Under the pieces are notes generated by a model, which saw nothing but the letters and a program-made list of their open reading frames with translations, did no database searches and was not told the DNA's origin. Positions 1-64,000 of a DNA stretch of 64,000 bases are shown piece after piece (position 1 is the stretch's first letter; the number at the start of each line of letters is the position of its first letter). The position numbers and the translations under genes were made by a program. The DNA is from Synergistaceae bacterium (GTDB taxonomy: Bacteria > Synergistota > Synergistia > Synergistales > Aminobacteriaceae): NCBI GenBank assembly GCA_017439345.1, contig JAFSJJ010000035.1, positions 1 to 64,000 of the forward strand, in the 5' to 3' direction.

Positions 1-171
1 GACGACCCTAATCAAGCCCGCTAACATTTCGTGAAAGTCCATCAGCTGACTCTTCGTACTTGAAACTGAATCAAGGCCGTCATTCATAGCGTCTTCAACT
101 TCGCTGTTGAGCCCGTAAATTCTGCGGACTATCTCGCGCCATTTGATATTGATATTGTCTATAGTTTTCAT
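1..171 (-). CDS. Hypothetical protein, N-terminal part (runs off left edge)
   Basis: An open frame of 57 codons starts with ATG at 171 and is still open at base 1, so only the N-terminus is in the window. An AGGAG ribosome site lies a few bases upstream (about 183-187). The peptide begins MKTIDNINIKWREIVRRIYG and contains GLDSVSSTKSQLMDFHEML. It is mostly polar and looks helical, with no recognisable family motif. It lies 40 bases downstream of the minus-strand XRE regulator and is probably in the same transcript. Function unknown. Confidence 0.6.
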   Translation of the reverse strand, partial: MKTIDNINIKWREIVRRIYGLNSEVEDAMNDGLDSVSSTKSQLMDFHEMLAGLIRVV

Positions 172-211
172 TGATTTTTCTCTCCTGAATAAATAAAGAA
201 TGCACGGAGCA

Positions 212-688
212 TTAAGCCCCGTTGTTGTTAGTCGAGAGATTCTCTTTTGAGTCATTTTCTTCTGCCTTGCCTTTGTGATCGAACATCCAGCAAGCTGCGT
301 TAAATTTCTTGATAATTTCATTAAGTGCGTTTTTGCGTTCTTCCGGAGTTCCGATATTGACTCTGCCTGCTATATGTATTTGAGGCTTGCCGTCTTCAAC
401 CCCATAAAAGAATGTGTTATCGAGTACTTCTGCACCTGCTAAACCTGTCAAACTTTTCACCCCCATTAAGATTTTTACTTCAAATTCCTGTTGACCTGAG
501 CCGTTTAAAAGTTCTGATTCTGTACAGCCTAGAACTTCACAAAGTTTTAATAAGTCATTTGAGCGCGGATCGAACTCGCCGTTTTCCCATCGTCTAAGCG
601 TATTTTCGTGAACGCCTAATCTTTCAGCTAACTCGGCTTGAGTAAGATTTTTTCTTTTGCGGTATTCTTTGATATAAATTTTTCTCAC
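212..688 (-). CDS. XRE-family transcriptional regulator (left member of divergent pair)
   Basis: Small DNA-binding regulator. The N-terminal 60 residues form a Cro/CI helix-turn-helix with NLTQAELAERLGVHENTLRR and the hallmark RRWENGEFDP. The rest is a probable dimerisation or effector region containing QIHIAGRVNIGTPEERK, related in pattern to the end of the divergent regulator at 832. The coordinates use GTG at 688, but GTG directly abuts the AGGAG. An ATT codon at 679 sits 8 bases after GGAGG, the same spacing as the ATG of the 832 gene, and would start the protein at YIKEYRKRKNLTQ, typical for this family. The true start may therefore be ATT. The promoter and operators upstream suggest autoregulation. 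Confidence 0.85.
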   Translation of the reverse strand: MRKIYIKEYRKRKNLTQAELAERLGVHENTLRRWENGEFDPRSNDLLKLCEVLGCTESELLNGSGQQEFEVKILMGVKSLTGLAGAEVLDNTFFYGVEDGKPQIHIAGRVNIGTPEERKNALNEIIKKFNAACWMFDHKGKAEENDSKENLSTNNNGA

Positions 689-831
689 CTCCTAAATTTG
701 GTAGGTATTATACACTAAATTTAAAAACATGCAAATATAAGCTACTAAATTTGTTAGATTAGGCAACTAAATTTTATCTTGCATAAAGCTAACAAAATTG
801 TTATTTTTATATTAATTTGGAGGTGAGCTTT
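689..831. promoter_or_regulatory. Divergent promoter region with five CTAAATTT-type operator-like repeats
   Basis: The region between the two XRE genes carries five related A/T-rich sites: CTAAATTTGGTAG at 692-704, CTAAATTTA at 715-723, CTAAATTTGTTAG at 745-757, CTAAATTTT at 767-775 and CTAACAAAATTGTTA at 789-803. Three are near-palindromes and two are half-sites. Their starts are 23, 30, 22 and 22 bases apart, close to whole helical turns. The leftward promoter is read as TTGCAT (729-734), 16 bases, TATAAT (707-712). The rightward one is read as TTGCAT (779-784), 17 bases, TATTTT (802-807). One site falls inside each spacer, so binding should block RNA polymerase. The regulator is inferred to be one or both flanking XRE proteins. 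Confidence 0.6.
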
Positions 832-1203
832 ATGTTTCAGGGTAGTAAATTAAAAGAACAACGAGAATTATTACACCTATCACAGGAGAGTTTAGCAGAT
901 AGGGTTAATGTGCATGTAAATACTATAAGACGATGGGAGCAGGATAAACAATCTCCCGATGCAAAAAAATTAGCACGTCTTGCGGAGGCATTAACAACGA
1001 GTGTAGCTTCTCTTTCCGGTGAGACAAACGCCTCTGTCTTAGAAGAAAAAGTTCGTAATGATGAAGATGCCAAAGACCGGTTAATAATCAACAATAACGA
1101 TATACATATTAACTTGCCAGACCGCCCGGAGAGTTTTGAAATTCTACGGAGATTTTTTGATATGCAGATTGCCAAAGCAAAGAGTGCAGCTCCGGCAATG
1201 TAA
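832..1203 (+). CDS. XRE-family transcriptional regulator (right member of divergent pair)
   Basis: A 123-residue Cro/CI-type helix-turn-helix protein. The start is the ATG at 832, 8 bases after GGAGG; a TTG at 817 is in frame but lies upstream of the ribosome site. The HTH spans roughly residues 5-60, with LHLSQESLADRVNVHVNTIR and RRWEQDKQSPDA. The recognition-helix region (NTIRRWE) closely matches NTLRRWE of the divergent regulator, so the two probably read the same operators. The C-terminus (DIHINLPDRPESFEILRRFF) also resembles the partner. It heads the run of small envelope-protein genes at 1245-3224 and is the obvious candidate controller of them. Confidence 0.85.
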   Translation: MFQGSKLKEQRELLHLSQESLADRVNVHVNTIRRWEQDKQSPDAKKLARLAEALTTSVASLSGETNASVLEEKVRNDEDAKDRLIINNNDIHINLPDRPESFEILRRFFDMQIAKAKSAAPAM

Positions 1204-1244
1204 TAAAAATTTTATATATTTATTTTAGTTAGGAGGTCTTTTTC

Positions 1245-1577
1245 ATGGCGTTAATAAAATGTCCAGAATGTAATGCAGATGTCAGCGATTCAGCTTTGAA
1301 GTGTCCACAGTGCGGGAAACAGTTACGCAAGCCTAAGCGCGGTTTTTTCGGAAAAATTTTTTTATGGCTGTTCTATCTGTTTAATATTTTAATGCTGATC
1401 TCTGTAATCGCAGGTATTAACTCTACGTCTCAATTAATAGGCAAGGCAACTTCTGAGGCTGAAAAAGCAGGTGCAACAATCGGCTCGGGTATAGGCTTCA
1501 TGTTTACTTTGTTAGTCTGGGCGATCGGAGACATTATCACAGGTCTTCTTGCATTACTGACACGTCCTAAAGCATAA
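1245..1577 (+). CDS. Zinc-ribbon membrane protein
   Basis: A 110-residue protein with an N-terminal zinc ribbon (CPECNADVSDSALKCPQCGK, four cysteines in two CxxC pairs), a basic linker, then two hydrophobic segments around residues 36-58 and 82-105. The topology suggests a cytoplasmic zinc ribbon anchored in the inner membrane. An AGGAGGT ribosome site lies a few bases upstream of the ATG. It is the first of a co-directional series of small secreted or membrane proteins after the XRE regulator. This architecture is common among uncharacterised bacterial proteins, and no specific function can be assigned. Confidence 0.7.
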   Translation: MALIKCPECNADVSDSALKCPQCGKQLRKPKRGFFGKIFLWLFYLFNILMLISVIAGINSTSQLIGKATSEAEKAGATIGSGIGFMFTLLVWAIGDIITGLLALLTRPKA

Positions 1578-1586
1578 AGAAAGGTT

Positions 1587-1946
1587 GTGAATTCCGTGAG
1601 AAAAGTTTTATTAGCTTTCTGTATCTCGTTATTAGTGTGTGTATCTGCTTTCGGTGCAAGTTTGAGTGAGATAAATGCTCTGGCTTCAGCAAAATTGTAT
1701 TTATCAACTCAGGCATTTTCATATAAGGGCTTAATAAATCAACTTGTATTTGAAGGGTATTCGCGTTCTGAAGCCGAATATGCGGTCAAAAATTGTGGTG
1801 CAGATTGGAACGAACAAGCTGCTATGAAAGCTAAAGAATATCTCGAAATAATGCCTATGTCGCGTACAAAATTAATCGAACAACTTGTATTTGAAGGCTT
1901 TACTAAGCAGCAGGCTTCATACGGGGTAAAACAGGCAGGTTATTAA
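1587..1946 (+). CDS. Ltp-family (host-cell-surface-exposed lipoprotein domain) secreted protein
   Basis: A signal peptide (hydrophobic residues about 7-24, ending SAFGA) is followed by two copies of a roughly 45-residue repeat: A-x-YL, then LINQLVFEGYSRSEAEYAVK and LIEQLVFEGFTKQQASYGVK. This repeat is typical of the Ltp family, whose founding member is the superinfection-exclusion lipoprotein of phage TP-J34. No lipobox cysteine is evident after the signal sequence, so it is probably periplasmic or secreted rather than lipidated. The start is GTG at 1587 or, giving a more typical MRKVLLAF signal, GTG at 1596. Its stop overlaps the next ATG (TAATG), so translation is probably coupled. Confidence 0.7.
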   Translation: MNSVRKVLLAFCISLLVCVSAFGASLSEINALASAKLYLSTQAFSYKGLINQLVFEGYSRSEAEYAVKNCGADWNEQAAMKAKEYLEIMPMSRTKLIEQLVFEGFTKQQASYGVKQAGY

Positions 1947-2668
1947 TGCGCAAGACATTCAAGCTGGGTAAAGGATTACGAATCACCCTGAGCAACAGCG
2001 GCCTGAGCATGAACATAGGCAAGCGCGGGAATTCAATCACTCTGGGAAATAAAGGGGTATATCGAAATGTCAGCCTGCCCGTTCTTGGATCGACACGCAG
2101 AAAAATTGACAAATCCGAGCCTTCTCATGATGTTTATGATGAAAACGATTATAGCGTAAATTCCGGTATTGCAGCTCCGATTACTCCTGATACTTCGGGA
2201 AGTTTTTCGCATATGGATTCTATCGCCCGTAAAATTGATGCTAAGAAAAAATCTGCTTCTGCTGTACCTGCTGCACCTGAAATCAAGACGGAAAACCGGC
2301 CTTCAGGTTTCTTGAAATTCCTGAAATACGTAGCCTGCTGTCCAATGTTATTTATTTCTCTAGTGTGTTTGCTCGGCGCAATAACTCAACCCAATAATAC
2401 CGGCAAAGAGTGGCTGTGTTTTCCTGCTGCATTTTTTATCGCGGGCTGTCTAGTCGCAAACACTGCAAAGCGCAAGGGGCTTCAAGGATCGGCAATCAAA
2501 TATTTTTTATACGGAGCGTTAATTCCTGTAGTCTCGTGGATTGACGTAACAATGATAAATGCTCAGAGTAAATTTAAAGGCTTCATGAAGGGGCTTGTAA
2601 TTTCGATTATCGGCGTTCTAATTTTCTTAGCCGTGTTTGTTCAGTTTATAGGCAAATTAAGCAAATAA
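1946..2668 (+). CDS. DUF4236-domain membrane protein
   Basis: The N-terminal ~55 residues (FKLGKGLRITLSNSGLSMNI, then GKRGNSITLGNKGVYRNVSL) match the pattern of DUF4236, a small beta-rich domain of unknown function. A low-complexity linker (about 60-115) leads to hydrophobic segments near residues 130-150, 158-175, 185-205 and 215-238. It therefore looks like an inner-membrane protein with a soluble N-terminal domain. It starts on the A of the preceding stop codon and is followed after 13 bases by the next start. Role unknown; membership of the small-envelope-protein operon is the main clue. Confidence 0.65.
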   Translation: MRKTFKLGKGLRITLSNSGLSMNIGKRGNSITLGNKGVYRNVSLPVLGSTRRKIDKSEPSHDVYDENDYSVNSGIAAPITPDTSGSFSHMDSIARKIDAKKKSASAVPAAPEIKTENRPSGFLKFLKYVACCPMLFISLVCLLGAITQPNNTGKEWLCFPAAFFIAGCLVANTAKRKGLQGSAIKYFLYGALIPVVSWIDVTMINAQSKFKGFMKGLVISIIGVLIFLAVFVQFIGKLSK

Positions 2669-2681
2669 GGAGGTGAAATCC

Positions 2682-2954
2682 ATGCGTAAGTTCTTCGCAA
2701 GCATTCTAATACTTTTTGCAGTAATAACCGCGCTCCCTCAGCCTGTAATGTCAGCTGGCAGTGATATAGTAGTCGTAACCCCTAAAGGCAAGAAATATCA
2801 CCGAATGGGCTGCCGGACAGTCAGAAAATCATACAGGCAATTAACAGTATCGCAGGCTCAAAAGAGGGGGTACAAGCCCTGCAAAGTGTGTGAGCCTCCG
2901 TTAAGTTCCATAACGAGTACGCCTAATGATAACTTTGAAGTGTACGGTAATTAA
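2682..2954 (+). CDS. Secreted Ada-like metal-binding domain protein
   Basis: A 90-residue protein with a signal peptide (about residues 1-25) followed by a compact domain with the pattern KKYHRMGCRTVRK ... AQKRGYKPCKVCEP. The Y-H-x3-C and GYxPCxxC spacing resembles Ada-like zinc-binding domains found at the ends of secreted nuclease-like proteins, but no enzymatic domain is attached here. The ATG at 2682 is preceded by AGGAGG with 8-base spacing; an in-frame GTG at 2673 lies inside the ribosome site and is not the start. Likely periplasmic or secreted and metal-binding; function unknown. Confidence 0.6.
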   Translation: MRKFFASILILFAVITALPQPVMSAGSDIVVVTPKGKKYHRMGCRTVRKSYRQLTVSQAQKRGYKPCKVCEPPLSSITSTPNDNFEVYGN

Positions 2955-2984
2955 AAAATTTTTAATAAAGAGGTGTTGTGTATC

Positions 2985-3224
2985 ATGAAGAAGCGCATAT
3001 TTTTAATTTTCTTGGCCTGCCTGTTAGCTTTCACGTCATTTAGTGCAGACGCTCACCCCGGACGGCTTGACGCAAACGGGGGACACTGGAATCACAAGAC
3101 AGGGACGTATCACTATCACAGAGGGCCGAATTCAGTCAGCAAGAAATCAACGAGTAGACGCAGACGCAGGACAGTCCGTAGACGCAGGGTAACACGCAGA
3201 CGCACACGGAGGACTCGCCGCTAA
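2985..3224 (+). CDS. YHYH-domain secreted protein with Arg-rich tail
   Basis: A 79-residue protein. A signal peptide (about 1-23, ending SADA) is followed by HPGRLDANGGHWNHKTGTYH and YHRGPN, the YHYH-type motif rich in histidine, glycine and aromatic residues. The last ~25 residues are almost all Arg, Ser and Thr (SRRRRRTVRRRRVTRRRTRR), giving a very basic tail that could bind nucleic acid, LPS or peptidoglycan. The start is ATG 2985 behind a GAGGTG ribosome site. It is the last gene of the accessory run. Confidence 0.65.
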   Translation: MKKRIFLIFLACLLAFTSFSADAHPGRLDANGGHWNHKTGTYHYHRGPNSVSKKSTSRRRRRTVRRRRVTRRRTRRTRR

Positions 3225-3228
3225 GAGT

Positions 3229-3270
3229 AAAGAAAAAATCACGGTCTGTGGAGCATATATTCAGGCCGTG
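3229..3270 (-). terminator. Rho-independent terminator ending the truA/ribosomal transcript
   Basis: Read on the minus strand, CACGGCCTG and CAGACCGTG arms (3262-3270 and 3240-3248, one G-U pair) form a hairpin that is followed by ATTTTTTCTTT. It lies about 90 bases past the truA stop. On the plus strand the hairpin is followed by A-rich sequence, so it is a poor terminator for the YHYH gene. Confidence 0.6.
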
Positions 3271-3362
3271 TAAAAAAACGTAGAAAAGCAGGAATATTTA
3301 TAAAGCAAAAATTATTGTAATAAGTGTGTTTATAAAAATTTATTCTATGTCCCTCAGCTCCA

Positions 3363-4118
3363 TTAATAATTAACTCTCCAGAACCATAATCCGGACGCAG
3401 GCACAGTCATAGCAGACTCGCTTCTTTCACTTCCTGATAATAACTCTTCAAGCCACTCAAGACTCTTTTTGTGAAGAGCAACGTTATTTATATTGCCGAC
3501 TATAATTCTTACCATGTTAGTCAAGAATGACGGAGCTTTAATGCTTATAATCGAAATATTATCGTGAGTCTTAATTCTTAATTTCTCAATAGTTCTGAAC
3601 GGATCATCAGGACATTCACCGGCCCTGCAAAATGCTCTGAAGTTGTGATGTCCCTGAATGAGTTTACATGCCTGCTTTGCCAAATCGAAGTCCCATGCTT
3701 TACCCTTGCGCCACCAGACGTAATTATTAAGCACAGGGGGGCAGACTGAGCCGTGAAGGATAAAATATTTATATTCCCGTGAAATTGCGCTGTATCGTGC
3801 GTTAAAATCATCAGGAACGCAAAATATTTTCATGACTCTAATATCTTCAGGCAGGTAAAAATTTATCGCGAGTCGTAATTTATCAGGCTCAAAGATTTTA
3901 TTCATGTTGAACGAAGCAACCTGACCCCATGCATTTACGCCTTTATCTGTCCTGCCTGCTCCGGTGATTCTGACTCGAGTACCTGCTATTTTCTCAAGTG
4001 CTGACTCTATGATTTCCTGAATGCTTGCTGCATCCGGTTGAACCTGCCACCCTGAGTAATTTTTGCCTATGTAACTTATTTTTGCTGCGTAGTTCATGTG
4101 ATTAAATGCAAGTGTCAT
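3363..4118 (-). CDS. truA: tRNA pseudouridine(38-40) synthase TruA
   Basis: Converts uridines 38-40 of the tRNA anticodon arm to pseudouridine. The 251-residue protein has the catalytic-aspartate motif GAGRTDKGVNAWGQ (Asp near residue 58), the early YIGKNYSGWQVQP motif and a late MVRIIVGNI motif, all typical of TruA. It is the last gene of the long minus-strand operon after ecfT, an arrangement seen in Firmicutes and relatives. The ATG at 4118 has no ordinary Shine-Dalgarno; a run of G tracts occupies that position. An in-frame ATG at 4097 (NYAAKISYIG) is an alternative start. Confidence 0.95.
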   Translation of the reverse strand: MTLAFNHMNYAAKISYIGKNYSGWQVQPDAASIQEIIESALEKIAGTRVRITGAGRTDKGVNAWGQVASFNMNKIFEPDKLRLAINFYLPEDIRVMKIFCVPDDFNARYSAISREYKYFILHGSVCPPVLNNYVWWRKGKAWDFDLAKQACKLIQGHHNFRAFCRAGECPDDPFRTIEKLRIKTHDNISIISIKAPSFLTNMVRIIVGNINNVALHKKSLEWLEELLSGSERSESAMTVPASGLWFWRVNY

Positions 4119-4121
4119 TTA

Positions 4122-4138
4122 CCCCCACCCGCCCACCC
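4122..4138 (-). promoter_or_regulatory. G-quadruplex motif in the truA mRNA leader
   Basis: On the minus (mRNA) strand this reads GGGTGGGCGGGTGGGGG: four G-runs separated by single bases, a canonical G-quadruplex motif with the shortest possible loops. It ends 3 bases before the truA ATG and takes the place of the ribosome-binding site. The first G-run is also part of the adjacent hairpin (4135-4159). Confidence 0.6.
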
Positions 4139-4159
4139 TCACTACTACGTAGCGAGGGT
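4135..4159 (-). promoter_or_regulatory. Stem-loop in the ecfT-truA intergenic region
   Basis: Arms 4135-4145 and 4149-4159 form an 11-bp stem with a 3-base loop. On the minus-strand RNA the only mismatch becomes a G-U pair, so the hairpin is fully paired in the operon mRNA. Its 3' arm contains the first GGG of the G-quadruplex motif, so the two structures should exclude each other. No T-run follows, so it is not a terminator. A dispersed palindromic repeat is the alternative explanation. Confidence 0.55.
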
Positions 4160-4177
4160 AAATGAGTAGAAGATTTC

Positions 4178-4921
4178 TCATGCTAATAATAATATTACTG
4201 CAATCAATGCGCTGACTATTACTGCAAGAGAGTCTTTTACTTTCCAGACTAACGGCCTCCTTCTCGTTCGACCTGAGCCACCCTCATAGCCCCTTGCTTC
4301 CATAGCTAAGGCAATCTCATCTGCCCTGCGGAATATTATTATAAACAAGGGAATTAACACAGGAAAAAATGCTTTTACCCTCTGAAAGATATTCCCCTGA
4401 TCAAGCCTTGCGCCCCGTGATAACTGAGCACGAATTATTTTATCAGTCTCCTGCATTAACAGCGGGATAAATCTTAATGCCATGCCTATCATCATTGCGC
4501 TCTCATGAGCAGGAAAACCTATTTTGCCTAATGGACTCAACAACGCGTCAAGACCGTCTGCAAGTTCAAGCGGTGCAGTAGTCAAAGGCAGCATGACAGC
4601 AAACAGCATTAACACAAATAATCTTGATGACGTGAATAAAGCTCTTGTGAGAGATACAGCGAATAAATTAAATATAAACGTAAACGCAATCAGAAAAAAT
4701 ACGGGCCGTGCGTCTCTAAGAACTATATGCCATGAAATTTTTGAAGCCCATACAAGCGCAATTAATAAAGCCGTCCAGATTGAGAGAATAAAGAAATTTT
4801 TAGCAGGAAACACAGCCGAGACGATAAATAATAACGAGAATAATTTTGCTCTGGGGTCAAGCCTGTGAATAAATGAACCTGTCGGAACGTACTGGCCTAA
4901 ATTTATACTTGTGAAATACAT
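4178..4921 (-). CDS. ecfT: ECF transporter T component (EcfT)
   Basis: Transmembrane coupling protein of an energy-coupling-factor vitamin importer; it joins substrate-binding S components to the ATPases. The 247-residue sequence is very hydrophobic and carries the two Ala-Arg-Gly-type coupling motifs: SRGARLD around residues 168-174 and EARGYEGG around 208-215. It overlaps the end of the fused ATPase gene by 19 bases, so the two are translationally coupled. No S component is adjacent; QueT at 59377 is one candidate partner. Confidence 0.93.
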   Translation of the reverse strand: MYFTSINLGQYVPTGSFIHRLDPRAKLFSLLFIVSAVFPAKNFFILSIWTALLIALVWASKISWHIVLRDARPVFFLIAFTFIFNLFAVSLTRALFTSSRLFVLMLFAVMLPLTTAPLELADGLDALLSPLGKIGFPAHESAMMIGMALRFIPLLMQETDKIIRAQLSRGARLDQGNIFQRVKAFFPVLIPLFIIIFRRADEIALAMEARGYEGGSGRTRRRPLVWKVKDSLAVIVSALIAVILLLA

Positions 4922-6609
4922 GATATAAAATCCTCGTAATTATATAGAAGTGGAAAATTTTTATTTATTTCGTGAATCTTCGCTGAAATTCTCAATACGT
5001 CAGGCCATGCTCCGGACTCTAAGTTCTGCATTACGGACTTTATAACTTCATCAGGGCTGCCTTCTTGAATCGTACTGCCGTCCCGCAAAATTAATATTCT
5101 GTCGCTGTAATTTAATGCCGCGTTAAGATCATGTGTAATCGTAATAACTGTCTTGCCGTCATTCTTAAATTTCGTGAGCATGTTCAAAATCTGGTGCTGA
5201 TAGTGGGCATCAAGACCTGCTAAAGGCTCATCAAGGGCAATGCATTCAGGTTTTGCAGATAACACTGACGCAATAGCTGCGAGTCTCCGTTCACCGCCTG
5301 AGAGTGCAAGGGGATTCCTGTCAAGAAAACTTTTTTCGAGTCCGACGCATTCAAGAGCGTATAAAATTGCTTCGTCAAGTTCATGTTTATTAAAGCCTGC
5401 ATTCTTCGGAGCAAAAGCTAATTCATCTCTGACAGTTAGCGAGAATAATTGATCTTCAGGGTGCTGAAACACCAGGCCTACTTTTTGTCTGAGCTCGTAA
5501 ACTTCTTTGCCCTTTTGAGCTAAAGGCTTAGAGTCAAACAAAATTTCTCCTGACTGAATTTTATATAGCGCATTCAAGTGCTGCACCAGAGTCGACTTTC
5601 CCGAACCTGTCCTGCCGACTATCGAGAGCCACTGACCGGAATAAATACTCGCTGATAAATTCTTTATAGTCTGCAATTTCTCATCATCATATTTGAACGA
5701 CAAATTATTAATCACGAACTTTACAGGAGTGTTAATGCTATCTTCACGTGAAGCATAATGACTCGAATTTATATTTAGTGATGCAAAATAATCCGGGAAA
5801 TTTATATTATGCGAGTCAAAATATTTCTTTATCCTGAACTCATCAGGTAAATCAAAGCCGAGTGCTTCAGAGTCAGCCCAGAAATCTTGAGTCGCTCCCT
5901 GCCAGATTATTTCGCCGTGTGATAGGACTATAACGCGTTGAATGTCATCAAAGTTTTCAGGCTCCAATTGATGGGTAACTTGAATTATAGTCATTCCTGA
6001 TTTATGCAGCTCTTTCAAGACACGTTCAATATTAAGCCTGCCGACCGGGTCAAGCATAGCCGTAGCCTCGTCAAGGATCAAGCACTTAACATGAGCGGTC
6101 AATACACCTGCAAGAGCTAATCTCTGCTTCTCGCCTCCAGACAACGCAGATACTGAAGAACCCTGTTTGTGCATTAAATTCACGCGCTGTAAAGCATCAT
6201 CGACTCTGGCCTGAATTTCACCCGAAGGCAGACCCTGATTCTCCGGAGCAAACGCTGCATCATCTTCGACCATAGCTGCGACAATTTGATTCTCAGGATC
6301 CTGAAAGACTATCCCGATTGTAGTCCTCAAGTCCCTGAAATTAATTTCGCTGATATTGACTCCGTTGATTAAGCATTGGCCCTCTGAAGCCTCCTGAAGT
6401 CCGCCGAGAATCTTCACAAGAGTAGATTTCCCTGACCCGTTATGACCGAGTATTGCTATTCTTTCTCCTTCGTCTACAAAAAACGAGACGTCTTTTAAAG
6501 CACGTCCCGCAATATTATTATTATGATGATTATATGAGAACGAAAGAGAACACGCCTCAATCAAATGGGCATTACTTTTTCTCTTCGTCTGATCGTTCAA
6601 CAAGTTCAA
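4903..6609 (-). CDS. Fused dual ATPase of ECF transporter (EcfA1-EcfA2 in one chain)
   Basis: Drives ECF-type vitamin or cofactor uptake. Two complete ABC ATPase domains lie in one 568-residue chain. Domain 1 has Walker A GHNGSGKST (about 55-63), signature LSGGEKQR (156-163) and Walker B LILDEA (177-182). Domain 2 has Walker A GRTGSGKST (332-340), signature LSGGERR (436-442) and Walker B IALDEP (457-462). Most ECF modules use two separate genes, so this is a fusion. The ATG at 6609 lies 38 bases inside rplQ; a TTG at 6564 just after the rplQ stop would begin (M)IEACSLSFSY and is also plausible. Confidence 0.92.
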   Translation of the reverse strand: MNLLNDQTKRKSNAHLIEACSLSFSYNHHNNNIAGRALKDVSFFVDEGERIAILGHNGSGKSTLVKILGGLQEASEGQCLINGVNISEINFRDLRTTIGIVFQDPENQIVAAMVEDDAAFAPENQGLPSGEIQARVDDALQRVNLMHKQGSSVSALSGGEKQRLALAGVLTAHVKCLILDEATAMLDPVGRLNIERVLKELHKSGMTIIQVTHQLEPENFDDIQRVIVLSHGEIIWQGATQDFWADSEALGFDLPDEFRIKKYFDSHNINFPDYFASLNINSSHYASREDSINTPVKFVINNLSFKYDDEKLQTIKNLSASIYSGQWLSIVGRTGSGKSTLVQHLNALYKIQSGEILFDSKPLAQKGKEVYELRQKVGLVFQHPEDQLFSLTVRDELAFAPKNAGFNKHELDEAILYALECVGLEKSFLDRNPLALSGGERRLAAIASVLSAKPECIALDEPLAGLDAHYQHQILNMLTKFKNDGKTVITITHDLNAALNYSDRILILRDGSTIQEGSPDEVIKSVMQNLESGAWPDVLRISAKIHEINKNFPLLYNYEDFISCISQV

Positions 6610-6949
6610 TCACTGCCATCGGTGAGCCGTCGCCCTTACGAGCACCAAGTTTTACTATTCTGGTGTAGCCGCCCTTGTCAAAGTCTTTGTACTTGGGAGC
6701 TATCTCGGCAAATAATTTCGTTGCTGCCTGTTTATGCGGCATCTTTGAGAATACTACGCGGATGTCATGAACGCTGCCGCCTCTTGCACGGGTGATTAAT
6801 TTCTCTGCTACCCTGCGTAATTCTTTGGCACGTGTAACAGTTGTCGTAATCTGACCGTTGAGAAATAAACTTGCTGCCATGTTCGCGAGCATTAATCTTC
6901 TGTGACTCCCATAGCGGCCAAGTGTCCTGTGGTCAACATGATGTCTCAA
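6572..6949 (-). CDS. rplQ: 50S ribosomal protein L17
   Basis: Large-subunit protein L17, 125 residues. The diagnostic N-terminus MRHHVDHRTLGRYGSHRRLM and the GDGSPMAVIELVE end are intact. It lies directly downstream of rpoA, as in the classical alpha operon, and its end overlaps the ECF ATPase gene. Confidence 0.97.
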   Translation of the reverse strand: MRHHVDHRTLGRYGSHRRLMLANMAASLFLNGQITTTVTRAKELRRVAEKLITRARGGSVHDIRVVFSKMPHKQAATKLFAEIAPKYKDFDKGGYTRIVKLGARKGDGSPMAVIELVERSDEEKK

Positions 6950-6990
6950 TTTACAAATGCACCTCCTGATTATAATTTATTATGTGTGTG

Positions 6991-8406
6991 TTATTCAGTT
7001 TCTTTGCTTTTCCTGCTGGTCTTAGTCTTAGCTGCCGTTGCCTTAGACTTAGTTTTTGTCTTTGCCTTAGTCTCAGTTTCTGACTCTAATTCTGACTCTG
7101 CCTCAGCTTTAGGAGTCTTGGGCTTTGCTGCTTTCTTTGGCTTCTTAGCTTTAGTCTTTGCTTCAGTTTCAGATTCAGACTCCGGCGCAGGAGCTTCGAC
7201 TTTCTGAACATCAATGAGACTCTTTAATTCTTCAAGTCCTTTCATGATCTCAGCGTCTCTTGTTTTAATTTCAGCTTTAGCTTCATTATCAGTGTCAATA
7301 TCATCATATTCATGTTCATATTCTGAATCTGAATCATCATCTAATGAATCTGCCTCAGACTTTGAGCCTGGTTTGCCGGGCTTGAGGGCATATCCCATAG
7401 ATGCGAGCTTTGCTTCGATTTCACCGAGAGACTTTTTGCCGAGATTGCGGATCTTCAATAAATCATCTCTTGACTTCTTGATTAAATCTCCGATAGTGTT
7501 CATACCGCCGCGTAATAGACAATTTTCGCTCCTGATAGTCAATTCAAGCTCATGAATAGGATGACTGAACCATTCAGGGTCTTCACTGGCCTCAGCTCCG
7601 TTATTAGTCGAAGAAGGCTCAGGCTGAACTGGAGGCTCAGGGAGAACTTCAATTACCCTTTGAACCTGCGGGGCATCATCAACAGTGTCGGCGATCTCTT
7701 TGAAGTAATCTTCTGCTATCCTTGCAGCTTCTTTCACTGCATTTTCAGGGGTAACTGCACCGTTTGTCCACACTTCGAGAATCAATCTTTCATAGTCAAT
7801 GCTTTGACCGACTCGGGCAGGCTCGATCTCATAATTGACGCGCTTAACCGGTGAGAAAATTGCATCGGCAAGCATGGCATCAATAGGCAGAGGAGGCACT
7901 GCTGGTCTTTCACGTTCTGCAGAAAGATAACCTACGCCCTGTTCAACATAAATTTCCATTAACAAATGCGCACCAGGTTCAAGAGTGCATAAAATTCCAT
8001 CGCCGAAGAACTCGAAATTAATATCCCAAGGCATATCTTTAGCCGTAATTACTCCGGGATTCTCTGCTCTAGTAAAAAAGTCTTCGGGCAGGACATCAGA
8101 GTCAAGAGTAATAATTTTATAATGCTCCTCAGGCGGCAGATCCTGCTTTGTCCTAATGGGAATATGCTTAAGATTCATTAATATCTCGATTACGTCCTCA
8201 CGAATTCCCTTAATCGTACTGAACTCGTGAAGGACTCCAACGATCTTAACGGCAGTAACGGCAGCTCCCCTTATCGACGACAGCAAGAGCCTTCTAAGAG
8301 CATTACCAAGCGTATCACCGTAGCCCCTTTCGAGAGGCTCAAGATACAATAATCCGTAATCCTGCTTTTTCTCTTCGATATAAACTTTAAATCTGGTATT
8401 CTCCAA
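6991..8406 (-). CDS. rpoA: RNA polymerase alpha subunit with long charged C-terminal tail
   Basis: Alpha scaffolds polymerase assembly through its N-terminal domain (about 1-235, including ERGYGDTLGNALRRLLLSS) and contacts promoters and activators through the alpha-CTD (about 282-340, including LRGGMNTIGDL and IRNLGKKSLGEIEAKL). At 471 residues it is far longer than the usual 310-340. The linker (240-281) is rich in Pro and Glu. A ~127-residue tail follows the CTD: an Asp/Glu/Ser block (350-375), a short predicted helix (382-402), then a Lys/Ala/Thr/Glu-rich segment to the end. The tail is in frame with no intervening stop, so it belongs to the gene. It lies between rpsK and rplQ, with no rpsD. 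Confidence 0.95.
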   Translation of the reverse strand: MENTRFKVYIEEKKQDYGLLYLEPLERGYGDTLGNALRRLLLSSIRGAAVTAVKIVGVLHEFSTIKGIREDVIEILMNLKHIPIRTKQDLPPEEHYKIITLDSDVLPEDFFTRAENPGVITAKDMPWDINFEFFGDGILCTLEPGAHLLMEIYVEQGVGYLSAERERPAVPPLPIDAMLADAIFSPVKRVNYEIEPARVGQSIDYERLILEVWTNGAVTPENAVKEAARIAEDYFKEIADTVDDAPQVQRVIEVLPEPPVQPEPSSTNNGAEASEDPEWFSHPIHELELTIRSENCLLRGGMNTIGDLIKKSRDDLLKIRNLGKKSLGEIEAKLASMGYALKPGKPGSKSEADSLDDDSDSEYEHEYDDIDTDNEAKAEIKTRDAEIMKGLEELKSLIDVQKVEAPAPESESETEAKTKAKKPKKAAKPKTPKAEAESELESETETKAKTKTKSKATAAKTKTSRKSKETE

Positions 8407-8435
8407 ATTTTGGATCTCCTTAATTTAAAAATTAA

Positions 8436-8834
8436 TTAAACGCGTCTTCTCTTGGGGGGTCTGCACCCGTTATGAGGAATAGGAGTAGCGTCCTTAATCA
8501 CGTTTACCTGAAGTCCTGCTGCCTGAAGAGATCTAATAGCACTCTCACGGCCGGGTCCGGGACCTTTAACGATAACGTCAATTTCAGTAACGCCCTGATC
8601 CTGAGCTCCCTTTGCAACCTGCTGAGCTGCAATCTGAGCTGCAAACGGTGTAGATTTTCTTGTACCCTTGAAGCCGACATTTCCGCCGCTTGCCCAAGTG
8701 ATTATATTTCCGCCTTTGTCGCTGATGCACATAATAGTGTTATTGAACGTTGAATAAATATGTGCAACACCGTAATTTATATTTTTCTTCTCGCGCCTTT
8801 TGCCTTTACGAGCCTGCGCAGTTCTCTTTGCCAA
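8436..8834 (-). CDS. rpsK: 30S ribosomal protein S11
   Basis: Small-subunit platform protein S11, 132 residues. The typical motifs are intact: [43 protein letters not shown] and the end [12 protein letters not shown]. It follows rpsM by 14 bases. The gene normally next in many alpha operons, rpsD, is missing; rpoA follows after 29 bases. Confidence 0.97.
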
Positions 8835-8848
8835 CTTTAAATTACCTC

Positions 8849-9226
8849 CTACTTAGTTGCCATTTTCTTATTAGCAACAGTTCTTCTCGGGCCTTTACGG
8901 GTTCTTGCGTTAGTCTTTGTCCTCTGGCCTCTGACGGGAAGACCCAAACGATGACGCTGGCCTCTATAGCAGCCTATATCTATTAAACGCTTAATATTCA
9001 TCGCTATTTCACGCCTGAGATCGCCTTCGACCTTGTAATTATCCTCGATTTCACGGCGCAATTTCTGGGTATCTTCTTCGCTCAAATCTTTGACTCTTAT
9101 ATCAGGATTTACGCCTGTTGCGGCCAAAATTTTCTGAGCGGTCTTGAGTCCGATCCCGAAAATATAAGTTAACCCGATCTCTACCCGTTTCTCTCTGGGT
9201 AAGTCTACACCTGAAATACGTGCCAT
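8849..9226 (-). CDS. rpsM: 30S ribosomal protein S13
   Basis: Small-subunit head protein S13, 125 residues, starting [20 protein letters not shown] and ending in the basic [14 protein letters not shown] region that contacts tRNA. Its Shine-Dalgarno is the AGGAGG encoding the last two Arg codons of rpmJ, so the two genes are tightly coupled. Confidence 0.97.
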
Positions 9227-9233
9227 TTAATTA

Positions 9234-9359
9234 TTACCTCCTGACACCTTGTCTCTGCTTGTGTCTGGGATTTCGCGAGCAGATTACTCTCACGACTCCA
9301 TGACGGCGGATTACTCTGCAAAATTCACAAATAGGCTTTACTGAAGGCCCTACTTTCAT
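9234..9359 (-). CDS. rpmJ: 50S ribosomal protein L36
   Basis: A 41-residue protein, [20 protein letters not shown] onward, ending [10 protein letters not shown]. It has the zinc-binding Cys-Cys-Cys-His set (CEFC ... CSRNPRH), the C+ form of L36. It sits between infA and rpsM, the expected place. The two terminal Arg codons (AGG AGG) double as the ribosome site of rpsM. Confidence 0.95.
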
Positions 9360-9396
9360 GATCTATTTACCACCTTATTAATAACTAGCTTATTGC

Positions 9397-9630
9397 TTAT
9401 TTATAACGATAAATGATTCTTCCCCTTGTTAAATCATACGGGGAGATTTCGACTAACACTTTATCACCGGGTAAAATCCTGATGAAGTGCATTCTCATTT
9501 TTCCGCTGACATGAGCCAAAACTCTATGCCCGTTTTCAAGTTCTACTCTGAACATAGCATTGGGCAGAGGTTCTGAGATTACGCCCTTTACTTCGATAAC
9601 GTCTTCCTTGCCGGAATTTTTATCAGCCAT
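9397..9630 (-). CDS. infA: Translation initiation factor IF-1
   Basis: A 77-residue OB-fold initiation factor that occupies the ribosomal A site during initiation. Typical motifs are [36 protein letters not shown] and [11 protein letters not shown]. It directly abuts the upstream KOW protein gene and precedes rpmJ. Confidence 0.97.
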
Positions 9631-9888
9631 TTAATTACTTACACTCCTGTGAAAAAATCCTGCGTCAATGTCTTTGCCTGCCTTTATTAAATCTATTAAC
9701 TTCTCAGCGCGTCTTAACGTCGATTGCAGATGCTTAGGGTTCTTTATTTTCGGCCTCGAAACATTAAATCTTTCCGGTCTGATTAATTTTACGCGGCCAT
9801 CTGATTCAAATCCTGAGACAACGTATTCAAGTCCTGCATCTTTGCCCTGCCTTGAGATTACGACTTGTGCTATCTGGAACTTATCCAA
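9631..9888 (-). CDS. KOW-domain RNA-binding protein (L14e-like)
   Basis: An 85-residue protein beginning MDKFQIAQVVISRQGKDAGL, a KOW/SH3-like fold seen in ribosomal L14e-like proteins, followed by a basic helical end (RPKIKNPKHL ... LRRAEKLIDLI). Proteins of this type occur between map and infA in clostridia and related phyla and are thought to bind RNA or the ribosome. The start is TTG at 9888; the gene overlaps map by 19 bases and abuts infA, so it is translationally coupled to both. Confidence 0.8.
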   Translation of the reverse strand: MDKFQIAQVVISRQGKDAGLEYVVSGFESDGRVKLIRPERFNVSRPKIKNPKHLQSTLRRAEKLIDLIKAGKDIDAGFFHRSVSN

Positions 9889-10649
9889 GGCGTTAAAATC
9901 TCCGGGCCGTCGTCAAGAATTACAATCGAGCGTTCAAAATGTGCTGCGTCAGATTTATCAACAGTTGAGACAGTCCAGCCGTTGCTCCCGACTTTGACAT
10001 CTTCGCGCCCGGACATAATCATAGGCTCAATTGCTATAGTCATGCCAGCTTTTAACGTCATGCCCTGACCTGCTTTGCCGTAATTCGGAATTTGGGGGGC
10101 TTCATGCATTTTCTTTCCTATGCCGTGTCCTGTGTAATCGCGAACTATGCCATAGCCAAGAGGCTTAACGTAACCTTCTACCGCGTGCCCTATGTCGCCT
10201 AACGTATGGCCTTTGAGTGCAGAAGCTATTGCCCTGTTTAACGACTCTTCAGTGACTTCAAGCAGCTTTCTTCTTGACTCGTTAATCTCACCTACAGGAT
10301 AAGTGCAGGCAGCATCACCGCACCAGCCGTTAATAAATGCTCCTACATCAACGCTGATAATATCGCCCTCTTCAAGAATCCTGTTGAAGTCCGGAATTCC
10401 GTGAACGACTTCTTCATTTATCGAAGCGCATATAGTTCCCGGAAAAGGAGTCATGCTCGAGTCAGGCCTGTAATTCTTGAAAGCAGGTATGCCGTTATTT
10501 TTGCGAATATGCTCCTCTGCGATCCTGTCAAGTTCTCCTGTTGAGATACCGGGCCTTATAACTTCGCGCATAATGTCAAGAACTTCTGCTGTAACGCGTC
10601 CGGCGGCCTTCATTAAATTAATTTCGTCAGGGCTCTTAATCTTTATCAT
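9870..10649 (-). CDS. map: Methionine aminopeptidase type I
   Basis: Removes the initiator methionine from nascent proteins. The 259-residue sequence has the five-ligand dimetal site: two Asp in ISVDVGAFINGWCGDAACTY, His in YTGHGIGKKMHEAP, Glu in TIAIEPM and Glu in AHFERSIVI. There is no N-terminal zinc extension. It overlaps adk by 14 bases, within the usual secY-adk-map-infA order. Confidence 0.97.
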   Translation of the reverse strand: MIKIKSPDEINLMKAAGRVTAEVLDIMREVIRPGISTGELDRIAEEHIRKNNGIPAFKNYRPDSSMTPFPGTICASINEEVVHGIPDFNRILEEGDIISVDVGAFINGWCGDAACTYPVGEINESRRKLLEVTEESLNRAIASALKGHTLGDIGHAVEGYVKPLGYGIVRDYTGHGIGKKMHEAPQIPNYGKAGQGMTLKAGMTIAIEPMIMSGREDVKVGSNGWTVSTVDKSDAAHFERSIVILDDGPEILTPWISSR

Positions 10650-11259
10650 GGCTCAATACTGCTAAAACCTGTTCAAAAACTTCTTCAGGGTGCTTGGCTG
10701 CGTCGATCTCGAATAATAAATTGCGCTCCCTGTAGAAGTCTTCAAGTGCTTCTGTCTGTTCGTGAAAGACTTTAAGGCGGCTTCTGATAGTTGCCTCGTT
10801 GTCATCATCACGGGTGTAAAGCTCGCCTCCGCATGAAGGGCATTTGTCATTTTCGAGCCTGCTTGTAACATGTCCGCAATCTCTGCAAACTGCACGGCTT
10901 GATAATCTCCTGACTATTTCTTCATCGGGAACGTGAAAGAGAATCACTCCGTCAAGTTTTGAAATTGTTTCGAGAAATTCTGCCTGTCCTACAGTTCTTG
11001 GGAAGCCGTCAAGCATAAAGCCTTCATCAGGTGCAAACCCGTTCAGCTTCTCGCCGACCATCTTCATAACTATCTCATCAGGTACAAGTTCTCCGGCATC
11101 CATGTACTTTTTGGCTTCGAGTCCCAAAGGCGTATTATTCTTTAGATTATGCCTGAAAATATCACCTGTCGAAATATGGGCGAGTCCATGACGTTCTTTA
11201 AGAAAGGCAGCCTGAGTACCTTTTCCAGCCCCAGGCGCACCTAATAATACTAATCTCAT
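10636..11259 (-). CDS. adk: Adenylate kinase, zinc-lid type
   Basis: Catalyses AMP + ATP to 2 ADP. It has Walker A GAPGAGKGT (about 7-15), the AMP-binding DGFPRTVGQAEF motif and a lid with four cysteines (CRDCG ... CPSCGG), indicating the zinc-containing long-lid form. Length 207 residues, slightly short for the family. It lies 2 bases after secY. Confidence 0.97.
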   Translation of the reverse strand: MRLVLLGAPGAGKGTQAAFLKERHGLAHISTGDIFRHNLKNNTPLGLEAKKYMDAGELVPDEIVMKMVGEKLNGFAPDEGFMLDGFPRTVGQAEFLETISKLDGVILFHVPDEEIVRRLSSRAVCRDCGHVTSRLENDKCPSCGGELYTRDDDNEATIRSRLKVFHEQTEALEDFYRERNLLFEIDAAKHPEEVFEQVLAVLSHDKD

Positions 11260-11261
11260 AA

Positions 11262-12566
11262 TCAGCCTCGTAAAAGCCCTCGTGAACGACCGCCGCCGGA
11301 CTTCTTCAATATTCCGTCATAGTGCCGCATTAACAGCTGGGCTTCAATCTGATTAACCGTATCCATTGCTACACCTACAACGATTAATACTGCCGTGCCT
11401 CCGAAATAGAACGAGTTCACGCCTAAAACCGAAGACATTACGTTTGGAATCAATGCAACGATTGCAAGAAAGACTCCGCCTCCCAGAGTTATACGCTCCA
11501 TGACTCTGGTTATATAATCAGAAGTGGGCTGGCCGGGTCTTATACCTAAGATAAATCCGCCGTATTTCTTCATGTTATTAGCAATGTCCGTAGGGTTAAA
11601 GACTACTGCTGTGTAGAAATACGAGAAGAATATTATCAAAGCAATATAGCACAAAATATAAAATACGCTGTTCGGTGCGAATAAATTGCTCATAAAGCGT
11701 CCGACTGTGCTGTCAGAGAAATAATTTGCAATCGTGTACGGGAATATTAATAACGAACTCGCGAAAATTATCGGAATAACTCCGGACTGATTAACTTTCA
11801 ACGGGATAAACGTACTCTGACCGCCGTAAATCTTATTGCCTACAACCCGCTTTGCATACTGAACGGGGAGTCTGCGCTGGCCTTCCTGTAACAAGATACA
11901 GCCTGCAACTACGACGACCATTAAGACTATTCCGAGTAACAACGCTATGACACTGAGAGAGCCTAATCTGACCATGCTCCATGTCTGCAAAATAGCTTCG
12001 GGGACTCGAGCAACGATACCTGCAAAAATTAATAATGAAATTCCGTTGCCTATACCGTGATCGCTTAACTCTTCACCGAGCCACATAACAGCTATTGAGC
12101 CTGCTACAAGCGTTACTACAACGAGAATCCATACAAGGGCTCCGGTCTGCATTATGCCTAAGCTCCTAAGCCATGCCGTCATGCCGATTGCCTGAACTAA
12201 TGCAAAGAGAACAGCTCCGTAACGCGTCCACTGAGTAATTTTCTTGTGGCCGTCAGTGCTATCCTTCTGCAATTTCTCAAGATACGGGAATATAACGACT
12301 AATAACTGCATTACGATGCTCGAGTTAATATATGGAGCGACTCCTAATGAGAAAATTCCAAAGCGAGATAATGCACCTCCTGAAAATAAATTCAGGAAGT
12401 CCATAACACCGCCTCCGGTACTGAATAGACTTGCCATTGCAGCCCTGTCAACACCGGGACTCGGAATATAAGCTCCAAGCCTGAAGACGAATAATATTGC
12501 TATCGTGAATAAGATTCTCCGCTTCAGATCAGGAAGCCTGAAAATATCACCAAGCGAGCCAAACAT
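11262..12566 (-). CDS. secY: Preprotein translocase subunit SecY
   Basis: Channel-forming subunit of the Sec translocon in the inner membrane. The 434-residue sequence has about ten hydrophobic segments, the plug region near residues 55-70, and the cytoplasmic RRLPVQYAKRVVG and GIRPGQPTSDYI loops typical of SecY. It starts on the base shared with the rplO stop. Confidence 0.97.
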   Translation of the reverse strand: MFGSLGDIFRLPDLKRRILFTIAILFVFRLGAYIPSPGVDRAAMASLFSTGGGVMDFLNLFSGGALSRFGIFSLGVAPYINSSIVMQLLVVIFPYLEKLQKDSTDGHKKITQWTRYGAVLFALVQAIGMTAWLRSLGIMQTGALVWILVVVTLVAGSIAVMWLGEELSDHGIGNGISLLIFAGIVARVPEAILQTWSMVRLGSLSVIALLLGIVLMVVVVAGCILLQEGQRRLPVQYAKRVVGNKIYGGQSTFIPLKVNQSGVIPIIFASSLLIFPYTIANYFSDSTVGRFMSNLFAPNSVFYILCYIALIIFFSYFYTAVVFNPTDIANNMKKYGGFILGIRPGQPTSDYITRVMERITLGGGVFLAIVALIPNVMSSVLGVNSFYFGGTAVLIVVGVAMDTVNQIEAQLLMRHYDGILKKSGGGRSRGLLRG

Positions 12567-13015
12567 TAAGCTACCTCATGAGTTCCGCCGGCAGCCTCAA
12601 TTTTCTTGATTGCTTCTGCACTGAATGCACCGGCCTTAATCTTGAATGCTTTGCTTAAATCTCCATTTGCAAGAATTTTTACTGGAATATCTTTCTTGCG
12701 GATTATTCTTGCATTGAACAAAGCCTCTGTGTCAATCTCTGCACCTGCTTCAAATTTTTTCTCAAGGACATCAAGATTTACAGGCTGAAAGACTTTCGCG
12801 AACCTGTAATTATTAAATCCCCGTTTAGGAGTCCTTCTCGTTATCGGCATTTGTCCGCCTTCAAATCCGGGTCTGACTCCTCCGCCGGTTCTTGACTTAT
12901 CGCCCTTATGTCCCTTGCCTGACGTCTTGCCTGTTCCTGAACCGATACCCTGACCGAGACGTTTTGCCTTGTGAGTGCTTCCTTTTGCAGGGTGTAAATC
13001 CTGTAAAGTTATCAT
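12566..13015 (-). CDS. rplO: 50S ribosomal protein L15
   Basis: Large-subunit assembly protein L15, 149 residues. The basic Gly-rich N-terminal half contains RLGQGIGSGTGKTSGKGHKG and GGVRPGFEGGQMP; a globular C-terminal domain follows. It lies between rpmD and secY with one-base overlaps on both sides. Confidence 0.97.
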   Translation of the reverse strand: MITLQDLHPAKGSTHKAKRLGQGIGSGTGKTSGKGHKGDKSRTGGGVRPGFEGGQMPITRRTPKRGFNNYRFAKVFQPVNLDVLEKKFEAGAEIDTEALFNARIIRKKDIPVKILANGDLSKAFKIKAGAFSAEAIKKIEAAGGTHEVA

Positions 13016-13206
13016 TATTCAATTACCTCCCATGTAACCAGGTGGCGCACTGCGTTAATCATGCCTCGAATCTGGGGCGTGTCGTCATGTTCGACTTCTG
13101 AATTTAACTTCTTGAAGCCTAATGCCTTAATCGTACGCTTCTGTCTTTCGGGAAAACTTATACTGCTCTTGATCCACTTTGCTCTGATTTTACTTTTTCC
13201 GGCCAT
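13015..13206 (-). CDS. rpmD: 50S ribosomal protein L30
   Basis: A 63-residue L30 beginning MAGKSKIRAKWIKSSISFPE, with RQKRTIKALGFKKLNSEVEH and the PQIRGMINAVRHLVTW core. ATG 13206 is preferred over an in-frame GTG at 13215 that overlaps the rpsE stop, because a GGAGAG ribosome site is properly spaced from the ATG. Confidence 0.95.
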   Translation of the reverse strand: MAGKSKIRAKWIKSSISFPERQKRTIKALGFKKLNSEVEHDDTPQIRGMINAVRHLVTWEVIE

Positions 13207-13211
13207 GTGAA

Positions 13212-13736
13212 TCACTCTCCGATTGCTTCCGAAGCCTGAGCGTCTGTATTTCCCAAGCCTCTTAATTTCGTAATCTCGTCTTCAGTCCTGGTAATCTTGA
13301 TAGCTTCAAGTGTAGCATGGGCAATATTAATAGCGTTTGAAGTACGTCCTGTAACTTTCGTAACTACGTCTTTGACTCCGCCGAGCTCCATAATTGCGCG
13401 AACTACTCCGCCTGCTATGACTCCAGTTCCTGCGGGTGAGGGCTTTAACAAGACTCTTGCTGCACCGAACTCGCCTACTACAGGATGAGGAATCGTATCA
13501 CCTGCGTGCTTGACGGTTACCATGTTTTTCTTTGCCTTCTCGATACCTTTGCGGACTGCTTCTGCGATTTCCTTAGCTTTGCCGATTCCGGTTCCGACCT
13601 GTGAAACTCCATCGCCTACTACGACCAGAACGGCGAATCTGAATCTCTTACCGCCCTTGACGACTTTGCTTACACGATTAATAGCTACGACTCGTTCTGA
13701 AAATTCGACAGCTTCTACATCATTTCTTCTGGGCAT
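13212..13736 (-). CDS. rpsE: 30S ribosomal protein S5
   Basis: Small-subunit decoding-fidelity protein S5, 174 residues, with VSKVVKGGKRFRFAVLVVVG and the GVIAGGVVRAIMELGGVKDV region. It abuts rplR directly. Confidence 0.97.
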   Translation of the reverse strand: MPRRNDVEAVEFSERVVAINRVSKVVKGGKRFRFAVLVVVGDGVSQVGTGIGKAKEIAEAVRKGIEKAKKNMVTVKHAGDTIPHPVVGEFGAARVLLKPSPAGTGVIAGGVVRAIMELGGVKDVVTKVTGRTSNAINIAHATLEAIKITRTEDEITKLRGLGNTDAQASEAIGE

Positions 13737-14102
13737 TTAGAATACAAGCCCTCCTTCGCGGGCAGCATCTGCTACTGCCATAACTTTTCCGTGATAGGCA
13801 TGACCTCCGCGGTCAAATACAACGGTATTAATGCCTTTAGCTTTGGCACGTTCTGCTATAGTCTTGCCGATAACTTTTGCAGCCTCGATATTGCATCCGC
13901 CCTTTAACTCAGGCTGTAATGCTTTCTCTACTGTCGAAGCTGATACTAAAGTATGTCCCTTGTCATCGTCTATAACCTGAACGTAAATATGCTTGAGACT
14001 TCTGAACACGCACATACGGGGCTTCTCTGCTGTCCCTGCTAATGTCCTGCGGAGTCTTTCATGCCTGATTACGCGCATATCGTTTCTTGATTTATTTTTC
14101 AT
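13737..14102 (-). CDS. rplR: 50S ribosomal protein L18
   Basis: 5S-rRNA-binding protein L18, 121 residues: [20 protein letters not shown], then [14 protein letters not shown], and the end [20 protein letters not shown]. It is in the standard rplF-rplR-rpsE order. Confidence 0.97.
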
Positions 14103-14109
14103 GATTTAT

Positions 14110-14649
14110 TTACTTCGCCCCAGTCTTGCCGGCCTTGCGGATTATATATTCATTCTCGAACTTGATACCTTTTCCGTGATAAGGCTCAGGCGGTCTGAAT
14201 TCTTTTATAAGGGCGCAGGTTTGGCCTACTAATTCCTTGTCGATACCCTTGACGTGAAACTTGATAGGGTTCTCAACAACGATCTCTATACCTTCAGGAG
14301 GCGTGAACTCTATAGGGTGCGAATAACCCAGATTCATAACTAACTTTTTGCCCTGCAAAGCTGCTCTCCAGCCTACTCCGACGATTTCCATTGTTTTAGA
14401 GAATCCAGTTGTAACACCTGTAACCATGTTAGCGATTAAAGCTCTGGTCATTCCGTGCCATGCTCTGGTCTGCTTCTCATCGTCAGCTCTTGAAACTTTA
14501 ACGAGTCCGCCGTCGATCTCTAAACTTATTCCGGGCATTAATTTAGCGTGTAATTCACCTTTAGGACCCTTGACAACTATATCATTGCCATTGAGTTCAA
14601 CGCTTGCACCTTTTGCGATCTCTACTGCTTTACGTCCGATACGAGACAT
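14110..14649 (-). CDS. rplF: 50S ribosomal protein L6
   Basis: Large-subunit protein L6, 179 residues, two tandem repeats of the L6 fold. MSRIGRKAVEIAKGA and the end motif PEPYHGKGIKFENEYIIRKA are diagnostic. Confidence 0.97.
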   Translation of the reverse strand: MSRIGRKAVEIAKGASVELNGNDIVVKGPKGELHAKLMPGISLEIDGGLVKVSRADDEKQTRAWHGMTRALIANMVTGVTTGFSKTMEIVGVGWRAALQGKKLVMNLGYSHPIEFTPPEGIEIVVENPIKFHVKGIDKELVGQTCALIKEFRPPEPYHGKGIKFENEYIIRKAGKTGAK

Positions 14650-14665
14650 TTATAAATTCCTCCCC

Positions 14666-15070
14666 TTACCAGACATAGCAGAGAACTTCTCCGCCGAGAC
14701 CAAGTTTATTAGCCTCTGCGCTGGTCTTCAGGCCCTTTGAGGTCGAAAGAATAGCGAGTCCAAGTCCGCCCATTACAACGGGTAATTTATCGCGTCCGAC
14801 ATAAATTCTGCGTCCGGGCTTGCTGATTCTTCTAAGTCCCTGAATGACTCTCTCTCTGGCATTTCCATATGATAAATAAATTCTAATCTCCGCATAGGGC
14901 TTATTAGGATCCGTTATCATTCTGAAATTCTTAATATAGCCTTCGTCCTTCAATATCCTTGCTAAGGCTAATTTCATCTTGCTCGTAGGAACATCAACGC
15001 TCTCTGCATAAGTCATATTAGCATTTCTTATTCTCGTGAGCATATCTGCAACAGGGTCATTAACGTACAA
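14666..15070 (-). CDS. rpsH: 30S ribosomal protein S8
   Basis: 16S rRNA-binding protein S8, 134 residues: [20 protein letters not shown] at the start and [14 protein letters not shown] near the end. In E. coli S8 is the translational repressor of the spc operon; whether that applies here cannot be seen. Confidence 0.97.
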
Positions 15071-15083
15071 CTTTGCGACCCCC

Positions 15084-15269
15084 TTACCAGCTCGACTTGA
15101 CTACGCCGGGAAAAACTCCCTCGCGAGCCATTTTCCTGAAACAGCAGCGGCACATGTCAAACATTCTGATATAACCGTGAATCCTTCCGCATAAAGGACA
15201 CCTGTTATAACGCCTCGTGCTGAATTTCGGGGGGAGCTGTGCTTTTATCTTCATTGCTTTTCTTGCCAT
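15084..15269 (-). CDS. rpsN: 30S ribosomal protein S14, zinc (type Z) form
   Basis: A 61-residue S14 with the four zinc-binding cysteines in [20 protein letters not shown], the short C+ form. It starts [20 protein letters not shown] and lies between rplE and rpsH. Confidence 0.97.
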
Positions 15270-15277
15270 TTTGTGAT

Positions 15278-15841
15278 TTATACCCCCTGATTACCTGTTC
15301 TGAACGGCATTCCGAGTCCTTTTAACAACGCAAATGCTTCTTCGTCAGTCTTTGCACTTGTTACGATAGAAATATTCATTCCTCTTGAGCGAATAACTTT
15401 GTCATAGCTAATCTCCGGGAAAATTAACTGTTCACGCAGACCTAAATTATAATTTCCGCGTCCGTCAAATCCCTTGCGGGTTACTCCCTGAAAGTCTTTT
15501 ATCGCAGGAAGAGCTAACGAGATTAATCTGTCAAGAAATTCCCACATCTTTGCGCCTCTTAAAGTAACTGCACAGGCTACGGGCATATTCTGTCTGACTT
15601 TAAAGCCTGCAATTGACTTCTTGGCACGTTTTAACAAAGGCTGCTGTCCTGTTATTGCTCTGAGCTCGTTAATTGCCGCGTCCATGAATTTTATATCGAG
15701 TTTAGCATCACCGACTCCGATATTGACAACTACTTTTTCGATCTTGGGCAGCTGCATTACGTTCTTATAGCCGAACTCTCTCTGTAAGGCAGGGGATACT
15801 TCGCTCTTGTATTTCTCAAGCATTCTAGGTGTAATTGCCAT
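15278..15841 (-). CDS. rplE: 50S ribosomal protein L5
   Basis: 5S-rRNA-binding protein of the central protuberance, 187 residues: [39 protein letters not shown], and the end [20 protein letters not shown]. Standard position after rplX. Confidence 0.97.
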
Positions 15842-15844
15842 AGT

Positions 15845-16174
15845 TTAAAGTCCTCCCCTGTCGATAATTTCGCCGCATTTTTTGCAGACTCGAACCTTCT
15901 TGCCATTCTCAAGGAACGATGCGCCGACTCTGGTAGCCTTTCCGCACTGGGGGCAGACCAGCATAACTTTACTTGCATAAATCGGAGCTTCCTGCTTAAT
16001 AATTCCGGACTGGGGATTATTCTGGCTCGGCCTTACATGTCTTGATACGACATTGACGCTCTCGACGACTACAAGATCTCTTTCAGGGATTCTGCGAATG
16101 ATCTTGCCTTCTTTTCCCTTGTCCTTGCCGGATATGACTTTGACCCGGTCGTTCTTCTTTAATCTAACTGTCAT
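15845..16174 (-). CDS. rplX: 50S ribosomal protein L24
   Basis: Assembly-initiator protein L24, 109 residues. The KOW domain has [20 protein letters not shown]; the C-terminal part has two CxxC pairs (CPQCGK, CKKCGE) that could hold a zinc ion. Confidence 0.97.
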
Positions 16175-16189
16175 GATGATTAAAATCTC

Positions 16190-16558
16190 CTATACAACTT
16201 CAGGAGCGAGCGATAATATGCGCATGTATTTCTTTGCACGAAGCTCACGGCCTACAGGCCCAAATATACGAGTCCCTCTAGGCTCACCGTTAGCATCGAT
16301 TAAGACTGCTGCATTATCATCAAACCTGACATAAGTCCCGTCCCTGCGGCGAATTTCCTTCTTTGTCCTGACGATTACCGCCTTGACAACACTGCCCTTG
16401 GGAATATTGCTGTTCGGGATTGCCTCACGTACTGACGCAACGATGACATCACCGATTGTGCCGTAACGTCTCTTACTGCCACCCATGACCTGAATGCAGA
16501 ATAACTTTCTTGCGCCGGAATTATCAGCAACGTTCAGAACACTTGTAAGCTGAATCAT
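16190..16558 (-). CDS. rplN: 50S ribosomal protein L14
   Basis: Universally conserved subunit-bridge protein L14, 122 residues, beginning [20 protein letters not shown] with the [11 protein letters not shown] and [11 protein letters not shown] motifs. It directly follows rpsQ. Confidence 0.97.
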
Positions 16559-16849
16559 TTATTCTGAAACCTCCTCGCTTAATACTTCGGCATCACTGCC
16601 AAAGACAGGAGCATGTCTCGTAATCTCGACCAGTTCCCAGCGTTTAGTCTTGCTCAGGGGCCTAGTCTCGCGAATACGAACCTCGTCTCCCATTCCGCAC
16701 TCATTATTTGCATCATGAGCAACGTATTTTTTTGCGCGTTTAATTCTTTTTCCATATAACGGGTGTTCGGCCATGCGTTCAACACGAACTACAATAGTCT
16801 TGTCCATCTTGTTGCTTACGACGATACCCGTTCTTACTTTACTTGGCAT
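16559..16849 (-). CDS. rpsQ: 30S ribosomal protein S17
   Basis: OB-fold protein S17, 96 residues: [20 protein letters not shown] and [20 protein letters not shown]. The C-terminus is about ten residues longer than in E. coli. It overlaps rpmC by 11 bases. Confidence 0.97.
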
Positions 16850-17075
16850 TGTCTGCTGCTTCCTTTTCTTTCTCTACAACGGCTTTCTCAGAAGCTATTG
16901 TCAGGAGTCTTGCTATTGTCTTCCTGACTTCACGAATCCGGCTTGTATTCTTCAAGTGCCCGACAGCATTCTGAAAACGCAGATTGAATAATTCTGTCTT
17001 GTACTCTTTAACTTTTCCGGCAAGCTCTTCGCGTGTTAATTCTCTCAGCTTATCCGGCTTTACGCTCGCGTCCAT
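16839..17075 (-). CDS. rpmC: 50S ribosomal protein L29
   Basis: Exit-tunnel protein L29, 78 residues: [20 protein letters not shown] then [20 protein letters not shown]. An acidic/Lys-rich C-terminal extension makes it about 15 residues longer than usual. It overlaps both neighbours slightly. Confidence 0.97.
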
Positions 17076-17494
17076 CAGGCTTCACTCCCTCCGCTGCGTA
17101 CCATGCGCACTTTTACCGGCAATTTATGACTTGCTGTCCTGAATGCCTGCATTGCTACTTCTTCCGTAATTCCTGAGAACTCGAACAATACGCGGCCTCT
17201 TTTTACAGCTGCTACCCAGTATTCAGGTGCGCCTTTACCTTTACCCATACGAGTCTCTAAAGGCTTCTTTGTGTAGGGTCTGTCAGGAAAAACGCGAATC
17301 CAGATTTTCCCGCCCTTCTTCATTTTACGTGATATAGCTATACGGGCTGCTTCGATCTGTCTAGCCGAGAGCCATACGTTCTCGAGGGCCTGAATGCCGA
17401 AATCACCGAAATCTACTTTAGTACCGCCTTTAGAAATTCCTCTTAACGGGGATCTATGCGACTTACGATATTTAACACGGCTTGGCATTAACAT
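17075..17494 (-). CDS. rplP: 50S ribosomal protein L16
   Basis: Protein L16 near the A site and peptidyl-transferase centre, 139 residues: [39 protein letters not shown] and [20 protein letters not shown]. The first ATG gives the normal L16 N-terminus. Confidence 0.97.
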
Positions 17495-17500
17495 GATTTA

Positions 17501-18199
17501 TTATGCCCCCTTGTTAGCAGGTCTGTTGCGTGCTGAACGTACAGAAGGCTTTGATCTCTCTTTCTCGTTCTGTCTGTCTCTGTAAATCCAGACTTTGCAG
17601 CCTATAACTCCGTACATCGTAACAGCTTCGGCAAAACCGTAATCAATATCTGCTTTAATCGTCGAAAGAGGCAGCTGACCTTCGTTATACCATTCTGTAC
17701 GTGCGATTTCTGCTCCTCCAAGACGGCCTGCAACCTGAGCTTTGATACCTTTAACGCCGGCTCTCGTTGCTTTGAAGATTGCCTGCTTCATTGCGCGCCT
17801 GAAAGATACCCTGCTTTCAAGCGAGCTTGCTATACCTTCAGCGACTAACTGAGCCTCAACGTCAGGATTCTTGACCTCATGAACGTTTACTATGACTTTG
17901 CCGCCTATAATTGCCTGAAGCTCGTTCTTTATATTCTGAATCTCGCTGCCGCCCTTGTCGCCCCTGCCTATCACTACACCGGAACGAGCAGCATGAATCG
18001 TAAATCTTACTACAGGGCCGACCCTCTCAATTTCGACTTTGGAGATGCCTGCGCCTTCCCACTTCTTCATAATATATTTACGCAGCTTTATATCTTCGTG
18101 TAATTTCTCTGCGTAATGCTTTTTATCCGCATACCATCTTGCCTGCCACTCACTGGAGACACCAAGACGATAGCCTACGGGGTGAACTTTCTGTCCCAT
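17501..18199 (-). CDS. rpsC: 30S ribosomal protein S3
   Basis: mRNA-entry protein S3, 232 residues, with MGQKVHPVGYRLGVSSEWQA, the KH motif VVIGRGDKGGSEIQNIKNEL and the C-terminal GRLGGAEIARTEWYNEGQLP. Confidence 0.97.
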   Translation of the reverse strand: MGQKVHPVGYRLGVSSEWQARWYADKKHYAEKLHEDIKLRKYIMKKWEGAGISKVEIERVGPVVRFTIHAARSGVVIGRGDKGGSEIQNIKNELQAIIGGKVIVNVHEVKNPDVEAQLVAEGIASSLESRVSFRRAMKQAIFKATRAGVKGIKAQVAGRLGGAEIARTEWYNEGQLPLSTIKADIDYGFAEAVTMYGVIGCKVWIYRDRQNEKERSKPSVRSARNRPANKGA

Positions 18200-18215
18200 T
18201 CTAAAAAATTTCCTC

Positions 18216-18563
18216 CTACTGACGTTCGCCGAGCGTAATCGTTACATGCGATAACTTATGCACATAAGGATGAGCGCGTCCCATTGAGACCGGCCTGAAT
18301 CGCTTCATCATAGGTCCCTGATTGGCAAATGCTTCATGAACATATAATTTATCTAAGTCCATGCCGTAATTATGCTCTGCGTTCGCCATTGCGCTGTTTA
18401 ACACCTTTAATATTATTCCGGCTGCCCTCTTGTCGCTGAACTTTAATATCACTACTGCTTTTGCTGCACTCTTGCCGCGAATCAGCTCCAAAACCTGACG
18501 GAGTTTATAAGGCGAAATTCTGGCGTTGCGTGTCATTGCTGTTGCTGTCTTTATCTCTGCCAT
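18216..18563 (-). CDS. rplV: 50S ribosomal protein L22
   Basis: Exit-tunnel protein L22, 115 residues: MTRNARISPYKLRQVLELIR, then FRPVSMGRAHPYVHKLSHVT in the loop and end. The tunnel hairpin shows no insertions or deletions. Confidence 0.97.
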   Translation of the reverse strand: MAEIKTATAMTRNARISPYKLRQVLELIRGKSAAKAVVILKFSDKRAAGIILKVLNSAMANAEHNYGMDLDKLYVHEAFANQGPMMKRFRPVSMGRAHPYVHKLSHVTITLGERQ

Positions 18564-18575
18564 GATTATTTCTCC

Positions 18576-18845
18576 TTACTTCTTCTTATCCTGTCCGGCA
18601 TGATGTCCGAATTTCCTCGTCGGAGCGAACTCGCCCAGCTTATGCCCTACCATGTTCTCGCTTATATAAACAGGTAAATGCATTCTGCCGTTATGTACTG
18701 CGATAGTATGTCCAATCATCTGAGGCACTACCGTTGAACGTCTTGACCAGGTCTTAATTACTTTTTTATTGCCTGAAACGTTCATGTCTTCTATTCTGTC
18801 AAGAAGCCTCTGTTCAACAAAAGGCCCTTTCTTTGTCGAGCGCAT
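18576..18845 (-). CDS. rpsS: 30S ribosomal protein S19
   Basis: Small-subunit head protein S19, 89 residues: [40 protein letters not shown] and [18 protein letters not shown]. Confidence 0.97.
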
Positions 18846-18863
18846 TTATGTCTTCAGCTCCTT

Positions 18864-19691
18864 TTACTTATCATAACGCCTGCGGACTATTAACTTGTCA
18901 GAAGGCTTGCGTTTTCTGGTCTTGTAACCCTTTGCAGGTGTTCCCCAAGGCGATACGGGGTGCTTGTTGGATTTCGATTTACCTTCACCACCGCCCATAG
19001 GGTGATCTACGGGGTTCATGACCATTCCTCGAACTACCGGCCTGCGACCCTTCCAGCGAGTCTTACCAGCTTTGCCGAGTGAAATATTATCGTAATCTTC
19101 GTTGCCGACCTGTCCTACAGTTGCCATGCATTCGAGTAAAATTAATCTCAATTCACCGCTTGGCATTCTGATATAAGCGTACTTGCCTTCTTTGGACATT
19201 AACTGAGCACTTGTACCTGCGGATCTGACCAGCTTTGCTCCTGTCCCGGGCTGAAGCTCGATATTATGAATAACAGTACCGACAGGAATATCTTTCAGCT
19301 TTAACGCATTGCCGGGGGTTATATCGCTCTCAGGGCCTGAATAAATCACATCGCCAACATTAAGACCCTTAGGCATAATAATATAACGCTTTTCACCGTC
19401 AGCATAATTGATTAAAGCTATTCTTGCATTTCTGTTAGGATCATATTCAACAGTTGCAACTCTGCCGGGAATGCCTAATTTCTCGCGCTTAAAATCTATA
19501 ATCCTGTAAGCCCTTCTGTGTCCTCCTCCGATATGGCGCATTGTAATACGTCCGGTATTATTTCTGCCTCCGTGCTTCTTGAGGTGAACTATGAGCGAGC
19601 GTTCAGGCTTGTCTGCCGTAATGTCTTCGCGGCCCTGTATGCTCATATGTCTTCTGGCTGCTGTATACGGCTTAAATTGTTTAATTGACAT
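18864..19691 (-). CDS. rplB: 50S ribosomal protein L2
   Basis: Core large-subunit protein L2, 275 residues, needed for subunit joining and peptidyl transfer. Start ATG 19691 ([17 protein letters not shown]) follows an AGGAGA ribosome site and gives the family length; an open frame extends further upstream but lacks support. The catalytic-region [20 protein letters not shown] and end are intact. Confidence 0.97.
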
Positions 19692-19710
19692 GTAAAAATT
19701 TCTCCTGTAA

Positions 19711-20007
19711 TTAAATCGAGGCACCCTCGAAGAACTCTATATGCTGATCAGGCTTGAGAGCTACAACAGCTTTCTTCCATGAACGAGTATAACCCTTCGA
19801 AGCTCCCCTTCTGCGCAGCTTGCCTTTTACGTTAATCGTGTTCACGCCGGCTACTTTTACGTTAAAAACTTCTTCGACTGCTTTACGAATCTGAATTTTA
19901 TTAGCGTCCCTGTGAACTTCAAACGTATATTTATTCAGAGCCATAAGGGAACTTGATTTCTCCGTAATGATCGGGCGGATTATTATATCATGAGCAGTTA
20001 AATTCAT
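19711..20007 (-). CDS. rplW: 50S ribosomal protein L23
   Basis: Tunnel-exit protein L23, docking site for signal recognition particle and trigger factor; 98 residues: [20 protein letters not shown] and [20 protein letters not shown]. It overlaps rplD by 4 bases. Confidence 0.97.
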
Positions 20008-20630
20008 CTGGAATAAACCTCCTCAATCTTCGCAACTACTTCGGGAGTTACTATCAGGTTCGTAGCGTTCAGAATGTCATAAACGTTAATGCTTGCTACG
20101 TTGATGCACTTTGCTCCGGGAATATTTCTCACTGAGTGCGATACGTTCAGAGCGTTATTATGATAAATAACTAAAGTTTTGCCGACTCCGAGTGCGTTAA
20201 ATAAATTCTTTACGGCCTTAGTTGACGGCTTGTCGATTAAGTCAAATCCCTTAACGACTGACATTAAATCTTCGCGGACCTTATCAGACAATACGCTTCT
20301 CAATGCAAGCTGACGGACTTTTTTATTTACTTTCTGGTGATAGTCCCTGGGATGAGGGCCATGAGCAACTCCGCCGTGTACCCAGATTGGCGAACGTGTT
20401 GAACCCTGACGAGCTCTGCCTGTGTGCTTCTGTCTCCAAGGCTTTTTGCCTCCTCCGGAAACATCGCCGCGAGTCTTAGTGCTGTGAGTACCCTGTCTGC
20501 AATTCGCTAAATGCGCTACGACTACCTGATGAATCGCAGGCATATGAACAGGAACATCAAAAACTTTTGCGGAAAGCTCCATTTCTCCGGCGCGTTCTCC
20601 GTTGAACTCATATACTTTTACGAACGGCAT
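20004..20630 (-). CDS. rplD: 50S ribosomal protein L4
   Basis: Protein L4, 208 residues. It contains the tunnel loop (TRGDVSGGGKKPWRQKHTGR) and ARQGSTRSPIWVHGGVAHGP. In E. coli L4 represses the S10 operon; no leader structure for that could be identified here because the operon runs on from tuf. Confidence 0.97.
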   Translation of the reverse strand: MPFVKVYEFNGERAGEMELSAKVFDVPVHMPAIHQVVVAHLANCRQGTHSTKTRGDVSGGGKKPWRQKHTGRARQGSTRSPIWVHGGVAHGPHPRDYHQKVNKKVRQLALRSVLSDKVREDLMSVVKGFDLIDKPSTKAVKNLFNALGVGKTLVIYHNNALNVSHSVRNIPGAKCINVASINVYDILNATNLIVTPEVVAKIEEVYSR

Positions 20631-20645
20631 TATCTCTCTTCCTCC

Positions 20646-21272
20646 TTATGCTTTCTTGTAGAGGGCGAGCAGGCTGTTCTTTGAGCCGGGTACTGCACCT
20701 TTTACCAGAATTAAATTGTTCTCAACGTCAACAGCCATTACAGTAAGATTCTTGACCGTTACTTTATCGCTTCCCATGTGTCCGGGCATTCTCTTGCCGG
20801 GAAATACTCGGCCGGGATACGATATAGCACCGCTTGAACCTCCGTGCCTGTGTTCGACTGATGTACCGTGACTGAACTGCTGGCCTCCGAAGTGATGACG
20901 CTTCATGACTCCTGCGAAGCCTTTACCTTTGGAAATTCCCTTAACGTTGATCTTTTCACCGGCTGCGAATAAGTCTGCTTTTAACTCCTGGCCGACTTCA
21001 TAGCCTTTGACATCATCAAGCCTGAATTCCCGAAGTGTCTTCTTTGGTTCGAGCTTTAATTTCTCGAACATAACTTTTTGCGGTTTGGACAGCTTATGAG
21101 CTTTAACAGCCTCAAAGCCGAGAAGAACAGCTGAGTAGCCGTTCTGTTCAGGGGTTCTCAGAGCTACGACACTGCACGGCCCGGCAAGGACGACCGTAAC
21201 TGCTACGGCCTGTCCCTCTGAGTCGTAAATCTGTGTCATTCCGAGTTTTTTCCCCAGAATCCCAATTGACAT
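20646..21272 (-). CDS. rplC: 50S ribosomal protein L3
   Basis: Protein L3, 208 residues: IGILGKKLGMTQIYDSEGQA at the start; the loop HHFGGQQFSHGTSVEHRHGG reaches the peptidyl-transferase centre; PGRVFPGKRMPGHMGSDKVT is intact. Confidence 0.97.
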   Translation of the reverse strand: MSIGILGKKLGMTQIYDSEGQAVAVTVVLAGPCSVVALRTPEQNGYSAVLLGFEAVKAHKLSKPQKVMFEKLKLEPKKTLREFRLDDVKGYEVGQELKADLFAAGEKINVKGISKGKGFAGVMKRHHFGGQQFSHGTSVEHRHGGSSGAISYPGRVFPGKRMPGHMGSDKVTVKNLTVMAVDVENNLILVKGAVPGSKNSLLALYKKA

Positions 21273-21301
21273 AGTTAAAATTTCTCCCTTACAACTAAAA
21301 A

Positions 21302-21607
21302 TTAAAACTTAATCTGTATGTCAACACCTGACGCTAAATTTAACTGCATCAGGGCATCCATCGTTCTCTGTGTCGGATCAATTATATCAATCAATCTCTT
21401 GTGTGTGCGCATCTCGAACTGCTCGCGTGCATCTTTGTCTTTGTGAGGCGACTTGAGAATCGTTATACGACCTATTTCAGTCGGAAGAGGTATAGGTCCG
21501 GAAACCCTTGCGCCCGTTGAGTGAGCTGTCTCTGCTATCTGAGCTGCCGACGCGTCTAACACCCTGTGATCGAATGATTTTAGTCTAATGCGGATTTTAC
21601 GTGCCAT
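21302..21607 (-). CDS. rpsJ: 30S ribosomal protein S10
   Basis: Small-subunit protein S10 (also NusE, a transcription antitermination factor), 101 residues: [20 protein letters not shown], then [20 protein letters not shown]. It is 7 bases downstream of tuf, continuing the str operon into S10. Confidence 0.97.
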
Positions 21608-21614
21608 GATATTA

Positions 21615-22817
21615 TTACTCTATAATCTGGGTTACGACTCCCGCTCCGACTGTGTGTCCGCCTTCACGAACTGCAAAGCGGAGACCTTCCTCCATTGCTA
21701 TAGGGACGATTAACTCAACTTCAAAAGTAGCGTTGTCCCCAGGCATGACCATCTCGACTCCTTCAGGTAATTTAATATTTCCGGTAACGTCTGTCGTTCT
21801 GAAATAGAACTGAGGCTTGTAACCTGCAAAGAACGGAGTATGACGGCCGCCTTCTTCTTTCTTTAAGACGTAAACTTCGCTCTTGAACTTCGTATGAGGA
21901 GTAACTGTGCCGGGCTTTGCGAGAACCTGTCCGCGTTCAACGTCTGATTTGTCAATGCCTCTGAGCAATACACCTACGTTGTCGCCTGCTTCAGCGTTGT
22001 CAAGAATCTTTCTGAACATTTCGAGTGACGTAGCAACTGACTTCTGAGTGTCTCTCTTCATTCCAACGATCTCTACAGGCTCGCCGGCATTGATTACACC
22101 GCGCTCAACTCTTCCCGTAACGACCGTGCCGCGTCCTGAAATCGTGAATACGTCTTCAATAGGCATAAGGAACGGCTTATCAATCTCTCTGACAGGCTCA
22201 GGAATAAAATTATCGCAAGCGTCCATAAGATCATAAATGCACTTGCAGATAGGATCGTCTCTCTTGCCTGTACCCTTCTCAAGAACTTCAAGAGCTGAAC
22301 CGCGAATAATCGGGGTATCATCGCCGGGGAAGTCGTATTTGTTAAGAAGCTCGCGAACTTCCATCTCTACCAAGTCTAATAATTCAGGGTCGTCAACCTG
22401 GTCAGTCTTGTTCATGAACACAACAATTGCAGGAACGTTGACCTGGCGGGCTAATAATACGTGCTCACGGGTCTGGGGCATAGGACCGTCTGCAGCACTG
22501 ACAACGAGAATTGTTCCGTCCATCTGGGCAGCTCCGGTAATCAAGTACTGGATATAGACAGCGTGGCCGGGGCAGTCGATATGGGCATAGTGTCTCTTAT
22601 CCGTCTGATACTCAACGTGGGCGATGTTAATCGTAATTCCGCGCTCTCTCTCTTCGGGAGCCTTGTCGATCATGTCATATGCTGTGTACTCAGCGTAACT
22701 CTCTGTAGCTAAGCATTTCGTAATAGCCGCTGTAAGTGTCGTCTTGCCGTGGTCGATATGTCCGATTGTTCCTATATTTAAGTGAGGCTTGGTGCGTTCA
22801 AACTTTTCTTTTGCCAT
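21615..22817 (-). CDS. tuf: Elongation factor Tu
   Basis: GTPase that delivers aminoacyl-tRNA to the ribosome, 400 residues. G1 is [10 protein letters not shown]3 [10 protein letters not shown]4 NKTD and G5 GSAL. Domains 2 and 3 are complete to the C-terminus [11 protein letters not shown]. It lies between fusA and rpsJ. Confidence 0.97.
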
Positions 22818-22847
22818 AATTCAGCAATCTCCTTTAATATTAATTAA

Positions 22848-24911
22848 TTAAATTCTTCCCTGCAAAATCTTTTCGCTTACTTCCGCAGGTGTCTGTTCAT
22901 AGTGATCAAACTGCATCGAGTAATTTGCGCGTCCTGATGTCTTGCTGCGTAAATCCGTAGCATATCCGAACATGCCTACTAACGGTACGAAAGCCTTAAT
23001 GATTCTTGCGTTGGCTCTCATGTCCATTCCGTCAATGCGGCCTCTTCTCGATGAGAGATCTCCGATTACATCTCCTACATATTCTTCAGGAGTAACAACT
23101 TCTACTGACATAACAGGTTCCATTAAAACGGGGTCAGCTTTCTTCATGGCCTCCTTGAAACCCATTGACGCAGCTATTTTAAATGCCATTTCCGAACTGT
23201 CAACTTCATGATACGAACCATCAACAAGAGTAACTTTCACGCCGATAACGGGATAACCTCCCAAGACTCCTGATTGAATCGCTTCTTCGAGTCCCTTCTC
23301 GACTGCTGCAATATACTCTTTAGGAACGACTCCGCCGACAATTTTATCTTCAAATTCGTACTTGTTATCTTCAATAGGCTCAATGTCAAATACAACGTGT
23401 CCATATTGACCTCTACCGCCTGACTGCCTGATATATTTTCCTTCAGCGTGGGCAGGCTTTCTGATTGCTTCCCTGTACGAAACTTGAGGATTACCGACTT
23501 TGACATCGACTCCGAACTCGCGCTTCAACCTATCAATAATTATCTCAAGGTGAAGTTCTCCCATTCCTGATATAACAGTCTGGCCGCTCTCCTCGTCATT
23601 ATGAACTCTGAAGGTCGGGTCTTCGTCTGCAAGAGCGTTTAACCCTTTCGACAACTTGACTTTATCCTGCTGAGTTGCTGGTTCAACTGCTAACGAGATA
23701 ACAGGCTCAGGGAATTCGAGACTCTCTAAGACTATCGGATTTGACTCATCGCATAAAGTATCGCCGGTCTTCGTTGTCTTGAGCGAAGGAACTGCTACGA
23801 TCATTCCTGCTTCCATGAAGTCAATATCTTCGCGCTTGTTAGAGTGCATTCTCATTATTCGCCCTATGCGTTCTCTCTGGCCTGAAGTAGGGTTATAAAC
23901 TGCGCTGCCCTTCTCTAATTTACCTGCATAGACTCTCAGGAAAAATAATTTGCCTAAAAACGGATCAACAGCAACTTTGAAAGCTAATGCAGTAAACGGC
24001 TCACTATTGCTGCTATGTCTCTCTAATATCGTATCAGGATCAGCAGGCGACAAACCTTTTATAGGCGGCAAATCCACTGGACTCGGCAAATATTCAACAA
24101 CTGCATCAAGCAAAGGCTCAACGCATTTATTCTTGAAAGCTGAACCGCATAACACGGGAACGGCCTTAAGATTAATTACTGCCTCGCGCAACGTCTTGCG
24201 GATTAACTCCGAACTTACAGGCTTGCCCTCAAGATAAAGAGTCATAATGTCATCGCTGAAATCAGACAATGCTTCGATTATGTTATCGCGTCCCTGTTTA
24301 GCCTCCATTGCAAGCTCAGGGGGGATTACTCCTTCTGCAGGTGCCTGGCCTAAGACTCCTGAAAAATAAAATGCTTTCTGTTCGATTAAATCTACTACTC
24401 CGGCGAAATCATCTTCTGCTCCGATTGGTAATTGAAGCGGTATTGCGTTCGCTCCGAGTCTCTCGTGCATTGCCTTGACGACTGCGCTAAAATCTGCCCC
24501 GATACGATCCATTTTATTAACAAATGCAATTCTCGGAACGTGATATTTATCTGCCTGCCTCCAGACTGTTTCGGACTGAGGTTCGACTCCTCCGACTGCA
24601 CAGAAGACAGCTACAGCTCCGTCAAGAACACGCATTGAACGTTCAACTTCAACCGTAAAATCCACGTGGCCTGGCGTATCAATCAAGTTGATAGTAAAAC
24701 CTTTCCATGCGCAGGTTGTAGCAGCTGAGGTGATTGTTATACCGCGTTCTCTCTCCTGCTCCATCCAGTCCATAGTGGCCGTGCCTTCATGAACTTCGCC
24801 GACTTTATAATTACTTCCTGTGTAATATAGAATGCGCTCGCTTGTCGTAGTCTTGCCTGCGTCTATATGAGCTGCTATTCCTATATTTCTGACTTTATTA
24901 ATATCCTGCAA
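22848..24911 (-). CDS. fusA: Elongation factor G
   Basis: Translocation GTPase, 687 residues. G1 AHIDAGKTT, switch [10 protein letters not shown] and NKMD are present, together with domain IV (the [20 protein letters not shown] region) and an intact domain V. Standard place between rpsG and tuf. Confidence 0.97.
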
Positions 24912-24941
24912 AAATACACACCTGCAACAAATAAAATATTT

Positions 24942-25412
24942 TTACCACCTATAGTGCGCAAATGCCCTGTTAGCTTCGGCCATTCTGTGAGTATCTTCAC
25001 GTCTCTTAATCGAAGCACCTTCGTTCTTGTAGGCATCCATTAACTCGCGCATGAGTCTTTCACTCATAGGCATACCCTTTTTGGCTCTGGCATATGAAAC
25101 TATCCATCTTATAGAAAGCTGAACGCCTCTCTCAGGTGTAACTTCAACGGGAACTTGATACGTAGCTCCGCCGACTCTTCTCGGCCTGACCTCGATTTGA
25201 GGTGTAACGTTTGCCATTGCCTTCTCGAAAACTTCAAAGGGTTCAACGCCTAATTTCTCTGCAGCCTGCTCTAATGCTCCGTAAAAGATTTTTTCTGCTA
25301 AGCTGCGTTTGCCTCCCAACATCAAAGCACTTATGAATCTTGATGCTGCCGGATTGTTGAATCTTATATCAGGCAGAGGGGGTCTCTTCTTAATATGACC
25401 TTTTCTCGGCAT
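24942..25412 (-). CDS. rpsG: 30S ribosomal protein S7
   Basis: Head-organising 16S rRNA-binding protein S7, 156 residues: MPRKGHIKKRPPLPDIRFNN, then VEVRPRRVGGATYQVPVEV-like sequence and RREDTHRMAEANRAFAHYRW at the end. In E. coli S7 represses the str operon. Confidence 0.97.
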   Translation of the reverse strand: MPRKGHIKKRPPLPDIRFNNPAASRFISALMLGGKRSLAEKIFYGALEQAAEKLGVEPFEVFEKAMANVTPQIEVRPRRVGGATYQVPVEVTPERGVQLSIRWIVSYARAKKGMPMSERLMRELMDAYKNEGASIKRREDTHRMAEANRAFAHYRW

Positions 25413-25432
25413 AATCTATAAATCCTCCCGTA

Positions 25433-25810
25433 TTAATTTGCTTTAGGTCTGCGTGCGCCATACTTTGAACGGCTTCTCTTGCGGTTCTCGACTCCTCCGC
25501 AGTCAAGAGTGCCTCTGATTATATGGTAACGAACACCGGGCAAGTCCTTTACACGGCCTCCCCTTACGAGAACTACTGAGTGTTCCTGCAAGTTATGACC
25601 GATTCCGGGAATATATGAAGTAACTTCGATCCCGTTGGTTAATCTAACACGCGCAACTTTTCTCAATGCTGAGTTCGGCTTCTTGGGAGTTATCGTATAA
25701 ACTCTCGTGCAGACTCCGCGTCGGGCAGGATTCCCCTGTAATGCCGGAGAATTGCTTTTGCTCTTCTTCTCTTCACGTCCAAGACGTACTAACTGATTAA
25801 TTGTTGGCAC
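25433..25810 (-). CDS. rpsL: 30S ribosomal protein S12
   Basis: Decoding-centre protein S12, 125 residues. [19 protein letters not shown] fixes the start at GTG 25810. The [16 protein letters not shown] and [17 protein letters not shown] loops, where streptomycin resistance changes usually fall, have the usual wild-type pattern. The GTG has only a weak GAG as ribosome site; the strong AAGGAGG lies about 50 bases upstream in front of a 13-codon leader frame. First gene of the ~21 kb ribosomal operon. Confidence 0.97.
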
Positions 25811-25814
25811 TTAC

Positions 25815-25856
25815 TCAATGCAAAAAACATAATGTAATGTAAATATGCTTTTGCAC
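25815..25856 (-). CDS. Possible leader peptide upstream of rpsL
   Basis: GTG at 25856, three bases after a strong AAAGGAGG, opens a 13-residue frame (MQKHIYITLCFLH) whose TGA lies 4 bases before the rpsL GTG. Placement suggests translational coupling or attenuation-like control. The spacing from GGAGG to GTG is short, and arms GCACT (25872-25876) and AGTGC (25853-25857) could fold the site. No family support; it may be untranslated leader. Confidence 0.3.
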   Translation of the reverse strand: MQKHIYITLCFLH

Positions 25857-25910
25857 TTTCCTCCTTTCCTTAGTGCGAATAAATTTGCTTACTGCAAAAA
25901 CAGCCTGATA

Positions 25911-25939
25911 ATATTAGCAAATAAAATCAATCTTAGCAA
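25911..25939 (-). promoter_or_regulatory. Candidate promoter of the rpsL ribosomal operon
   Basis: On the minus strand TTGCTA (25934-25939), a 17-base spacer and TAATAT (25911-25916) form a sigma-70-like promoter in the only untranslated gap upstream of rpsL. The leader would be about 100 bases. Confidence 0.45.
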
Positions 25940-25943
25940 GACT

Positions 25944-26321
25944 TTATGAATTCGTGTAGCCGGGTTCGTTGTAAATTAACGCGATAAATTCCAAATCCTG
26001 ACTCGAATTATTCTCGATTGCGTGCCATTGTCCCACGTTGATAACGCAGACTTCACCGGCTTTGACATGAGTTTTCTTACGCTCGCAGAACTCCGAATCT
26101 CCCTCGTAGAAATCTCCTTCACCTTTAATCACATAATAAGGCTCTGTGTCGTGAACATGCTGATGCCATCCTACGCTCGAACCTGAAGGCAGCCTGACAT
26201 GAGCGTATAATCTTCCGTGACCTTTTAATTCTTCTTTAGAGACTATGTGAGCCATATATCTAACGCCTTTGCTTTCCGGGAAGCCTCCTGAGACTTCGAC
26301 GGGTTCAACTTTGCGAATCAT
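25944..26321 (-). CDS. Cupin-domain protein
   Basis: A 125-residue single-domain cupin. Motif 1 is seen as VGWHQHVHDTEPYYVIKGEG and motif 2 as VCVINVGQWHAIENNSSQ, supplying His/Glu ligands for a metal ion. Small cupins of this kind include sugar isomerases, dioxygenases and sensors, and no substrate can be named. An AAGGAAAGGAG ribosome site precedes the ATG. It is separate from the ribosomal operon, whose promoter lies downstream of this gene's stop. Confidence 0.85.
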   Translation of the reverse strand: MIRKVEPVEVSGGFPESKGVRYMAHIVSKEELKGHGRLYAHVRLPSGSSVGWHQHVHDTEPYYVIKGEGDFYEGDSEFCERKKTHVKAGEVCVINVGQWHAIENNSSQDLEFIALIYNEPGYTNS

Positions 26322-26354
26322 GTTTTATTCTCCTTTCCTTAATTAAAGCATAAA

Positions 26355-27301
26355 TTAATTTTTTAGCTGCATACCTAAACGGGATAAAATTTCTTCACCG
26401 AGTGTTTCATAATCTCTTGTAACTTTATCAAGGGGCGAGCCTTTAGCTTGAGTCTTTGCTGAATGCTTTACTGCGTTTAAGACTACAGGACCTTTAACTA
26501 TTCTGTCAGGAGCAAAAACGGTTGAATTATGCCTCACAAAATGGAAAATGTTATAGCCTAATGCTTTCATTTTATCCTCGTATTCTTGATGTGCTTTGAT
26601 TATACCATCGCGTCCCCTTTGCAGCTCCACCATCACAGGAACTACTCCAAGCATTTCTATTGAGGCTGATTCGTATCCCAAATCAGGACGTACCATTAAA
26701 AACTTTCTATAATCATCGAAAAACGAATGCACGTTATCTTGAAGATTATCTATTCCAAGCAAAGATAAATAATCCAGACGAGCAGGCACTAAATAATAAT
26801 CGCTCGCTATTGCTGCATTACGAACCAGGGCATTAAAATTCGGCGAACAGTCTATTAATACAATGTCATACTCGCCAGCCAGCTTCTCTAATCCCGAACG
26901 CAAATAGTTATACATTCTAAGTGAATTGCTTGCTAACTGCGAACTGTTTGACGCTGTACACTTCCCGGAGAGCTTCATATCCATATCAGAAAGCCCTAAA
27001 TGAGAACATATTAAATCGAGTTTTGCACAAGGCTTATATTTCAACGGAACTACAAGCGAAGACAGAGAGACTTCACCCTTCTCATCAATCAGGCTGTCAA
27101 AATAATTTTCAGAGTCTTTGTGTATTCATATTTCTTGTGCCACTGATCATGAGTCATAAAACTGAACGTTAAATGCGTCTGAGGGTCTAAATCTACAAGA
27201 AGCACCCTAAGTCCGCGCAATGCTGCATATGCTCCGAGATTGGCTGTAAGTGTTGTTTTTCCGACTCCGCCTTTATAATTGATTCTTGATACTACTTTCA
27301 T
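26355..27301 (-). pseudogene. ParA-family ATPase, frameshifted
   Basis: The N-terminal part (27089-27301) has the deviant Walker A INYKGGVGKTTLTANLGAYA and LLVDLDPQTHLT. The C-terminal part (26355-27044) has the Walker B-like IVLIDCSPNFNALVRNA and a complete end. They are in different frames. The downstream frame reads KDSENYFDSLIDEKGEVSLS across the gap, and the switch falls near TACACAAAGACT at about 27120, consistent with loss of one base in an A-run. Either a recent mutation or a sequence error in one gene of ~315 codons. No ParB partner is adjacent. A perfect palindrome TTTGTATACAAA (27302-27313) lies between the ribosome site and the ATG. Confidence 0.75.
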
Positions 27302-27313
27302 TTTGTATACAAA
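27302..27313. promoter_or_regulatory. 12-bp perfect palindrome at the ParA-like start
   Basis: TTTGTATACAAA sits immediately before the ATG of the ParA-like gene, between it and its AAGGAAG ribosome site. A dyad this close to a start is a plausible operator or translational control site. No partner copy was noticed elsewhere in the window. Confidence 0.35.
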
Positions 27314-27321
27314 CTTCCTTT

Positions 27322-28134
27322 CTATAAATTATACGGCCATGAAGTTATAAATATCTTCGAGTACGGCAATCTCGAATTCAAGTACTCAAATATTTCATTT
27401 CCAAACGCAAACACTATGAAGCACCCTATCGACAAGAACGGAACTAACGGCAACGTCTCGCCCCTGCCCCAGTGAAGTCTGCCGATTAACATTAAAGCTA
27501 TTGCCCAGAATCCTCCGGCCATGATGCCAAGATAGAAAGCTAATAGAGTGAACCTGAAGCCTAAGACAGCCCCTGCTCCTGCCATGAAGACAGCATCGCC
27601 CCAGCCCATGCCCCCGCGTGAGAGAATTATTATCACAGCAAAGATTCCCCAGCCCGTCAATGCCCCTGTGAAGCCATCAAGAACTGCAAAGCGTCCCCCG
27701 ACAATGCGAATTAATAAAGCTATAACACCCGGAGCTAATGCAAGAACGTCAAAGACATCACCGGACTCAAAGTCAGTCAGAGAATTAACGATGAGTCCGC
27801 AAGTCCCGACTAAACATAATAACCCTGACCATGTGAGTCCACGCTTATACATGATTAACACAAACGCAAGACATGTGATTAACTCAACGAGAAAATATCT
27901 CACTGAAAATCTTTTGCCGCAATGTCTGCATTTACCCTTCTGAATAATATATGAGAATAACGGAATTAATTCACTCACTCCCAAGACATGGCCGCATGAT
28001 TCACAGATTGAACGTTCACTGCCCCACCATGAGCGATTCTGAATGCTGCGGTGTGCTACGACATTCAAGAACGACCCTAAACACGCGCCTAGAATCCCGG
28101 AATTCACGAGAATGAAAATTTTTTCTATCTCCAT
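27322..28134 (-). CDS. Prepilin peptidase (type 4 leader peptidase, A24 family)
   Basis: An inner-membrane aspartyl protease that cleaves, and in many cases N-methylates, type IV prepilins and type II pseudopilins. The 270-residue protein has the zinc-binding pair CESCGH/CRHCG in the N-terminal cytoplasmic domain and the two catalytic aspartates in SLTDFESGDVFD and GGMGWGDAVF, with about eight hydrophobic segments. No pilin genes are in the window. It overlaps the upstream zinc-ribbon gene by 10 bases. Confidence 0.93.
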   Translation of the reverse strand: MEIEKIFILVNSGILGACLGSFLNVVAHRSIQNRSWWGSERSICESCGHVLGVSELIPLFSYIIQKGKCRHCGKRFSVRYFLVELITCLAFVLIMYKRGLTWSGLLCLVGTCGLIVNSLTDFESGDVFDVLALAPGVIALLIRIVGGRFAVLDGFTGALTGWGIFAVIIILSRGGMGWGDAVFMAGAGAVLGFRFTLLAFYLGIMAGGFWAIALMLIGRLHWGRGETLPLVPFLSIGCFIVFAFGNEIFEYLNSRLPYSKIFITSWPYNL

Positions 28135-28517
28135 CTCGGCTTCCTCTGGTAAATTTCTCCGCCGTACATTGTGCGTTTACTCTTCATCTTCATTTTGTGA
28201 AGCTCATCTCCGAACTTCTGAGCCATTGACTGACGCGTTGAAGTCAAGCCTCCGACACTGCTATTCTTCTTCATGTATAGTTCTATATCTCTGTCAAGCC
28301 AGCCCATCTCTAAAAGCTCCTGAATGTCTCTTGGGTCAGCTCCTATTAAGTCAGCAAGCTGCATCATATCAAATTTTTCGTCTGAATTATCTCTCAAGTA
28401 ATCATGTGCATGTGTGTAAACGTCTTCGAGTCTCCGAAAGCATGTTATACACACGTTCAAGCCTTCTGAGTTAAAGGCACGTCCGCAAAGTTTGCAGGAT
28501 TTAAGCATTAAATTCAC
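28125..28517 (-). CDS. YvyF-like zinc-ribbon/HTH protein (paralogue A)
   Basis: A 130-residue protein with an N-terminal CKLCGRAFNSEGLNVCITCF zinc ribbon, then a helical region (LADLIGADPRDIQELLEMGW) like a MerR- or YvyF-type helix-turn-helix, and a basic tail (KMKMKSKRTMYGGEIYQRKP). The pattern matches the flagellar-operon protein family TIGR03826. The partner at 28542 has the same architecture and the same -YGGxIYxRK end, so the pair arose by tandem duplication. Possible regulators of motility genes; function unproven. Confidence 0.65.
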   Translation of the reverse strand: MNLMLKSCKLCGRAFNSEGLNVCITCFRRLEDVYTHAHDYLRDNSDEKFDMMQLADLIGADPRDIQELLEMGWLDRDIELYMKKNSSVGGLTSTRQSMAQKFGDELHKMKMKSKRTMYGGEIYQRKPRWR

Positions 28518-28541
28518 TACCTCTCTTTATATTTATTAATA

Positions 28542-28901
28542 TCATTTGCGCTTATATATTTTCCCGCCGTAGCTTGAGACTTGTTTATGTCTGTCCAGCT
28601 TCTTTATTTCTTCATTGAGTTTGATTGCCAGCTCCTGACGCGGTGAGAGTCCCTTGCCGTAAGTCTGAATGTCGCGCTCGATATAACCGAACTTGATCAG
28701 CTCGCGAATATCTGCAGGAGTTACCCCCAGCATATCAGCAAGGTAATCTATATCAAAGTTTATTTCCGTGTCATTCTTTATGAATTCATGCAGCTTGTTA
28801 TATAACTTCTCGATCCTTTGGTAACACTCAAAGCAAAGCTCTCTGTGATTCGATTCAGTATCGAAGACTTTACCGCAGGACTTGCACGCCGCTAATGACA
28901 T
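28542..28901 (-). CDS. YvyF-like zinc-ribbon/HTH protein (paralogue B)
   Basis: A 119-residue paralogue of the downstream gene: CKSCGKVFDTESNHRELCFE, a helix-turn-helix-like LADMLGVTPADIREL and the end SSYGGKIYKRK. ATG 28901 (MSLAACKSCGK) is chosen because GGGAG precedes it and it matches the paralogue; the open frame continues upstream without a better start. First gene of the operon leading to the prepilin peptidase. Confidence 0.65.
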   Translation of the reverse strand: MSLAACKSCGKVFDTESNHRELCFECYQRIEKLYNKLHEFIKNDTEINFDIDYLADMLGVTPADIRELIKFGYIERDIQTYGKGLSPRQELAIKLNEEIKKLDRHKQVSSYGGKIYKRK

Positions 28902-29226
28902 TGTTAAATCACTCCCTGAAAAAATATAAATAATTTTACATGAAAGCACGCGATTTATTTAATATGTCGTCATAAAGTTAATGACTCGTTAATGAAGTCT
29001 TCTTGTGTCAGAGACTCTGTGCTTGAGCGTAGACTCTGATGATGACTCGTTAATGAATTTTTCCAGCGCGTTAGTCTTTGTGATTAGTGAATGAGTTAAT
29101 GCTTCGTGTATTAGTAATTGTATTAGTAACTCGTGAAAAGTTTCGTGACTCATTAAATGCTTCGTGTTACGTGTTAATATTATCATAAAATTTTTATCGT
29201 TCACATTTAAGTTAGGAGAATTTATC
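28902..29226. other. Divergent intergenic region
   Basis: About 325 bases between divergent operons. It holds four GACTC words between 28983 and 29048, a run of short direct repeats (ACTCGTTAATGA-like) and one member of a dispersed repeat (29107-29148). A minus-strand open frame across it has no ribosome site or protein-like composition. The expected promoters are not clear. Confidence 0.5.
29107..29148 (+). repeat. Dispersed intergenic repeat, copy 1
   Basis: TGTATTAGTAATTGTATTAG, then TAACTCGTGAAAAGTTTCGTGA. It resembles the minus strand of 48065-48121 in the same order: a doubled TGTATTAGTAA unit followed by CGTGAAAAGTTT(T)CGTGA. It also contains an internal tandem of GTATTAGTAA. Confidence 0.5.
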
Positions 29227-30108
29227 ACGCTGAAAATATTTATTGCGTTCTTGAGAATGCTCCCTCATGGCTTGGCCGTCAGGTTCGGGGGACTCTTGGG
29301 AAGGCTGTTACATTTGGTACTCTGGAAGAAGGTCGACATGTGCGAGTCTCGCTGCGTTCAGGCTCTGGGAGTCGGCGTTACGATTGCAAGAGATATAATC
29401 AGAGAGTCATTTATTAATCTAGGAATGTTCGCGGTTGAGTTCATTAGATTCCCTGTGAGTAAGAAGCATGTTCGTGAACTTGCAGAATTTCCTGACTCGA
29501 GTAAAGCACTCTTCACCGAAGCACTGTCACGAAATCACGGAGCTATATTACTCGTTGCACATATTGCTAACTGGGAGCTTGCCGCAATGCGCGTTATCAG
29601 TGAAGGCTTCCCCCTGCATGTCGTCTATACGCCTCAGAGAAATAATAACGGAGCTGATGACTTAATCGAGAATATAAGAATCAATGATATTGGAATGCAG
29701 TTAATCAGTTCTGACTCTAAGAATTTACGCGAAATATTCAGAGTCCTCAAATCAGGTGAAACTGTTGTAATCATGCAAGACTTAGATGCCCGCAAAGATG
29801 GAGTCATCACAAAATTTCTTGGCCTCGATGCAAGCACCCATGACGGAATAATAAAGCTCTATAACAAATTCAAATGCCCTGTTATCCCTGTTAAAGTGAC
29901 TCGAGACTCGAATAACCCGACTCATCATAGAGTTATATTCACGGAAATTTTAAGCGATAAACTTGACAAGAACGGCAAAAGTTTTGGCGAAGATATTAAT
30001 GCTTCACTTGAGATGTGTAATCATGTTATGGAAGACTGGATAAAGGAGGCTCCAGGACAATGGATGTGGCTTCTAGATCGATGGGGATACACTCAGAAGA
30101 AGATATAA
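29227..30108 (+). CDS. Lipid A-type lysophospholipid acyltransferase (LpxL/HtrB family)
   Basis: Inner-membrane acyltransferase adding a late acyl chain to lipid A or a related lipid, implying LPS. Motifs: LVAHIANWELAAM (equivalent of the HxxNWE/HxxxxE active site), YTPQRNNNGADDLIENIRIN and VVIMQDLDARKDGVITKFLG. The frame is open from GTG 29164, but a good AGGAG (29214-29218) points to codon 29227, which is ACG, followed by LKIFIAFLRMLPHGLAVRFG, a normal LpxL N-terminus. The start may be a rare ACG or a mutated ATG. Its end overlaps the next gene by 49 bases. Confidence 0.85.
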   Translation, partial: TLKIFIAFLRMLPHGLAVRFGGLLGRLLHLVLWKKVDMCESRCVQALGVGVTIARDIIRESFINLGMFAVEFIRFPVSKKHVRELAEFPDSSKALFTEALSRNHGAILLVAHIANWELAAMRVISEGFPLHVVYTPQRNNNGADDLIENIRINDIGMQLISSDSKNLREIFRVLKSGETVVIMQDLDARKDGVITKFLGLDASTHDGIIKLYNKFKCPVIPVKVTRDSNNPTHHRVIFTEILSDKLDKNGKSFGEDINASLEMCNHVMEDWIKEAPGQWMWLLDRWGYTQKKI

Positions 30109-30557
30109 TTCTCGCACTTGATCCCGGACGCGATAAAACGGGCTTTGCATTCGTTGACTCTGACGGGAAATTATTAGCTTCGGGAATATTTGTAAGTTCT
30201 GAACGCGATAACTTTTTCAGGACTCTTGACTCAGATAAAAATTTTTCTGCATGGACTCTTGAAGGCAGCTCGAAAAATATTGCTCACTCTCGAGTCAAAT
30301 TCATTGCACTTGGAAACGGGACGGGCAGCAAAGAATTTCATGATTACGTCAAGAGTATTGCTTGCTGTGATATTATGATTGTCAACGAGAGAAATACAAC
30401 GCTCGAAGCAAGGAGTCTTTACTGGAAAATTCACAAGCCTGGTCTGTTAATGAAGCTGATTCCTGAAGGGCTGCGGGTTCCTGCGAGAATCCTCGATGAC
30501 TTGGCGGCGTGGGCGATTGCGTTACGGGCATTGAGTGTCTTGAGTGAAAAAATATAG
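30060..30557 (+). CDS. RNase H-fold protein, YqgF/RuvC-like
   Basis: A 165-residue protein whose IILALDPGRDKTGFAFVDSD matches the first strand and catalytic Asp of YqgF (Holliday-junction resolvase-like or pre-16S rRNA nuclease) proteins. VNERNTTLEARSLYW supplies a Glu in the usual second position, and RILDDLAAWAIAL the late Asp. It overlaps the acyltransferase gene by 49 bases; ATG 30060 follows AAGGAGG by 11 bases, and ATG 30081 is an alternative start. It may be a divergent relative rather than the main YqgF. Confidence 0.7.
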   Translation: MDVASRSMGIHSEEDIILALDPGRDKTGFAFVDSDGKLLASGIFVSSERDNFFRTLDSDKNFSAWTLEGSSKNIAHSRVKFIALGNGTGSKEFHDYVKSIACCDIMIVNERNTTLEARSLYWKIHKPGLLMKLIPEGLRVPARILDDLAAWAIALRALSVLSEKI

Positions 30558-30577
30558 AGATATAAGCGCGAATAAGC

Positions 30578-30583
30578 TATAAT
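30578..30583 (+). promoter_or_regulatory. Candidate -10 element for cheX
   Basis: TATAAT in the 84-base gap between the YqgF-like gene and cheX. No good -35 hexamer is found at 16-18 bases, so only the -10 is suggested. Confidence 0.3.
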
Positions 30584-30641
30584 ATGACAAACTCAAAAAA
30601 TTCAATTACATAAAATTTACAGGGAGGGAGATTAATTTTAA

Positions 30642-31133
30642 ATGGCCGGTATGGATAAACTTGTCGCTCTCGTGAATAGTTTTGCATCGGCTGTTCTGTC
30701 AGTAGGGCGAGAGGTGGGGCTTAATATCACCCTCAATAAGTCTAAAGTATCTCCGGGGATTAAAGTAGAAAATATCTGCACAGCTGCATTAATCGGCGTT
30801 GTAGGTGTCGGCTCAAGAGGGACAGTTAATATCATGCTCAACAAAGAAGGCTTTGAAAATATTATCTCTGCAATGTCAGGCGGAATGATTAAACCCGTTC
30901 TCGGCGATGATGTATCTATGAGCGTAATAGGAGAGCTTTCTAACATGATCGGAGGCCGTGCCCTCGTCCAAAGCGCATTGGGAACAGTTGACGTAACACC
31001 GCCTCAGTTAATAGTCGGAGAGAATATCAGGAACGTTACAAAAGAAGAAACAGGTATGAGAAGTTTCACCCTGCCGTTCACTCTTGCACCTTCAGGGGGA
31101 ATTTATCTCGTTCTTTCGTTCAAGATTGACTAA
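30642..31133 (+). CDS. cheX: CheX-like chemotaxis phosphatase
   Basis: CheX dephosphorylates CheY-P. The 163-residue sequence has the phosphatase motif E-x2-N in VIGELSNMIGGRALVQ, preceded by the ISAMSGGMIKPVLGDDVSMS region. No other chemotaxis genes are adjacent; stand-alone CheX is common in motile anaerobes. A GGGAGGGAG ribosome site precedes ATG 30642, and a terminator follows. Confidence 0.88.
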   Translation: MAGMDKLVALVNSFASAVLSVGREVGLNITLNKSKVSPGIKVENICTAALIGVVGVGSRGTVNIMLNKEGFENIISAMSGGMIKPVLGDDVSMSVIGELSNMIGGRALVQSALGTVDVTPPQLIVGENIRNVTKEETGMRSFTLPFTLAPSGGIYLVLSFKID

Positions 31134-31171
31134 CCTGTAATGAATTAATTATTAAACGTGATGAAATATTT

Positions 31172-31207
31172 AACGGTTCTGGTCTGAATGGGCCGGAGCC
31201 GTTTTTT
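31172..31207 (+). terminator. Rho-independent terminator after cheX
   Basis: AACGGTTCTGGTC pairs with GGCCGGAGCCGTT (with G-U pairs), followed by TTTTTT. It separates cheX from the patatin gene. Confidence 0.8.
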
Positions 31208-31227
31208 AATAAGGAGCGAAATTTTTT

Positions 31228-33333
31228 ATGACGTTCAGAAAGTTTATATATACGTGTCTTATTGCATGTATGCTGTTCTTGAGTCCGTTAGAGGGTCAGG
31301 CCGGAATAGTGTTAGTCTTATCAGGAGGAGGAACTAAAGGCTTTGCTCATCTTGGAGTCATGGAAGCCCTTGAGGAAAACGGAATCCCAGTCGTCGGCAT
31401 AGTAGGCACCAGCATGGGAGCTTTAATGGGAGCATTGAGGGCGAGCGGATACTCAACAAAGGAAATGCGCAAGATAATCAAGAATTTAGATCTTCCCAGC
31501 CTTTTATCAGAGAATACCGGGCCTATGTTCGTTTTCAGCGGCAATGATCGCAGAGCCAAGACAAGCACCATACCTGCACTGACTTATAAGATCCAGAATA
31601 AGCAGCGCGGGCCTAAGGGAATATTAACAGGCGATAAATTATATATGTACTTCTCTCAGTTAATGCGCCACGTCACGGAGACGGATTTCTATAATCTGCC
31701 TATCCCCTATGCTGCAGTAGCTACTGATGTCAATACCGGTGAAAAAGTTGTCCTGACTGAGGGAAACTTAGCTTCTGCAATGAGAGCTTCTATGTCAATA
31801 CCTGCCCTGTTCGAGCCTTGGACTATTGACGGACATTTATTAATTGACGGCGGAGTTGTCTCGAATTTACCGGTTTATACTGCTCAGGAATTATTTCCGG
31901 ATATTCCGATTGTAGCTGTCGATATTTCAGATCCGTTAAATACTACAAAGAATATGCAGTCATATATGGACGTTATAAGCCAGGCACTTACTATCTTAAT
32001 GCGCAAGACTACGAACGAAGAGGGAGCAGCCGCAGATTTGTTATTGACTCCTGACGTTTCGGGACTCGGAATGCTTGACACAGAAGGCTCTGAGAGAACT
32101 ATAAAACTCGGCTATGATACAGCAATGGCAAAAATTGAAGAGATCAAAGAATTATCAAAGAAAGGCCCGGTACTCTTGAAACCGTTTGAAGATCTCAGGA
32201 AAGGCACCAACATAGTCGGCGATGTCGAAGTTCACGGGTTACCCCCTAAGATGGCAGATTTAGTCCGCAAGAGATCTCTTAAATGGGTAGGCAGACCCGT
32301 AAATGTCAACGAGATCGATAAGGATTTAGAGAGTCTCTCAACGGCTCAGGGAATTGACTTAGCTGATTACCAGTTAGGACGTACGGAATCAGGCGATGTT
32401 CTTGTGAGAATCGATGTCAGGCAGTCGGCAGAACTCAAGGCGGGAATTTCAGGATACTCTACAAACCTGCACTCTAACAGATGGCTTTATCTCAAAGGCG
32501 AATCACGCGGAATATTCAGCGAATATGACTCTCTGCTGGGAGTTGTCAAGATAGGCGATCAATTGGGCTTTGACTTGGAATATCAGACAGCACCTCAGCC
32601 TTTGGACGCATGGAGAGTAACTCTTAGTGCCCAGAACTGGAAGCCTCGAGGGAAATCCGATAAAACAAGGGACTGGGACAGATACGCAGCAGGTATTACG
32701 AGATTATTCACATGGGGATCAGTTAATTTGGGATTCGGCTACGCATATGAACATGTTCACGGCTCTTCACTCTCTGACAAGGACGACACTGACGCAGGGG
32801 GAATTACTTTCCTGGCAGAATACGACACTCTTGATATACCAGGCGACCCGACTAAAGGCTATTCATGGCGTGTTAATGCATGGTGGCCGGACTTTGACGA
32901 GATTAATTACAGGTTAAGCTACTTCAAGCCCCTTGAAGTCTCGAGTCTGTGGCGGATATATTTCCGTGCAGGTTTTGCAGAAGGCGACATGAACAGAAGG
33001 AGTCACGCTGTATATTTGGGAGCTGCTGAAGAACTTTACTCTATTGCATCACGTCCAATCGAAGCCGAACGCATGGGATGGGCTAATATTGCCTTCAGGA
33101 GAATAATTTCACGCAACGCTATGGGAGTCATAGCCGGTGAGATATTCGCAAGCTGGGGTTACGCAATGGACAAGGGCTGGAAAAAGATAGATGCTCCGTG
33201 GGAAGTGGGACTCGCTGTGAACTTTCCGAATAACATAGTAGATTTGAAGCTCGCAGTAATGTACGGCTCTGAAGAGTTCAAAGCAGGATTTTTCTTAGGA
33301 GTACCTATATGGGATCATTATCCGTTACCGTAA
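31228..33333 (+). CDS. Patatin-like phospholipase with Omp85-type barrel (type Vd-like)
   Basis: A 701-residue outer-membrane protein. After a signal peptide (about 1-25) comes a patatin domain with oxyanion motif SGGGTKGFAH, nucleophile GTSMG and the catalytic-dyad Asp in LIDGGVVSN. A POTRA-like segment (about 335-400) and a beta-barrel rich in alternating aromatic residues follow. This is the order found in PlpD-type (type Vd) autotransporters, whose lipase is exported through the fused barrel. It is upstream of proS by 33 bases but has its own AAGGAG site. Confidence 0.85.
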   Translation: MTFRKFIYTCLIACMLFLSPLEGQAGIVLVLSGGGTKGFAHLGVMEALEENGIPVVGIVGTSMGALMGALRASGYSTKEMRKIIKNLDLPSLLSENTGPMFVFSGNDRRAKTSTIPALTYKIQNKQRGPKGILTGDKLYMYFSQLMRHVTETDFYNLPIPYAAVATDVNTGEKVVLTEGNLASAMRASMSIPALFEPWTIDGHLLIDGGVVSNLPVYTAQELFPDIPIVAVDISDPLNTTKNMQSYMDVISQALTILMRKTTNEEGAAADLLLTPDVSGLGMLDTEGSERTIKLGYDTAMAKIEEIKELSKKGPVLLKPFEDLRKGTNIVGDVEVHGLPPKMADLVRKRSLKWVGRPVNVNEIDKDLESLSTAQGIDLADYQLGRTESGDVLVRIDVRQSAELKAGISGYSTNLHSNRWLYLKGESRGIFSEYDSLLGVVKIGDQLGFDLEYQTAPQPLDAWRVTLSAQNWKPRGKSDKTRDWDRYAAGITRLFTWGSVNLGFGYAYEHVHGSSLSDKDDTDAGGITFLAEYDTLDIPGDPTKGYSWRVNAWWPDFDEINYRLSYFKPLEVSSLWRIYFRAGFAEGDMNRRSHAVYLGAAEELYSIASRPIEAERMGWANIAFRRIISRNAMGVIAGEIFASWGYAMDKGWKKIDAPWEVGLAVNFPNNIVDLKLAVMYGSEEFKAGFFLGVPIWDHYPLP

Positions 33334-33366
33334 TATAAAAAATTTCACGAGGAGGAATTATATAAA

Positions 33367-34806
33367 TTGGCAAGAAATATTACACCTAAAGAAGAAAATT
33401 ATTCGCAGTGGTATCTTGACGTTATCAAGGCAGCAGGACTCGCAGATTATGCTCCGGTCAGGGGCTGTATGGTTATCAGGCCTACAGGTTATGCAATATG
33501 GGAGAACATTCAGGCCAAGTTAGACGCAGCATTCAAGAGAACAGGACACGTCAACGCATATTTTCCCCTGTTGATTCCTAATTCATTCTTTCAGAAGGAA
33601 GCTGAACACGTCGAGGGCTTTTCTCCGGAGCTCGCTATGGTGACTCATGCAGGAGGAGAAGAGCTCGAAGAGGCTTTTGCAGTCCGTCCTACATCTGAGA
33701 CGATAATAGGCTACATGTATTCAAAGTGGATTCAGTCATGGCGTGATTTACCTGTGTTAATTAATCAATGGTGCAACGTCATGCGCTGGGAGAAGAGACC
33801 GAGATTATTTTTGCGGACTTCAGAATTTCTCTGGCAGGAAGGACACACCGCTCACGAGACAAAATCAGAAGCCAGAGAAGAGACCCTCAGAATGCTTGAA
33901 GTTTATCGCAGTATAATCGAGAATGAGTTAGCGATTCCAGTTATAGCAGGAGAGAAGACAGCGGGTGAACGCTTCCCAGGAGCAATAGACACTTACACAT
34001 GTGAAGCAATGATGAGCGACACTAAAGCACTTCAGGCAGGGACAAGCCATTTTCTCGGCCAGAACTTCGCAAAGGCTTTCGAGATTCAATACCAGAACAG
34101 AGACGGCGAACTTGCTTACTGCTGGACTACAAGCTGGGGAGTATCGACAAGATTAATAGGCGCGCTGATTATGACTCACTCTGACAATGACGGCTTAATT
34201 ATTCCTCCTAGAATTGCACCGGTTAAGGCTGTCATATTACCCATATCGAAAGATGAGAGCATTGCAGAGAATGAAATATTACCCAAAGCCAAAGAGTTAG
34301 CAGCTAAACTTGATGACGAACTCGGAGGCATGTTCACTCAGGTAGATACGGACTTTCATGCAAGACCGGCTGACAGATTCTTTACGCACTTACAGAAAGG
34401 AGTCCCCTTAAGGCTCGAATTAGGCGAGAAGGATTTAGCAGCAGGAACAGTGAGACTCGTCAGGCGCGATACAGGGGCAAAACTTGACGTTAAGGCTGAG
34501 AACGTTATAGAAACTGTAAAAGATATTCTTTCCGATATTCAGAATAATTTATTTACACGGGCTAAAGACTTCAGGGAAGCTAACACTCACGATGCAAAAG
34601 ATTATGACGAGTTAAAGGCAATTCTTGACGAGAAGGGCGGCTTTGTTCGTGCATACTTTGGGGGGACTCCAGAGGACGAGAAGCGCATTAAAGAAGATAC
34701 CGGCGGAGCTACTCCCAGAGTAATATTACAGGGTGATAATCGCGGCAAGTGCTTTATTACGGGTAAAGACAACGCAAGGCTCACGATATTTGCGAAGGCT
34801 TATTAA
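33367..34806 (+). CDS. proS: Prolyl-tRNA synthetase, archaeal/eukaryal type
   Basis: Charges tRNA-Pro. The 479-residue class II enzyme has motif 2 (VMRWEKRPRLFLRTSEFLWQ), the EGHTAH loop and a C-terminal domain with the end FITGKDNARLTIFAKAY. It lacks the large editing insertion of the classical bacterial ProRS, so it is the shorter archaeal/eukaryal form. The start is TTG 33367, behind AGGAGG at about 11 bases. comB follows after 3 bases. Confidence 0.95.
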   Translation: MARNITPKEENYSQWYLDVIKAAGLADYAPVRGCMVIRPTGYAIWENIQAKLDAAFKRTGHVNAYFPLLIPNSFFQKEAEHVEGFSPELAMVTHAGGEELEEAFAVRPTSETIIGYMYSKWIQSWRDLPVLINQWCNVMRWEKRPRLFLRTSEFLWQEGHTAHETKSEAREETLRMLEVYRSIIENELAIPVIAGEKTAGERFPGAIDTYTCEAMMSDTKALQAGTSHFLGQNFAKAFEIQYQNRDGELAYCWTTSWGVSTRLIGALIMTHSDNDGLIIPPRIAPVKAVILPISKDESIAENEILPKAKELAAKLDDELGGMFTQVDTDFHARPADRFFTHLQKGVPLRLELGEKDLAAGTVRLVRRDTGAKLDVKAENVIETVKDILSDIQNNLFTRAKDFREANTHDAKDYDELKAILDEKGGFVRAYFGGTPEDEKRIKEDTGGATPRVILQGDNRGKCFITGKDNARLTIFAKAY

Positions 34807-34809
34807 TTC

Positions 34810-35700
34810 ATGTATGAAGTAGATTTAGTGTTCTCGTGCGGTGAAGATAACTTTCTGCCTATAGCTGATGTATGGCTAGTGATTGACGTTCTAAGAGCTA
34901 CAACAGTTATGACCCGCTGGTTCGAACTGGGAGGCAGAGAGCTTTATCCGGTTAAATCACCTGATGAGGCAAGAAAACTCGTTAATGAACTCAAAGAAAG
35001 AGGCTCTTCACCGTTACTGATGGGCGAAGTAAATGGAATTCCCCCGGAAGGCTTTGACTTGGGCAATTCACCTGTTGAGTTAAATTATGGATTGATCCAG
35101 GCTCACTACTGCGGAGTCATGTCGACGACTAACGGGACTGTAGCACTTGTTCAGGCAGCTTCGTCAGGGAGTCCTGTTATAGCTGTAAGTCTGCGGAATA
35201 AATTATCATGTCTTGATTACGCGTTAAGTCTGGGAAATAAAATAGGCTTGCTGTGTTCAGGCAGGAAAAAACGCCCTTCATGGGAAGATACTTTATGCGC
35301 AGGTGCATTAGTTGAAAGTTTGCTTACTCGCGGTGAAGTCTCTATGTCAGACAGTGCGAGAATGTCATTGACTCTGTGGCAGAACAGGGGCAGTGATTTA
35401 TTAGAGTGCGTCATGAAGTCGACACATGCAAAGTATCTCGAGAAAATAGGCTATAGTCCTGACATAAAATTTGCCTGTGAATGCGATGCTGCGACTGTAG
35501 TCCCTATGTTAGCTCATGATAACGAAAATAGAATCATATTGCAGAGTGTCTCAGGAAGCTCAAAGCCTTATCATGATAATGACTCAAAATCTGAATCTAA
35601 ATCGAGTCCGAGTCATGATCCGTTTGAAGAGCTGTTATCTTACACCAAGAATAATAATGAACCTTCACAGTATTTCTTTATCGGAAAGAAGGAAAAATAA
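34810..35700 (+). CDS. comB: 2-phosphosulfolactate phosphatase-family protein (ComB)
   Basis: ComB hydrolyses 2-phosphosulfolactate to sulfolactate in coenzyme M or sulfolactate synthesis. The family pattern is clear: LVIDVLRATTVMTRWFELGG, LLMGEVNGIPPEGFDLGNSP, MSTTNGTVALVQAASS and WEDTLCAGALVESLL. The C-terminal ~30 residues after KPYHDN are Ser/Asp-rich and unlike the family. No comA or comC is nearby, so its in vivo substrate is uncertain. It sits between proS and larC with 3- and 6-base gaps, clearly an operon. Confidence 0.85.
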   Translation: MYEVDLVFSCGEDNFLPIADVWLVIDVLRATTVMTRWFELGGRELYPVKSPDEARKLVNELKERGSSPLLMGEVNGIPPEGFDLGNSPVELNYGLIQAHYCGVMSTTNGTVALVQAASSGSPVIAVSLRNKLSCLDYALSLGNKIGLLCSGRKKRPSWEDTLCAGALVESLLTRGEVSMSDSARMSLTLWQNRGSDLLECVMKSTHAKYLEKIGYSPDIKFACECDAATVVPMLAHDNENRIILQSVSGSSKPYHDNDSKSESKSSPSHDPFEELLSYTKNNNEPSQYFFIGKKEK

Positions 35701-35706
35701 TTAATA

Positions 35707-36951
35707 ATGAAAACTTTGTATCTTGACTGTTTCGCAGGAATTGCAGGCGATATGTTTATCGGAGCTTTATTAAATCTCGTGCCGTCTCATAAAGTCTTGA
35801 CTGAGGGAATCAGCAAAATCACAGCGTTAGAACCTTCAGAGTATGAACTTGTAATCGAGAAAGCTAACAAGAACGGTATTGCAGGAATAAATTTCGACGT
35901 GAAACTTAATCATGAACATGAACATCATCACGAACATCACGAACATGAAGAACATGAACATGAACACGGGCATCATCATCACAGACACTTAGCAGATATA
36001 GAGTCAATGATATATTCAAGCTCACTTAATGAACGAATCAAACGCGAATCAATCCGTGCATTCTCGTTACTTGCTCAGGCTGAGGCACACGTTCACGGCA
36101 CTACGGCTGACAAAATTCACTTTCACGAGGTCGGAGCAGTTGACTCTATAATTGACATAGTAGGAGCATTTATATTGATGGACGCTTTGAACTGGCCGAG
36201 AGTCTTATGTTCAAGCATTAACACAGGCTCAGGAGTCGTAAACTGCGCTCATGGAATATTGCCTGTGCCTGCCCCTGCGGCAGAGTATTTGCTTCATGGT
36301 CTTCCCGTATTTGCATCAGGGAGTCCAATGGAACGGACTACACCGACAGGAGCGTTACTCGTGAAAATTCTTGCTGATGGATTCTGCACCCTGCCTCCTG
36401 GGAAAATCATGGCTTCTGGCTATGGACTCGGCAATCATGAATCACCGGACATGCCTAACGTGTTAAGGGCTTTATTGATTGACTCTGACGTGAAAGATTC
36501 ACCTGAAGGCTTGATTCAGGAGAAACTTGCGCTGCTCGAATGCAATATAGACGACATGAACCCGCAGGATTATGAACTTGTGAACGAGAAATTATTTGCG
36601 TCAGGAGCTTTGGACTCGTGGCTTGAGAATATTCACATGAAGAAGGGCAGACCCGGAGTCAAGTTATGCTGTCTGTGTGAACCGGGTAAGACTTCACAGC
36701 TTGCGTTAATAATTATGCAGAACACTACTTCACAGGGAGTCAGAATTCATGAACTCGATAGATTAAGACTCAAATGGGAACTTGAAGAAATAAATACTTC
36801 GCTGGGTAAAGTCCGAGTCAAAGTTACGAGGCTTGATAATAATGATGAAGTCATAAGGCGGGTCCCAGAATATGAAGATGTCAAGAGTCTTGCGTTGAGT
36901 CTTGGCCGATCGATGTGGGAAGTCCGCAAAGTCATTATGAGTGAAATATAA
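35707..36951 (+). CDS. larC: Nickel-pincer cofactor cyclometallase LarC
   Basis: LarC inserts nickel into the pyridinium dithiocarboxylate cofactor of lactate racemase-like enzymes. Motifs: LYLDCFAGIAGDMFIGALLN, HVHGTTADKIHFHEVGAVDS, TGSGVVNCAHGILPVPAPA and MERTTPTGALLVKIL. A histidine/glutamate-rich stretch at about residues 73-96 is a probable nickel store. The gene is one continuous frame of 414 codons, unlike the Lactobacillus larC1/larC2 that needs a frameshift. No larA, larB or larE is present in the window. Confidence 0.92.
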   Translation: MKTLYLDCFAGIAGDMFIGALLNLVPSHKVLTEGISKITALEPSEYELVIEKANKNGIAGINFDVKLNHEHEHHHEHHEHEEHEHEHGHHHHRHLADIESMIYSSSLNERIKRESIRAFSLLAQAEAHVHGTTADKIHFHEVGAVDSIIDIVGAFILMDALNWPRVLCSSINTGSGVVNCAHGILPVPAPAAEYLLHGLPVFASGSPMERTTPTGALLVKILADGFCTLPPGKIMASGYGLGNHESPDMPNVLRALLIDSDVKDSPEGLIQEKLALLECNIDDMNPQDYELVNEKLFASGALDSWLENIHMKKGRPGVKLCCLCEPGKTSQLALIIMQNTTSQGVRIHELDRLRLKWELEEINTSLGKVRVKVTRLDNNDEVIRRVPEYEDVKSLALSLGRSMWEVRKVIMSEI

Positions 36952-36953
36952 AA

Positions 36954-36988
36954 AAATTTCCCCCTTACGTCAATTCAGATTCAGGGGG
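36954..36988 (-). terminator. Terminator between larC and the TRAP permease gene
   Basis: CCCCCT (36960-36965) pairs with AGGGGG (36983-36988). On the minus strand the hairpin is followed by AAATTTTTTT, a strong terminator for the TRAP operon. On the plus strand it is followed by a weaker T-rich stretch, so it may also stop larC. Confidence 0.7.
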
Positions 36989-37006
36989 AGTTATTTACTT
37001 TACTTT

Positions 37007-39076
37007 TTATGCACCTGCACTGACAGCTTCACGCTTCATGTATTGAACTGTGAAGACAAAGCCGACGAGCATTAAGCCTATCAGGTCGCTTACGATTCCA
37101 GGAACAAGCATACTCAATCCGCCAGCGCAGATTATGACTCTAAATAAAATATTCATCGGTCTGAACAAGTACCCGTTAAGAGCCGCAGCTACTCCGAAGA
37201 TTCCAAGCAATGCAGTAGCACAGATTAATATAATCTCAAGAATAATTAATATTTGAGTCAACACCGGCCCCGCTCCTGTGATATTTATAATCGGACTCAC
37301 GTTCTCGAACAACATTGCAGGAGTGAACGCGAATATATAAGGCACTATGAAAGCTCCTATTGCGAGTTTCGTAGCATTGAAAGCCGTCTTCATAGGAGGA
37401 GCCTTCGCTATTGCCGACCCCGCATAAGCAGCCAGAGCAACCGGAGGAGTTATATCCGCAACTATCCCGAAATAAAATACAAAGAAATGTGCGCAGATCT
37501 TCTCGATTCCGATTCCAGGAGCCATTAATATCGGCGCACACGTTGCCGCCATAATGCAATAATTTGCAGTCGTAGGGACTCCCATTCCAAGAATTATGCA
37601 GCAAATCATAGTTAATACTAACGCGATAAAGGCATGACCTCCAGAGACATTAACGACCATAGTTATTAACTCGCTAGCTAATCCTGTTGAAGTTATGCAC
37701 CCTGCTACAAGTCCTGCCATTGCACACGCTACAGCTACTGTTATAGTTCCTCGTCCTCCTGCTTCGAGAGCGTCAATAATTTTCTTGATAGTAATTCTCT
37801 CATCACTGTTAAAGAGTCCTACAAGAATAGCGATTCCGATAGCTATAGCTGCTGAGAACTGCATTGTATAAATATTCATTGAGACCATCACGACAAGAAT
37901 TATTAACGGCAATAATAAATAAATTTTGGGTAATAACTTTATTATTCTGGGTAATTCTTCTTTGGGAATGCCTTTAAGTCCGAGCTTCTTTGCTTCTAAG
38001 TGAACGGCGATATAAATTCCTGCGAAATACAACACAGCGGGCAATATAGCTTTTAACGCAACTTGAGAATACGGAATGCCCATATACTCAGCCATTAAGA
38101 AAGCTGCTGCTCCCATTATCGGCGGCATTATCTGACCTCCTGTTGATGCTGCTGCCTCGACTGCTCCGGCGAATTCAGGCTTGTAACCAGTTCTCTTCAT
38201 CATTGGAATAGTTACGCTTCCCGTTGTTACTGTGTTGCCTACTGATGACCCCGAGACCATCCCGCACAGAGCTGAAGATATAACAGCAACTTTTGCAGGA
38301 CCTCCAGCAGAAGCTCCGGCGATAGCGTTTGCAAGGTTAATAAAGAAAGTTGATATTCCCGTGCGCTCAAGGAATGCCCCGAAGATAATAAAAACGACTA
38401 TATATTTTGCACACACTTCAATGGGAGTGCTTCTCAGTCCGTCACCTGTAGAGTAATATAAATCGTAAATGACTTTGCCGAATCTCACCGTTGAGAACGC
38501 ATAAGCCATCAAGACACCGACTACGCATAAAATGGGAATGCCTACACACCGCCTGCAAAGTTCCATAGTTGATAATATCGCTATTACTGCCATTGAGATC
38601 ATGAAATAATAATTCGGATTTCTCGGACTCGTAACTCTCAATGCAAGTTTGATTATGCTCTCTGCGTTAATTGCAAAGTAAAAGAATGGAACTGCTCCGG
38701 CAAGCATGATTATGACATCGTAAACGGGAATTGCATTAACTCTCGGAGTCGTGTCAAGGGTCAGGGGAATCGAAATAGAGTCACCTAGTCCCGGCTTAAT
38801 CTCACCTGATGATTTCTTTATAGGGTAGTGAAGATAGCCGATTATTAATATTAATCCCAGAAAGACATTTAATCTCACTTCGGGCATTGCTGTACTGAAT
38901 AGCGTGACATAAATGCAATAGACAGAGAACAACGCCGACAGCCAGCGAATTACTACAGCCGGAGTCCCTTCCCAAACTCTGACGTTAGACTCACGATCAT
39001 ATTTTTTCATTACTGCGTCAACGTCTGCTTCGATTTGAGCAATATCTTGACTCGTTAAATTTTCGTTATCGCTCAT
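37007..39076 (-). CDS. TRAP transporter, fused 4TM/12TM permease
   Basis: Secondary transporter powered by an ion gradient. The 689-residue sequence fuses the small (DctQ-like) and large (DctM-like) membrane subunits. It has many hydrophobic segments, with conserved SGSSVGNTVTTGSVTIPMMK, GGQIMPPIMGAAAFLMAEYM and GMGVPTTANYCIMAATCAP. This fused type works with TAXI receptors, and the gene directly downstream of its receptor (39166-40125) fits. Substrates of TAXI systems include glutamate and C4-dicarboxylates, but most are unknown. Confidence 0.93.
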   Translation of the reverse strand: MSDNENLTSQDIAQIEADVDAVMKKYDRESNVRVWEGTPAVVIRWLSALFSVYCIYVTLFSTAMPEVRLNVFLGLILIIGYLHYPIKKSSGEIKPGLGDSISIPLTLDTTPRVNAIPVYDVIIMLAGAVPFFYFAINAESIIKLALRVTSPRNPNYYFMISMAVIAILSTMELCRRCVGIPILCVVGVLMAYAFSTVRFGKVIYDLYYSTGDGLRSTPIEVCAKYIVVFIIFGAFLERTGISTFFINLANAIAGASAGGPAKVAVISSALCGMVSGSSVGNTVTTGSVTIPMMKRTGYKPEFAGAVEAAASTGGQIMPPIMGAAAFLMAEYMGIPYSQVALKAILPAVLYFAGIYIAVHLEAKKLGLKGIPKEELPRIIKLLPKIYLLLPLIILVVMVSMNIYTMQFSAAIAIGIAILVGLFNSDERITIKKIIDALEAGGRGTITVAVACAMAGLVAGCITSTGLASELITMVVNVSGGHAFIALVLTMICCIILGMGVPTTANYCIMAATCAPILMAPGIGIEKICAHFFVFYFGIVADITPPVALAAYAGSAIAKAPPMKTAFNATKLAIGAFIVPYIFAFTPAMLFENVSPIINITGAGPVLTQILIILEIILICATALLGIFGVAAALNGYLFRPMNILFRVIICAGGLSMLVPGIVSDLIGLMLVGFVFTVQYMKREAVSAGA

Positions 39077-39106
39077 GAATAATATTACACCTCCTGATAA
39101 ATAAAA

Positions 39107-39132
39107 ACGGCCAAGTTGTGAAGCTCAGCCGT
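39107..39132 (-). terminator. Intra-operon hairpin with T-run between TAXI receptor and permease
   Basis: On the minus strand ACGGCTGAG pairs with CTTGGCCGT (9 bp, two G-U) around an 8-base loop and is followed by TTTTATTTATC. It sits between the receptor gene and the permease gene, so it would reduce permease mRNA relative to receptor mRNA. Confidence 0.55.
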
Positions 39133-39165
39133 CATTGATAAAATTCTTAGTGCTTCATGAAATAA

Positions 39166-40125
39166 TTACTTTCCTGTTACTTTGATACCCTTCTCAGCGA
39201 AATATTTTACTGCGCCTTTGTGATACGGTACTGCTGTATACGACGCTGCGAAATTGAGATTTAACTCTGCTCCCTTAGCATGTGCTGCTGTGATCTCCGG
39301 AAGGTTCTCGAACACTCCGTACATGAAGTTATACACGTCCGCTTCGCTGACATCATCATTTGCTATGACAACTGCACCGACTGCAACTGTAGTAGCTCCC
39401 TCATCAGTGCCGTAAACGTCTTTTGCTATAACGTTCTTGCTGTAGTAGGGCGATGCTGCTATTAACTTCATGATATGTTCGTCATCAAGACTCACGAGAT
39501 AAATTTTCTTAGTGGCTGCAAGTGAAGTAACTGCTGTAGTAGGAGCTCCTGCAACGATAAAAGCTGCGTCAATCTTTCCGTCCTGGAGGGCTTCAACTGA
39601 GTCGCCGAATGATTGATATGTGGGCTTAATGTCCCTCTCAATGTTGAGCCCGTAAGCGTCGAGAACGTCAACAGCATTGAAATATACTCCTGCACCTGCC
39701 GCGCCGACTGATACGTTTTTACCTTTCAAGTCTGCTACTGTCTTGATACTGGGATCAAGCGTTACGATTTGAACTTGTTCCATGTAGAGATTTGCTACGG
39801 TCGAGAAATTCCTGAACTTGTCATCAAAGAGTCTCGTTCCGTTGTAAGCATAGGCCGCAACGTCTGACTGAGCAAAGGCTATTTGAGCGTCACCGTCATC
39901 CATTGCTTCGATATTAGCTTTCGAGCCGCCTGAAGTGATAGCTGTTACAGTTGTGCTTGTCTTCTCGCCTACTTTACCGGCCAAGACTCCCCCGAGTCCG
40001 TAATATGTTCCCTGAGCTCCTCCTGTTGCGAATATGAGCTTCGTTCCTCCGGGCATACCGTCAGCAAATGCAGAGAACGCAAACGCTAACACAAGAACTA
40101 ATGCGAGTGAAAATATTTTCTTCAT
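39166..40125 (-). CDS. TAXI-family TRAP transporter solute receptor
   Basis: Periplasmic substrate receptor, 319 residues. A signal peptide (about 1-21, AFAFSAFADG) precedes a TAXI-type binding domain with LIFATGGAQGTYYGLGGVLA, VTAITSGGSKANIEAM and KGKNVSVGAAGAGVYFNAVD. It is the first gene of the receptor-permease operon, with an AGGAGGT ribosome site. Confidence 0.93.
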   Translation of the reverse strand: MKKIFSLALVLVLAFAFSAFADGMPGGTKLIFATGGAQGTYYGLGGVLAGKVGEKTSTTVTAITSGGSKANIEAMDDGDAQIAFAQSDVAAYAYNGTRLFDDKFRNFSTVANLYMEQVQIVTLDPSIKTVADLKGKNVSVGAAGAGVYFNAVDVLDAYGLNIERDIKPTYQSFGDSVEALQDGKIDAAFIVAGAPTTAVTSLAATKKIYLVSLDDEHIMKLIAASPYYSKNVIAKDVYGTDEGATTVAVGAVVIANDDVSEADVYNFMYGVFENLPEITAAHAKGAELNLNFAASYTAVPYHKGAVKYFAEKGIKVTGK

Positions 40126-40186
40126 GGCTAAGTCTTTACCTCCTGAAAAAATTTTTTGTTGGGTAAAAATATTTTATCATGATGAT

Positions 40187-42466
40187 TTATTTTTCTGACT
40201 CTGAGTCCTTCTTCTTTAGTTCGACAATTTTAGACTCGCCGGAGTCATTAATGATATGAATATCTCTTTGCGGATAGGGGATATTAATACCTTCACGCTT
40301 GAACACTGCCGCTATATGGTGCCTCATGTCGCTTGATACTTTGAGTCCTGACGACTTGCGCAGCTCTATCCAGTAATATATTTCAAATTCGAGTGCACTG
40401 TCTCCGAAATTCTTGAATATTACGAACGGTGCAGGATTTTTCAGAACGCTTGAATGTCCGTTCACTATGTCGAGTAATAATTTTTCTACCTGTCTTGTGT
40501 CTGCATCATAAGACACGCCCACTTTGAGAATTTCACGCTTCTTTAAGTCCGATTTAGTCCAGTTAGTAACGCTGTTCTCAAGAAAATATCTGTTTGGTAA
40601 TACAACATCGAAGCCGTCCCATGTCTTGATAGTCGTCGAACGCGAGCCTATATCTTCAACTACGCCTTGAACTCCTGCAACGTCAACAATGTCATTAACT
40701 TTGAAAGGACGAGAGAATATTACGATAAAGCCGCTGATTAAATTATTAAATATATTCTGCATTCCAAAGCCTAAGCCGACCGCAATAGCACCGCCCATGA
40801 AAGCAAAGGCCGTTAAGGGTATCTGAAGGATATTCAAAGCAATCAAAGCAAACGCTACCCATAAGATATAAAACGAAATTCTCTGGACTGCATTAGCTGC
40901 CGTAACACTTGATTTGACTCTTTTCAACATTCTGCGCTTGATCCAGTTGCTGCCCCATGAACTCAAGAAGAAGCTCGAGAGAAATACTAATATAGCAACC
41001 GTCAATTTCCAGACCGTAACTGAGTAGCCCTCGCCCTGCCAAAGTTCAGTGTTCAGAAATGCAAGCACAGTTTCTTTGCTGAATGAGCTTACTTTCTCGG
41101 CTATTCTTATTGCACTGAGATTATCATTTGCTTCGTTGTAGAGTCTCTGCTGTAAAAATATTGCCGCAGGTATAATTGACTCGTAGCGGTTCATGACTTC
41201 TGATATTATCTTGCGCCGGTTCTCGACTGTCTGAATGATTCCCTGCTGAATTATGCTTGATATTCCTTCAGTTTGTAATTTCTCCTGAGTCGACTCTATC
41301 TGCCTGAGTAAATCATTTTCACGGGTTCTGACTCCTTCGAGCTGCCTTTGAAGTTCCTGTAATCTAGTTTGAGCGTTGTTGCGTAATGCCCATATCTCAT
41401 CACCTGCTGCCTTGTCGTGAAAGAGCTTGTATCTATCCTTCCAAACCTGCTGAGCTTCCCGTGCAAGTTCTATCTCTTCATCAAGAAGTGCTGTCATCTG
41501 CTCCCAGTAATTTACTCGTGCAGAACGTGCCATGTACGTAGCTGAAGCGTTAGTCAATATACTTACGTCGCCTGAACCTAGAGTCGCCCGCGCCCTGATT
41601 AGTGAAAGATTCGCAGAGTCACGAGCCTTTCTCGCAGCATTCATCTCTTCGCTTAACTCGTTAATTCTTGCATGAAGCTTCTCTAAGTTAGAGTCAAGTA
41701 TCGCCTTAGGGAAAATTAATTTGTCCTGCATACCTTCGAGTCTTCGTCTCAGCCTCTGGATCTCCTTGACGTTCTTAACGAATGCCTGCCATAAGACACG
41801 AACTTGAAAACGTGAAAGAGCTACATTGACTCTCGCTGACTCTAATTCAAGAATATGCGTTTTAGGAATCTCGAGACCTTCTCCGCCTTCCTGAGCCTCT
41901 TTTAATTTCTTTTGCAGATCCACAGCTTGAGCCAGGTCTATTTTTAACTTACTGAGTCTTGACTGCAAATAAAACACTTGAACATCGAGTCCCCTTGAAA
42001 CTTTTGTGATTTCCTTTCTTAGTCCGTCACTCATGTTAATATCAGGCGAAGTAATAACTGCAAGGGAGTTTGCGTCAGGCTGCTCTTCGTCTCCGGCAGT
42101 ATTTGAAGCCCCGTGAAGCAGTGAACTATAAGCAGAGTATGCAACACTTAACTCGGATAAAATCTGCTCATGAAGCTCTCTTTGTTCAGGAGTGTAACCC
42201 CATGCTGTCATGTCGGCTGAAGCTGTACTCGTCATAATTGCAAGCTCATTGATTCGTGATTTAATATCACTAGGCTTTAACTTCATACCTTTTAATTCTG
42301 TGTCGATTGCCTGCCGTAAATTCGAAATATCTGCGCTGATCTCGTTGTGCATTCTGGTAACGTAATCATTAGCGAGGTCTTGATTGCCGTCTGCTCCGTA
42401 AGCTGTGAATGAAGCTGATAGAGTGAGAACAAGAAATAATAACGTGAATAAAAACTTTTTGTGCAA
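40187..42466 (-). CDS. Large MscS-family mechanosensitive channel
   Basis: A 759-residue protein. After a signal peptide (about 1-24) comes a long coiled-coil-rich periplasmic region (30-420), then membrane helices around 475-580 and the MscS core. The pore helix and beta domain are seen in AFMGGAIAVGLGFGMQNIFN, then SRPFKVNDIVDVAGVQGVVE and STTIKTWDGFDVVLPNRYFL. The layout resembles the large MscK/YbiO class, which releases solutes on hypo-osmotic shock. It is 61 bases upstream of the TAXI receptor on the same strand. Confidence 0.9.
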   Translation of the reverse strand: MHKKFLFTLLFLVLTLSASFTAYGADGNQDLANDYVTRMHNEISADISNLRQAIDTELKGMKLKPSDIKSRINELAIMTSTASADMTAWGYTPEQRELHEQILSELSVAYSAYSSLLHGASNTAGDEEQPDANSLAVITSPDINMSDGLRKEITKVSRGLDVQVFYLQSRLSKLKIDLAQAVDLQKKLKEAQEGGEGLEIPKTHILELESARVNVALSRFQVRVLWQAFVKNVKEIQRLRRRLEGMQDKLIFPKAILDSNLEKLHARINELSEEMNAARKARDSANLSLIRARATLGSGDVSILTNASATYMARSARVNYWEQMTALLDEEIELAREAQQVWKDRYKLFHDKAAGDEIWALRNNAQTRLQELQRQLEGVRTRENDLLRQIESTQEKLQTEGISSIIQQGIIQTVENRRKIISEVMNRYESIIPAAIFLQQRLYNEANDNLSAIRIAEKVSSFSKETVLAFLNTELWQGEGYSVTVWKLTVAILVFLSSFFLSSWGSNWIKRRMLKRVKSSVTAANAVQRISFYILWVAFALIALNILQIPLTAFAFMGGAIAVGLGFGMQNIFNNLISGFIVIFSRPFKVNDIVDVAGVQGVVEDIGSRSTTIKTWDGFDVVLPNRYFLENSVTNWTKSDLKKREILKVGVSYDADTRQVEKLLLDIVNGHSSVLKNPAPFVIFKNFGDSALEFEIYYWIELRKSSGLKVSSDMRHHIAAVFKREGINIPYPQRDIHIINDSGESKIVELKKKDSESEK

Positions 42467-42601
42467 CTGTAAAATTCCTCCTGAAAAAAAATAATTGCGA
42501 TAATAATAAAACTTTTCGCCCTAAAATGTTATATACTAATCTGCAATTTCCAAATTTTTTATAATTAATTTAATTTTTAAGAGGGAGGACACGCTCTTAT
42601 C

Positions 42602-44494
42602 ATGAGTAACTTTTTTAGCATGAAGAAACGTATATTTATCATCGTGTCAGTTATCGCAGTTGCAGGAATAATCTTCATCAATGCAAACGAGAACGCAGGC
42701 ACTTCGACAGGTACGGCCACAGCAGACGGCTTCGGAGGTCCGGGAGCTATCACAGTGAGCGTCAGTGTCAAGGACGGCAAAATTTCATCAGTCAATGCTC
42801 AAGGCCCAAAGGAAACAGTCGGAATCGGTTCAGTTGCAATCGAGAAACTTCCGGCTCAGATGGTCGAGAGAAATTCTATCAACGTCGACGTTATGACAGG
42901 AGCTACGATAAGTTCAACGGGAATATTAAAGGCTGCTGAAGGTGCATTAATCGCGGCCGGTCTCAATCCCGAAGACTTCAAGAAGGCTGCTGCAAAACGT
43001 GAAGCTGTCGAGAAGGAATTTAACACCGATATAGTCATAGTAGGTGCAGGAGGAGCAGGAATGGTTGCGGCTATAACTGCTGCTGATGCCGGGAAAAACG
43101 TTATCTTACTCGAGAAACAGGCAATGGTCGGGGGGAACTCTGCAAGAGCTACAGGAGGAATGAACGCAACTCACACAGCTAACCAGGACGCAAATAAATT
43201 CACAGAGAATGCAGGAGTAGAGAAGACCCTCAAGGCAGCCGAAAAATTTGCAGACAACGCACGAATCACAGAACTTGCTAATATAGTAAAAACTCAATGG
43301 GAAAATTACCAGAAAGATCCTAAAGGCTACTTTGACTCGATTGAACTAATGCAGCTTGATACACTCATCGGCGGTCATGGAATCAACAACCCTGAACTCG
43401 TGAAGACTTTTGCGGAGAACGCGGCAGGAGCTGTTGAATGGCTCAAGACTATTAATATTGATTTGTCATCAGTCGGAGCTTTCGGAGGTGCTTCAGTCAA
43501 ACGAATTCACAGACCGTTAAACGAAGAGAAAAAAGTTGTCTCTGTCGGAGCTTACATGATTCCCAGACTTGAGGCAGCGTGCAGGGAACGCAGTAATATT
43601 ACTATCATGATTCAGACTACGGCGGACTCTATTTTGACAGACGAGAAAGGAGCAGCTTCGGGAATCATTGCTTACTCAGCAGAGGGCGACAAGATTACTA
43701 TTCATGCAAAGGCAGTAATTCTCGCGGCAGGAGGCTTCGGGGCAAATCTCAAGATGGTAGCGTTACTCAAACCCGAACTTGACGGCTTCATGACTACCAA
43801 CGCAGCAGGTATCACAGGAGAAGGCATAGTTATGGGTCAGGAACTCGGGGCAGCAGTCGTTGACATGGCACAAATTCAAATTCACCCTACAGTTCAGGCA
43901 GACACGGCAGCGTTAATAACAGAAGGACTCAGGGGCGACGGAGCTATTCTCGTTAATAAAGAAGGCAGACGCTTTATCGATGAGACAGGGACCCGCGATG
44001 TTGTCTCAGCAGCAGAGATTGCCCAGCCTGGTTCGTTCTCATGGCTCATAGTAGACCAGAAGATGGCAGATGCTTCGAGCGTCATTAAAGGCTATATTTC
44101 ACGAGGCTACACGTTACAGGGCGACACTTACGAGGCTTTGGCAAAAGTTATTGACGTTCCTGAATCAGAATTTGCCAAGACCCTTAATGACTGGAACAAA
44201 TACGTTACTGAACGCAAAGACCCTGACTTTAACCGCACAAGTTTTGCTAATCCGTTAGATAAAGCTCCGTTCTATGCAATCAAAGTTACAGCAGGAATTC
44301 ATCACACGATGGGAGGCTTGAAGATTGACTCTCAGGCAAGAGTCCTTAAAGGCAACGGCGATGCTATACCGGGACTTTTCGCGGCTGGAGAGATCACAGG
44401 AGGCATTCACGGAGGCAACAGACTCGGAGGGAACGCAGTAGCAGATTTCGTTATATTCGGCAGGATTGCAGGACAGAGCGCGGCAAGTTTCTAG
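42602..44494 (+). CDS. FMN-binding fumarate reductase-like flavoprotein
   Basis: A 630-residue flavoenzyme of the fumarate/urocanate reductase family. A membrane-anchoring N-terminal helix (about 8-28) is followed by an FMN_bind domain with DVMTGATISSTG, where the threonine in TGAT would carry covalent FMN. The FAD-binding reductase domain begins DIVIVGAGGAGMVAAITAAD and ends GNRLGGNAVADFVIFGRIAG. Such proteins reduce a small enoate as terminal electron acceptor at the outside of the inner membrane. No ApbE flavin transferase is in the window. Start ATG 42602; the GGGAGG is 13 bases upstream. Confidence 0.9.
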   Translation: MSNFFSMKKRIFIIVSVIAVAGIIFINANENAGTSTGTATADGFGGPGAITVSVSVKDGKISSVNAQGPKETVGIGSVAIEKLPAQMVERNSINVDVMTGATISSTGILKAAEGALIAAGLNPEDFKKAAAKREAVEKEFNTDIVIVGAGGAGMVAAITAADAGKNVILLEKQAMVGGNSARATGGMNATHTANQDANKFTENAGVEKTLKAAEKFADNARITELANIVKTQWENYQKDPKGYFDSIELMQLDTLIGGHGINNPELVKTFAENAAGAVEWLKTINIDLSSVGAFGGASVKRIHRPLNEEKKVVSVGAYMIPRLEAACRERSNITIMIQTTADSILTDEKGAASGIIAYSAEGDKITIHAKAVILAAGGFGANLKMVALLKPELDGFMTTNAAGITGEGIVMGQELGAAVVDMAQIQIHPTVQADTAALITEGLRGDGAILVNKEGRRFIDETGTRDVVSAAEIAQPGSFSWLIVDQKMADASSVIKGYISRGYTLQGDTYEALAKVIDVPESEFAKTLNDWNKYVTERKDPDFNRTSFANPLDKAPFYAIKVTAGIHHTMGGLKIDSQARVLKGNGDAIPGLFAAGEITGGIHGGNRLGGNAVADFVIFGRIAGQSAASF

Positions 44495-44587
44495 TTCGCA
44501 AGTTAATATATTCCGGGCTTCTTGTTTATTCGAGAGGCTCGGAAATCTTTATTTATTTATTTCTATAAAGGAACGGTGATTTTTATT

Positions 44588-45555
44588 ATGAGTCTGCTTC
44601 AACAAGTCATCATGAAATACGAGCATGAAGGGTTCATGTGTCTCTTTGCTGCTGTGTTAAGGAAAGCTGCCGGAAAAATTTTTCACATTACAGAAAGATT
44701 TGAACGTATGCAGAAACATAAACGTATAATGCGCTATCTTCGTGAAAATTACGGTTATGTCATAAGTAAATTTACCCCCCCCAATCTAAGCCGAAACACG
44801 TATCTGAATTCAAGGGCGTAATCTGGTCTATGTGGTGGCAGGGCGAGGCAAATTGTCCTGATGTCATTAAATTATGTTTGGCAAGCATTAGGAAACACTG
44901 CGGCTCACACAGGCTTATCGTGATAACGAAAGATAATTATCAAGACTATATAACTCTTCCTCAACACATTATCTCAAAAGTAAAATTAAATAATATAACA
45001 CTAACACATCTATCAGATATAATCAGAGTTAATTTACTTGCAAAATACGGCGGGCTGTGGATGGATTCTACTCTTTTCGCTGCAGGTGATATACCTGAAG
45101 AAATTTTCTCGATGGAACTTTACACGATTAAGCGTGTTAGCAAGCCTAATTATAGTAACAGCGTCATTTCATGGTCAAGATGGACAAGTTATTGTCTTTC
45201 AGCACCAGACAGCAACAGTCTCTTATTTGCTTTCATGTCTGAATTATTTTCTGAATACTGGAAAACACATGATACATTAATTGATTATCTTCTTGTTGAT
45301 TATGTAATAGCAATAGCTTTCGAGGAGTTCTCGGAAATTTATCAGGCATGGAACAAAATCCCGGTAAATAATACATGTTGCTGGGCATTATCGCACGGTG
45401 GGTTCCTAAAAGAAGAATGGGACTCGGAAAAGTATTCAAGGCTCATAGCGAATAACACATTTTTCAAGCTGACTTACAAAGATAATTTCACTCGTGAGAC
45501 CAGCTTAGGCAAAGAGACAACTTACGGGCATTTATTGTCAGAATATAATATTTAA
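44588..45555 (+). pseudogene. GT32-like capsular glycosyltransferase, out of frame at a C8 tract
   Basis: A sugar transferase of the capsular polysaccharide synthesis family. The catalytic part has SMWWQGEANCPDVIKLCLAS, the LSDIIRVNLLAKYGGLWMDS motif (DxD-like) and a complete C-terminus. ATG 44588 begins MSLLQQVIMKYEHEGFMCLF, and the frame stops at 44821. A run of eight C at 44775-44782 marks the break. With nine (or six) Cs the frame reads on through SKPKHVSEFKGVIWSMWWQG and joins the catalytic part exactly. So the gene is OFF here, by phase variation, mutation or a homopolymer error. Confidence 0.8.
44775..44782 (+). repeat. Poly-C tract (C8), candidate phase-variation switch
   Basis: Eight consecutive Cs inside the N-terminal third of the glycosyltransferase. 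Adding one base restores one continuous frame. Slipped-strand mispairing at such tracts commonly switches surface-sugar genes on and off in bacteria. Confidence 0.6.
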
Positions 45556-45574
45556 CGAAAAAATATCATTTCAG

Positions 45575-45609
45575 AGAGTTCCTGATTCATTCTGGGACTC
45601 TTTTTTTTG
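45575..45609 (+). terminator. Rho-independent terminator after the glycosyltransferase
   Basis: AGAGTTCC and GGGACTCT arms (one G-U pair) enclose an 11-base loop and are followed by TTTTTTTT. Confidence 0.8.
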
Positions 45610-45638
45610 TCTTCACACGAAAAGTTTTTATAAACATG

Positions 45639-45644
45639 TATAAT
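45639..45644 (+). promoter_or_regulatory. Candidate -10 of feoAB
   Basis: TATAAT directly preceded by TG. A TTCACA lies 21 bases upstream (45612-45617), too far for a standard -35. The position puts transcription start near 45651, upstream of the preferred feoAB start (45689). Confidence 0.4.
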
Positions 45645-45688
45645 TGCATGAAAATCTTTCTTTCAAAGTGAGGCATACAAAACTCAAC

Positions 45689-48052
45689 ATGAACGACTCA
45701 TTAACTTTAAACGAGCTACAAATCAATCACAGCGCAGAAATTCTCAAGGTCGGAGGCAGCGGAAGACTTAGGCAGCACTTACTCGACATGGGAATCATTC
45801 CGGGTGCAGTCGTAAAGATGATAAGGCTTGCACCTATGGGAGACCCTTTAGAGATCCGCATTCATGATTATGAATTGACTCTCAGGGAACATGACGCTCA
45901 ACGAATCACTATTAAGCCTGTGGACACTCAGGACTCTAACGAGGCCAAGGCCCAATCAGGACGCAAAAATATTATCAACATTGCACACCCTGGACTCGGC
46001 GAAGAAGGCAAATATCACGTCAAAGGCGAGAGCGAGCCGTTACCGGATGGAACGATATTAACATTTGCATTGGCAGGGAATCAGAACTCAGGCAAGACGA
46101 CTCTATTCAATCAATTAACAGGAGCAAATCGCAGAGTCGGAAACTTTCCGGGCGTTACTGTTGACAGGAAGGACGGAGTCATTAAAGGCCATAACGACAC
46201 GTTAATTACTGACTTGCCGGGAATTTACTCAATGTCCCCCTACAGCGGTGAAGAGATCGTATCGCGCAACTTTATTCTCAACGAGAAGCCCAAAGCTATT
46301 ATTAACATAATCGATGCTACGAATATAGAACGCAATTTGTATTTAACAGTTCAGTTAATGGAAATGCAGATTCCTATGGTCGCAGCCCTTAACATGATGG
46401 ACGAACTCAGGGGCAACGGAGGCACTATCGATATTAACATGATGGAGTCCATGCTTGGGATTCCTGTTATTCCTATTTCGGCATTAAAGAATGAAGGTGT
46501 TAATGAACTCGTTAATCACGCTGTTCATATTGCACGTTATCAGGAGAAACCGGCACGCTATGATTTCTGCGACGAGAACGATCACAACGGAGCAGTTCAC
46601 AGGGCTCTTCACGCAATCACTCACTTAATCAAAGACCATGCAGAACGCGCAGGACTGCCGCTGAGATTCGCAGCAAGTAAAGTTATCGAGAACGATAAAT
46701 TAATCATCGAGCAGCTTAATCTTGAACCTAATGAACTCGAAATGCTCGAACATATTATTGTCCAAATGGAAAATGAACGAGGCCTTGACCGTAATGCAGC
46801 AATGGCTGATATGAGATTCAATTTTATTCACAAAGTCTGCGAACGTTCCGTAGTTAAGCCCAAACAGAGCCGCGAACATGTTAGAAGCCAAATCATAGAC
46901 AACATATTAACGGGCAAGTATACAGCTATCCCTGTGTTTATTGCTGTAATGTGCGCTATATTCTTCCTGACATTTAATGTCATCGGCGCATACTTTCAGG
47001 AATTATTAGAGTCGGGCATTGACTCTCTGACTCAATACGTAGACTCGTTAATGACATCAGCGGGAGTTAATGAAGTCATTCACGGCTTTATAATCGACGG
47101 CATTTTTGCAGGAGTCGGGAGCGTCTTGTCATTCCTGCCGATAATCATAACGTTATTTTTCTTTCTGTCTATTCTCGAGGACTCTGGCTACACTGCAAGA
47201 GTTGCATTCTTTATGGATAAGATTTTGCGCAAATTAGGACTCTCGGGCCGGAGCATTGTCCCAATGTTAATAGGCTTTGGGTGTACTGTCCCTGCTGTAA
47301 TGTCGACTCGAACTCTGCCCAGTGAACGCGACAGACGAATGACGATATTATTGACTCCCTTCATGAGCTGTACTGCTAAGCTGCCGATTTATGCATTTTT
47401 CGTTAATGCATTTTTCCCGGACTACTCAGGCTTAATAATGTCAGGTTTATATCTGCTGGGAATTGATGTAGCTGTCCTTGTAGCTTTATTATACAAAGAA
47501 ACTCTCTTCAGGGGAGAAGCTGTGCCGTTCGTAATGGAGCTGCCCAATTACAGAATGCCTGCGCCGCGTAACGTGTTAATGCTTATGTGGGAGAAGGCAA
47601 AGGATTTTATTTACAGGGCGTTTTCAGTTATCTTAATCGCAACTATAGTTATATGGTTCCTGCAAAGTTTTGATTTACATTTTAATCTTGCGTCGAGTCA
47701 GGATGAGAGCATCCTTGCATATATTTCAAGTCTGTTAGTTCCGTTGATGCGTCCTGCTGCTCTTGGAGACTGGAAGATATGCACGGCGTTAATCAGCGGC
47801 TTCATGGCAAAAGAAAGCGTTGTATCGACTCTGAATATTTTATTCGGTGAAAATGTAAGTGCTGCTATGTCGAGCGTATCTGCTGCTTCACTCTTAGTGT
47901 TTAGTTTATTATATACTCCTTGTGTTGCTGCTGTTGCATCGATAAAGCGCGAACTAGGGAGCTTGTGGGCACTGGGAGTCGTCATCTGGCAGTGCGTCAT
48001 AGCGTGGCTGTTTGCTGTACTCACGAAAATAATTATGTTAATGGTGATATAA
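45689..48052 (+). CDS. feoB: Ferrous iron transporter, FeoA-FeoB fusion
   Basis: GTP-driven Fe2+ importer. A FeoA SH3-like domain occupies about residues 1-80 (LNELQINHSAEILKV to EHDAQRITI). FeoB follows: G1 GNQNSGKTT, G3 DLPG, G4 NMMD, then a long helical region and about eight to ten membrane segments with gate motifs FGCTVPAVMSTRTLPSERDR and LLYTPCVAAVASIKREL. ATG 45689 gives MNDSLTLNEL; the upstream ATG 45644 overlaps the -10 element. The GTGAGG ribosome site is unusually far (about 15 bases). Confidence 0.93.
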   Translation: MNDSLTLNELQINHSAEILKVGGSGRLRQHLLDMGIIPGAVVKMIRLAPMGDPLEIRIHDYELTLREHDAQRITIKPVDTQDSNEAKAQSGRKNIINIAHPGLGEEGKYHVKGESEPLPDGTILTFALAGNQNSGKTTLFNQLTGANRRVGNFPGVTVDRKDGVIKGHNDTLITDLPGIYSMSPYSGEEIVSRNFILNEKPKAIINIIDATNIERNLYLTVQLMEMQIPMVAALNMMDELRGNGGTIDINMMESMLGIPVIPISALKNEGVNELVNHAVHIARYQEKPARYDFCDENDHNGAVHRALHAITHLIKDHAERAGLPLRFAASKVIENDKLIIEQLNLEPNELEMLEHIIVQMENERGLDRNAAMADMRFNFIHKVCERSVVKPKQSREHVRSQIIDNILTGKYTAIPVFIAVMCAIFFLTFNVIGAYFQELLESGIDSLTQYVDSLMTSAGVNEVIHGFIIDGIFAGVGSVLSFLPIIITLFFFLSILEDSGYTARVAFFMDKILRKLGLSGRSIVPMLIGFGCTVPAVMSTRTLPSERDRRMTILLTPFMSCTAKLPIYAFFVNAFFPDYSGLIMSGLYLLGIDVAVLVALLYKETLFRGEAVPFVMELPNYRMPAPRNVLMLMWEKAKDFIYRAFSVILIATIVIWFLQSFDLHFNLASSQDESILAYISSLLVPLMRPAALGDWKICTALISGFMAKESVVSTLNILFGENVSAAMSSVSAASLLVFSLLYTPCVAAVASIKRELGSLWALGVVIWQCVIAWLFAVLTKIIMLMVI

Positions 48053-48064
48053 TAAATTCATTCT

Positions 48065-48121
48065 TCACGAAAACTTTTCACGTTAATTAATTCATGAATT
48101 ACTAATACATTTACTAATACA
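48065..48121 (-). repeat. Dispersed intergenic repeat, copy 2
   Basis: On the minus strand, TGTATTAGTAAATGTATTAG then TAATTC, a short insertion and CGTGAAAAGTTTTCGTGAA. The same modules in the same order occur at 29107-29148. It lies in the 203-base gap between feoB and the Mrp gene. Confidence 0.5.
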
Positions 48122-48255
48122 GAAATCATTAATAAGCACGCTAGCTCAAAGTCTTAACGTTCGTAAAAGATTTATTATCGAGTCAAGATTGAGTCAGCGT
48201 GTAAAATATATTAATCAACTTACAACTTAACGAAGGGAGTAAATCTTAAATAACA

Positions 48256-49071
48256 ATGCCGGAATGTAATCACAACTGCGGGTCATGCAGCGCAAATTGT
48301 TCAGAAAGAAAATCTGCTCCGGAAAAGTTTCATGCTAATCCTAACAGCGTAATCAAAAACGTAATCGGAGTCGTCAGCGGCAAAGGAGGAGTCGGCAAGT
48401 CATTAGTAACAGGGCTTCTTGCTTCGTCAATGAGAGCTAGGGGCTTCACGTCTTCGATTCTTGATGCAGATATAACAGGGCCTTCGATCCCTAAGATGTT
48501 CGGACTTCATGAGCAACTTCTATCAGATGGACATAACATAATGCCTGCGATAACTAAGAGCGGTATTAAAGTCATCTCGATGAATTTATGTCTTCAGGAC
48601 GAGACTCAGCCGGTAGTGTGGCGTGGTCCTGTCTTGGCCGGAGTCTTGCAGCAGTTCTGGGAAGAGGTCGACTGGGGCTATACTGATTATATGTTTATCG
48701 ATATGCCTCCTGGAACTGGAGACGTGCCTCTAACAGTGTTTCAGTCACTGCCTGTGAAGGGTATCATAGTCGTTGCTACACCTCAAGAGCTCGTCAGCAT
48801 GATAGTGAATAAAGCCTTGAACATGGCTCAGATAATGAATGTTCCTGTTCTTGGCCTTGTTGAAAATATGGCGTACTTTGAGTGTCCTGACTGCGGAAAG
48901 AAGCATTATATATTTGGTGAAAGCAATTTAGAGTCTCTAGCTTCTGAGTCAGGGATAAAAGCTATTGCAGAGCTGCCGATTATGCCGGAACTTGCGAAAT
49001 TATGCGATAAAGGCGAAATAGAGAGCTTCGATGCAGGCAGATATTTAGATAACATCATTAACGCTCTGTAA
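48256..49071 (+). CDS. Mrp/NBP35-type P-loop ATPase (Fe-S carrier)
   Basis: A scaffold/carrier ATPase for iron-sulfur clusters. The 271-residue protein has an N-terminal cysteine cluster (CNHNCGSCSANC, residues 4-15) like eukaryal NBP35, the deviant Walker A VSGKGGVGKSLVTGLLASSM, Walker B FIDMPPGTGDVPLTVFQS and the bridging CxxC (FECPDCGKKH). The GGGAG lies about 16 bases before the ATG; an in-frame TAA immediately upstream rules out a longer start. Confidence 0.92.
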   Translation: MPECNHNCGSCSANCSERKSAPEKFHANPNSVIKNVIGVVSGKGGVGKSLVTGLLASSMRARGFTSSILDADITGPSIPKMFGLHEQLLSDGHNIMPAITKSGIKVISMNLCLQDETQPVVWRGPVLAGVLQQFWEEVDWGYTDYMFIDMPPGTGDVPLTVFQSLPVKGIIVVATPQELVSMIVNKALNMAQIMNVPVLGLVENMAYFECPDCGKKHYIFGESNLESLASESGIKAIAELPIMPELAKLCDKGEIESFDAGRYLDNIINAL

Positions 49072-49086
49072 ATTATTAATGTCCTG

Positions 49087-49665
49087 TCAATGAGTGCAAG
49101 AACTCACCGGCAGGATTTTATTTATAATACGCTTAACACGCCGTGCTATTCTGCGAAGTAAACCCGCTTTATTATTAACAGGATTAACGCATATTTTTTC
49201 ACCGTTGAAGTATGCAAGATAAAATATTTTTTCCCAGTCATAATTATTTATTCGGGACGCTCTGCCTATTTCGACTAAATCCTTCTGGTCTTTGGGTTCA
49301 AGTCTGCGTAACTTCTTTGCAATCTCAAGCTCAAACTTTGCTATTCTGATACCGTTATAATCTTCTGAGTAATTATCATCATCGCTGAAGAGATCATAAT
49401 CTTTAATGCCTATAACACCGTATCTTTCACGGCATACTTGAATATTTTCGGATAAATTGATTAACTGTAAGGTCGAGTTCACATTTAAATCACTATGAGA
49501 TTTTATTAATGCTTCTCTTGCAGAAGGTCTCAGAGTTATATCAATGTCGTTGTTATTCCTGAAACCTGCTCTTGCGATTACGCTGCTGCCGATAATGCAC
49601 ACATCGTTATGATTTATGCCGTATAATTCAAGCGTCCTGTAGAATTCTTGTTCGTGTTGAATCAT
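49087..49665 (-). CDS. Nucleotidyltransferase-fold protein
   Basis: A 192-residue protein with VCIIGSSVIARAGFRNNNDI then DIT, the G-S/A-x-(9)-D-x-D pattern of a minimal nucleotidyltransferase (polymerase beta) fold, followed by helical sequence. The C-terminus is basic (RRIARRVKRIINKILP). The start overlaps a short SD region 2 bases after the stop of the upstream gene (49668-50879), so the two form an operon. The substrate is unknown; it could transfer a nucleotide to a sugar, lipid or protein. Confidence 0.6.
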   Translation of the reverse strand: MIQHEQEFYRTLELYGINHNDVCIIGSSVIARAGFRNNNDIDITLRPSAREALIKSHSDLNVNSTLQLINLSENIQVCRERYGVIGIKDYDLFSDDDNYSEDYNGIRIAKFELEIAKKLRRLEPKDQKDLVEIGRASRINNYDWEKIFYLAYFNGEKICVNPVNNKAGLLRRIARRVKRIINKILPVSSCTH

Positions 49666-49667
49666 GA

Positions 49668-50879
49668 TTATTTAATGCCTCCTGATATTAATTTTATTAA
49701 TCTGCGTTTAATTCTTCTAGTTAAATTATAAATTTTCCGTGCAGGATTAATAACATGTCTCAAGCAGTAACTCATTTCGGACAGAGGCCCTTGACCGTAC
49801 CTGCAGCGTTGTATCTGGTAATCAAGACGTTCTTGAACACGTGAAGGCCTGTATCGTTTGGGCAGAGTCTTCTCGAGCGATGAGTCAGGAAGATTATAAT
49901 TCCGGCCGTAAATGTAATTTTGAGTAAAATTAATAACATGCAGGTTTTCAGGGTCATAAAGAATTCTGCACATCATTTCAGTTTCTGCCTGGCCGTCAGA
50001 GATATGCACAGAACTTTTTTCTATGTTGTAGAGATCGCGTATTCTCTGCTTGCATTCTAATACGAGTTCACTTGAATGCGCCTGAAATAAAAACGTCCTG
50101 ACCGGATAATTTTTATCGAAACATGCGCGGGCTTTCCCTGCTGCTCCTGCGAAATTGTTTGCTTCAGTGCCTACCCAAGAGTCATGAGAATATATATTTG
50201 CCATGAAGTTTTTGATTCCATTGAACGTTAAATAAATATCTTGAGAGTATAAAATATTTCCTGCCTTGAGTAATATATCCTGAACTTTGTCAGCGAGTCT
50301 TAACCCCGTTCGAGGCCACAGACAAGCCATGTACAAATTATCTTTGACGCTGGTGTATGAACTTGCCATGAAGCCCATGTTTATATCGCTCATTAGACGC
50401 TGCCTGAAAAAATTATAATCCCATTGTCTCCGCATTCCAGGAAAATAAATCACAGTAACATTTTTATCATAATAAGCCGCTGCCGCCGTCCTGTGAGAAC
50501 CGTCAAGAATTATATTATCTTCGCCGACTGGTACAAGCGAAATATTCTCATTGAAGCCGTTAATCTTTATGTCATCGATTAATAAATTGAAGTCGTCTAA
50601 ATATTTGCTGAATGAATTTTTTGACTCTGTGCCTGGTTCTGTGAATGTTCCGAGTGAGAAGGCGTTTATGTTGTCCATGTAGATTTTCACGGCGCGTTCA
50701 AGATTTAAATTTTTCTCTCGTGCATCGATATAAATCCATTTTGCCATTATGTCGAAGCGTTCTGGTGTTAATAAATCTCTTGCAGGAATTGAATATATTT
50801 GATAAGGTTTATTTGTATTAATGTGGTTTGCGTTAATGAAGTATTCTGTTAGAAGTGCATAAGGAAACGCTATCCGCAT
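49668..50879 (-). CDS. Unrecognised protein with ParB-like DGSHR motif
   Basis: A 403-residue protein not assigned to a family. The N-terminal 40% contains LVPVGEDNIILDGSHRTAAA, matching the D-G-x-H-R motif of ParB/sulfiredoxin-like domains, preceded by a segment (YQIYSIPARDLL) like a ParB strand. The middle has FNGIKNFMANIYSHDSWVGT and SSELVLECKQRIRDL, and the end is very basic (KIYNLTRRIKRRLIKLISGG). A consensus promoter overlaps the ATG 50879 (see 50878-50907), so the start is uncertain; the next in-frame Met is about residue 45. Operon with the nucleotidyltransferase; near surface-sugar genes. Confidence 0.6.
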   Translation of the reverse strand: MRIAFPYALLTEYFINANHINTNKPYQIYSIPARDLLTPERFDIMAKWIYIDAREKNLNLERAVKIYMDNINAFSLGTFTEPGTESKNSFSKYLDDFNLLIDDIKINGFNENISLVPVGEDNIILDGSHRTAAAAYYDKNVTVIYFPGMRRQWDYNFFRQRLMSDINMGFMASSYTSVKDNLYMACLWPRTGLRLADKVQDILLKAGNILYSQDIYLTFNGIKNFMANIYSHDSWVGTEANNFAGAAGKARACFDKNYPVRTFLFQAHSSELVLECKQRIRDLYNIEKSSVHISDGQAETEMMCRILYDPENLHVINFTQNYIYGRNYNLPDSSLEKTLPKRYRPSRVQERLDYQIQRCRYGQGPLSEMSYCLRHVINPARKIYNLTRRIKRRLIKLISGGIK

Positions 50880-50907
50880 TATAGCGGGATTGCTGTAATG
50901 TTGTCAA
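50878..50907 (-). promoter_or_regulatory. Consensus sigma-70 promoter overlapping the apparent start codon
   Basis: TTGACA (50902-50907), an 18-base spacer and TATAAT (50878-50883), both hexamers perfect. The ATG of the 403-residue gene shares bases with the -10, so transcription would begin inside the frame. Confidence 0.6.
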
Positions 50908-51044
50908 GTCTTTTATCCTTCTTTCATGAGAAATTAATTTTATATATTCTATCAGACTGTTCAAATTTATGTTTATGACTCTGAGTCTGAGTCCTGCAAG
51001 TTGATATAATTATCTAAAACTTTAATGGAGTCAAAGTATGAAAA

Positions 51045-52091
51045 ATGTCTCGTAAAGCAAAGGCAATATTTTACGCGTTAATTGCTGCAGTGTTCTATGC
51101 TGTCAACGTCCCTTTATCAAAGCTGCTTATGAACAACATAGCTCCAACGTTCATGGCGGCCTTGTTATATCTGGGTGCAGGTCTCGGAATGGCTTTAACT
51201 GCTCTGTTGAAATCACGTTCTGAACTGGGAAAATCTCCGCTTGATAGACGCGATATGCCTTTCGTTATCGATATGATAGTCCTTGACATTGCAGCACCTG
51301 TATTCTTGATGACCGGTATAAATATCGGTACGTCGTCGAACGCTTCACTATTAGGAAATTTTGAAATCGTAGCTACGGCATTGATAGCTGTCCTCGTCTT
51401 CAAAGAGTCAGTGTCCCGAAGATTATGGCTTGCTCTTGCTCTTATAACTCTTGCAGGGGTAATTCTTTCGTTTGATTTTAACGATCCTGACTCTCTGAAA
51501 TTTTCATACGGTTCATTATTCGTTCTTCTTGCTGCATCGTGCTGGGGACTTGAGAATAACTGTACCAGAATGATAGCTTCAAAGAATACGTTTGAGATAG
51601 TAATTCTGAAGGGTATATTTTCCGGTGCAGGTTCGTTAGTGATTGCCTTATCTTTAGGCGAGAGAGTCCCGGCTCTTCGTTATATAGTGAGTGCTATGCT
51701 TCTTGGCTTCATTGCTTACGGGTTGAGTATATTCTTTTACGTCAAGGCTCAAAACGTCATAGGAGCTTCTCAGACAAGCGCGTATTATGCTGCCTCGCCG
51801 TTTATAGGTTCGTTATTATCATTCGTGATTCTTAACGAGGAACTTTCAAGCACGTATATTATTGCGTTATTCATAATGTCCTCAGGAGCGTTGCTTACTG
51901 TGATAGATACTTTAATCTTGAGTCATAATCACGAACATACTCACGTTATTACTTATACTTACAGGGGCATAAAGCATACTCACACGATAACGCATTCACA
52001 TTTACATAGTCATTATTCTGATGAAACAAGACACAATCACATTCACAAGGGCAGGCATATTATTAAGACAGGAGCAAATATAAAGTTATGA
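51045..52091 (+). CDS. DMT/EamA-family transporter with His-rich C-terminal tail
   Basis: A 348-residue protein with ten hydrophobic segments in two EamA repeats (for example AVFYAVNVPLSKLLMNNIAP and AASCWGLENNCTRMIASKNT). The last ~55 residues are cytoplasmic or periplasmic and dense in histidine (HNHEHTHVITYTY, HTHTITHSHLHSHYSDETRH, NHIHKGRH), which suggests metal binding or sensing. The good GGAG (51027-51030) is 8 bases from another ATG (51038) that encodes only MKNVS and overlaps this start, so initiation may be coupled. TATAAT at 51005-51010 is a possible -10. Confidence 0.85.
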   Translation: MSRKAKAIFYALIAAVFYAVNVPLSKLLMNNIAPTFMAALLYLGAGLGMALTALLKSRSELGKSPLDRRDMPFVIDMIVLDIAAPVFLMTGINIGTSSNASLLGNFEIVATALIAVLVFKESVSRRLWLALALITLAGVILSFDFNDPDSLKFSYGSLFVLLAASCWGLENNCTRMIASKNTFEIVILKGIFSGAGSLVIALSLGERVPALRYIVSAMLLGFIAYGLSIFFYVKAQNVIGASQTSAYYAASPFIGSLLSFVILNEELSSTYIIALFIMSSGALLTVIDTLILSHNHEHTHVITYTYRGIKHTHTITHSHLHSHYSDETRHNHIHKGRHIIKTGANIKL

Positions 52092-52322
52092 CAGTAATAT
52101 TCTTAAGGCTCGTAATTCTCTTCTGCGGACTCACTATTGCACATTTAGGCGTAACACTTTTCCTGCTTGCTGACTTGGGAGCAGATCCTTTTAACGTCTT
52201 TGTTCAGGGATTAAGGCTTCTGGTTAATAATGCTCTAGGGCTTTCACTGACTCACGGAACAGTTCACATGATTATATGCTTTGTGATTATTATAATTTTA
52301 TTATTCTCATATCGAAGCTATA
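52088..52322 (+). pseudogene. YczE/YitT-like membrane protein, truncated by the IS element
   Basis: Starts with a 4-base overlap (ATGA) with the DMT gene. It reads LRLVILFCGLTIAHLGVTLF, LLADLGADPFNVFVQGLRLL and LTHGTVHMIICFVIIIILLF, typical of the first half of YczE-type membrane proteins. At 52323 the sequence becomes the right end of the IS200/IS605 element, which adds about a dozen residues before a stop at 52360. No C-terminal half was found on the other side of the element, so it is lost as well as interrupted. Confidence 0.75.
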
Positions 52323-52500
52323 GTGAACTACCCCCGCTTATAGAAGCGGGAGCTTCCTAATTCATCGAGGCTGCGCTTCACTCGTATTGGCTGAAGTCGT
52401 CTTACGTCCTCTCCATAGGCGTTACTTCCCGTAGTCCCTACGGTAGTTATTCGTTTTCCTTCTTTACAAATATTTATCGCTGCGTTGATGTCCCTGTCAT
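52323..52500 (-). ncRNA. Predicted omega (re)RNA of TnpB, approximate extent
   Basis: In characterised IS200/IS605 elements the guide RNA comes from the tnpB 3' end and right end, and its guide is the flanking DNA. Here the scaffold would finish at TTCAC (52323), and the guide would be the minus strand from 52322 down, beginning TATAGCTTCGATATGA, within the truncated yczE. This is inference from the family; the 5' limit is a guess. Confidence 0.4.
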
Positions 52501-53521
52501 GTTCTACACTACATGATGGACATTTCCAGCTCCTTATTGACAAATCTTTGACTTGTGAATTCTTGTAACCGCACACACTGCAAAGCTGGCTTGACGCAAA
52601 CCATTTACTTACTATGATTAGCTTTTTGCCTCGAAAATATAATTTATAGCTCAACATTTCCCGAAATTTCCCGAAGCTGTTATCCGCTACTGACTTGCCA
52701 AATCTCAATTGACGACTCATTGCTCGCATGTTCAAGTCTTCTATGCACACTGCATCATATTTTTCTGATAATTCATATGACTTCTTGTGCAGGTAGTCTA
52801 ATCTCTGATTCGTTATTTTCTCGTATACCAGGCATACTTTATGCCTTAATCGTTCACGATTCTTGCTCCCCTGTTTAGTCTTGGAATGCTTACGGCATAA
52901 TCGCGCTAATTTACGTTCAAGACGGCGTAAGAATCTGGGATAATTTGCCCGTTCGCCTTCGGAAGTTACGTACAAATCGTGCATTGAGAAATCTATTCCA
53001 ATAAATTTTTGTAATTCTACTTCGGTTACTTGGTTTTCGTATTCCACAAGTATGCTTGCATAATATTTATTCGTCGGAGTTTTCTCGATTGTTACACTCT
53101 TGATTTTACCTATTATTGCACGGTGTTGTACTATCTTCACGAAGCCTACTTTAGGCAACTTGATTTTTCCTCTTTCAATTCTTATGCTCCCATTCTGGTT
53201 ATTAGTCGTGTAGCTCATTCGACTTTTTTTCTTGCTTTTGAATTTGGGAAAACATGAATTTCTTCTAAAAAAATTGTTATATGCTGATTGTAAATGTAAC
53301 TGGGCATTCGCTAGAGCAAGGCTATCTACTTCCTTCAACCACTCAAACACAGTTTTATACTGTGCCGGGGTTGTCTGAAGTGTTTTTCCCGTTTCTCTGT
53401 AACATTTTATCTTATCCGCAAGCATTTGGTTATAAATAAATCTTACACAGCCGAATGTTTTTGCGAATAAAACTCTTTGCTCTTTATTGGGATATAACCG
53501 AAATTTATATGCCCTGTTCAT
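52328..53521 (-). CDS. tnpB: TnpB RNA-guided nuclease of IS200/IS605 element
   Basis: Ancestor-type of Cas12. The 397-residue protein has an N-terminal wedge/HTH region (AYKFRLYPNKEQRVLFAKTF) and a RuvC domain with all three acidic residues: Asp in KFIGIDFSMHDLYV, Glu in AVCIEDLNMRAMSR and Asp in VEHDRDINAAINI. The zinc finger is CSVCGYKNSQ...WKCPSC. Nothing is missing, so it is likely active. It overlaps tnpA by 17 bases, and its stop is 5 bases from the element's right end. Confidence 0.93.
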   Translation of the reverse strand: MNRAYKFRLYPNKEQRVLFAKTFGCVRFIYNQMLADKIKCYRETGKTLQTTPAQYKTVFEWLKEVDSLALANAQLHLQSAYNNFFRRNSCFPKFKSKKKSRMSYTTNNQNGSIRIERGKIKLPKVGFVKIVQHRAIIGKIKSVTIEKTPTNKYYASILVEYENQVTEVELQKFIGIDFSMHDLYVTSEGERANYPRFLRRLERKLARLCRKHSKTKQGSKNRERLRHKVCLVYEKITNQRLDYLHKKSYELSEKYDAVCIEDLNMRAMSRQLRFGKSVADNSFGKFREMLSYKLYFRGKKLIIVSKWFASSQLCSVCGYKNSQVKDLSIRSWKCPSCSVEHDRDINAAINICKEGKRITTVGTTGSNAYGEDVRRLQPIRVKRSLDELGSSRFYKRG

Positions 53522-53918
53522 GATTTACACCTTGTTTTTCTATATATTGCCTTACTATCTCTATCGGTGCTCCGCCTGCCGTAAGTAAACAAAAACTTCT
53601 TGACCAGAACATTTCCTTCCATAATTTTTTACGAATAGCAGGATATTTTCTCTTTATAAGTCGTGATGAAGCACTTTTATAAGCATTTATGAATTTGGAC
53701 ATTTCAGTATTAGGGTGAGCACGAAACATAACATGAATATGGTCTTTATCATGATTCCATTGCTCGAGTGTTATGTTATATGTTTTAGATATACGAATAA
53801 AAATATCTTTTGCAAACTCGCTCATATCATCATCAAAAACTTTACGGCGATATTTTACAACAAGAATAAGATGATAATATAATAAGAATACTGAATGATT
53901 ATTATTATCCAAATCCAT
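53505..53918 (-). CDS. tnpA: TnpA Y1 transposase of IS200/IS605 element
   Basis: HUH-superfamily single-strand transposase, 137 residues. The metal-binding HxH is in DKDHIHVMFRAHP and the catalytic tyrosine in APIEIVRQYIEKQ. The enzyme acts as a dimer and recognises the subterminal hairpins at each end. Both sites are intact, so the element may be mobile. An AGGAGG ribosome site lies near 53928. Confidence 0.93.
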   Translation of the reverse strand: MDLDNNNHSVFLLYYHLILVVKYRRKVFDDDMSEFAKDIFIRISKTYNITLEQWNHDKDHIHVMFRAHPNTEMSKFINAYKSASSRLIKRKYPAIRKKLWKEMFWSRSFCLLTAGGAPIEIVRQYIEKQGVNHEQGI

Positions 53919-54065
53919 AATACTAACCTCCTTTCACATTATATGACTGATTATAAAATATAGAATAGAAATAATAATATACAGCGCAATTCATCTCCCA
54001 CTTATGGAAGTAGGAGAATTCTTGCGAGTTTTAGGTTAAAAGTTCATAGAGAGTTTTAGTACACA

Positions 54066-54074
54066 TGATATAAT
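54066..54074 (+). promoter_or_regulatory. Extended -10 promoter of the terD cluster
   Basis: TGATATAAT is a perfect extended -10 (TGnTATAAT), about 40 bases before the terD start. A weak TTCATA lies at 54043-54048. The promoter is just outside or at the edge of the IS left end. Confidence 0.55.
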
Positions 54075-54111
54075 CACAAGAATTTTATTAACTCAGGAGG
54101 CGTTCTTCATA

Positions 54112-54690
54112 ATGGCAATAAGTTTAACTAAGGGTCAGAAAGTAGATCTCACTAAAGGCAACTCGGGACTATCGAAATTATTAATCGGCTTAGGCTGGGA
54201 CGTTAATAGATTCGACTCAGGTTCAGCATTTGACTTGGACGCAGCGGCATTCCTGCTTGACTCTAACGGCAAAGTTACCAGCGACTCAGATTTTGTTTTC
54301 TATAATAACTTGACTCACCCTTCAAGTTCAGTTCAGCACATGGGAGATAATTTAACCGGTGCAGGAGAAGGCGACGACGAAGAGATAAAAGTCGACTTAA
54401 GCAGAGTCCCCGCGAATATAAATCGAATTGCTTTCACAGTTACTATTCACGGGGCAGAGTCAAGAAAACAAAATTTCGGTCAGGTATCGAACGCGTTTAT
54501 CAGGGTCGTTGATGAAGTCAAGAATCAGGAATTAATACGCTATGACTTGGGCGAAGATTTCTCGATTGAGACTGCTGTTGTCGTAGGCGAATTATACAGA
54601 CAGGGCAATGAATGGAAGTTCAACGCTATAGGTTCAGGCTTCAAAGGAGGCTTGAGGGCACTGGGCATTAATTTCGGTGTCAGCGTGTAA
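54112..54690 (+). CDS. TerD-family protein (first copy)
   Basis: Calcium-binding stress protein of the tellurite-resistance/TerD family, 192 residues. The typical pattern is complete: [69 protein letters not shown] and the acidic Ca-binding loops. Ter proteins are linked to tellurite, phage and membrane stress. It begins a three-gene cluster with an AIM24-like gene and a second TerD. The ribosome site is AGGAGG, 10 bases upstream. Confidence 0.93.
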
Positions 54691-54696
54691 ATTATC

Positions 54697-55386
54697 ATGA
54701 ACTACGAAATTTTACATCAGGACGCTTTCCCGGTCGTAAAATGCGATTTAAGGCAGGGCGAGTCCATTCAGGCAGAGTCCGACGCAATGGTAGCAATGTC
54801 AGCAAATCTTGATGTAACAGGCTCAATGGGAGGCAAAAGCATTCTGGGAGGCTTGGCACGAAAATTTTTAGCGGGTGAAAGTTTCTTTTTCCAGAGAATC
54901 ACAGCTTCAAGAGGTCCCGGAAGCGTATTATTAGGACATCCTGCACCAGGCGGAATAATTGACGTTGAACTTGACGGCACTTACGGACTCAGAGTCCAGA
55001 AAGACGGCTGGCTTGCTTCTGAAGAAGGCGTTGAAGTAGATACCAAGATGCAGAGTCTTGCAAAGGGCTTATTCTCGCGTGAAGGCTTCTTTATCTTGAA
55101 CGTCAGAGGCAAAGGCAAAGTGTTCTTGAGCAGCTTCGGGGCAATTCATGCGATAAATCTTGCTGACGGTGAAGAAGTTATAATCGATAACGGGCACTTA
55201 GTCGCTTGGCCTGATTACATGAATTATACGATCGAGAAGGCTTCTAACGGGTGGTTCTCGAGTCTCACAAGCGGTGAATGTCTCGTTTGCAGGTTCAGAG
55301 GTCCCGGCACTGTGTTAATTCAGACAAGAAATCCTGACGCTTTCACAAACTGGCTTAAGTCTTTAGGCATAGGCTCAGGCTCGTAA
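54697..55386 (+). CDS. AIM24/TIGR00266-family protein
   Basis: A 229-residue protein of the AIM24 (DUF124) beta-roll family. Pattern: YEILHQDAFPVVKCDLRQGE, then MVAMSANLDVTGSMGGKSIL, FFFQRITASRGPGSVLLGHP and the GGEWFSS-like end RFRGPGTVLIQTRNPDAFTN. Members commonly sit beside TerD genes; one is needed for mitochondrial architecture in yeast, but the bacterial role is unclear. It starts 6 bases after the first terD. Confidence 0.88.
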   Translation: MNYEILHQDAFPVVKCDLRQGESIQAESDAMVAMSANLDVTGSMGGKSILGGLARKFLAGESFFFQRITASRGPGSVLLGHPAPGGIIDVELDGTYGLRVQKDGWLASEEGVEVDTKMQSLAKGLFSREGFFILNVRGKGKVFLSSFGAIHAINLADGEEVIIDNGHLVAWPDYMNYTIEKASNGWFSSLTSGECLVCRFRGPGTVLIQTRNPDAFTNWLKSLGIGSGS

Positions 55387-55418
55387 TAATAATATATAGC
55401 AAAAGGAGTGTTATTATC

Positions 55419-56027
55419 ATGGCAGTGAATTTACAGAAAGGTCAACGCGTAGACCTTCGCAAACATGACGGCAGCTCGTTAAAGAAAGTAATGATAGGAC
55501 TCGGCTGGGACGCGGCTAAACGGGAATCAGGAGGCTTATTGGGCTTGTTCGGCAGCAAACAAGTTCAGTCCATAGACTGCGATGCAAGCGTGTTCTTGTG
55601 TTCAAACGGAAAAGTTACAGACAATAACGATATTATTTACTTCGGCAATCTCAAGCACCCTTCAGGAGCAGTTACTCACATGGGCGATAATCTCACAGGG
55701 GACGGCGAAGGCGATGATGAGGAAATCTTCATTGATTTGACAAAGCTGCCTGCTAATTATGACAAATTAATATTCGTTGTGAATATTTACGAAGCTAACA
55801 AACGCAATCAGAATTTCGGAATGATTCATAACGCCTTTATCAGAATTTGCGACTGCGAGAATAATAATCAGGAACTATGCAGGTATAATCTCTCAGAAAA
55901 TTATGACGGCATGACAGCAATGATCTTCGGTGAAATGTATTTGCATAACGGAAACTGGAAATTTAACGCAATCGGACAGGCAACGCACGATAACTCAATC
56001 AGTGAACTTGTGAGAAGATTTATATAA
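55419..56027 (+). CDS. TerD-family protein (second copy)
   Basis: A 202-residue paralogue of the 54112 gene: NLQKGQRVDLRKHDGSSLKK, GLGWDAAKR, DCDASVFLCSNGKVTDNND and [21 protein letters not shown] short insertion (GGLLGLFGSKQVQS) distinguishes it. It ends NSISELVRRFI. The pair with an AIM24-like gene between them resembles small Ter stress clusters. Confidence 0.92.
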   Translation: MAVNLQKGQRVDLRKHDGSSLKKVMIGLGWDAAKRESGGLLGLFGSKQVQSIDCDASVFLCSNGKVTDNNDIIYFGNLKHPSGAVTHMGDNLTGDGEGDDEEIFIDLTKLPANYDKLIFVVNIYEANKRNQNFGMIHNAFIRICDCENNNQELCRYNLSENYDGMTAMIFGEMYLHNGNWKFNAIGQATHDNSISELVRRFI

Positions 56028-56032
56028 ACATC

Positions 56033-56140
56033 ATGAATTACTGGAATGACCCATCAAAGCAGTTAATGTTCTGGAGAATTGTCGCAGCCATAGTTACCGG
56101 TGTAATTTACGCAGCAGCTATATTTATATTCAGCAAATAA
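56033..56140 (+). CDS. 35-residue single-pass membrane peptide
   Basis: ATG 56033 opens a 35-residue frame (MNYWNDPSKQLMFWRIVAAI to IFIFSK) with one hydrophobic span (about 14-33) and aromatic/charged N-terminus. It lies 5 bases after the second terD stop and 21 before the next gene, in the same direction, so it is probably translated by coupling. No family recognised. Confidence 0.5.
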   Translation: MNYWNDPSKQLMFWRIVAAIVTGVIYAAAIFIFSK

Positions 56141-56161
56141 TAATCAGGAGGCAGTATTAAT

Positions 56162-56407
56162 ATGAAATTCTATGATCTTGAATGGCTCGCAGAACAGTGC
56201 GGGACCGATAATAAATACGAGATAACGGCTAAAGTAGCGGCAGAAGCAAGACGTGAGAGCGAAGAGTACCAGATCGATAAAAGTATTCCGGCTAACGAAA
56301 GATTTATTTCTAATGTCCTGCAGGAGATCGAAGAAGGCGAGAGTCCTCTTAACGTGAAGAAGCATAAATCATCATCATCAAAGACAGCTAAAGCAGTAAA
56401 TGAATAA
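56162..56407 (+). CDS. rpoZ: Probable RNA polymerase omega subunit, divergent
   Basis: An 81-residue protein. NKYEITAKVAAEARRESEEY and ANERFISNVLQEIEEGE follow the spacing of omega (N-R/K-Y-E-L-x3-A-A-x2-A-R ... A-L-x-E-I-x-E-G). The C-terminus is Lys/Ser-rich. Sequence likeness is weak, but the position directly before coaBC and priA is the standard gmk-rpoZ-coaBC-priA context. gmk is not here; the TerD cluster lies upstream instead. An AGGAGG ribosome site precedes ATG 56162. Confidence 0.6.
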   Translation: MKFYDLEWLAEQCGTDNKYEITAKVAAEARRESEEYQIDKSIPANERFISNVLQEIEEGESPLNVKKHKSSSSKTAKAVNE

Positions 56408-57604
56408 ATGAATAACTGGCAGACTGGACGAAGAATTTTACTCGGCATAACAGGAGGCATTGCAGCTTACAAGATTCCTGCTCTGGTGAGATTAATCAAG
56501 AAGGCTGATTGTGAAGTCGAGATTATATTGACTCAGAACGCAGAAAATTTCGTTACTCACATGACTCTTGCGACTCTTGCTGGTCATAAAGTCTGGCGTG
56601 AAAGTGATTTTATTGACTCCGGTTATGAAATCCCTCATATCAAGTTAGCCGGGTGGGCAGATGTTATTGCTGTTGCTCCGTGCAGTGCTAATACTCTTGC
56701 GAAAATTGCTCATGGAATTTGCGGCAACCTGCTAACGTCAACGATAACTGCTAGTTCACGCGAATTAATTATATTTCCTGCCATGAATGAGAACATGTTT
56801 AATAATAAAGCGACTCAGGAGAACATAAAAATTTTGCAGGAACGGGGAGTCAGAGTCATTAACCCTTCTGAAGGCGATTTGGCCTGCGGAGTCTCCGGTA
56901 AAGGACGAATGCCCGAACCTGACGAGATATTATTAGAAATTATGCGTGCCTTGTGTCCTGTTCATGATATGTCAGGCAAAAGAGTCTTAATCACTGCCGG
57001 GCCGACCCATGAGTATTTAGATCCTGTGAGATTTATCTCTAATCCAAGTACTGGCAAGATGGGTGCTGCGATGGCTCGTGCTGCGTGGCTCAGAGGTGCT
57101 GACGTTAAAATTATTGCAGGTCCTGTGAATATTGACTCATACGGCTTTGAAGTAATTCATGTTGTCTCAGCTCTTGATATGTTACGCGAAGTGAAAGCAA
57201 ATCTTGAATGGGCTGATTATGTAATCAAAGCTGCCGCAGTAGGAGATTACAGGCCTAAAGAATATAACGCAAATAAAATAAAGCGTGAAGGCAGGGACTC
57301 TCTTACTCTTGAATTAATCCAGAACCCTGACATTGCAGCCGAAGCAGGAAAGTTAAAGCATGAAGGCCAAGTCTTAATCGGTTTCGCAGCTGAGTCCGAA
57401 CACGTTACAGAATACGCTCGAGAGAAATTATCACGCAAGAGGCTTGATTATATCATCGCTAATGACATTACAGGCAGTGACTCAGGTTTCGCCCATGACA
57501 CTAATAGAGTAACTCTAATATCTGCTGACGTTAATGAACCCGAAAGAACTTTTTCAGGCTTGAAGCAGGACATAGCTTTTGACATATGGGACGCGTTGAT
57601 GTAA
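56408..57604 (+). CDS. coaBC: Bifunctional phosphopantothenoylcysteine decarboxylase/synthase
   Basis: Two steps of coenzyme A synthesis: CTP-dependent joining of cysteine to 4'-phosphopantothenate (CoaB), then FMN-dependent decarboxylation (CoaC). The N-terminal CoaC half has [16 protein letters not shown], the catalytic His in [18 protein letters not shown] and the Cys in [14 protein letters not shown]. The C-terminal CoaB half has [30 protein letters not shown] and IGFAAESE. Its ATG directly follows the rpoZ stop, and its end overlaps priA by 19 bases. Confidence 0.95.
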
Positions 57605-59373
57605 TCCTCACTTGGCCTTTGTGGGAGGCTTTATGCTATGAGTGTGAAGTTATTCCCCCTGAAGGCTCAAGAGTCAGAGTCCCTGTAGGAAAGTCTTATA
57701 GAGTAGGCTTTGTTCTCGGCGAGTCTCATAAAGAACTAGCAGCTAATATCGAGATTAAGCAGGTTCAGGAAATAATAGACACTCAAAGAGTCATTGATCT
57801 TGATATATGGCGAATGGCTCTATGGGCAGGACGTGTATGCATGTGCGGTGCTGGTGAAGTCTTGAAGCTGATTTTGCCAAAGAAATTTTTATCAGGCGAA
57901 AGACTCGAAGCTCCTCCGAATTCGGCATTAAAGAAAATTTTCAAAGAATCACATTGCTTTAACCCGTTTGACTCCGAGCGGGTTAATTTTTATCTTGATG
58001 CATTAACACGACCAGGACGAGTCTTAATGATGCTGCCGACTCATGAACGTGCAAAAAGTTTTTTCGCGAATCTTCCCAAGTGTCTCAAGTCTGACGCTAT
58101 ATTATGGCCGTCTTCTGTTAATAATAACGGAGTCAAGCTCTGGGAAGCATGGAAGCTGGCACTCTCTAAGCAGGTGAGAATAATAATTGCTGCTCCTAAT
58201 GGAGTCTTCGCGCCGTTGAGTCCTGATAGATTCATAGTCGAAGATGAAGCTAATCCGTCGTACGTAATTCCGTATATGCTTAATATCTCAGCAAGGAGTC
58301 TCGCAGGTTACAGGGCAAAATTTCTAGGCTCTGAATTTATCACAGGAGGAAGTATGCCTTCACTCAAGACTTTTGCAAGATTGAAACTTTCAGGGCAAGT
58401 TAATAAACCTGACAGGAAAAATATAATCATTGCTGACATGAATATTTCTCACAAAGAAGAGTCACGGGGCATTAAAGGCGTTATAAATCTTACTCGTTCA
58501 CTCATAAAGCGCACTTATAAGAGTCTAGCTGATAATAAAAATGTCATCTGGATTCTAAACAGGCTCGGCGATGCTTCAGAAGTATTTTGCGGGAACTGCG
58601 GAGAGTCTATCAGGTGTCCCAAGTGCAATAATTTAATGCGGAGTGAATCAGAAGGCAGAATCCTCAAGTGCAGGGTCTGCGGCTGTGTTATGAACATGCC
58701 CGATAAATGTCATCATTGCGGCTTTGATTTGTTATCAGGCAGGAGACCGGGACTCGAGGCGTTATTTGAAATTGCGAAGAAATATTATGACGATGTTCAT
58801 ATTTATGACTCTAAGAGCAGCATTCACGACATGCACGGATTGATATTAAGCACTGAAAGGGGACTCGAACTTTGCAGAAAAATTAACCCGGAATTAATTG
58901 CATGGCTCGATCTTGATACAGAATTAAGCCGGCCGGACTATAACACGCGCTTTAAAGTCTTTGCGAACTTATGGGACTCTTACTGGGACGGCAGAGACTC
59001 AGACTCAGAGTCAGACTCAAATTCAGAAAGAAAGATTTTGATTCAGACCAGGAAGTCGGGGCGTATCTTTGCGGGTTCTCTTCATGAGGGCTGGGAGAAA
59101 TTTTTTATTGACGAGCTTAGAATCCGTGAAGAGTATATGCTGCCTCCATTTGGATTTATGATTGAGATTTCATGCACAGATAAAAATTTGCGCGAACATG
59201 TGATAAATATTTTAGATTCAGAAGGCTTATTCGTGATGGATCCGGGCGGTGAGTCAAAGAAGTTTTACGTTAATACGAAATCGCTTGATTTAATTCACAG
59301 AGTCTTAGAACCTTTTTACTCGCTCAGGACTCTGACTAAAAACAGACCTGATATATTAATAAGGAGTGAATAA
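57586..59373 (+). CDS. priA: PriA-like primosomal protein lacking helicase motifs
   Basis: PriA restarts collapsed replication forks. The 595-residue protein keeps the N-terminal 3'-end-binding domain (about 1-105), the two-zinc region (CGNCG, CPKC, CRVCG, CHHCG near 325-375) and the C-terminal fold. The Walker A loop that should lie near residue 150 is absent: the sequence runs LDALTRPGRVLMMLPTHERA. The DEEH box appears as VEDEANPSYV and the SAT-like motif III as TGGSMPSLK. It looks structurally conserved but unable to hydrolyse ATP. An Asp/Ser/Glu-repeat insertion lies near residue 465. The coaBC-priA context supports identity. Confidence 0.85.
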   Translation: MGRVDVILTWPLWEALCYECEVIPPEGSRVRVPVGKSYRVGFVLGESHKELAANIEIKQVQEIIDTQRVIDLDIWRMALWAGRVCMCGAGEVLKLILPKKFLSGERLEAPPNSALKKIFKESHCFNPFDSERVNFYLDALTRPGRVLMMLPTHERAKSFFANLPKCLKSDAILWPSSVNNNGVKLWEAWKLALSKQVRIIIAAPNGVFAPLSPDRFIVEDEANPSYVIPYMLNISARSLAGYRAKFLGSEFITGGSMPSLKTFARLKLSGQVNKPDRKNIIIADMNISHKEESRGIKGVINLTRSLIKRTYKSLADNKNVIWILNRLGDASEVFCGNCGESIRCPKCNNLMRSESEGRILKCRVCGCVMNMPDKCHHCGFDLLSGRRPGLEALFEIAKKYYDDVHIYDSKSSIHDMHGLILSTERGLELCRKINPELIAWLDLDTELSRPDYNTRFKVFANLWDSYWDGRDSDSESDSNSERKILIQTRKSGRIFAGSLHEGWEKFFIDELRIREEYMLPPFGFMIEISCTDKNLREHVINILDSEGLFVMDPGGESKKFYVNTKSLDLIHRVLEPFYSLRTLTKNRPDILIRSE

Positions 59374-59376
59374 AGC

Positions 59377-59850
59377 ATTAACACTAACATTAAGAAACTT
59401 GCAAGAGGTGCGTTAATAGCCGCTTTGTATGCTGCTTTGACTATAATACTTGCGCCTATATCGTACGGTCCTGTTCAGTGCAGAATTTCAGAAGCGTTGA
59501 CTCTTTTGCCGTTTTATATGCCTGAAGCTGTACCGGGATTATTCATAGGGTGCATATTCGCGAATTTCATCGGAGGCTACGGACTCGCTGATATAGTATT
59601 TGGTTCATTGGCAACGTTGATAGCTGCGTTATTGACTCTCAAATCACGTAATATATTTATTGCTGCGTTGTGGCCTGTGCTGTCTAATATGATCATAATA
59701 GGTGCTATGCTGCATTATTTACTCGATGTGCCGTTAGTCATGACGTGTATTTACGTTGCGTTAGGCGAGGCAGTCTCATGTTATATAATAGGCGTTCCCT
59801 TGATGAAAGTTTTAGAGCGCAAGAATATATTTGCTAAGTTTAATGAGTAA
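59377..59850 (+). CDS. queT: QueT-family transporter, probable ECF S component
   Basis: Membrane substrate-binding component for a queuosine precursor, working with an ECF module. A stop-free frame directly follows the priA stop in the same frame: ATT at 59377, then NTNIKKLARGALIAALYAAL, ISYGPVQCRISEALTLLPFY and about five hydrophobic segments. The basic ARGALIAALY start is conserved in QueT, so the N-terminus must be here, but no ATG, GTG or TTG exists before 59425. AAGGAG (59361-59366) is 10 bases from the ATT. TTG 59425 would remove part of the first helix. Confidence 0.8.
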   Translation: MNTNIKKLARGALIAALYAALTIILAPISYGPVQCRISEALTLLPFYMPEAVPGLFIGCIFANFIGGYGLADIVFGSLATLIAALLTLKSRNIFIAALWPVLSNMIIIGAMLHYLLDVPLVMTCIYVALGEAVSCYIIGVPLMKVLERKNIFAKFNE

Positions 59851-59860
59851 TCCTTACGTT

Positions 59861-59888
59861 TTGATAGTTAGTAAATAAATGCTAGAAT
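59861..59888 (+). promoter_or_regulatory. Promoter of the ompH-like operon
   Basis: TTGATA (59861-59866), 16 bases, TAGAAT (59883-59888) with a TGC extended -10 in front. Each hexamer matches consensus at five of six positions. Confidence 0.65.
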
Positions 59889-59933
59889 TCAAGGCAAATT
59901 TTTTAGTTAATCTTTAGGAGGAATATTTTTATA

Positions 59934-60416
59934 ATGTCAGTTTCAACAAAGAAATTAATCTTACTTGTAGTTACAGTATCTCTTCTCGTAATGAGTTTTT
60001 CGTTCACAGCAGATGCAGCAGCAAGAAGGTCATCATCATCGTCATCACCAGCTCCCGCAGCCAGTGCATCAAGTGTCGGTGTTGTAGATAGAGGGGAGAT
60101 ACTGAACAATCACCCGAAATTAGAGCAGGTTCGCAAACAGTTAGCTACAATTGCCCGTCAGAAAGAGAACGAGGCTAAGGCAGCAGCAGATAAAGAGACA
60201 GATACAGCAAAGAAGGCTCAGGCAGTCCAGCAGAAAAGAATGGAACTCGCTCAGGAAGAGCAAAAGTTAATGGCTCCGATCTATCAGGATTGCGAACAGG
60301 CAGTTCGTGAAGTGGCAGTAAGGCGCAAACTTGGTCTTGTACTTGATAAATTCGTTGTCTTAATCGGCGGCGAAGATATAACTCAAGACGTAATTCAGCA
60401 GTTAAAGAAGAAATAA
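59934..60416 (+). CDS. OmpH/Skp-like periplasmic chaperone
   Basis: A 160-residue protein with a signal peptide (about 1-28, TADA), a Ser/Pro/Ala-rich spacer and an OmpH-type domain. VGVVDRGEILNNHPKLEQVR begins the domain, a long charged coiled coil follows (about 70-125), and LVLDKFVVLIGGEDITQDVI closes it. Skp-like proteins carry outer-membrane proteins across the periplasm. It has its own promoter and an AGGAGG ribosome site, and precedes a periplasmic-binding-like gene. Confidence 0.85.
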   Translation: MSVSTKKLILLVVTVSLLVMSFSFTADAAARRSSSSSSPAPAASASSVGVVDRGEILNNHPKLEQVRKQLATIARQKENEAKAAADKETDTAKKAQAVQQKRMELAQEEQKLMAPIYQDCEQAVREVAVRRKLGLVLDKFVVLIGGEDITQDVIQQLKKK

Positions 60417-60427
60417 TAAATTGCACT

Positions 60428-61636
60428 ATGCGTAAAATTTTTGCGGTCATTCTCGTAATCTTTTTATGCAGTATTAATATTAATGAGGCGTTCTGTGCCC
60501 AGCGTGATATTAATAATCATAACTGGGTCTGGAACGTCCTTGTTGTGCCTCCGGTTACAGGATGGAGCAGTGAGCCCGGTAAATCAATCAGCAGTGCCTT
60601 ATCATGGTACGAGGCGGAAATTTCGGACTCAGGTTCGGGAGTCGGAGGTCATGACATAAGATTTATAAAACTTAATTTCAACACCAGCAGCGACAGACCT
60701 GCAGAACAGTTAGATATTCCGATTGATTCTCACACTATAGCGATAATGAGCTTTGCATTGACTCCTGATATAGATAGAGCCCTTGTATCAAGACTCAGAG
60801 GCCGTAACGTGCCTTTAATGCTTGCAGGAGGAGAGAACGTCTTAATTGACTCCGGAGGCCGTCCCATAAGTAATATATTCGCGTTAGATCTATATCGTGA
60901 TTACAGGTGTTATGCCTTTGCACAGTACGCTAAAAGACTTTATTCAAGTCAGAAGAGAATAGCTATTGCCGCGAGCAGATTCACTGTTAATCAGGAACGT
61001 GAAGCGAAAATATGCTATGCCATGCTTGACTCAGAAGGATTTATGCCTATGCCTTACTGGGCTGATGCTAGTGTTCACGATACGTTCGCAATGATGTCCG
61101 AAGAAATCGAAAGCTATGTAGGTGAACAGGCCGGAGTCATGATTTCGTTCATGGGAGGCATGGGAGCTCGGGAAATATGGCGGAACTTCATGCGTCTCCG
61201 TTCAAACTGGAGATTATGGAACTGTGCAGAACCTGACCCAAGTTATTTATCATGCAGGGGAATGATCTTCGCTGACCAGAATATTTTACTTGCTTCACAC
61301 GGAGGCTTCATAGAGACAAAAAGATTATTATGGAGGACTCGAGCAATGAGAGTCTATGACACTGTCGCAGCAGGAAAGGCTTTAGCGTTAATTGAGTGGC
61401 TCAGGAAAGCAATAGAGTTAATGCCTCAACCAGTAGACGATATGCCCAGAAATGATTTATTGCGTAATCTCGAGCGCGTCCAGTCAATTAAATTCGGCAA
61501 TCAGGTCTTGAATATCGCAGCTAACTTACACAGACCAAGTGAACGTAATGTTTATATTGTCGAAGTCAGAAATCGTGAATATGATAATCTCGATGTCATT
61601 AAAACCAGAGGACTTGCCTACGTCCCGGCATATTAA
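60428..61636 (+). CDS. Periplasmic protein with type I periplasmic-binding fold
   Basis: A 402-residue exported protein. Signal peptide about residues 1-24 (AFCAQRD). The body reads like a Leu/Ile/Val-binding-type fold: WNVLVVPPVTGWSSEPGKSI, HTIAIMSFALTPDIDRALVS, VPLMLAGGENVLIDSGGRPI and RIAIAASRFTVNQEREAKI. No transporter genes are adjacent; it follows the OmpH-like gene by 11 bases. It could be an orphan receptor or a LpoA-like envelope regulator. Ligand unknown. Confidence 0.65.
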   Translation: MRKIFAVILVIFLCSININEAFCAQRDINNHNWVWNVLVVPPVTGWSSEPGKSISSALSWYEAEISDSGSGVGGHDIRFIKLNFNTSSDRPAEQLDIPIDSHTIAIMSFALTPDIDRALVSRLRGRNVPLMLAGGENVLIDSGGRPISNIFALDLYRDYRCYAFAQYAKRLYSSQKRIAIAASRFTVNQEREAKICYAMLDSEGFMPMPYWADASVHDTFAMMSEEIESYVGEQAGVMISFMGGMGAREIWRNFMRLRSNWRLWNCAEPDPSYLSCRGMIFADQNILLASHGGFIETKRLLWRTRAMRVYDTVAAGKALALIEWLRKAIELMPQPVDDMPRNDLLRNLERVQSIKFGNQVLNIAANLHRPSERNVYIVEVRNREYDNLDVIKTRGLAYVPAY

Positions 61637-61647
61637 TTAAATTAACA

Positions 61648-61682
61648 GGGAGAATGAGGACTCAAGCCTGAAAGATTCTCCC
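61648..61682. terminator. Convergent stem-loop after the 60428 gene and thrS
   Basis: GGGAGAAT (61648-61655) pairs with ATTCTCCC (61675-61682) around a 19-base loop in the convergent gap. No clear T-run follows on either strand, so its role as terminator is tentative. Confidence 0.35.
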
Positions 61683-61698
61683 CGTGAGTTATAAATTA

Positions 61699-63582
61699 TT
61701 ATTTTGCAGGATTAAATTCTTGAGCTAACAAATTCTTGAACTCGTCAAGACTCATGCTGCCCAAATCGCCTTTTGAACGTTCTCTGACTCCGACAGTGTG
61801 ATTTGCCTTCTCCTTGTCGCCTATTACGAGCATATAGGGTACTTTCTGAAGCTGGGCATCGCGAATCTTTCTGCCTAATTTCTCATCGCGGGTATCAATC
61901 TCACAGCGGACATCAAGAGCTGATAATTTCTCCTGAAGTTCTCTTGCATAATCTAAATGATCTTTCGCAATCGTGATTATCTTGACTTGAACAGGTGCCA
62001 GCCAGTAGGGGAATGCTCCTGCGTAGTGTTCGATTAAGATTCCCATGAAACGCTCAACGCTTCCGAAGACGACTCTGTGAAGCATGACCGGTGTATGTTC
62101 CGCGCCGTCCTCGCCGATATAAGTAACTCCAAAGCGTCCCGGCATCTGGAAATCAAGCTGTATCGTTCCGCACTGCCATGTACGCCCTATGCAGTCCTCA
62201 AGGTGAAAGTCTATTTTAGGGCCGTAAAATGCTCCGTCGCCGGGGTTAATCGTGTAGGGAGTGTTAGTGCTTTCAAGAGCGTCCCTCAATGCAGCTTCAG
62301 CGGTCTCCCACTGTTCATCAGTTCCCATTGAGTCCTCAGGTCTTGTCGATAATTCAACGGTGTACTTGAATCCGAATACATCAGTGTAGAAATATTTATC
62401 GAGTTCCATTATTCGGGTAACTTCGTCTTTTATCTGCGAGTGTTCTATATAAGTGTGAGCATCGTCCTGAGTGAAGCACCTGACTCTCATTAAGCCGTGA
62501 AGGACTCCGCTTCGTTCGTGACGATGGACGCAGCCGAGTTCAGCGAGTCTCATGGGTAAATCTCTATAGCTCCGTAACTGGGTCTTGTAGACTAGAATAC
62601 TTCCGGGGCAGTTCATGGGCTTGATTGCATAGGGTTTCTCGTCAATCTCAGTGAAGTACATGTTATCGCGGTAGTGATCCCAGTGTCCTGACTTAATCCA
62701 GAGTTCGCGGTCTAATATTTGCGGAGTCTTGATTTCGAGATAGCCTCTCTTTAAGTGTTCACGCCTCCAGAAATTAATTAACGTGTTCATGATGATCATT
62801 CCTTTAGGGTGAAAGAACGGGAAGCCGGGACCTTCTTCGTGTAAGCTGAATAAATCTAAGTCCTTGCCGAGCTTTCTATGGTCGCGGAGTTTAGCCTCTT
62901 CAATGCGCTTGATGTATGCTTTGAGTTCGTCCGGTGAAGCAAATGCAGTGCCGTAAATTCGAGTCAGCATTTTATTCTTCTCGTCGCCTCTCCAGTAAGC
63001 CCCTGCAATTGATAATAACTTGAAGTTGTGAATCTTACTAGCGTCCGGAACGTGAGGGCCTCTGCAAAGGTCTGCGTACTCTCCCTGCTTATATACTGAC
63101 ACTGAGTCCGCTTCGATCTCTCTGATTAACTCGGTCTTATATGGATCATCAGCAAAGAACTTTAACGCTTCGTCTTTAGTCATGTCCTCGCGGGTAACTT
63201 TCTCGCCTGCTCCGGAAATCTTTCGCATTTCTGACTCAATCTTGGGTAAGTCTTCTTCTGTGAGAGCTGCATTGTTAATGTCTATGTCATAATAGAAGCC
63301 GTCTTTGATTGCCGGGCCGACTCCGAAGTGTGAGCCTGGATAGAGTCTCAAAATTGCCTGAGCCATCAAGTGAGCCGTGCTGTGTCTTAAAATTTCGAGT
63401 CCTTCAGGTGAGTCAAGACTTACTGCTTCAAGTCTGCCGTTAGAGTTAATTTCGCGTGATAAGTCTAGTAATTCGTTATTAAACTTGCCTGCTATGACCT
63501 TCTTGTTGTCGAGGCCTAATGCTTTAAGTGCATCATGGACGCTTAGAGGGTCATTGAATTCTTTGTCATTGATTACGAGCAT
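61699..63582 (-). CDS. thrS: Threonyl-tRNA synthetase
   Basis: Charges tRNA-Thr and edits mischarged Ser. The 627-residue enzyme has a TGS domain (1-60), the editing domain with HSTAHLMAQAILRLYP and YADLCRGPHV, class II motif 2 (RYRDLPMRLAELGCVHRHER-like) and motif 3, plus the anticodon-binding end RDEKLGRKIRDAQLQKVPYM. No T-box leader is evident in the short upstream gap. Confidence 0.97.
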   Translation of the reverse strand: MLVINDKEFNDPLSVHDALKALGLDNKKVIAGKFNNELLDLSREINSNGRLEAVSLDSPEGLEILRHSTAHLMAQAILRLYPGSHFGVGPAIKDGFYYDIDINNAALTEEDLPKIESEMRKISGAGEKVTREDMTKDEALKFFADDPYKTELIREIEADSVSVYKQGEYADLCRGPHVPDASKIHNFKLLSIAGAYWRGDEKNKMLTRIYGTAFASPDELKAYIKRIEEAKLRDHRKLGKDLDLFSLHEEGPGFPFFHPKGMIIMNTLINFWRREHLKRGYLEIKTPQILDRELWIKSGHWDHYRDNMYFTEIDEKPYAIKPMNCPGSILVYKTQLRSYRDLPMRLAELGCVHRHERSGVLHGLMRVRCFTQDDAHTYIEHSQIKDEVTRIMELDKYFYTDVFGFKYTVELSTRPEDSMGTDEQWETAEAALRDALESTNTPYTINPGDGAFYGPKIDFHLEDCIGRTWQCGTIQLDFQMPGRFGVTYIGEDGAEHTPVMLHRVVFGSVERFMGILIEHYAGAFPYWLAPVQVKIITIAKDHLDYARELQEKLSALDVRCEIDTRDEKLGRKIRDAQLQKVPYMLVIGDKEKANHTVGVRERSKGDLGSMSLDEFKNLLAQEFNPAK

Positions 63583-63627
63583 ATAGAAACCTGCCTTCTT
63601 GTCGTGATTAAAAAATTTTTGCGTGTT

Positions 63628-63656
63628 AGAATAGCACCCGATTTACTTTACTGCAA
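63628..63656 (-). promoter_or_regulatory. Candidate thrS promoter
   Basis: On the minus strand TTGCAG (63651-63656), 17 bases, TATTCT (63628-63633) preceded by TGC. The extended -10 adds support; the hexamers themselves are moderate. Confidence 0.4.
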
Positions 63657-64000
63657 GTTAAGACGGCTTTGACTCATTGACTTTATGCTCGTCTCACACA
63701 GATAATTTATCCTTGAGGCTTTGTTCATGTCCTTGAATCTTTCACTCTTTGAGAACTCTTCAAGATACTCCGAACATATCCGCGCTGTATCAGAAACTGC
63801 TCTCTTGACTTCATCAGACAAATTGACAGTGTAGAGCGATAACCTGCCGCCTTGAGCTTCATCAATGCCCATGAAGTGCTGAAACAATTTCGCTTCATAA
63901 TATCCTAATGCCTCGTATATTCCCATGAAGTCGGCTATTAACTCATCATGAAGATTATTCGATGCCGAGCCGTAAAATCTCTTCGTGTAATAGTGGGTGC
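63648..64000 (-). CDS. Hypothetical protein, C-terminal part (runs off right edge)
   Basis: The frame is open from base 64000 down to TAA at 63648, so a longer gene enters from the right; an internal Met at 63926 is not necessarily the start. The visible 117 residues read THYYTKRFYGSASNNLHDEL, IADFMGIYEALGYYEAKLFQ and GGRLSLYTVNLSDEVKRAVS, ending SMSQSRLNLQ. The protein looks soluble and helical. I do not recognise the family. Confidence 0.65.
   Translation of the reverse strand, partial: THYYTKRFYGSASNNLHDELIADFMGIYEALGYYEAKLFQHFMGIDEAQGGRLSLYTVNLSDEVKRAVSDTARICSEYLEEFSKSERFKDMNKASRINYLCETSIKSMSQSRLNLQ

Follow-up and report, generated by a model that had tools for sequence, protein, structure and literature searches.

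The window (the whole stretch of 64,000 nucleotides that was analysed, from a Synergistaceae bacterium) contains what is, judging from its sequence, a single glycosyltransferase gene that is split between two reading frames by a tract of eight Cs (Table 1). We consider it likely, with a probability of about 0.8, that this gene is a contingency locus, in which slippage at the C tract flips a surface-sugar glycosyltransferase from cell to cell and of which the assembly captured the OFF state. Slippage at the tract during replication would shift the reading frame of the glycosyltransferase, such that some cells of a population would make the transferase and others would not. The support for such a locus is good but indirect. 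The sequences show the tract class to which the C8 belongs, a split but otherwise intact gene, nearly random frame states of similar tracts, the classes of genes that carry them, and the association with a dyad, whereas the slippage, its reversibility, its effect on the cell surface, and a factor that binds the dyad are our inferences.

A count on the window sequence confirmed that the tract consists of exactly eight Cs, as an earlier note on this DNA had claimed. In a Pfam profile search, the part downstream of the tract matched Caps_synth (PF05704) with an E value of 7.7e-71 and 239.1 bits (curated cut-off, 24.5); the match covered profile positions 38 to 277 of 278, and the domain part was open over 259 residues. 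The same part also matched the sugar-binding family PF04488, albeit barely above the gathering score (23.6 versus 23 bits). The upstream part alone had no match in a Pfam search at an E value of 0.1, and in a single comparison it was identical at 13 of 32 residues to the N-terminal stretch of a Synergistaceae homologue from goat rumen (E = 7e-7). Since the upstream part matches the N terminus of this homologue and the downstream part is a Caps_synth domain, one gene spans both parts, which bears out the earlier proposal of two halves of one GT32-like transferase. The tract was also said to lie early in the gene, and it does so, at about one fifth of its length. Given that the tract sits inside an otherwise intact gene, changes of one unit in its length shift the frame, as translational contingency requires. 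Among the matches listed, none of the homologues of the IWxxWWQG type has a tract at the corresponding place, which implies that the switch in this gene is young or private.

Table 1. Features at the split glycosyltransferase gene (positions in the window)
Feature	Position	Strand	Remarks
C8 tract	44775..44782	+	On the coding strand, at about codon 63; the two gene parts are out of frame in the assembly
Upstream frame	44588..44821	+	Glycosyltransferase N-terminal part plus short out-of-frame tail; from ATG through the tract to a stop
Downstream frame	44776..45555	+	Caps_synth (PF05704) domain, also PF04488; past the tract, no stop until 45555
Dyad GTAAATTTACTTA (TAAGTAAATTTAC on the + strand)	44763..44775	-	Last C is the first C of the tract; exact-pattern match
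Weak second dyad-like stretch GCCGAAACACGTA	44790..44802	+	At the usual distance 3' of the C run

The label "capsular" for the transferase fared less well, since its basis is the Pfam family name only and the neighbours do not look like a capsule cluster. The ORFs next to the split gene look like those of a FeoB-like transporter of ferrous iron and an FAD-binding oxidoreductase, and no capsule genes adjoining the glycosyltransferase were recognised among the ORFs at 38000 to 52000. The gene resembles known Caps_synth or GT32-like glycosyltransferases in that PF05704 and PF04488 both score above their gathering scores and differs from them in standing isolated among unrelated ORFs, outside any capsule cluster.

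A single C8 is unremarkable, with 0.14 expected per window and occurrences in 14 of 100 shuffled windows. The genome to which the window belongs (G000; 2.54 Mb in 46 contigs) contains, counting C runs on either strand, 153 C6, 10 C7, and 4 C8 runs and then 49 runs of C9 or longer, which span C9 to C15. If the fifteen-fold fall in number between C6 and C7 continued, almost no runs of C9 or longer would be expected. The C8 of the window belongs to this strongly non-random, genome-wide class of tracts, whose numbers are far beyond chance, and is the shortest length and slow end of it. In Table 1 of PMC4235727, tracts of 6 to 8 Gs are given as mutable and those of >7 Gs as hypermutable; by these published rates, a C8 would stand at the border of the two classes. 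C8+ tracts numbered between 2 and 53 in the 25 genus genomes compared, with the maximum in the window's own genome. A simple ORF picker (rather than a gene finder) placed some of these 53 tracts within ORFs, some at ORF starts, and some between ORFs.

The genome is rich in such tracts in surface genes, as the 49 tracts of C9 or longer and the Pfam matches at tract genes indicate; this genome-wide set and the dyad were out of view for the earlier note. Many of the tracts are in genes for sugar decoration and the cell surface or in the promoters of such genes. The Pfam scan covered 42 of the 53 tracts, with the split gene of the window, 41 further gene parts, and then ten more. Matches included glycosyltransferases (Glycos_transf_1, Glycos_transf_2, Glyco_transf_6, Glyco_transf_10, Caps_synth, and Gly_transf_sug), LicD, FkbM- and TylF-type methyltransferases, SIS, PEP mutase, an amino-acid permease, mannitol dehydrogenase, flagellin, a pilin-like protein, LRR, and large repeat-rich secreted proteins; some of the matches (L025 and L039) were below the curated cut-off. 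The gene parts at L026, L034, L041, and L045 had no Pfam match at an E value of 0.001. Weaker Caps_synth matches were obtained for two further tract genes (L006 and L046), and another Caps_synth gene of the same genome (L021) has a C9/G9 tract directly before its IWRLWLQG stretch.

Frame states were counted for the in-gene tracts of five genus genomes, an open frame of ≥180 nt being required on each of the two sides. Among the clear cases, 25 of 71 (35%) were in frame, and a looser filter gave 27 of 77 in frame and 50 of 77 out of frame. For the window's own genome, the corresponding in-frame counts were 4 of 18 (clear) and 4 of 20 (looser). The in-frame share is about one third, as random sampling of frames predicts and unlike that of fixed functional genes.

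While in-gene tracts would switch translation, tracts between -35 and -10 boxes would switch transcription. We looked for TTGA[CT] in the 11 nt that precede the C run, allowing the tract's own first C to contribute to the word. It was present at 17 of the 44 tracts that are followed by a gene start on the C strand, at 3 of 107 tracts associated with G-strand genes (within them, at their starts, or between them), and at 3 of 23 in the remaining groups (23 of 174 overall). At in-gene G-coding tracts, the -35-like word was rare (3 of 74), and all three instances borrowed the tract's own C. Of the 17 C-oriented cases, 13 had a spacing of 19 to 22 nt to the best TATAAT-like word and the other four had spacings of 8, 11, 16, and 18 nt, the -10 word having been chosen by script. 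The optimal promoter spacing is given as 17/18 nt (PMC4235727). Most promoter-class tracts would be predicted to be weak or off at their assembled lengths. Phase variation through the promoter spacer is known as the porA type. The tracts described here resemble it in that the C run lies between TTGACA-like and TATAAT-like words; they differ in that the spacing is mostly 19 to 22 nt.

A dyad close to TMRGTARWWTTACKKA recurs 3' of C runs, in coding and non-coding DNA alike, and is about equally strong at in-gene and intergenic tracts. Its half-site, TRCKBA, was found 11 nt beyond the tract end at 21 of 174 tracts and 14 nt beyond it at 20, against a background of ~0.45 per position, and in the training data 118 of 174 tracts scored >6 for the dyad. 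The model used for cross-validation had a core seeded with GTAAATTTAC, in a register chosen after the motif had been seen. When trained on the four other genomes, this model placed 27 of 53 own-genome tracts above the 99% level of the null, either side being allowed (chance, ~1). When trained on the window's own genome, it did so for 72 of 121 tracts of the other four genomes (chance, ~2), a set without 7 C9+ places of G017, tracts with <34 nt of sequence 3', and duplicates, and with a few C8 tracts included. About half of the tracts were below the threshold in this cross-validation. Of the control C4 to C6 runs of the window and the own-genome loci, 13 and 12 of 596 were above the threshold for the two training sets, respectively. 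A model in a register shifted by three bases yielded 24 of 53 and 64 of 121 tracts, and it did not detect the left dyad at the C8 of the window (score, -1.4).

The distance between tract and dyad is species-specific. At scores of ≥6.1, the mean spacer was 6.7 nt in G000 (40 tracts), 6.3 nt in G010 (16 tracts), and 6.2 nt in G047 (12 tracts), and it was 4.4 nt in G022 (22 tracts) and 3.4 nt in G017 (23 tracts). Among 74 G-coding in-gene tracts, the dyad was on the right in 43, on the left in 3, on both sides in 6, and on neither in 22; for the 15 C-coding in-gene tracts, it was on the right in 8, on the left in 3, and on neither in 4. The C8 of the window is one of the left-side cases, with the dyad abutting the tract. 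This dyad scored 11.0 in the model from the four other genomes, a value reached by 0.00022 of null positions. The second, weaker stretch on the right of the tract scored 6.7 (reached by ~1% of null positions) and, when cross-validated, 5.3, which is under the threshold of 7.5.

Several accounts of the dyad were considered and rejected. A tie to transcription does not fit, as the dyad is mostly 3' of the C run irrespective of gene orientation, nor does a role as a promoter box only, as it is about as strong at in-gene tracts, where -35-like words are rare. A hairpin was rejected in that 10 pairings at 118 sites gave no significant excess of complementary pairs over shuffles and so no covariation between the arms. 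As for a general operator of the genome, the exact pattern GTANNNTTACKNA occurred 34 times versus 29 times for the reversed control, such that the pattern is not clearly enriched away from tracts. When the 34 sites were inspected by eye, 13 adjoined tracts of C8 or longer, one a C7 (L278, position 1957), and one a broken C run (L275, position 2002), and one was ~25 nt from a C6 (L280, position ~2000); these short or interrupted C runs near a dyad are possibly decayed or young switches.

The dyad is most likely the binding site of a dimeric DNA-binding protein, which would affect the origin, upkeep, or mutation of the tracts. A more specific proposal, which we put forward tentatively and regard as somewhat unlikely, is directed hypermutation, whereby the dimeric protein, bound to TMRGTARWWTTACKKA, makes the C tract at a set distance expand and contract. 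Chance dyads in surface genes and promoters would then become switches, and the species-specific spacings (~7, 6, 6, 4, and 3 nt) would result from divergence of the dimeric protein.

Across the genus, the strict pattern C9-N2-9-GTANNNTTAC was present in 21 of 43 genomes and absent from 22; its reversed control matched only in G051, one of the 21, where it exceeded the real pattern. The strict pattern is absent from G009, G013, and G014, although these genomes carry 23, 17, and 26 C8+ tracts, respectively, so this dyad is not a prerequisite for tracts. None of four genomes from other genera had the strict pattern, and 0 of 21 scored C8+ tracts from other genera reached the dyad threshold, 22 more having been inspected by eye. 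The C8+ tracts of other genera were embedded in DNA of 55 to 73% G+C.

At least 12 of the 176 tracts of C9 or longer in five genus genomes sit within 100 nt of a contig end, a count that is a lower bound given that the far ends are missing for six G017 tracts; the chance expectation, estimated by hand from contig numbers, is ~0.8. A mixture of tract lengths in the population would break an assembly at such places and could thus account for contig ends at tracts, and poor sequencing of poly-C may be an alternative cause. All of the contig-end tracts were in G010, G017, G022, and G047 (for example, on contigs C18, C20, and C25 of G010), and in the window's own genome 0 of 49 tracts of C9 or longer were near a contig end. 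Loss of MutS does not explain the tracts, since a search for MutS was positive in all 25 of the genus genomes covered (one of them with just a fragment, at the end of a contig) and in 37 of 41 genomes overall.

Since the gene is out of frame and its C8 is short, it could instead be a pseudogene, in which one indel in the C tract inactivated the gene with no switching back; the lack of a tract here in the listed IWxxWWQG-type homologues also fits, and a single frameshift could mark a dying gene. We nevertheless consider this unlikely, given that the domain is otherwise open over 259 residues, that about one third of the in-gene tract class is in frame (25 of 71), and that the dyad is present at the tract. 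Homopolymers are error-prone in some sequencing technologies, and the genome is a draft in 46 contigs, both of which would favour an assembly or base-calling error in a gene that is always in frame. This explanation is highly improbable, however, as 50 of the 77 tracts that are flanked by open frames in the five genomes are out of frame and as the dyad sets the tracts apart from C4 to C6 runs, which a sequencing error would not do.

Homopolymers can also be slippery, and a one-base shift would suffice for some full-length protein to arise from the out-of-frame copy, either by programmed frameshifting or by slippage during transcription of the C run. The nearly random frame state across genes argues against both mechanisms, and some tracts are in promoter-like places, out of reach of ribosomal slippage, such that we regard this reading as quite unlikely. 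There is a similarly slim chance that tract and dyad together are a small mobile or copied element that was inserted into genes. The same composite, with its species-specific spacer, recurs between genes and in genes that are unrelated to one another, and hand counts gave ~5 (L013) and ~8 (L028) extra residues relative to the Pfam profiles, which is more than the tract accounts for. In contrast, the profile runs almost without gaps across the tract elsewhere (GT2, 77 to 81 in L035; GT4, 78 to 81 in L001), and Caps_synth homologues that have a tract and those that lack one have similarly long linkers ahead of IWxxWxQG (hand count). The balance leans towards a tract that grew where it is and away from an inserted element of 30 bp.

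Read as a contingency locus, the gene has parallels in the homopolymer loci of Helicobacter, Campylobacter, and Neisseria, which likewise have poly-G/C tracts in surface genes and promoters. It differs from them in phylum (Synergistaceae) and in that many of the tracts here have a dyad at a set distance. Homopolymer switching of the surface is known mainly from mucosal pathogens. In Helicobacter canadensis, 29 tract-associated coding regions have been described, with 5 promoter and 16 translational candidates, and the words "motif" and "flanking" have no occurrence in the paper's text (PMC2823697). In the titles and abstracts of the open-licence literature, no report of homopolymer switching in Synergistetes or Synergistota was found among the matches listed, nor was a report of such a dyad at homopolymer contingency tracts; what is new here is the dyad beside the C tracts. 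Putative DNA inversions, whose mechanism differs from homopolymer switching, have been reported for one of two Synergistetes species (PMC5903667), as have 218 frame-transition genes in two Synergistetes genomes (PMC3711429). The bacterium belongs to a genus found in ruminant guts, and ~50 switches in uncultured gut Synergistaceae suggest that commensals use homopolymer switching as heavily as mucosal pathogens do. The dyad, provided that it is functional, would open a long-standing question to testing, namely whether slippage at contingency tracts is passive or whether a dedicated factor makes and tunes these tracts.

Three tract loci of the same genome carry further features. At L047 (G000:C45:23200-29300), a secreted-looking open frame of 754 residues (positions 778-3039, minus strand) with a C9 at its very start encodes a ubiquitin domain (PF00240; E = 2.5e-30) followed by Listeria-Bacteroides repeats and LRRs. 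The ubiquitin domain is nearly identical to the eukaryotic one (63 of 69 positions in the alignment, hand count); BfUbb of Bacteroides fragilis has 63% identity to human ubiquitin (PMC3352274). L018 (G000:C16) contains a flagellin gene (positions 1562-3010, plus strand) with a G9 tract upstream of its start, and L010 (G000:C8) contains a secreted-looking frame (positions 1-1503, minus strand) with an aerolysin-type profile match (E = 3e-7) and a C11 near its start.
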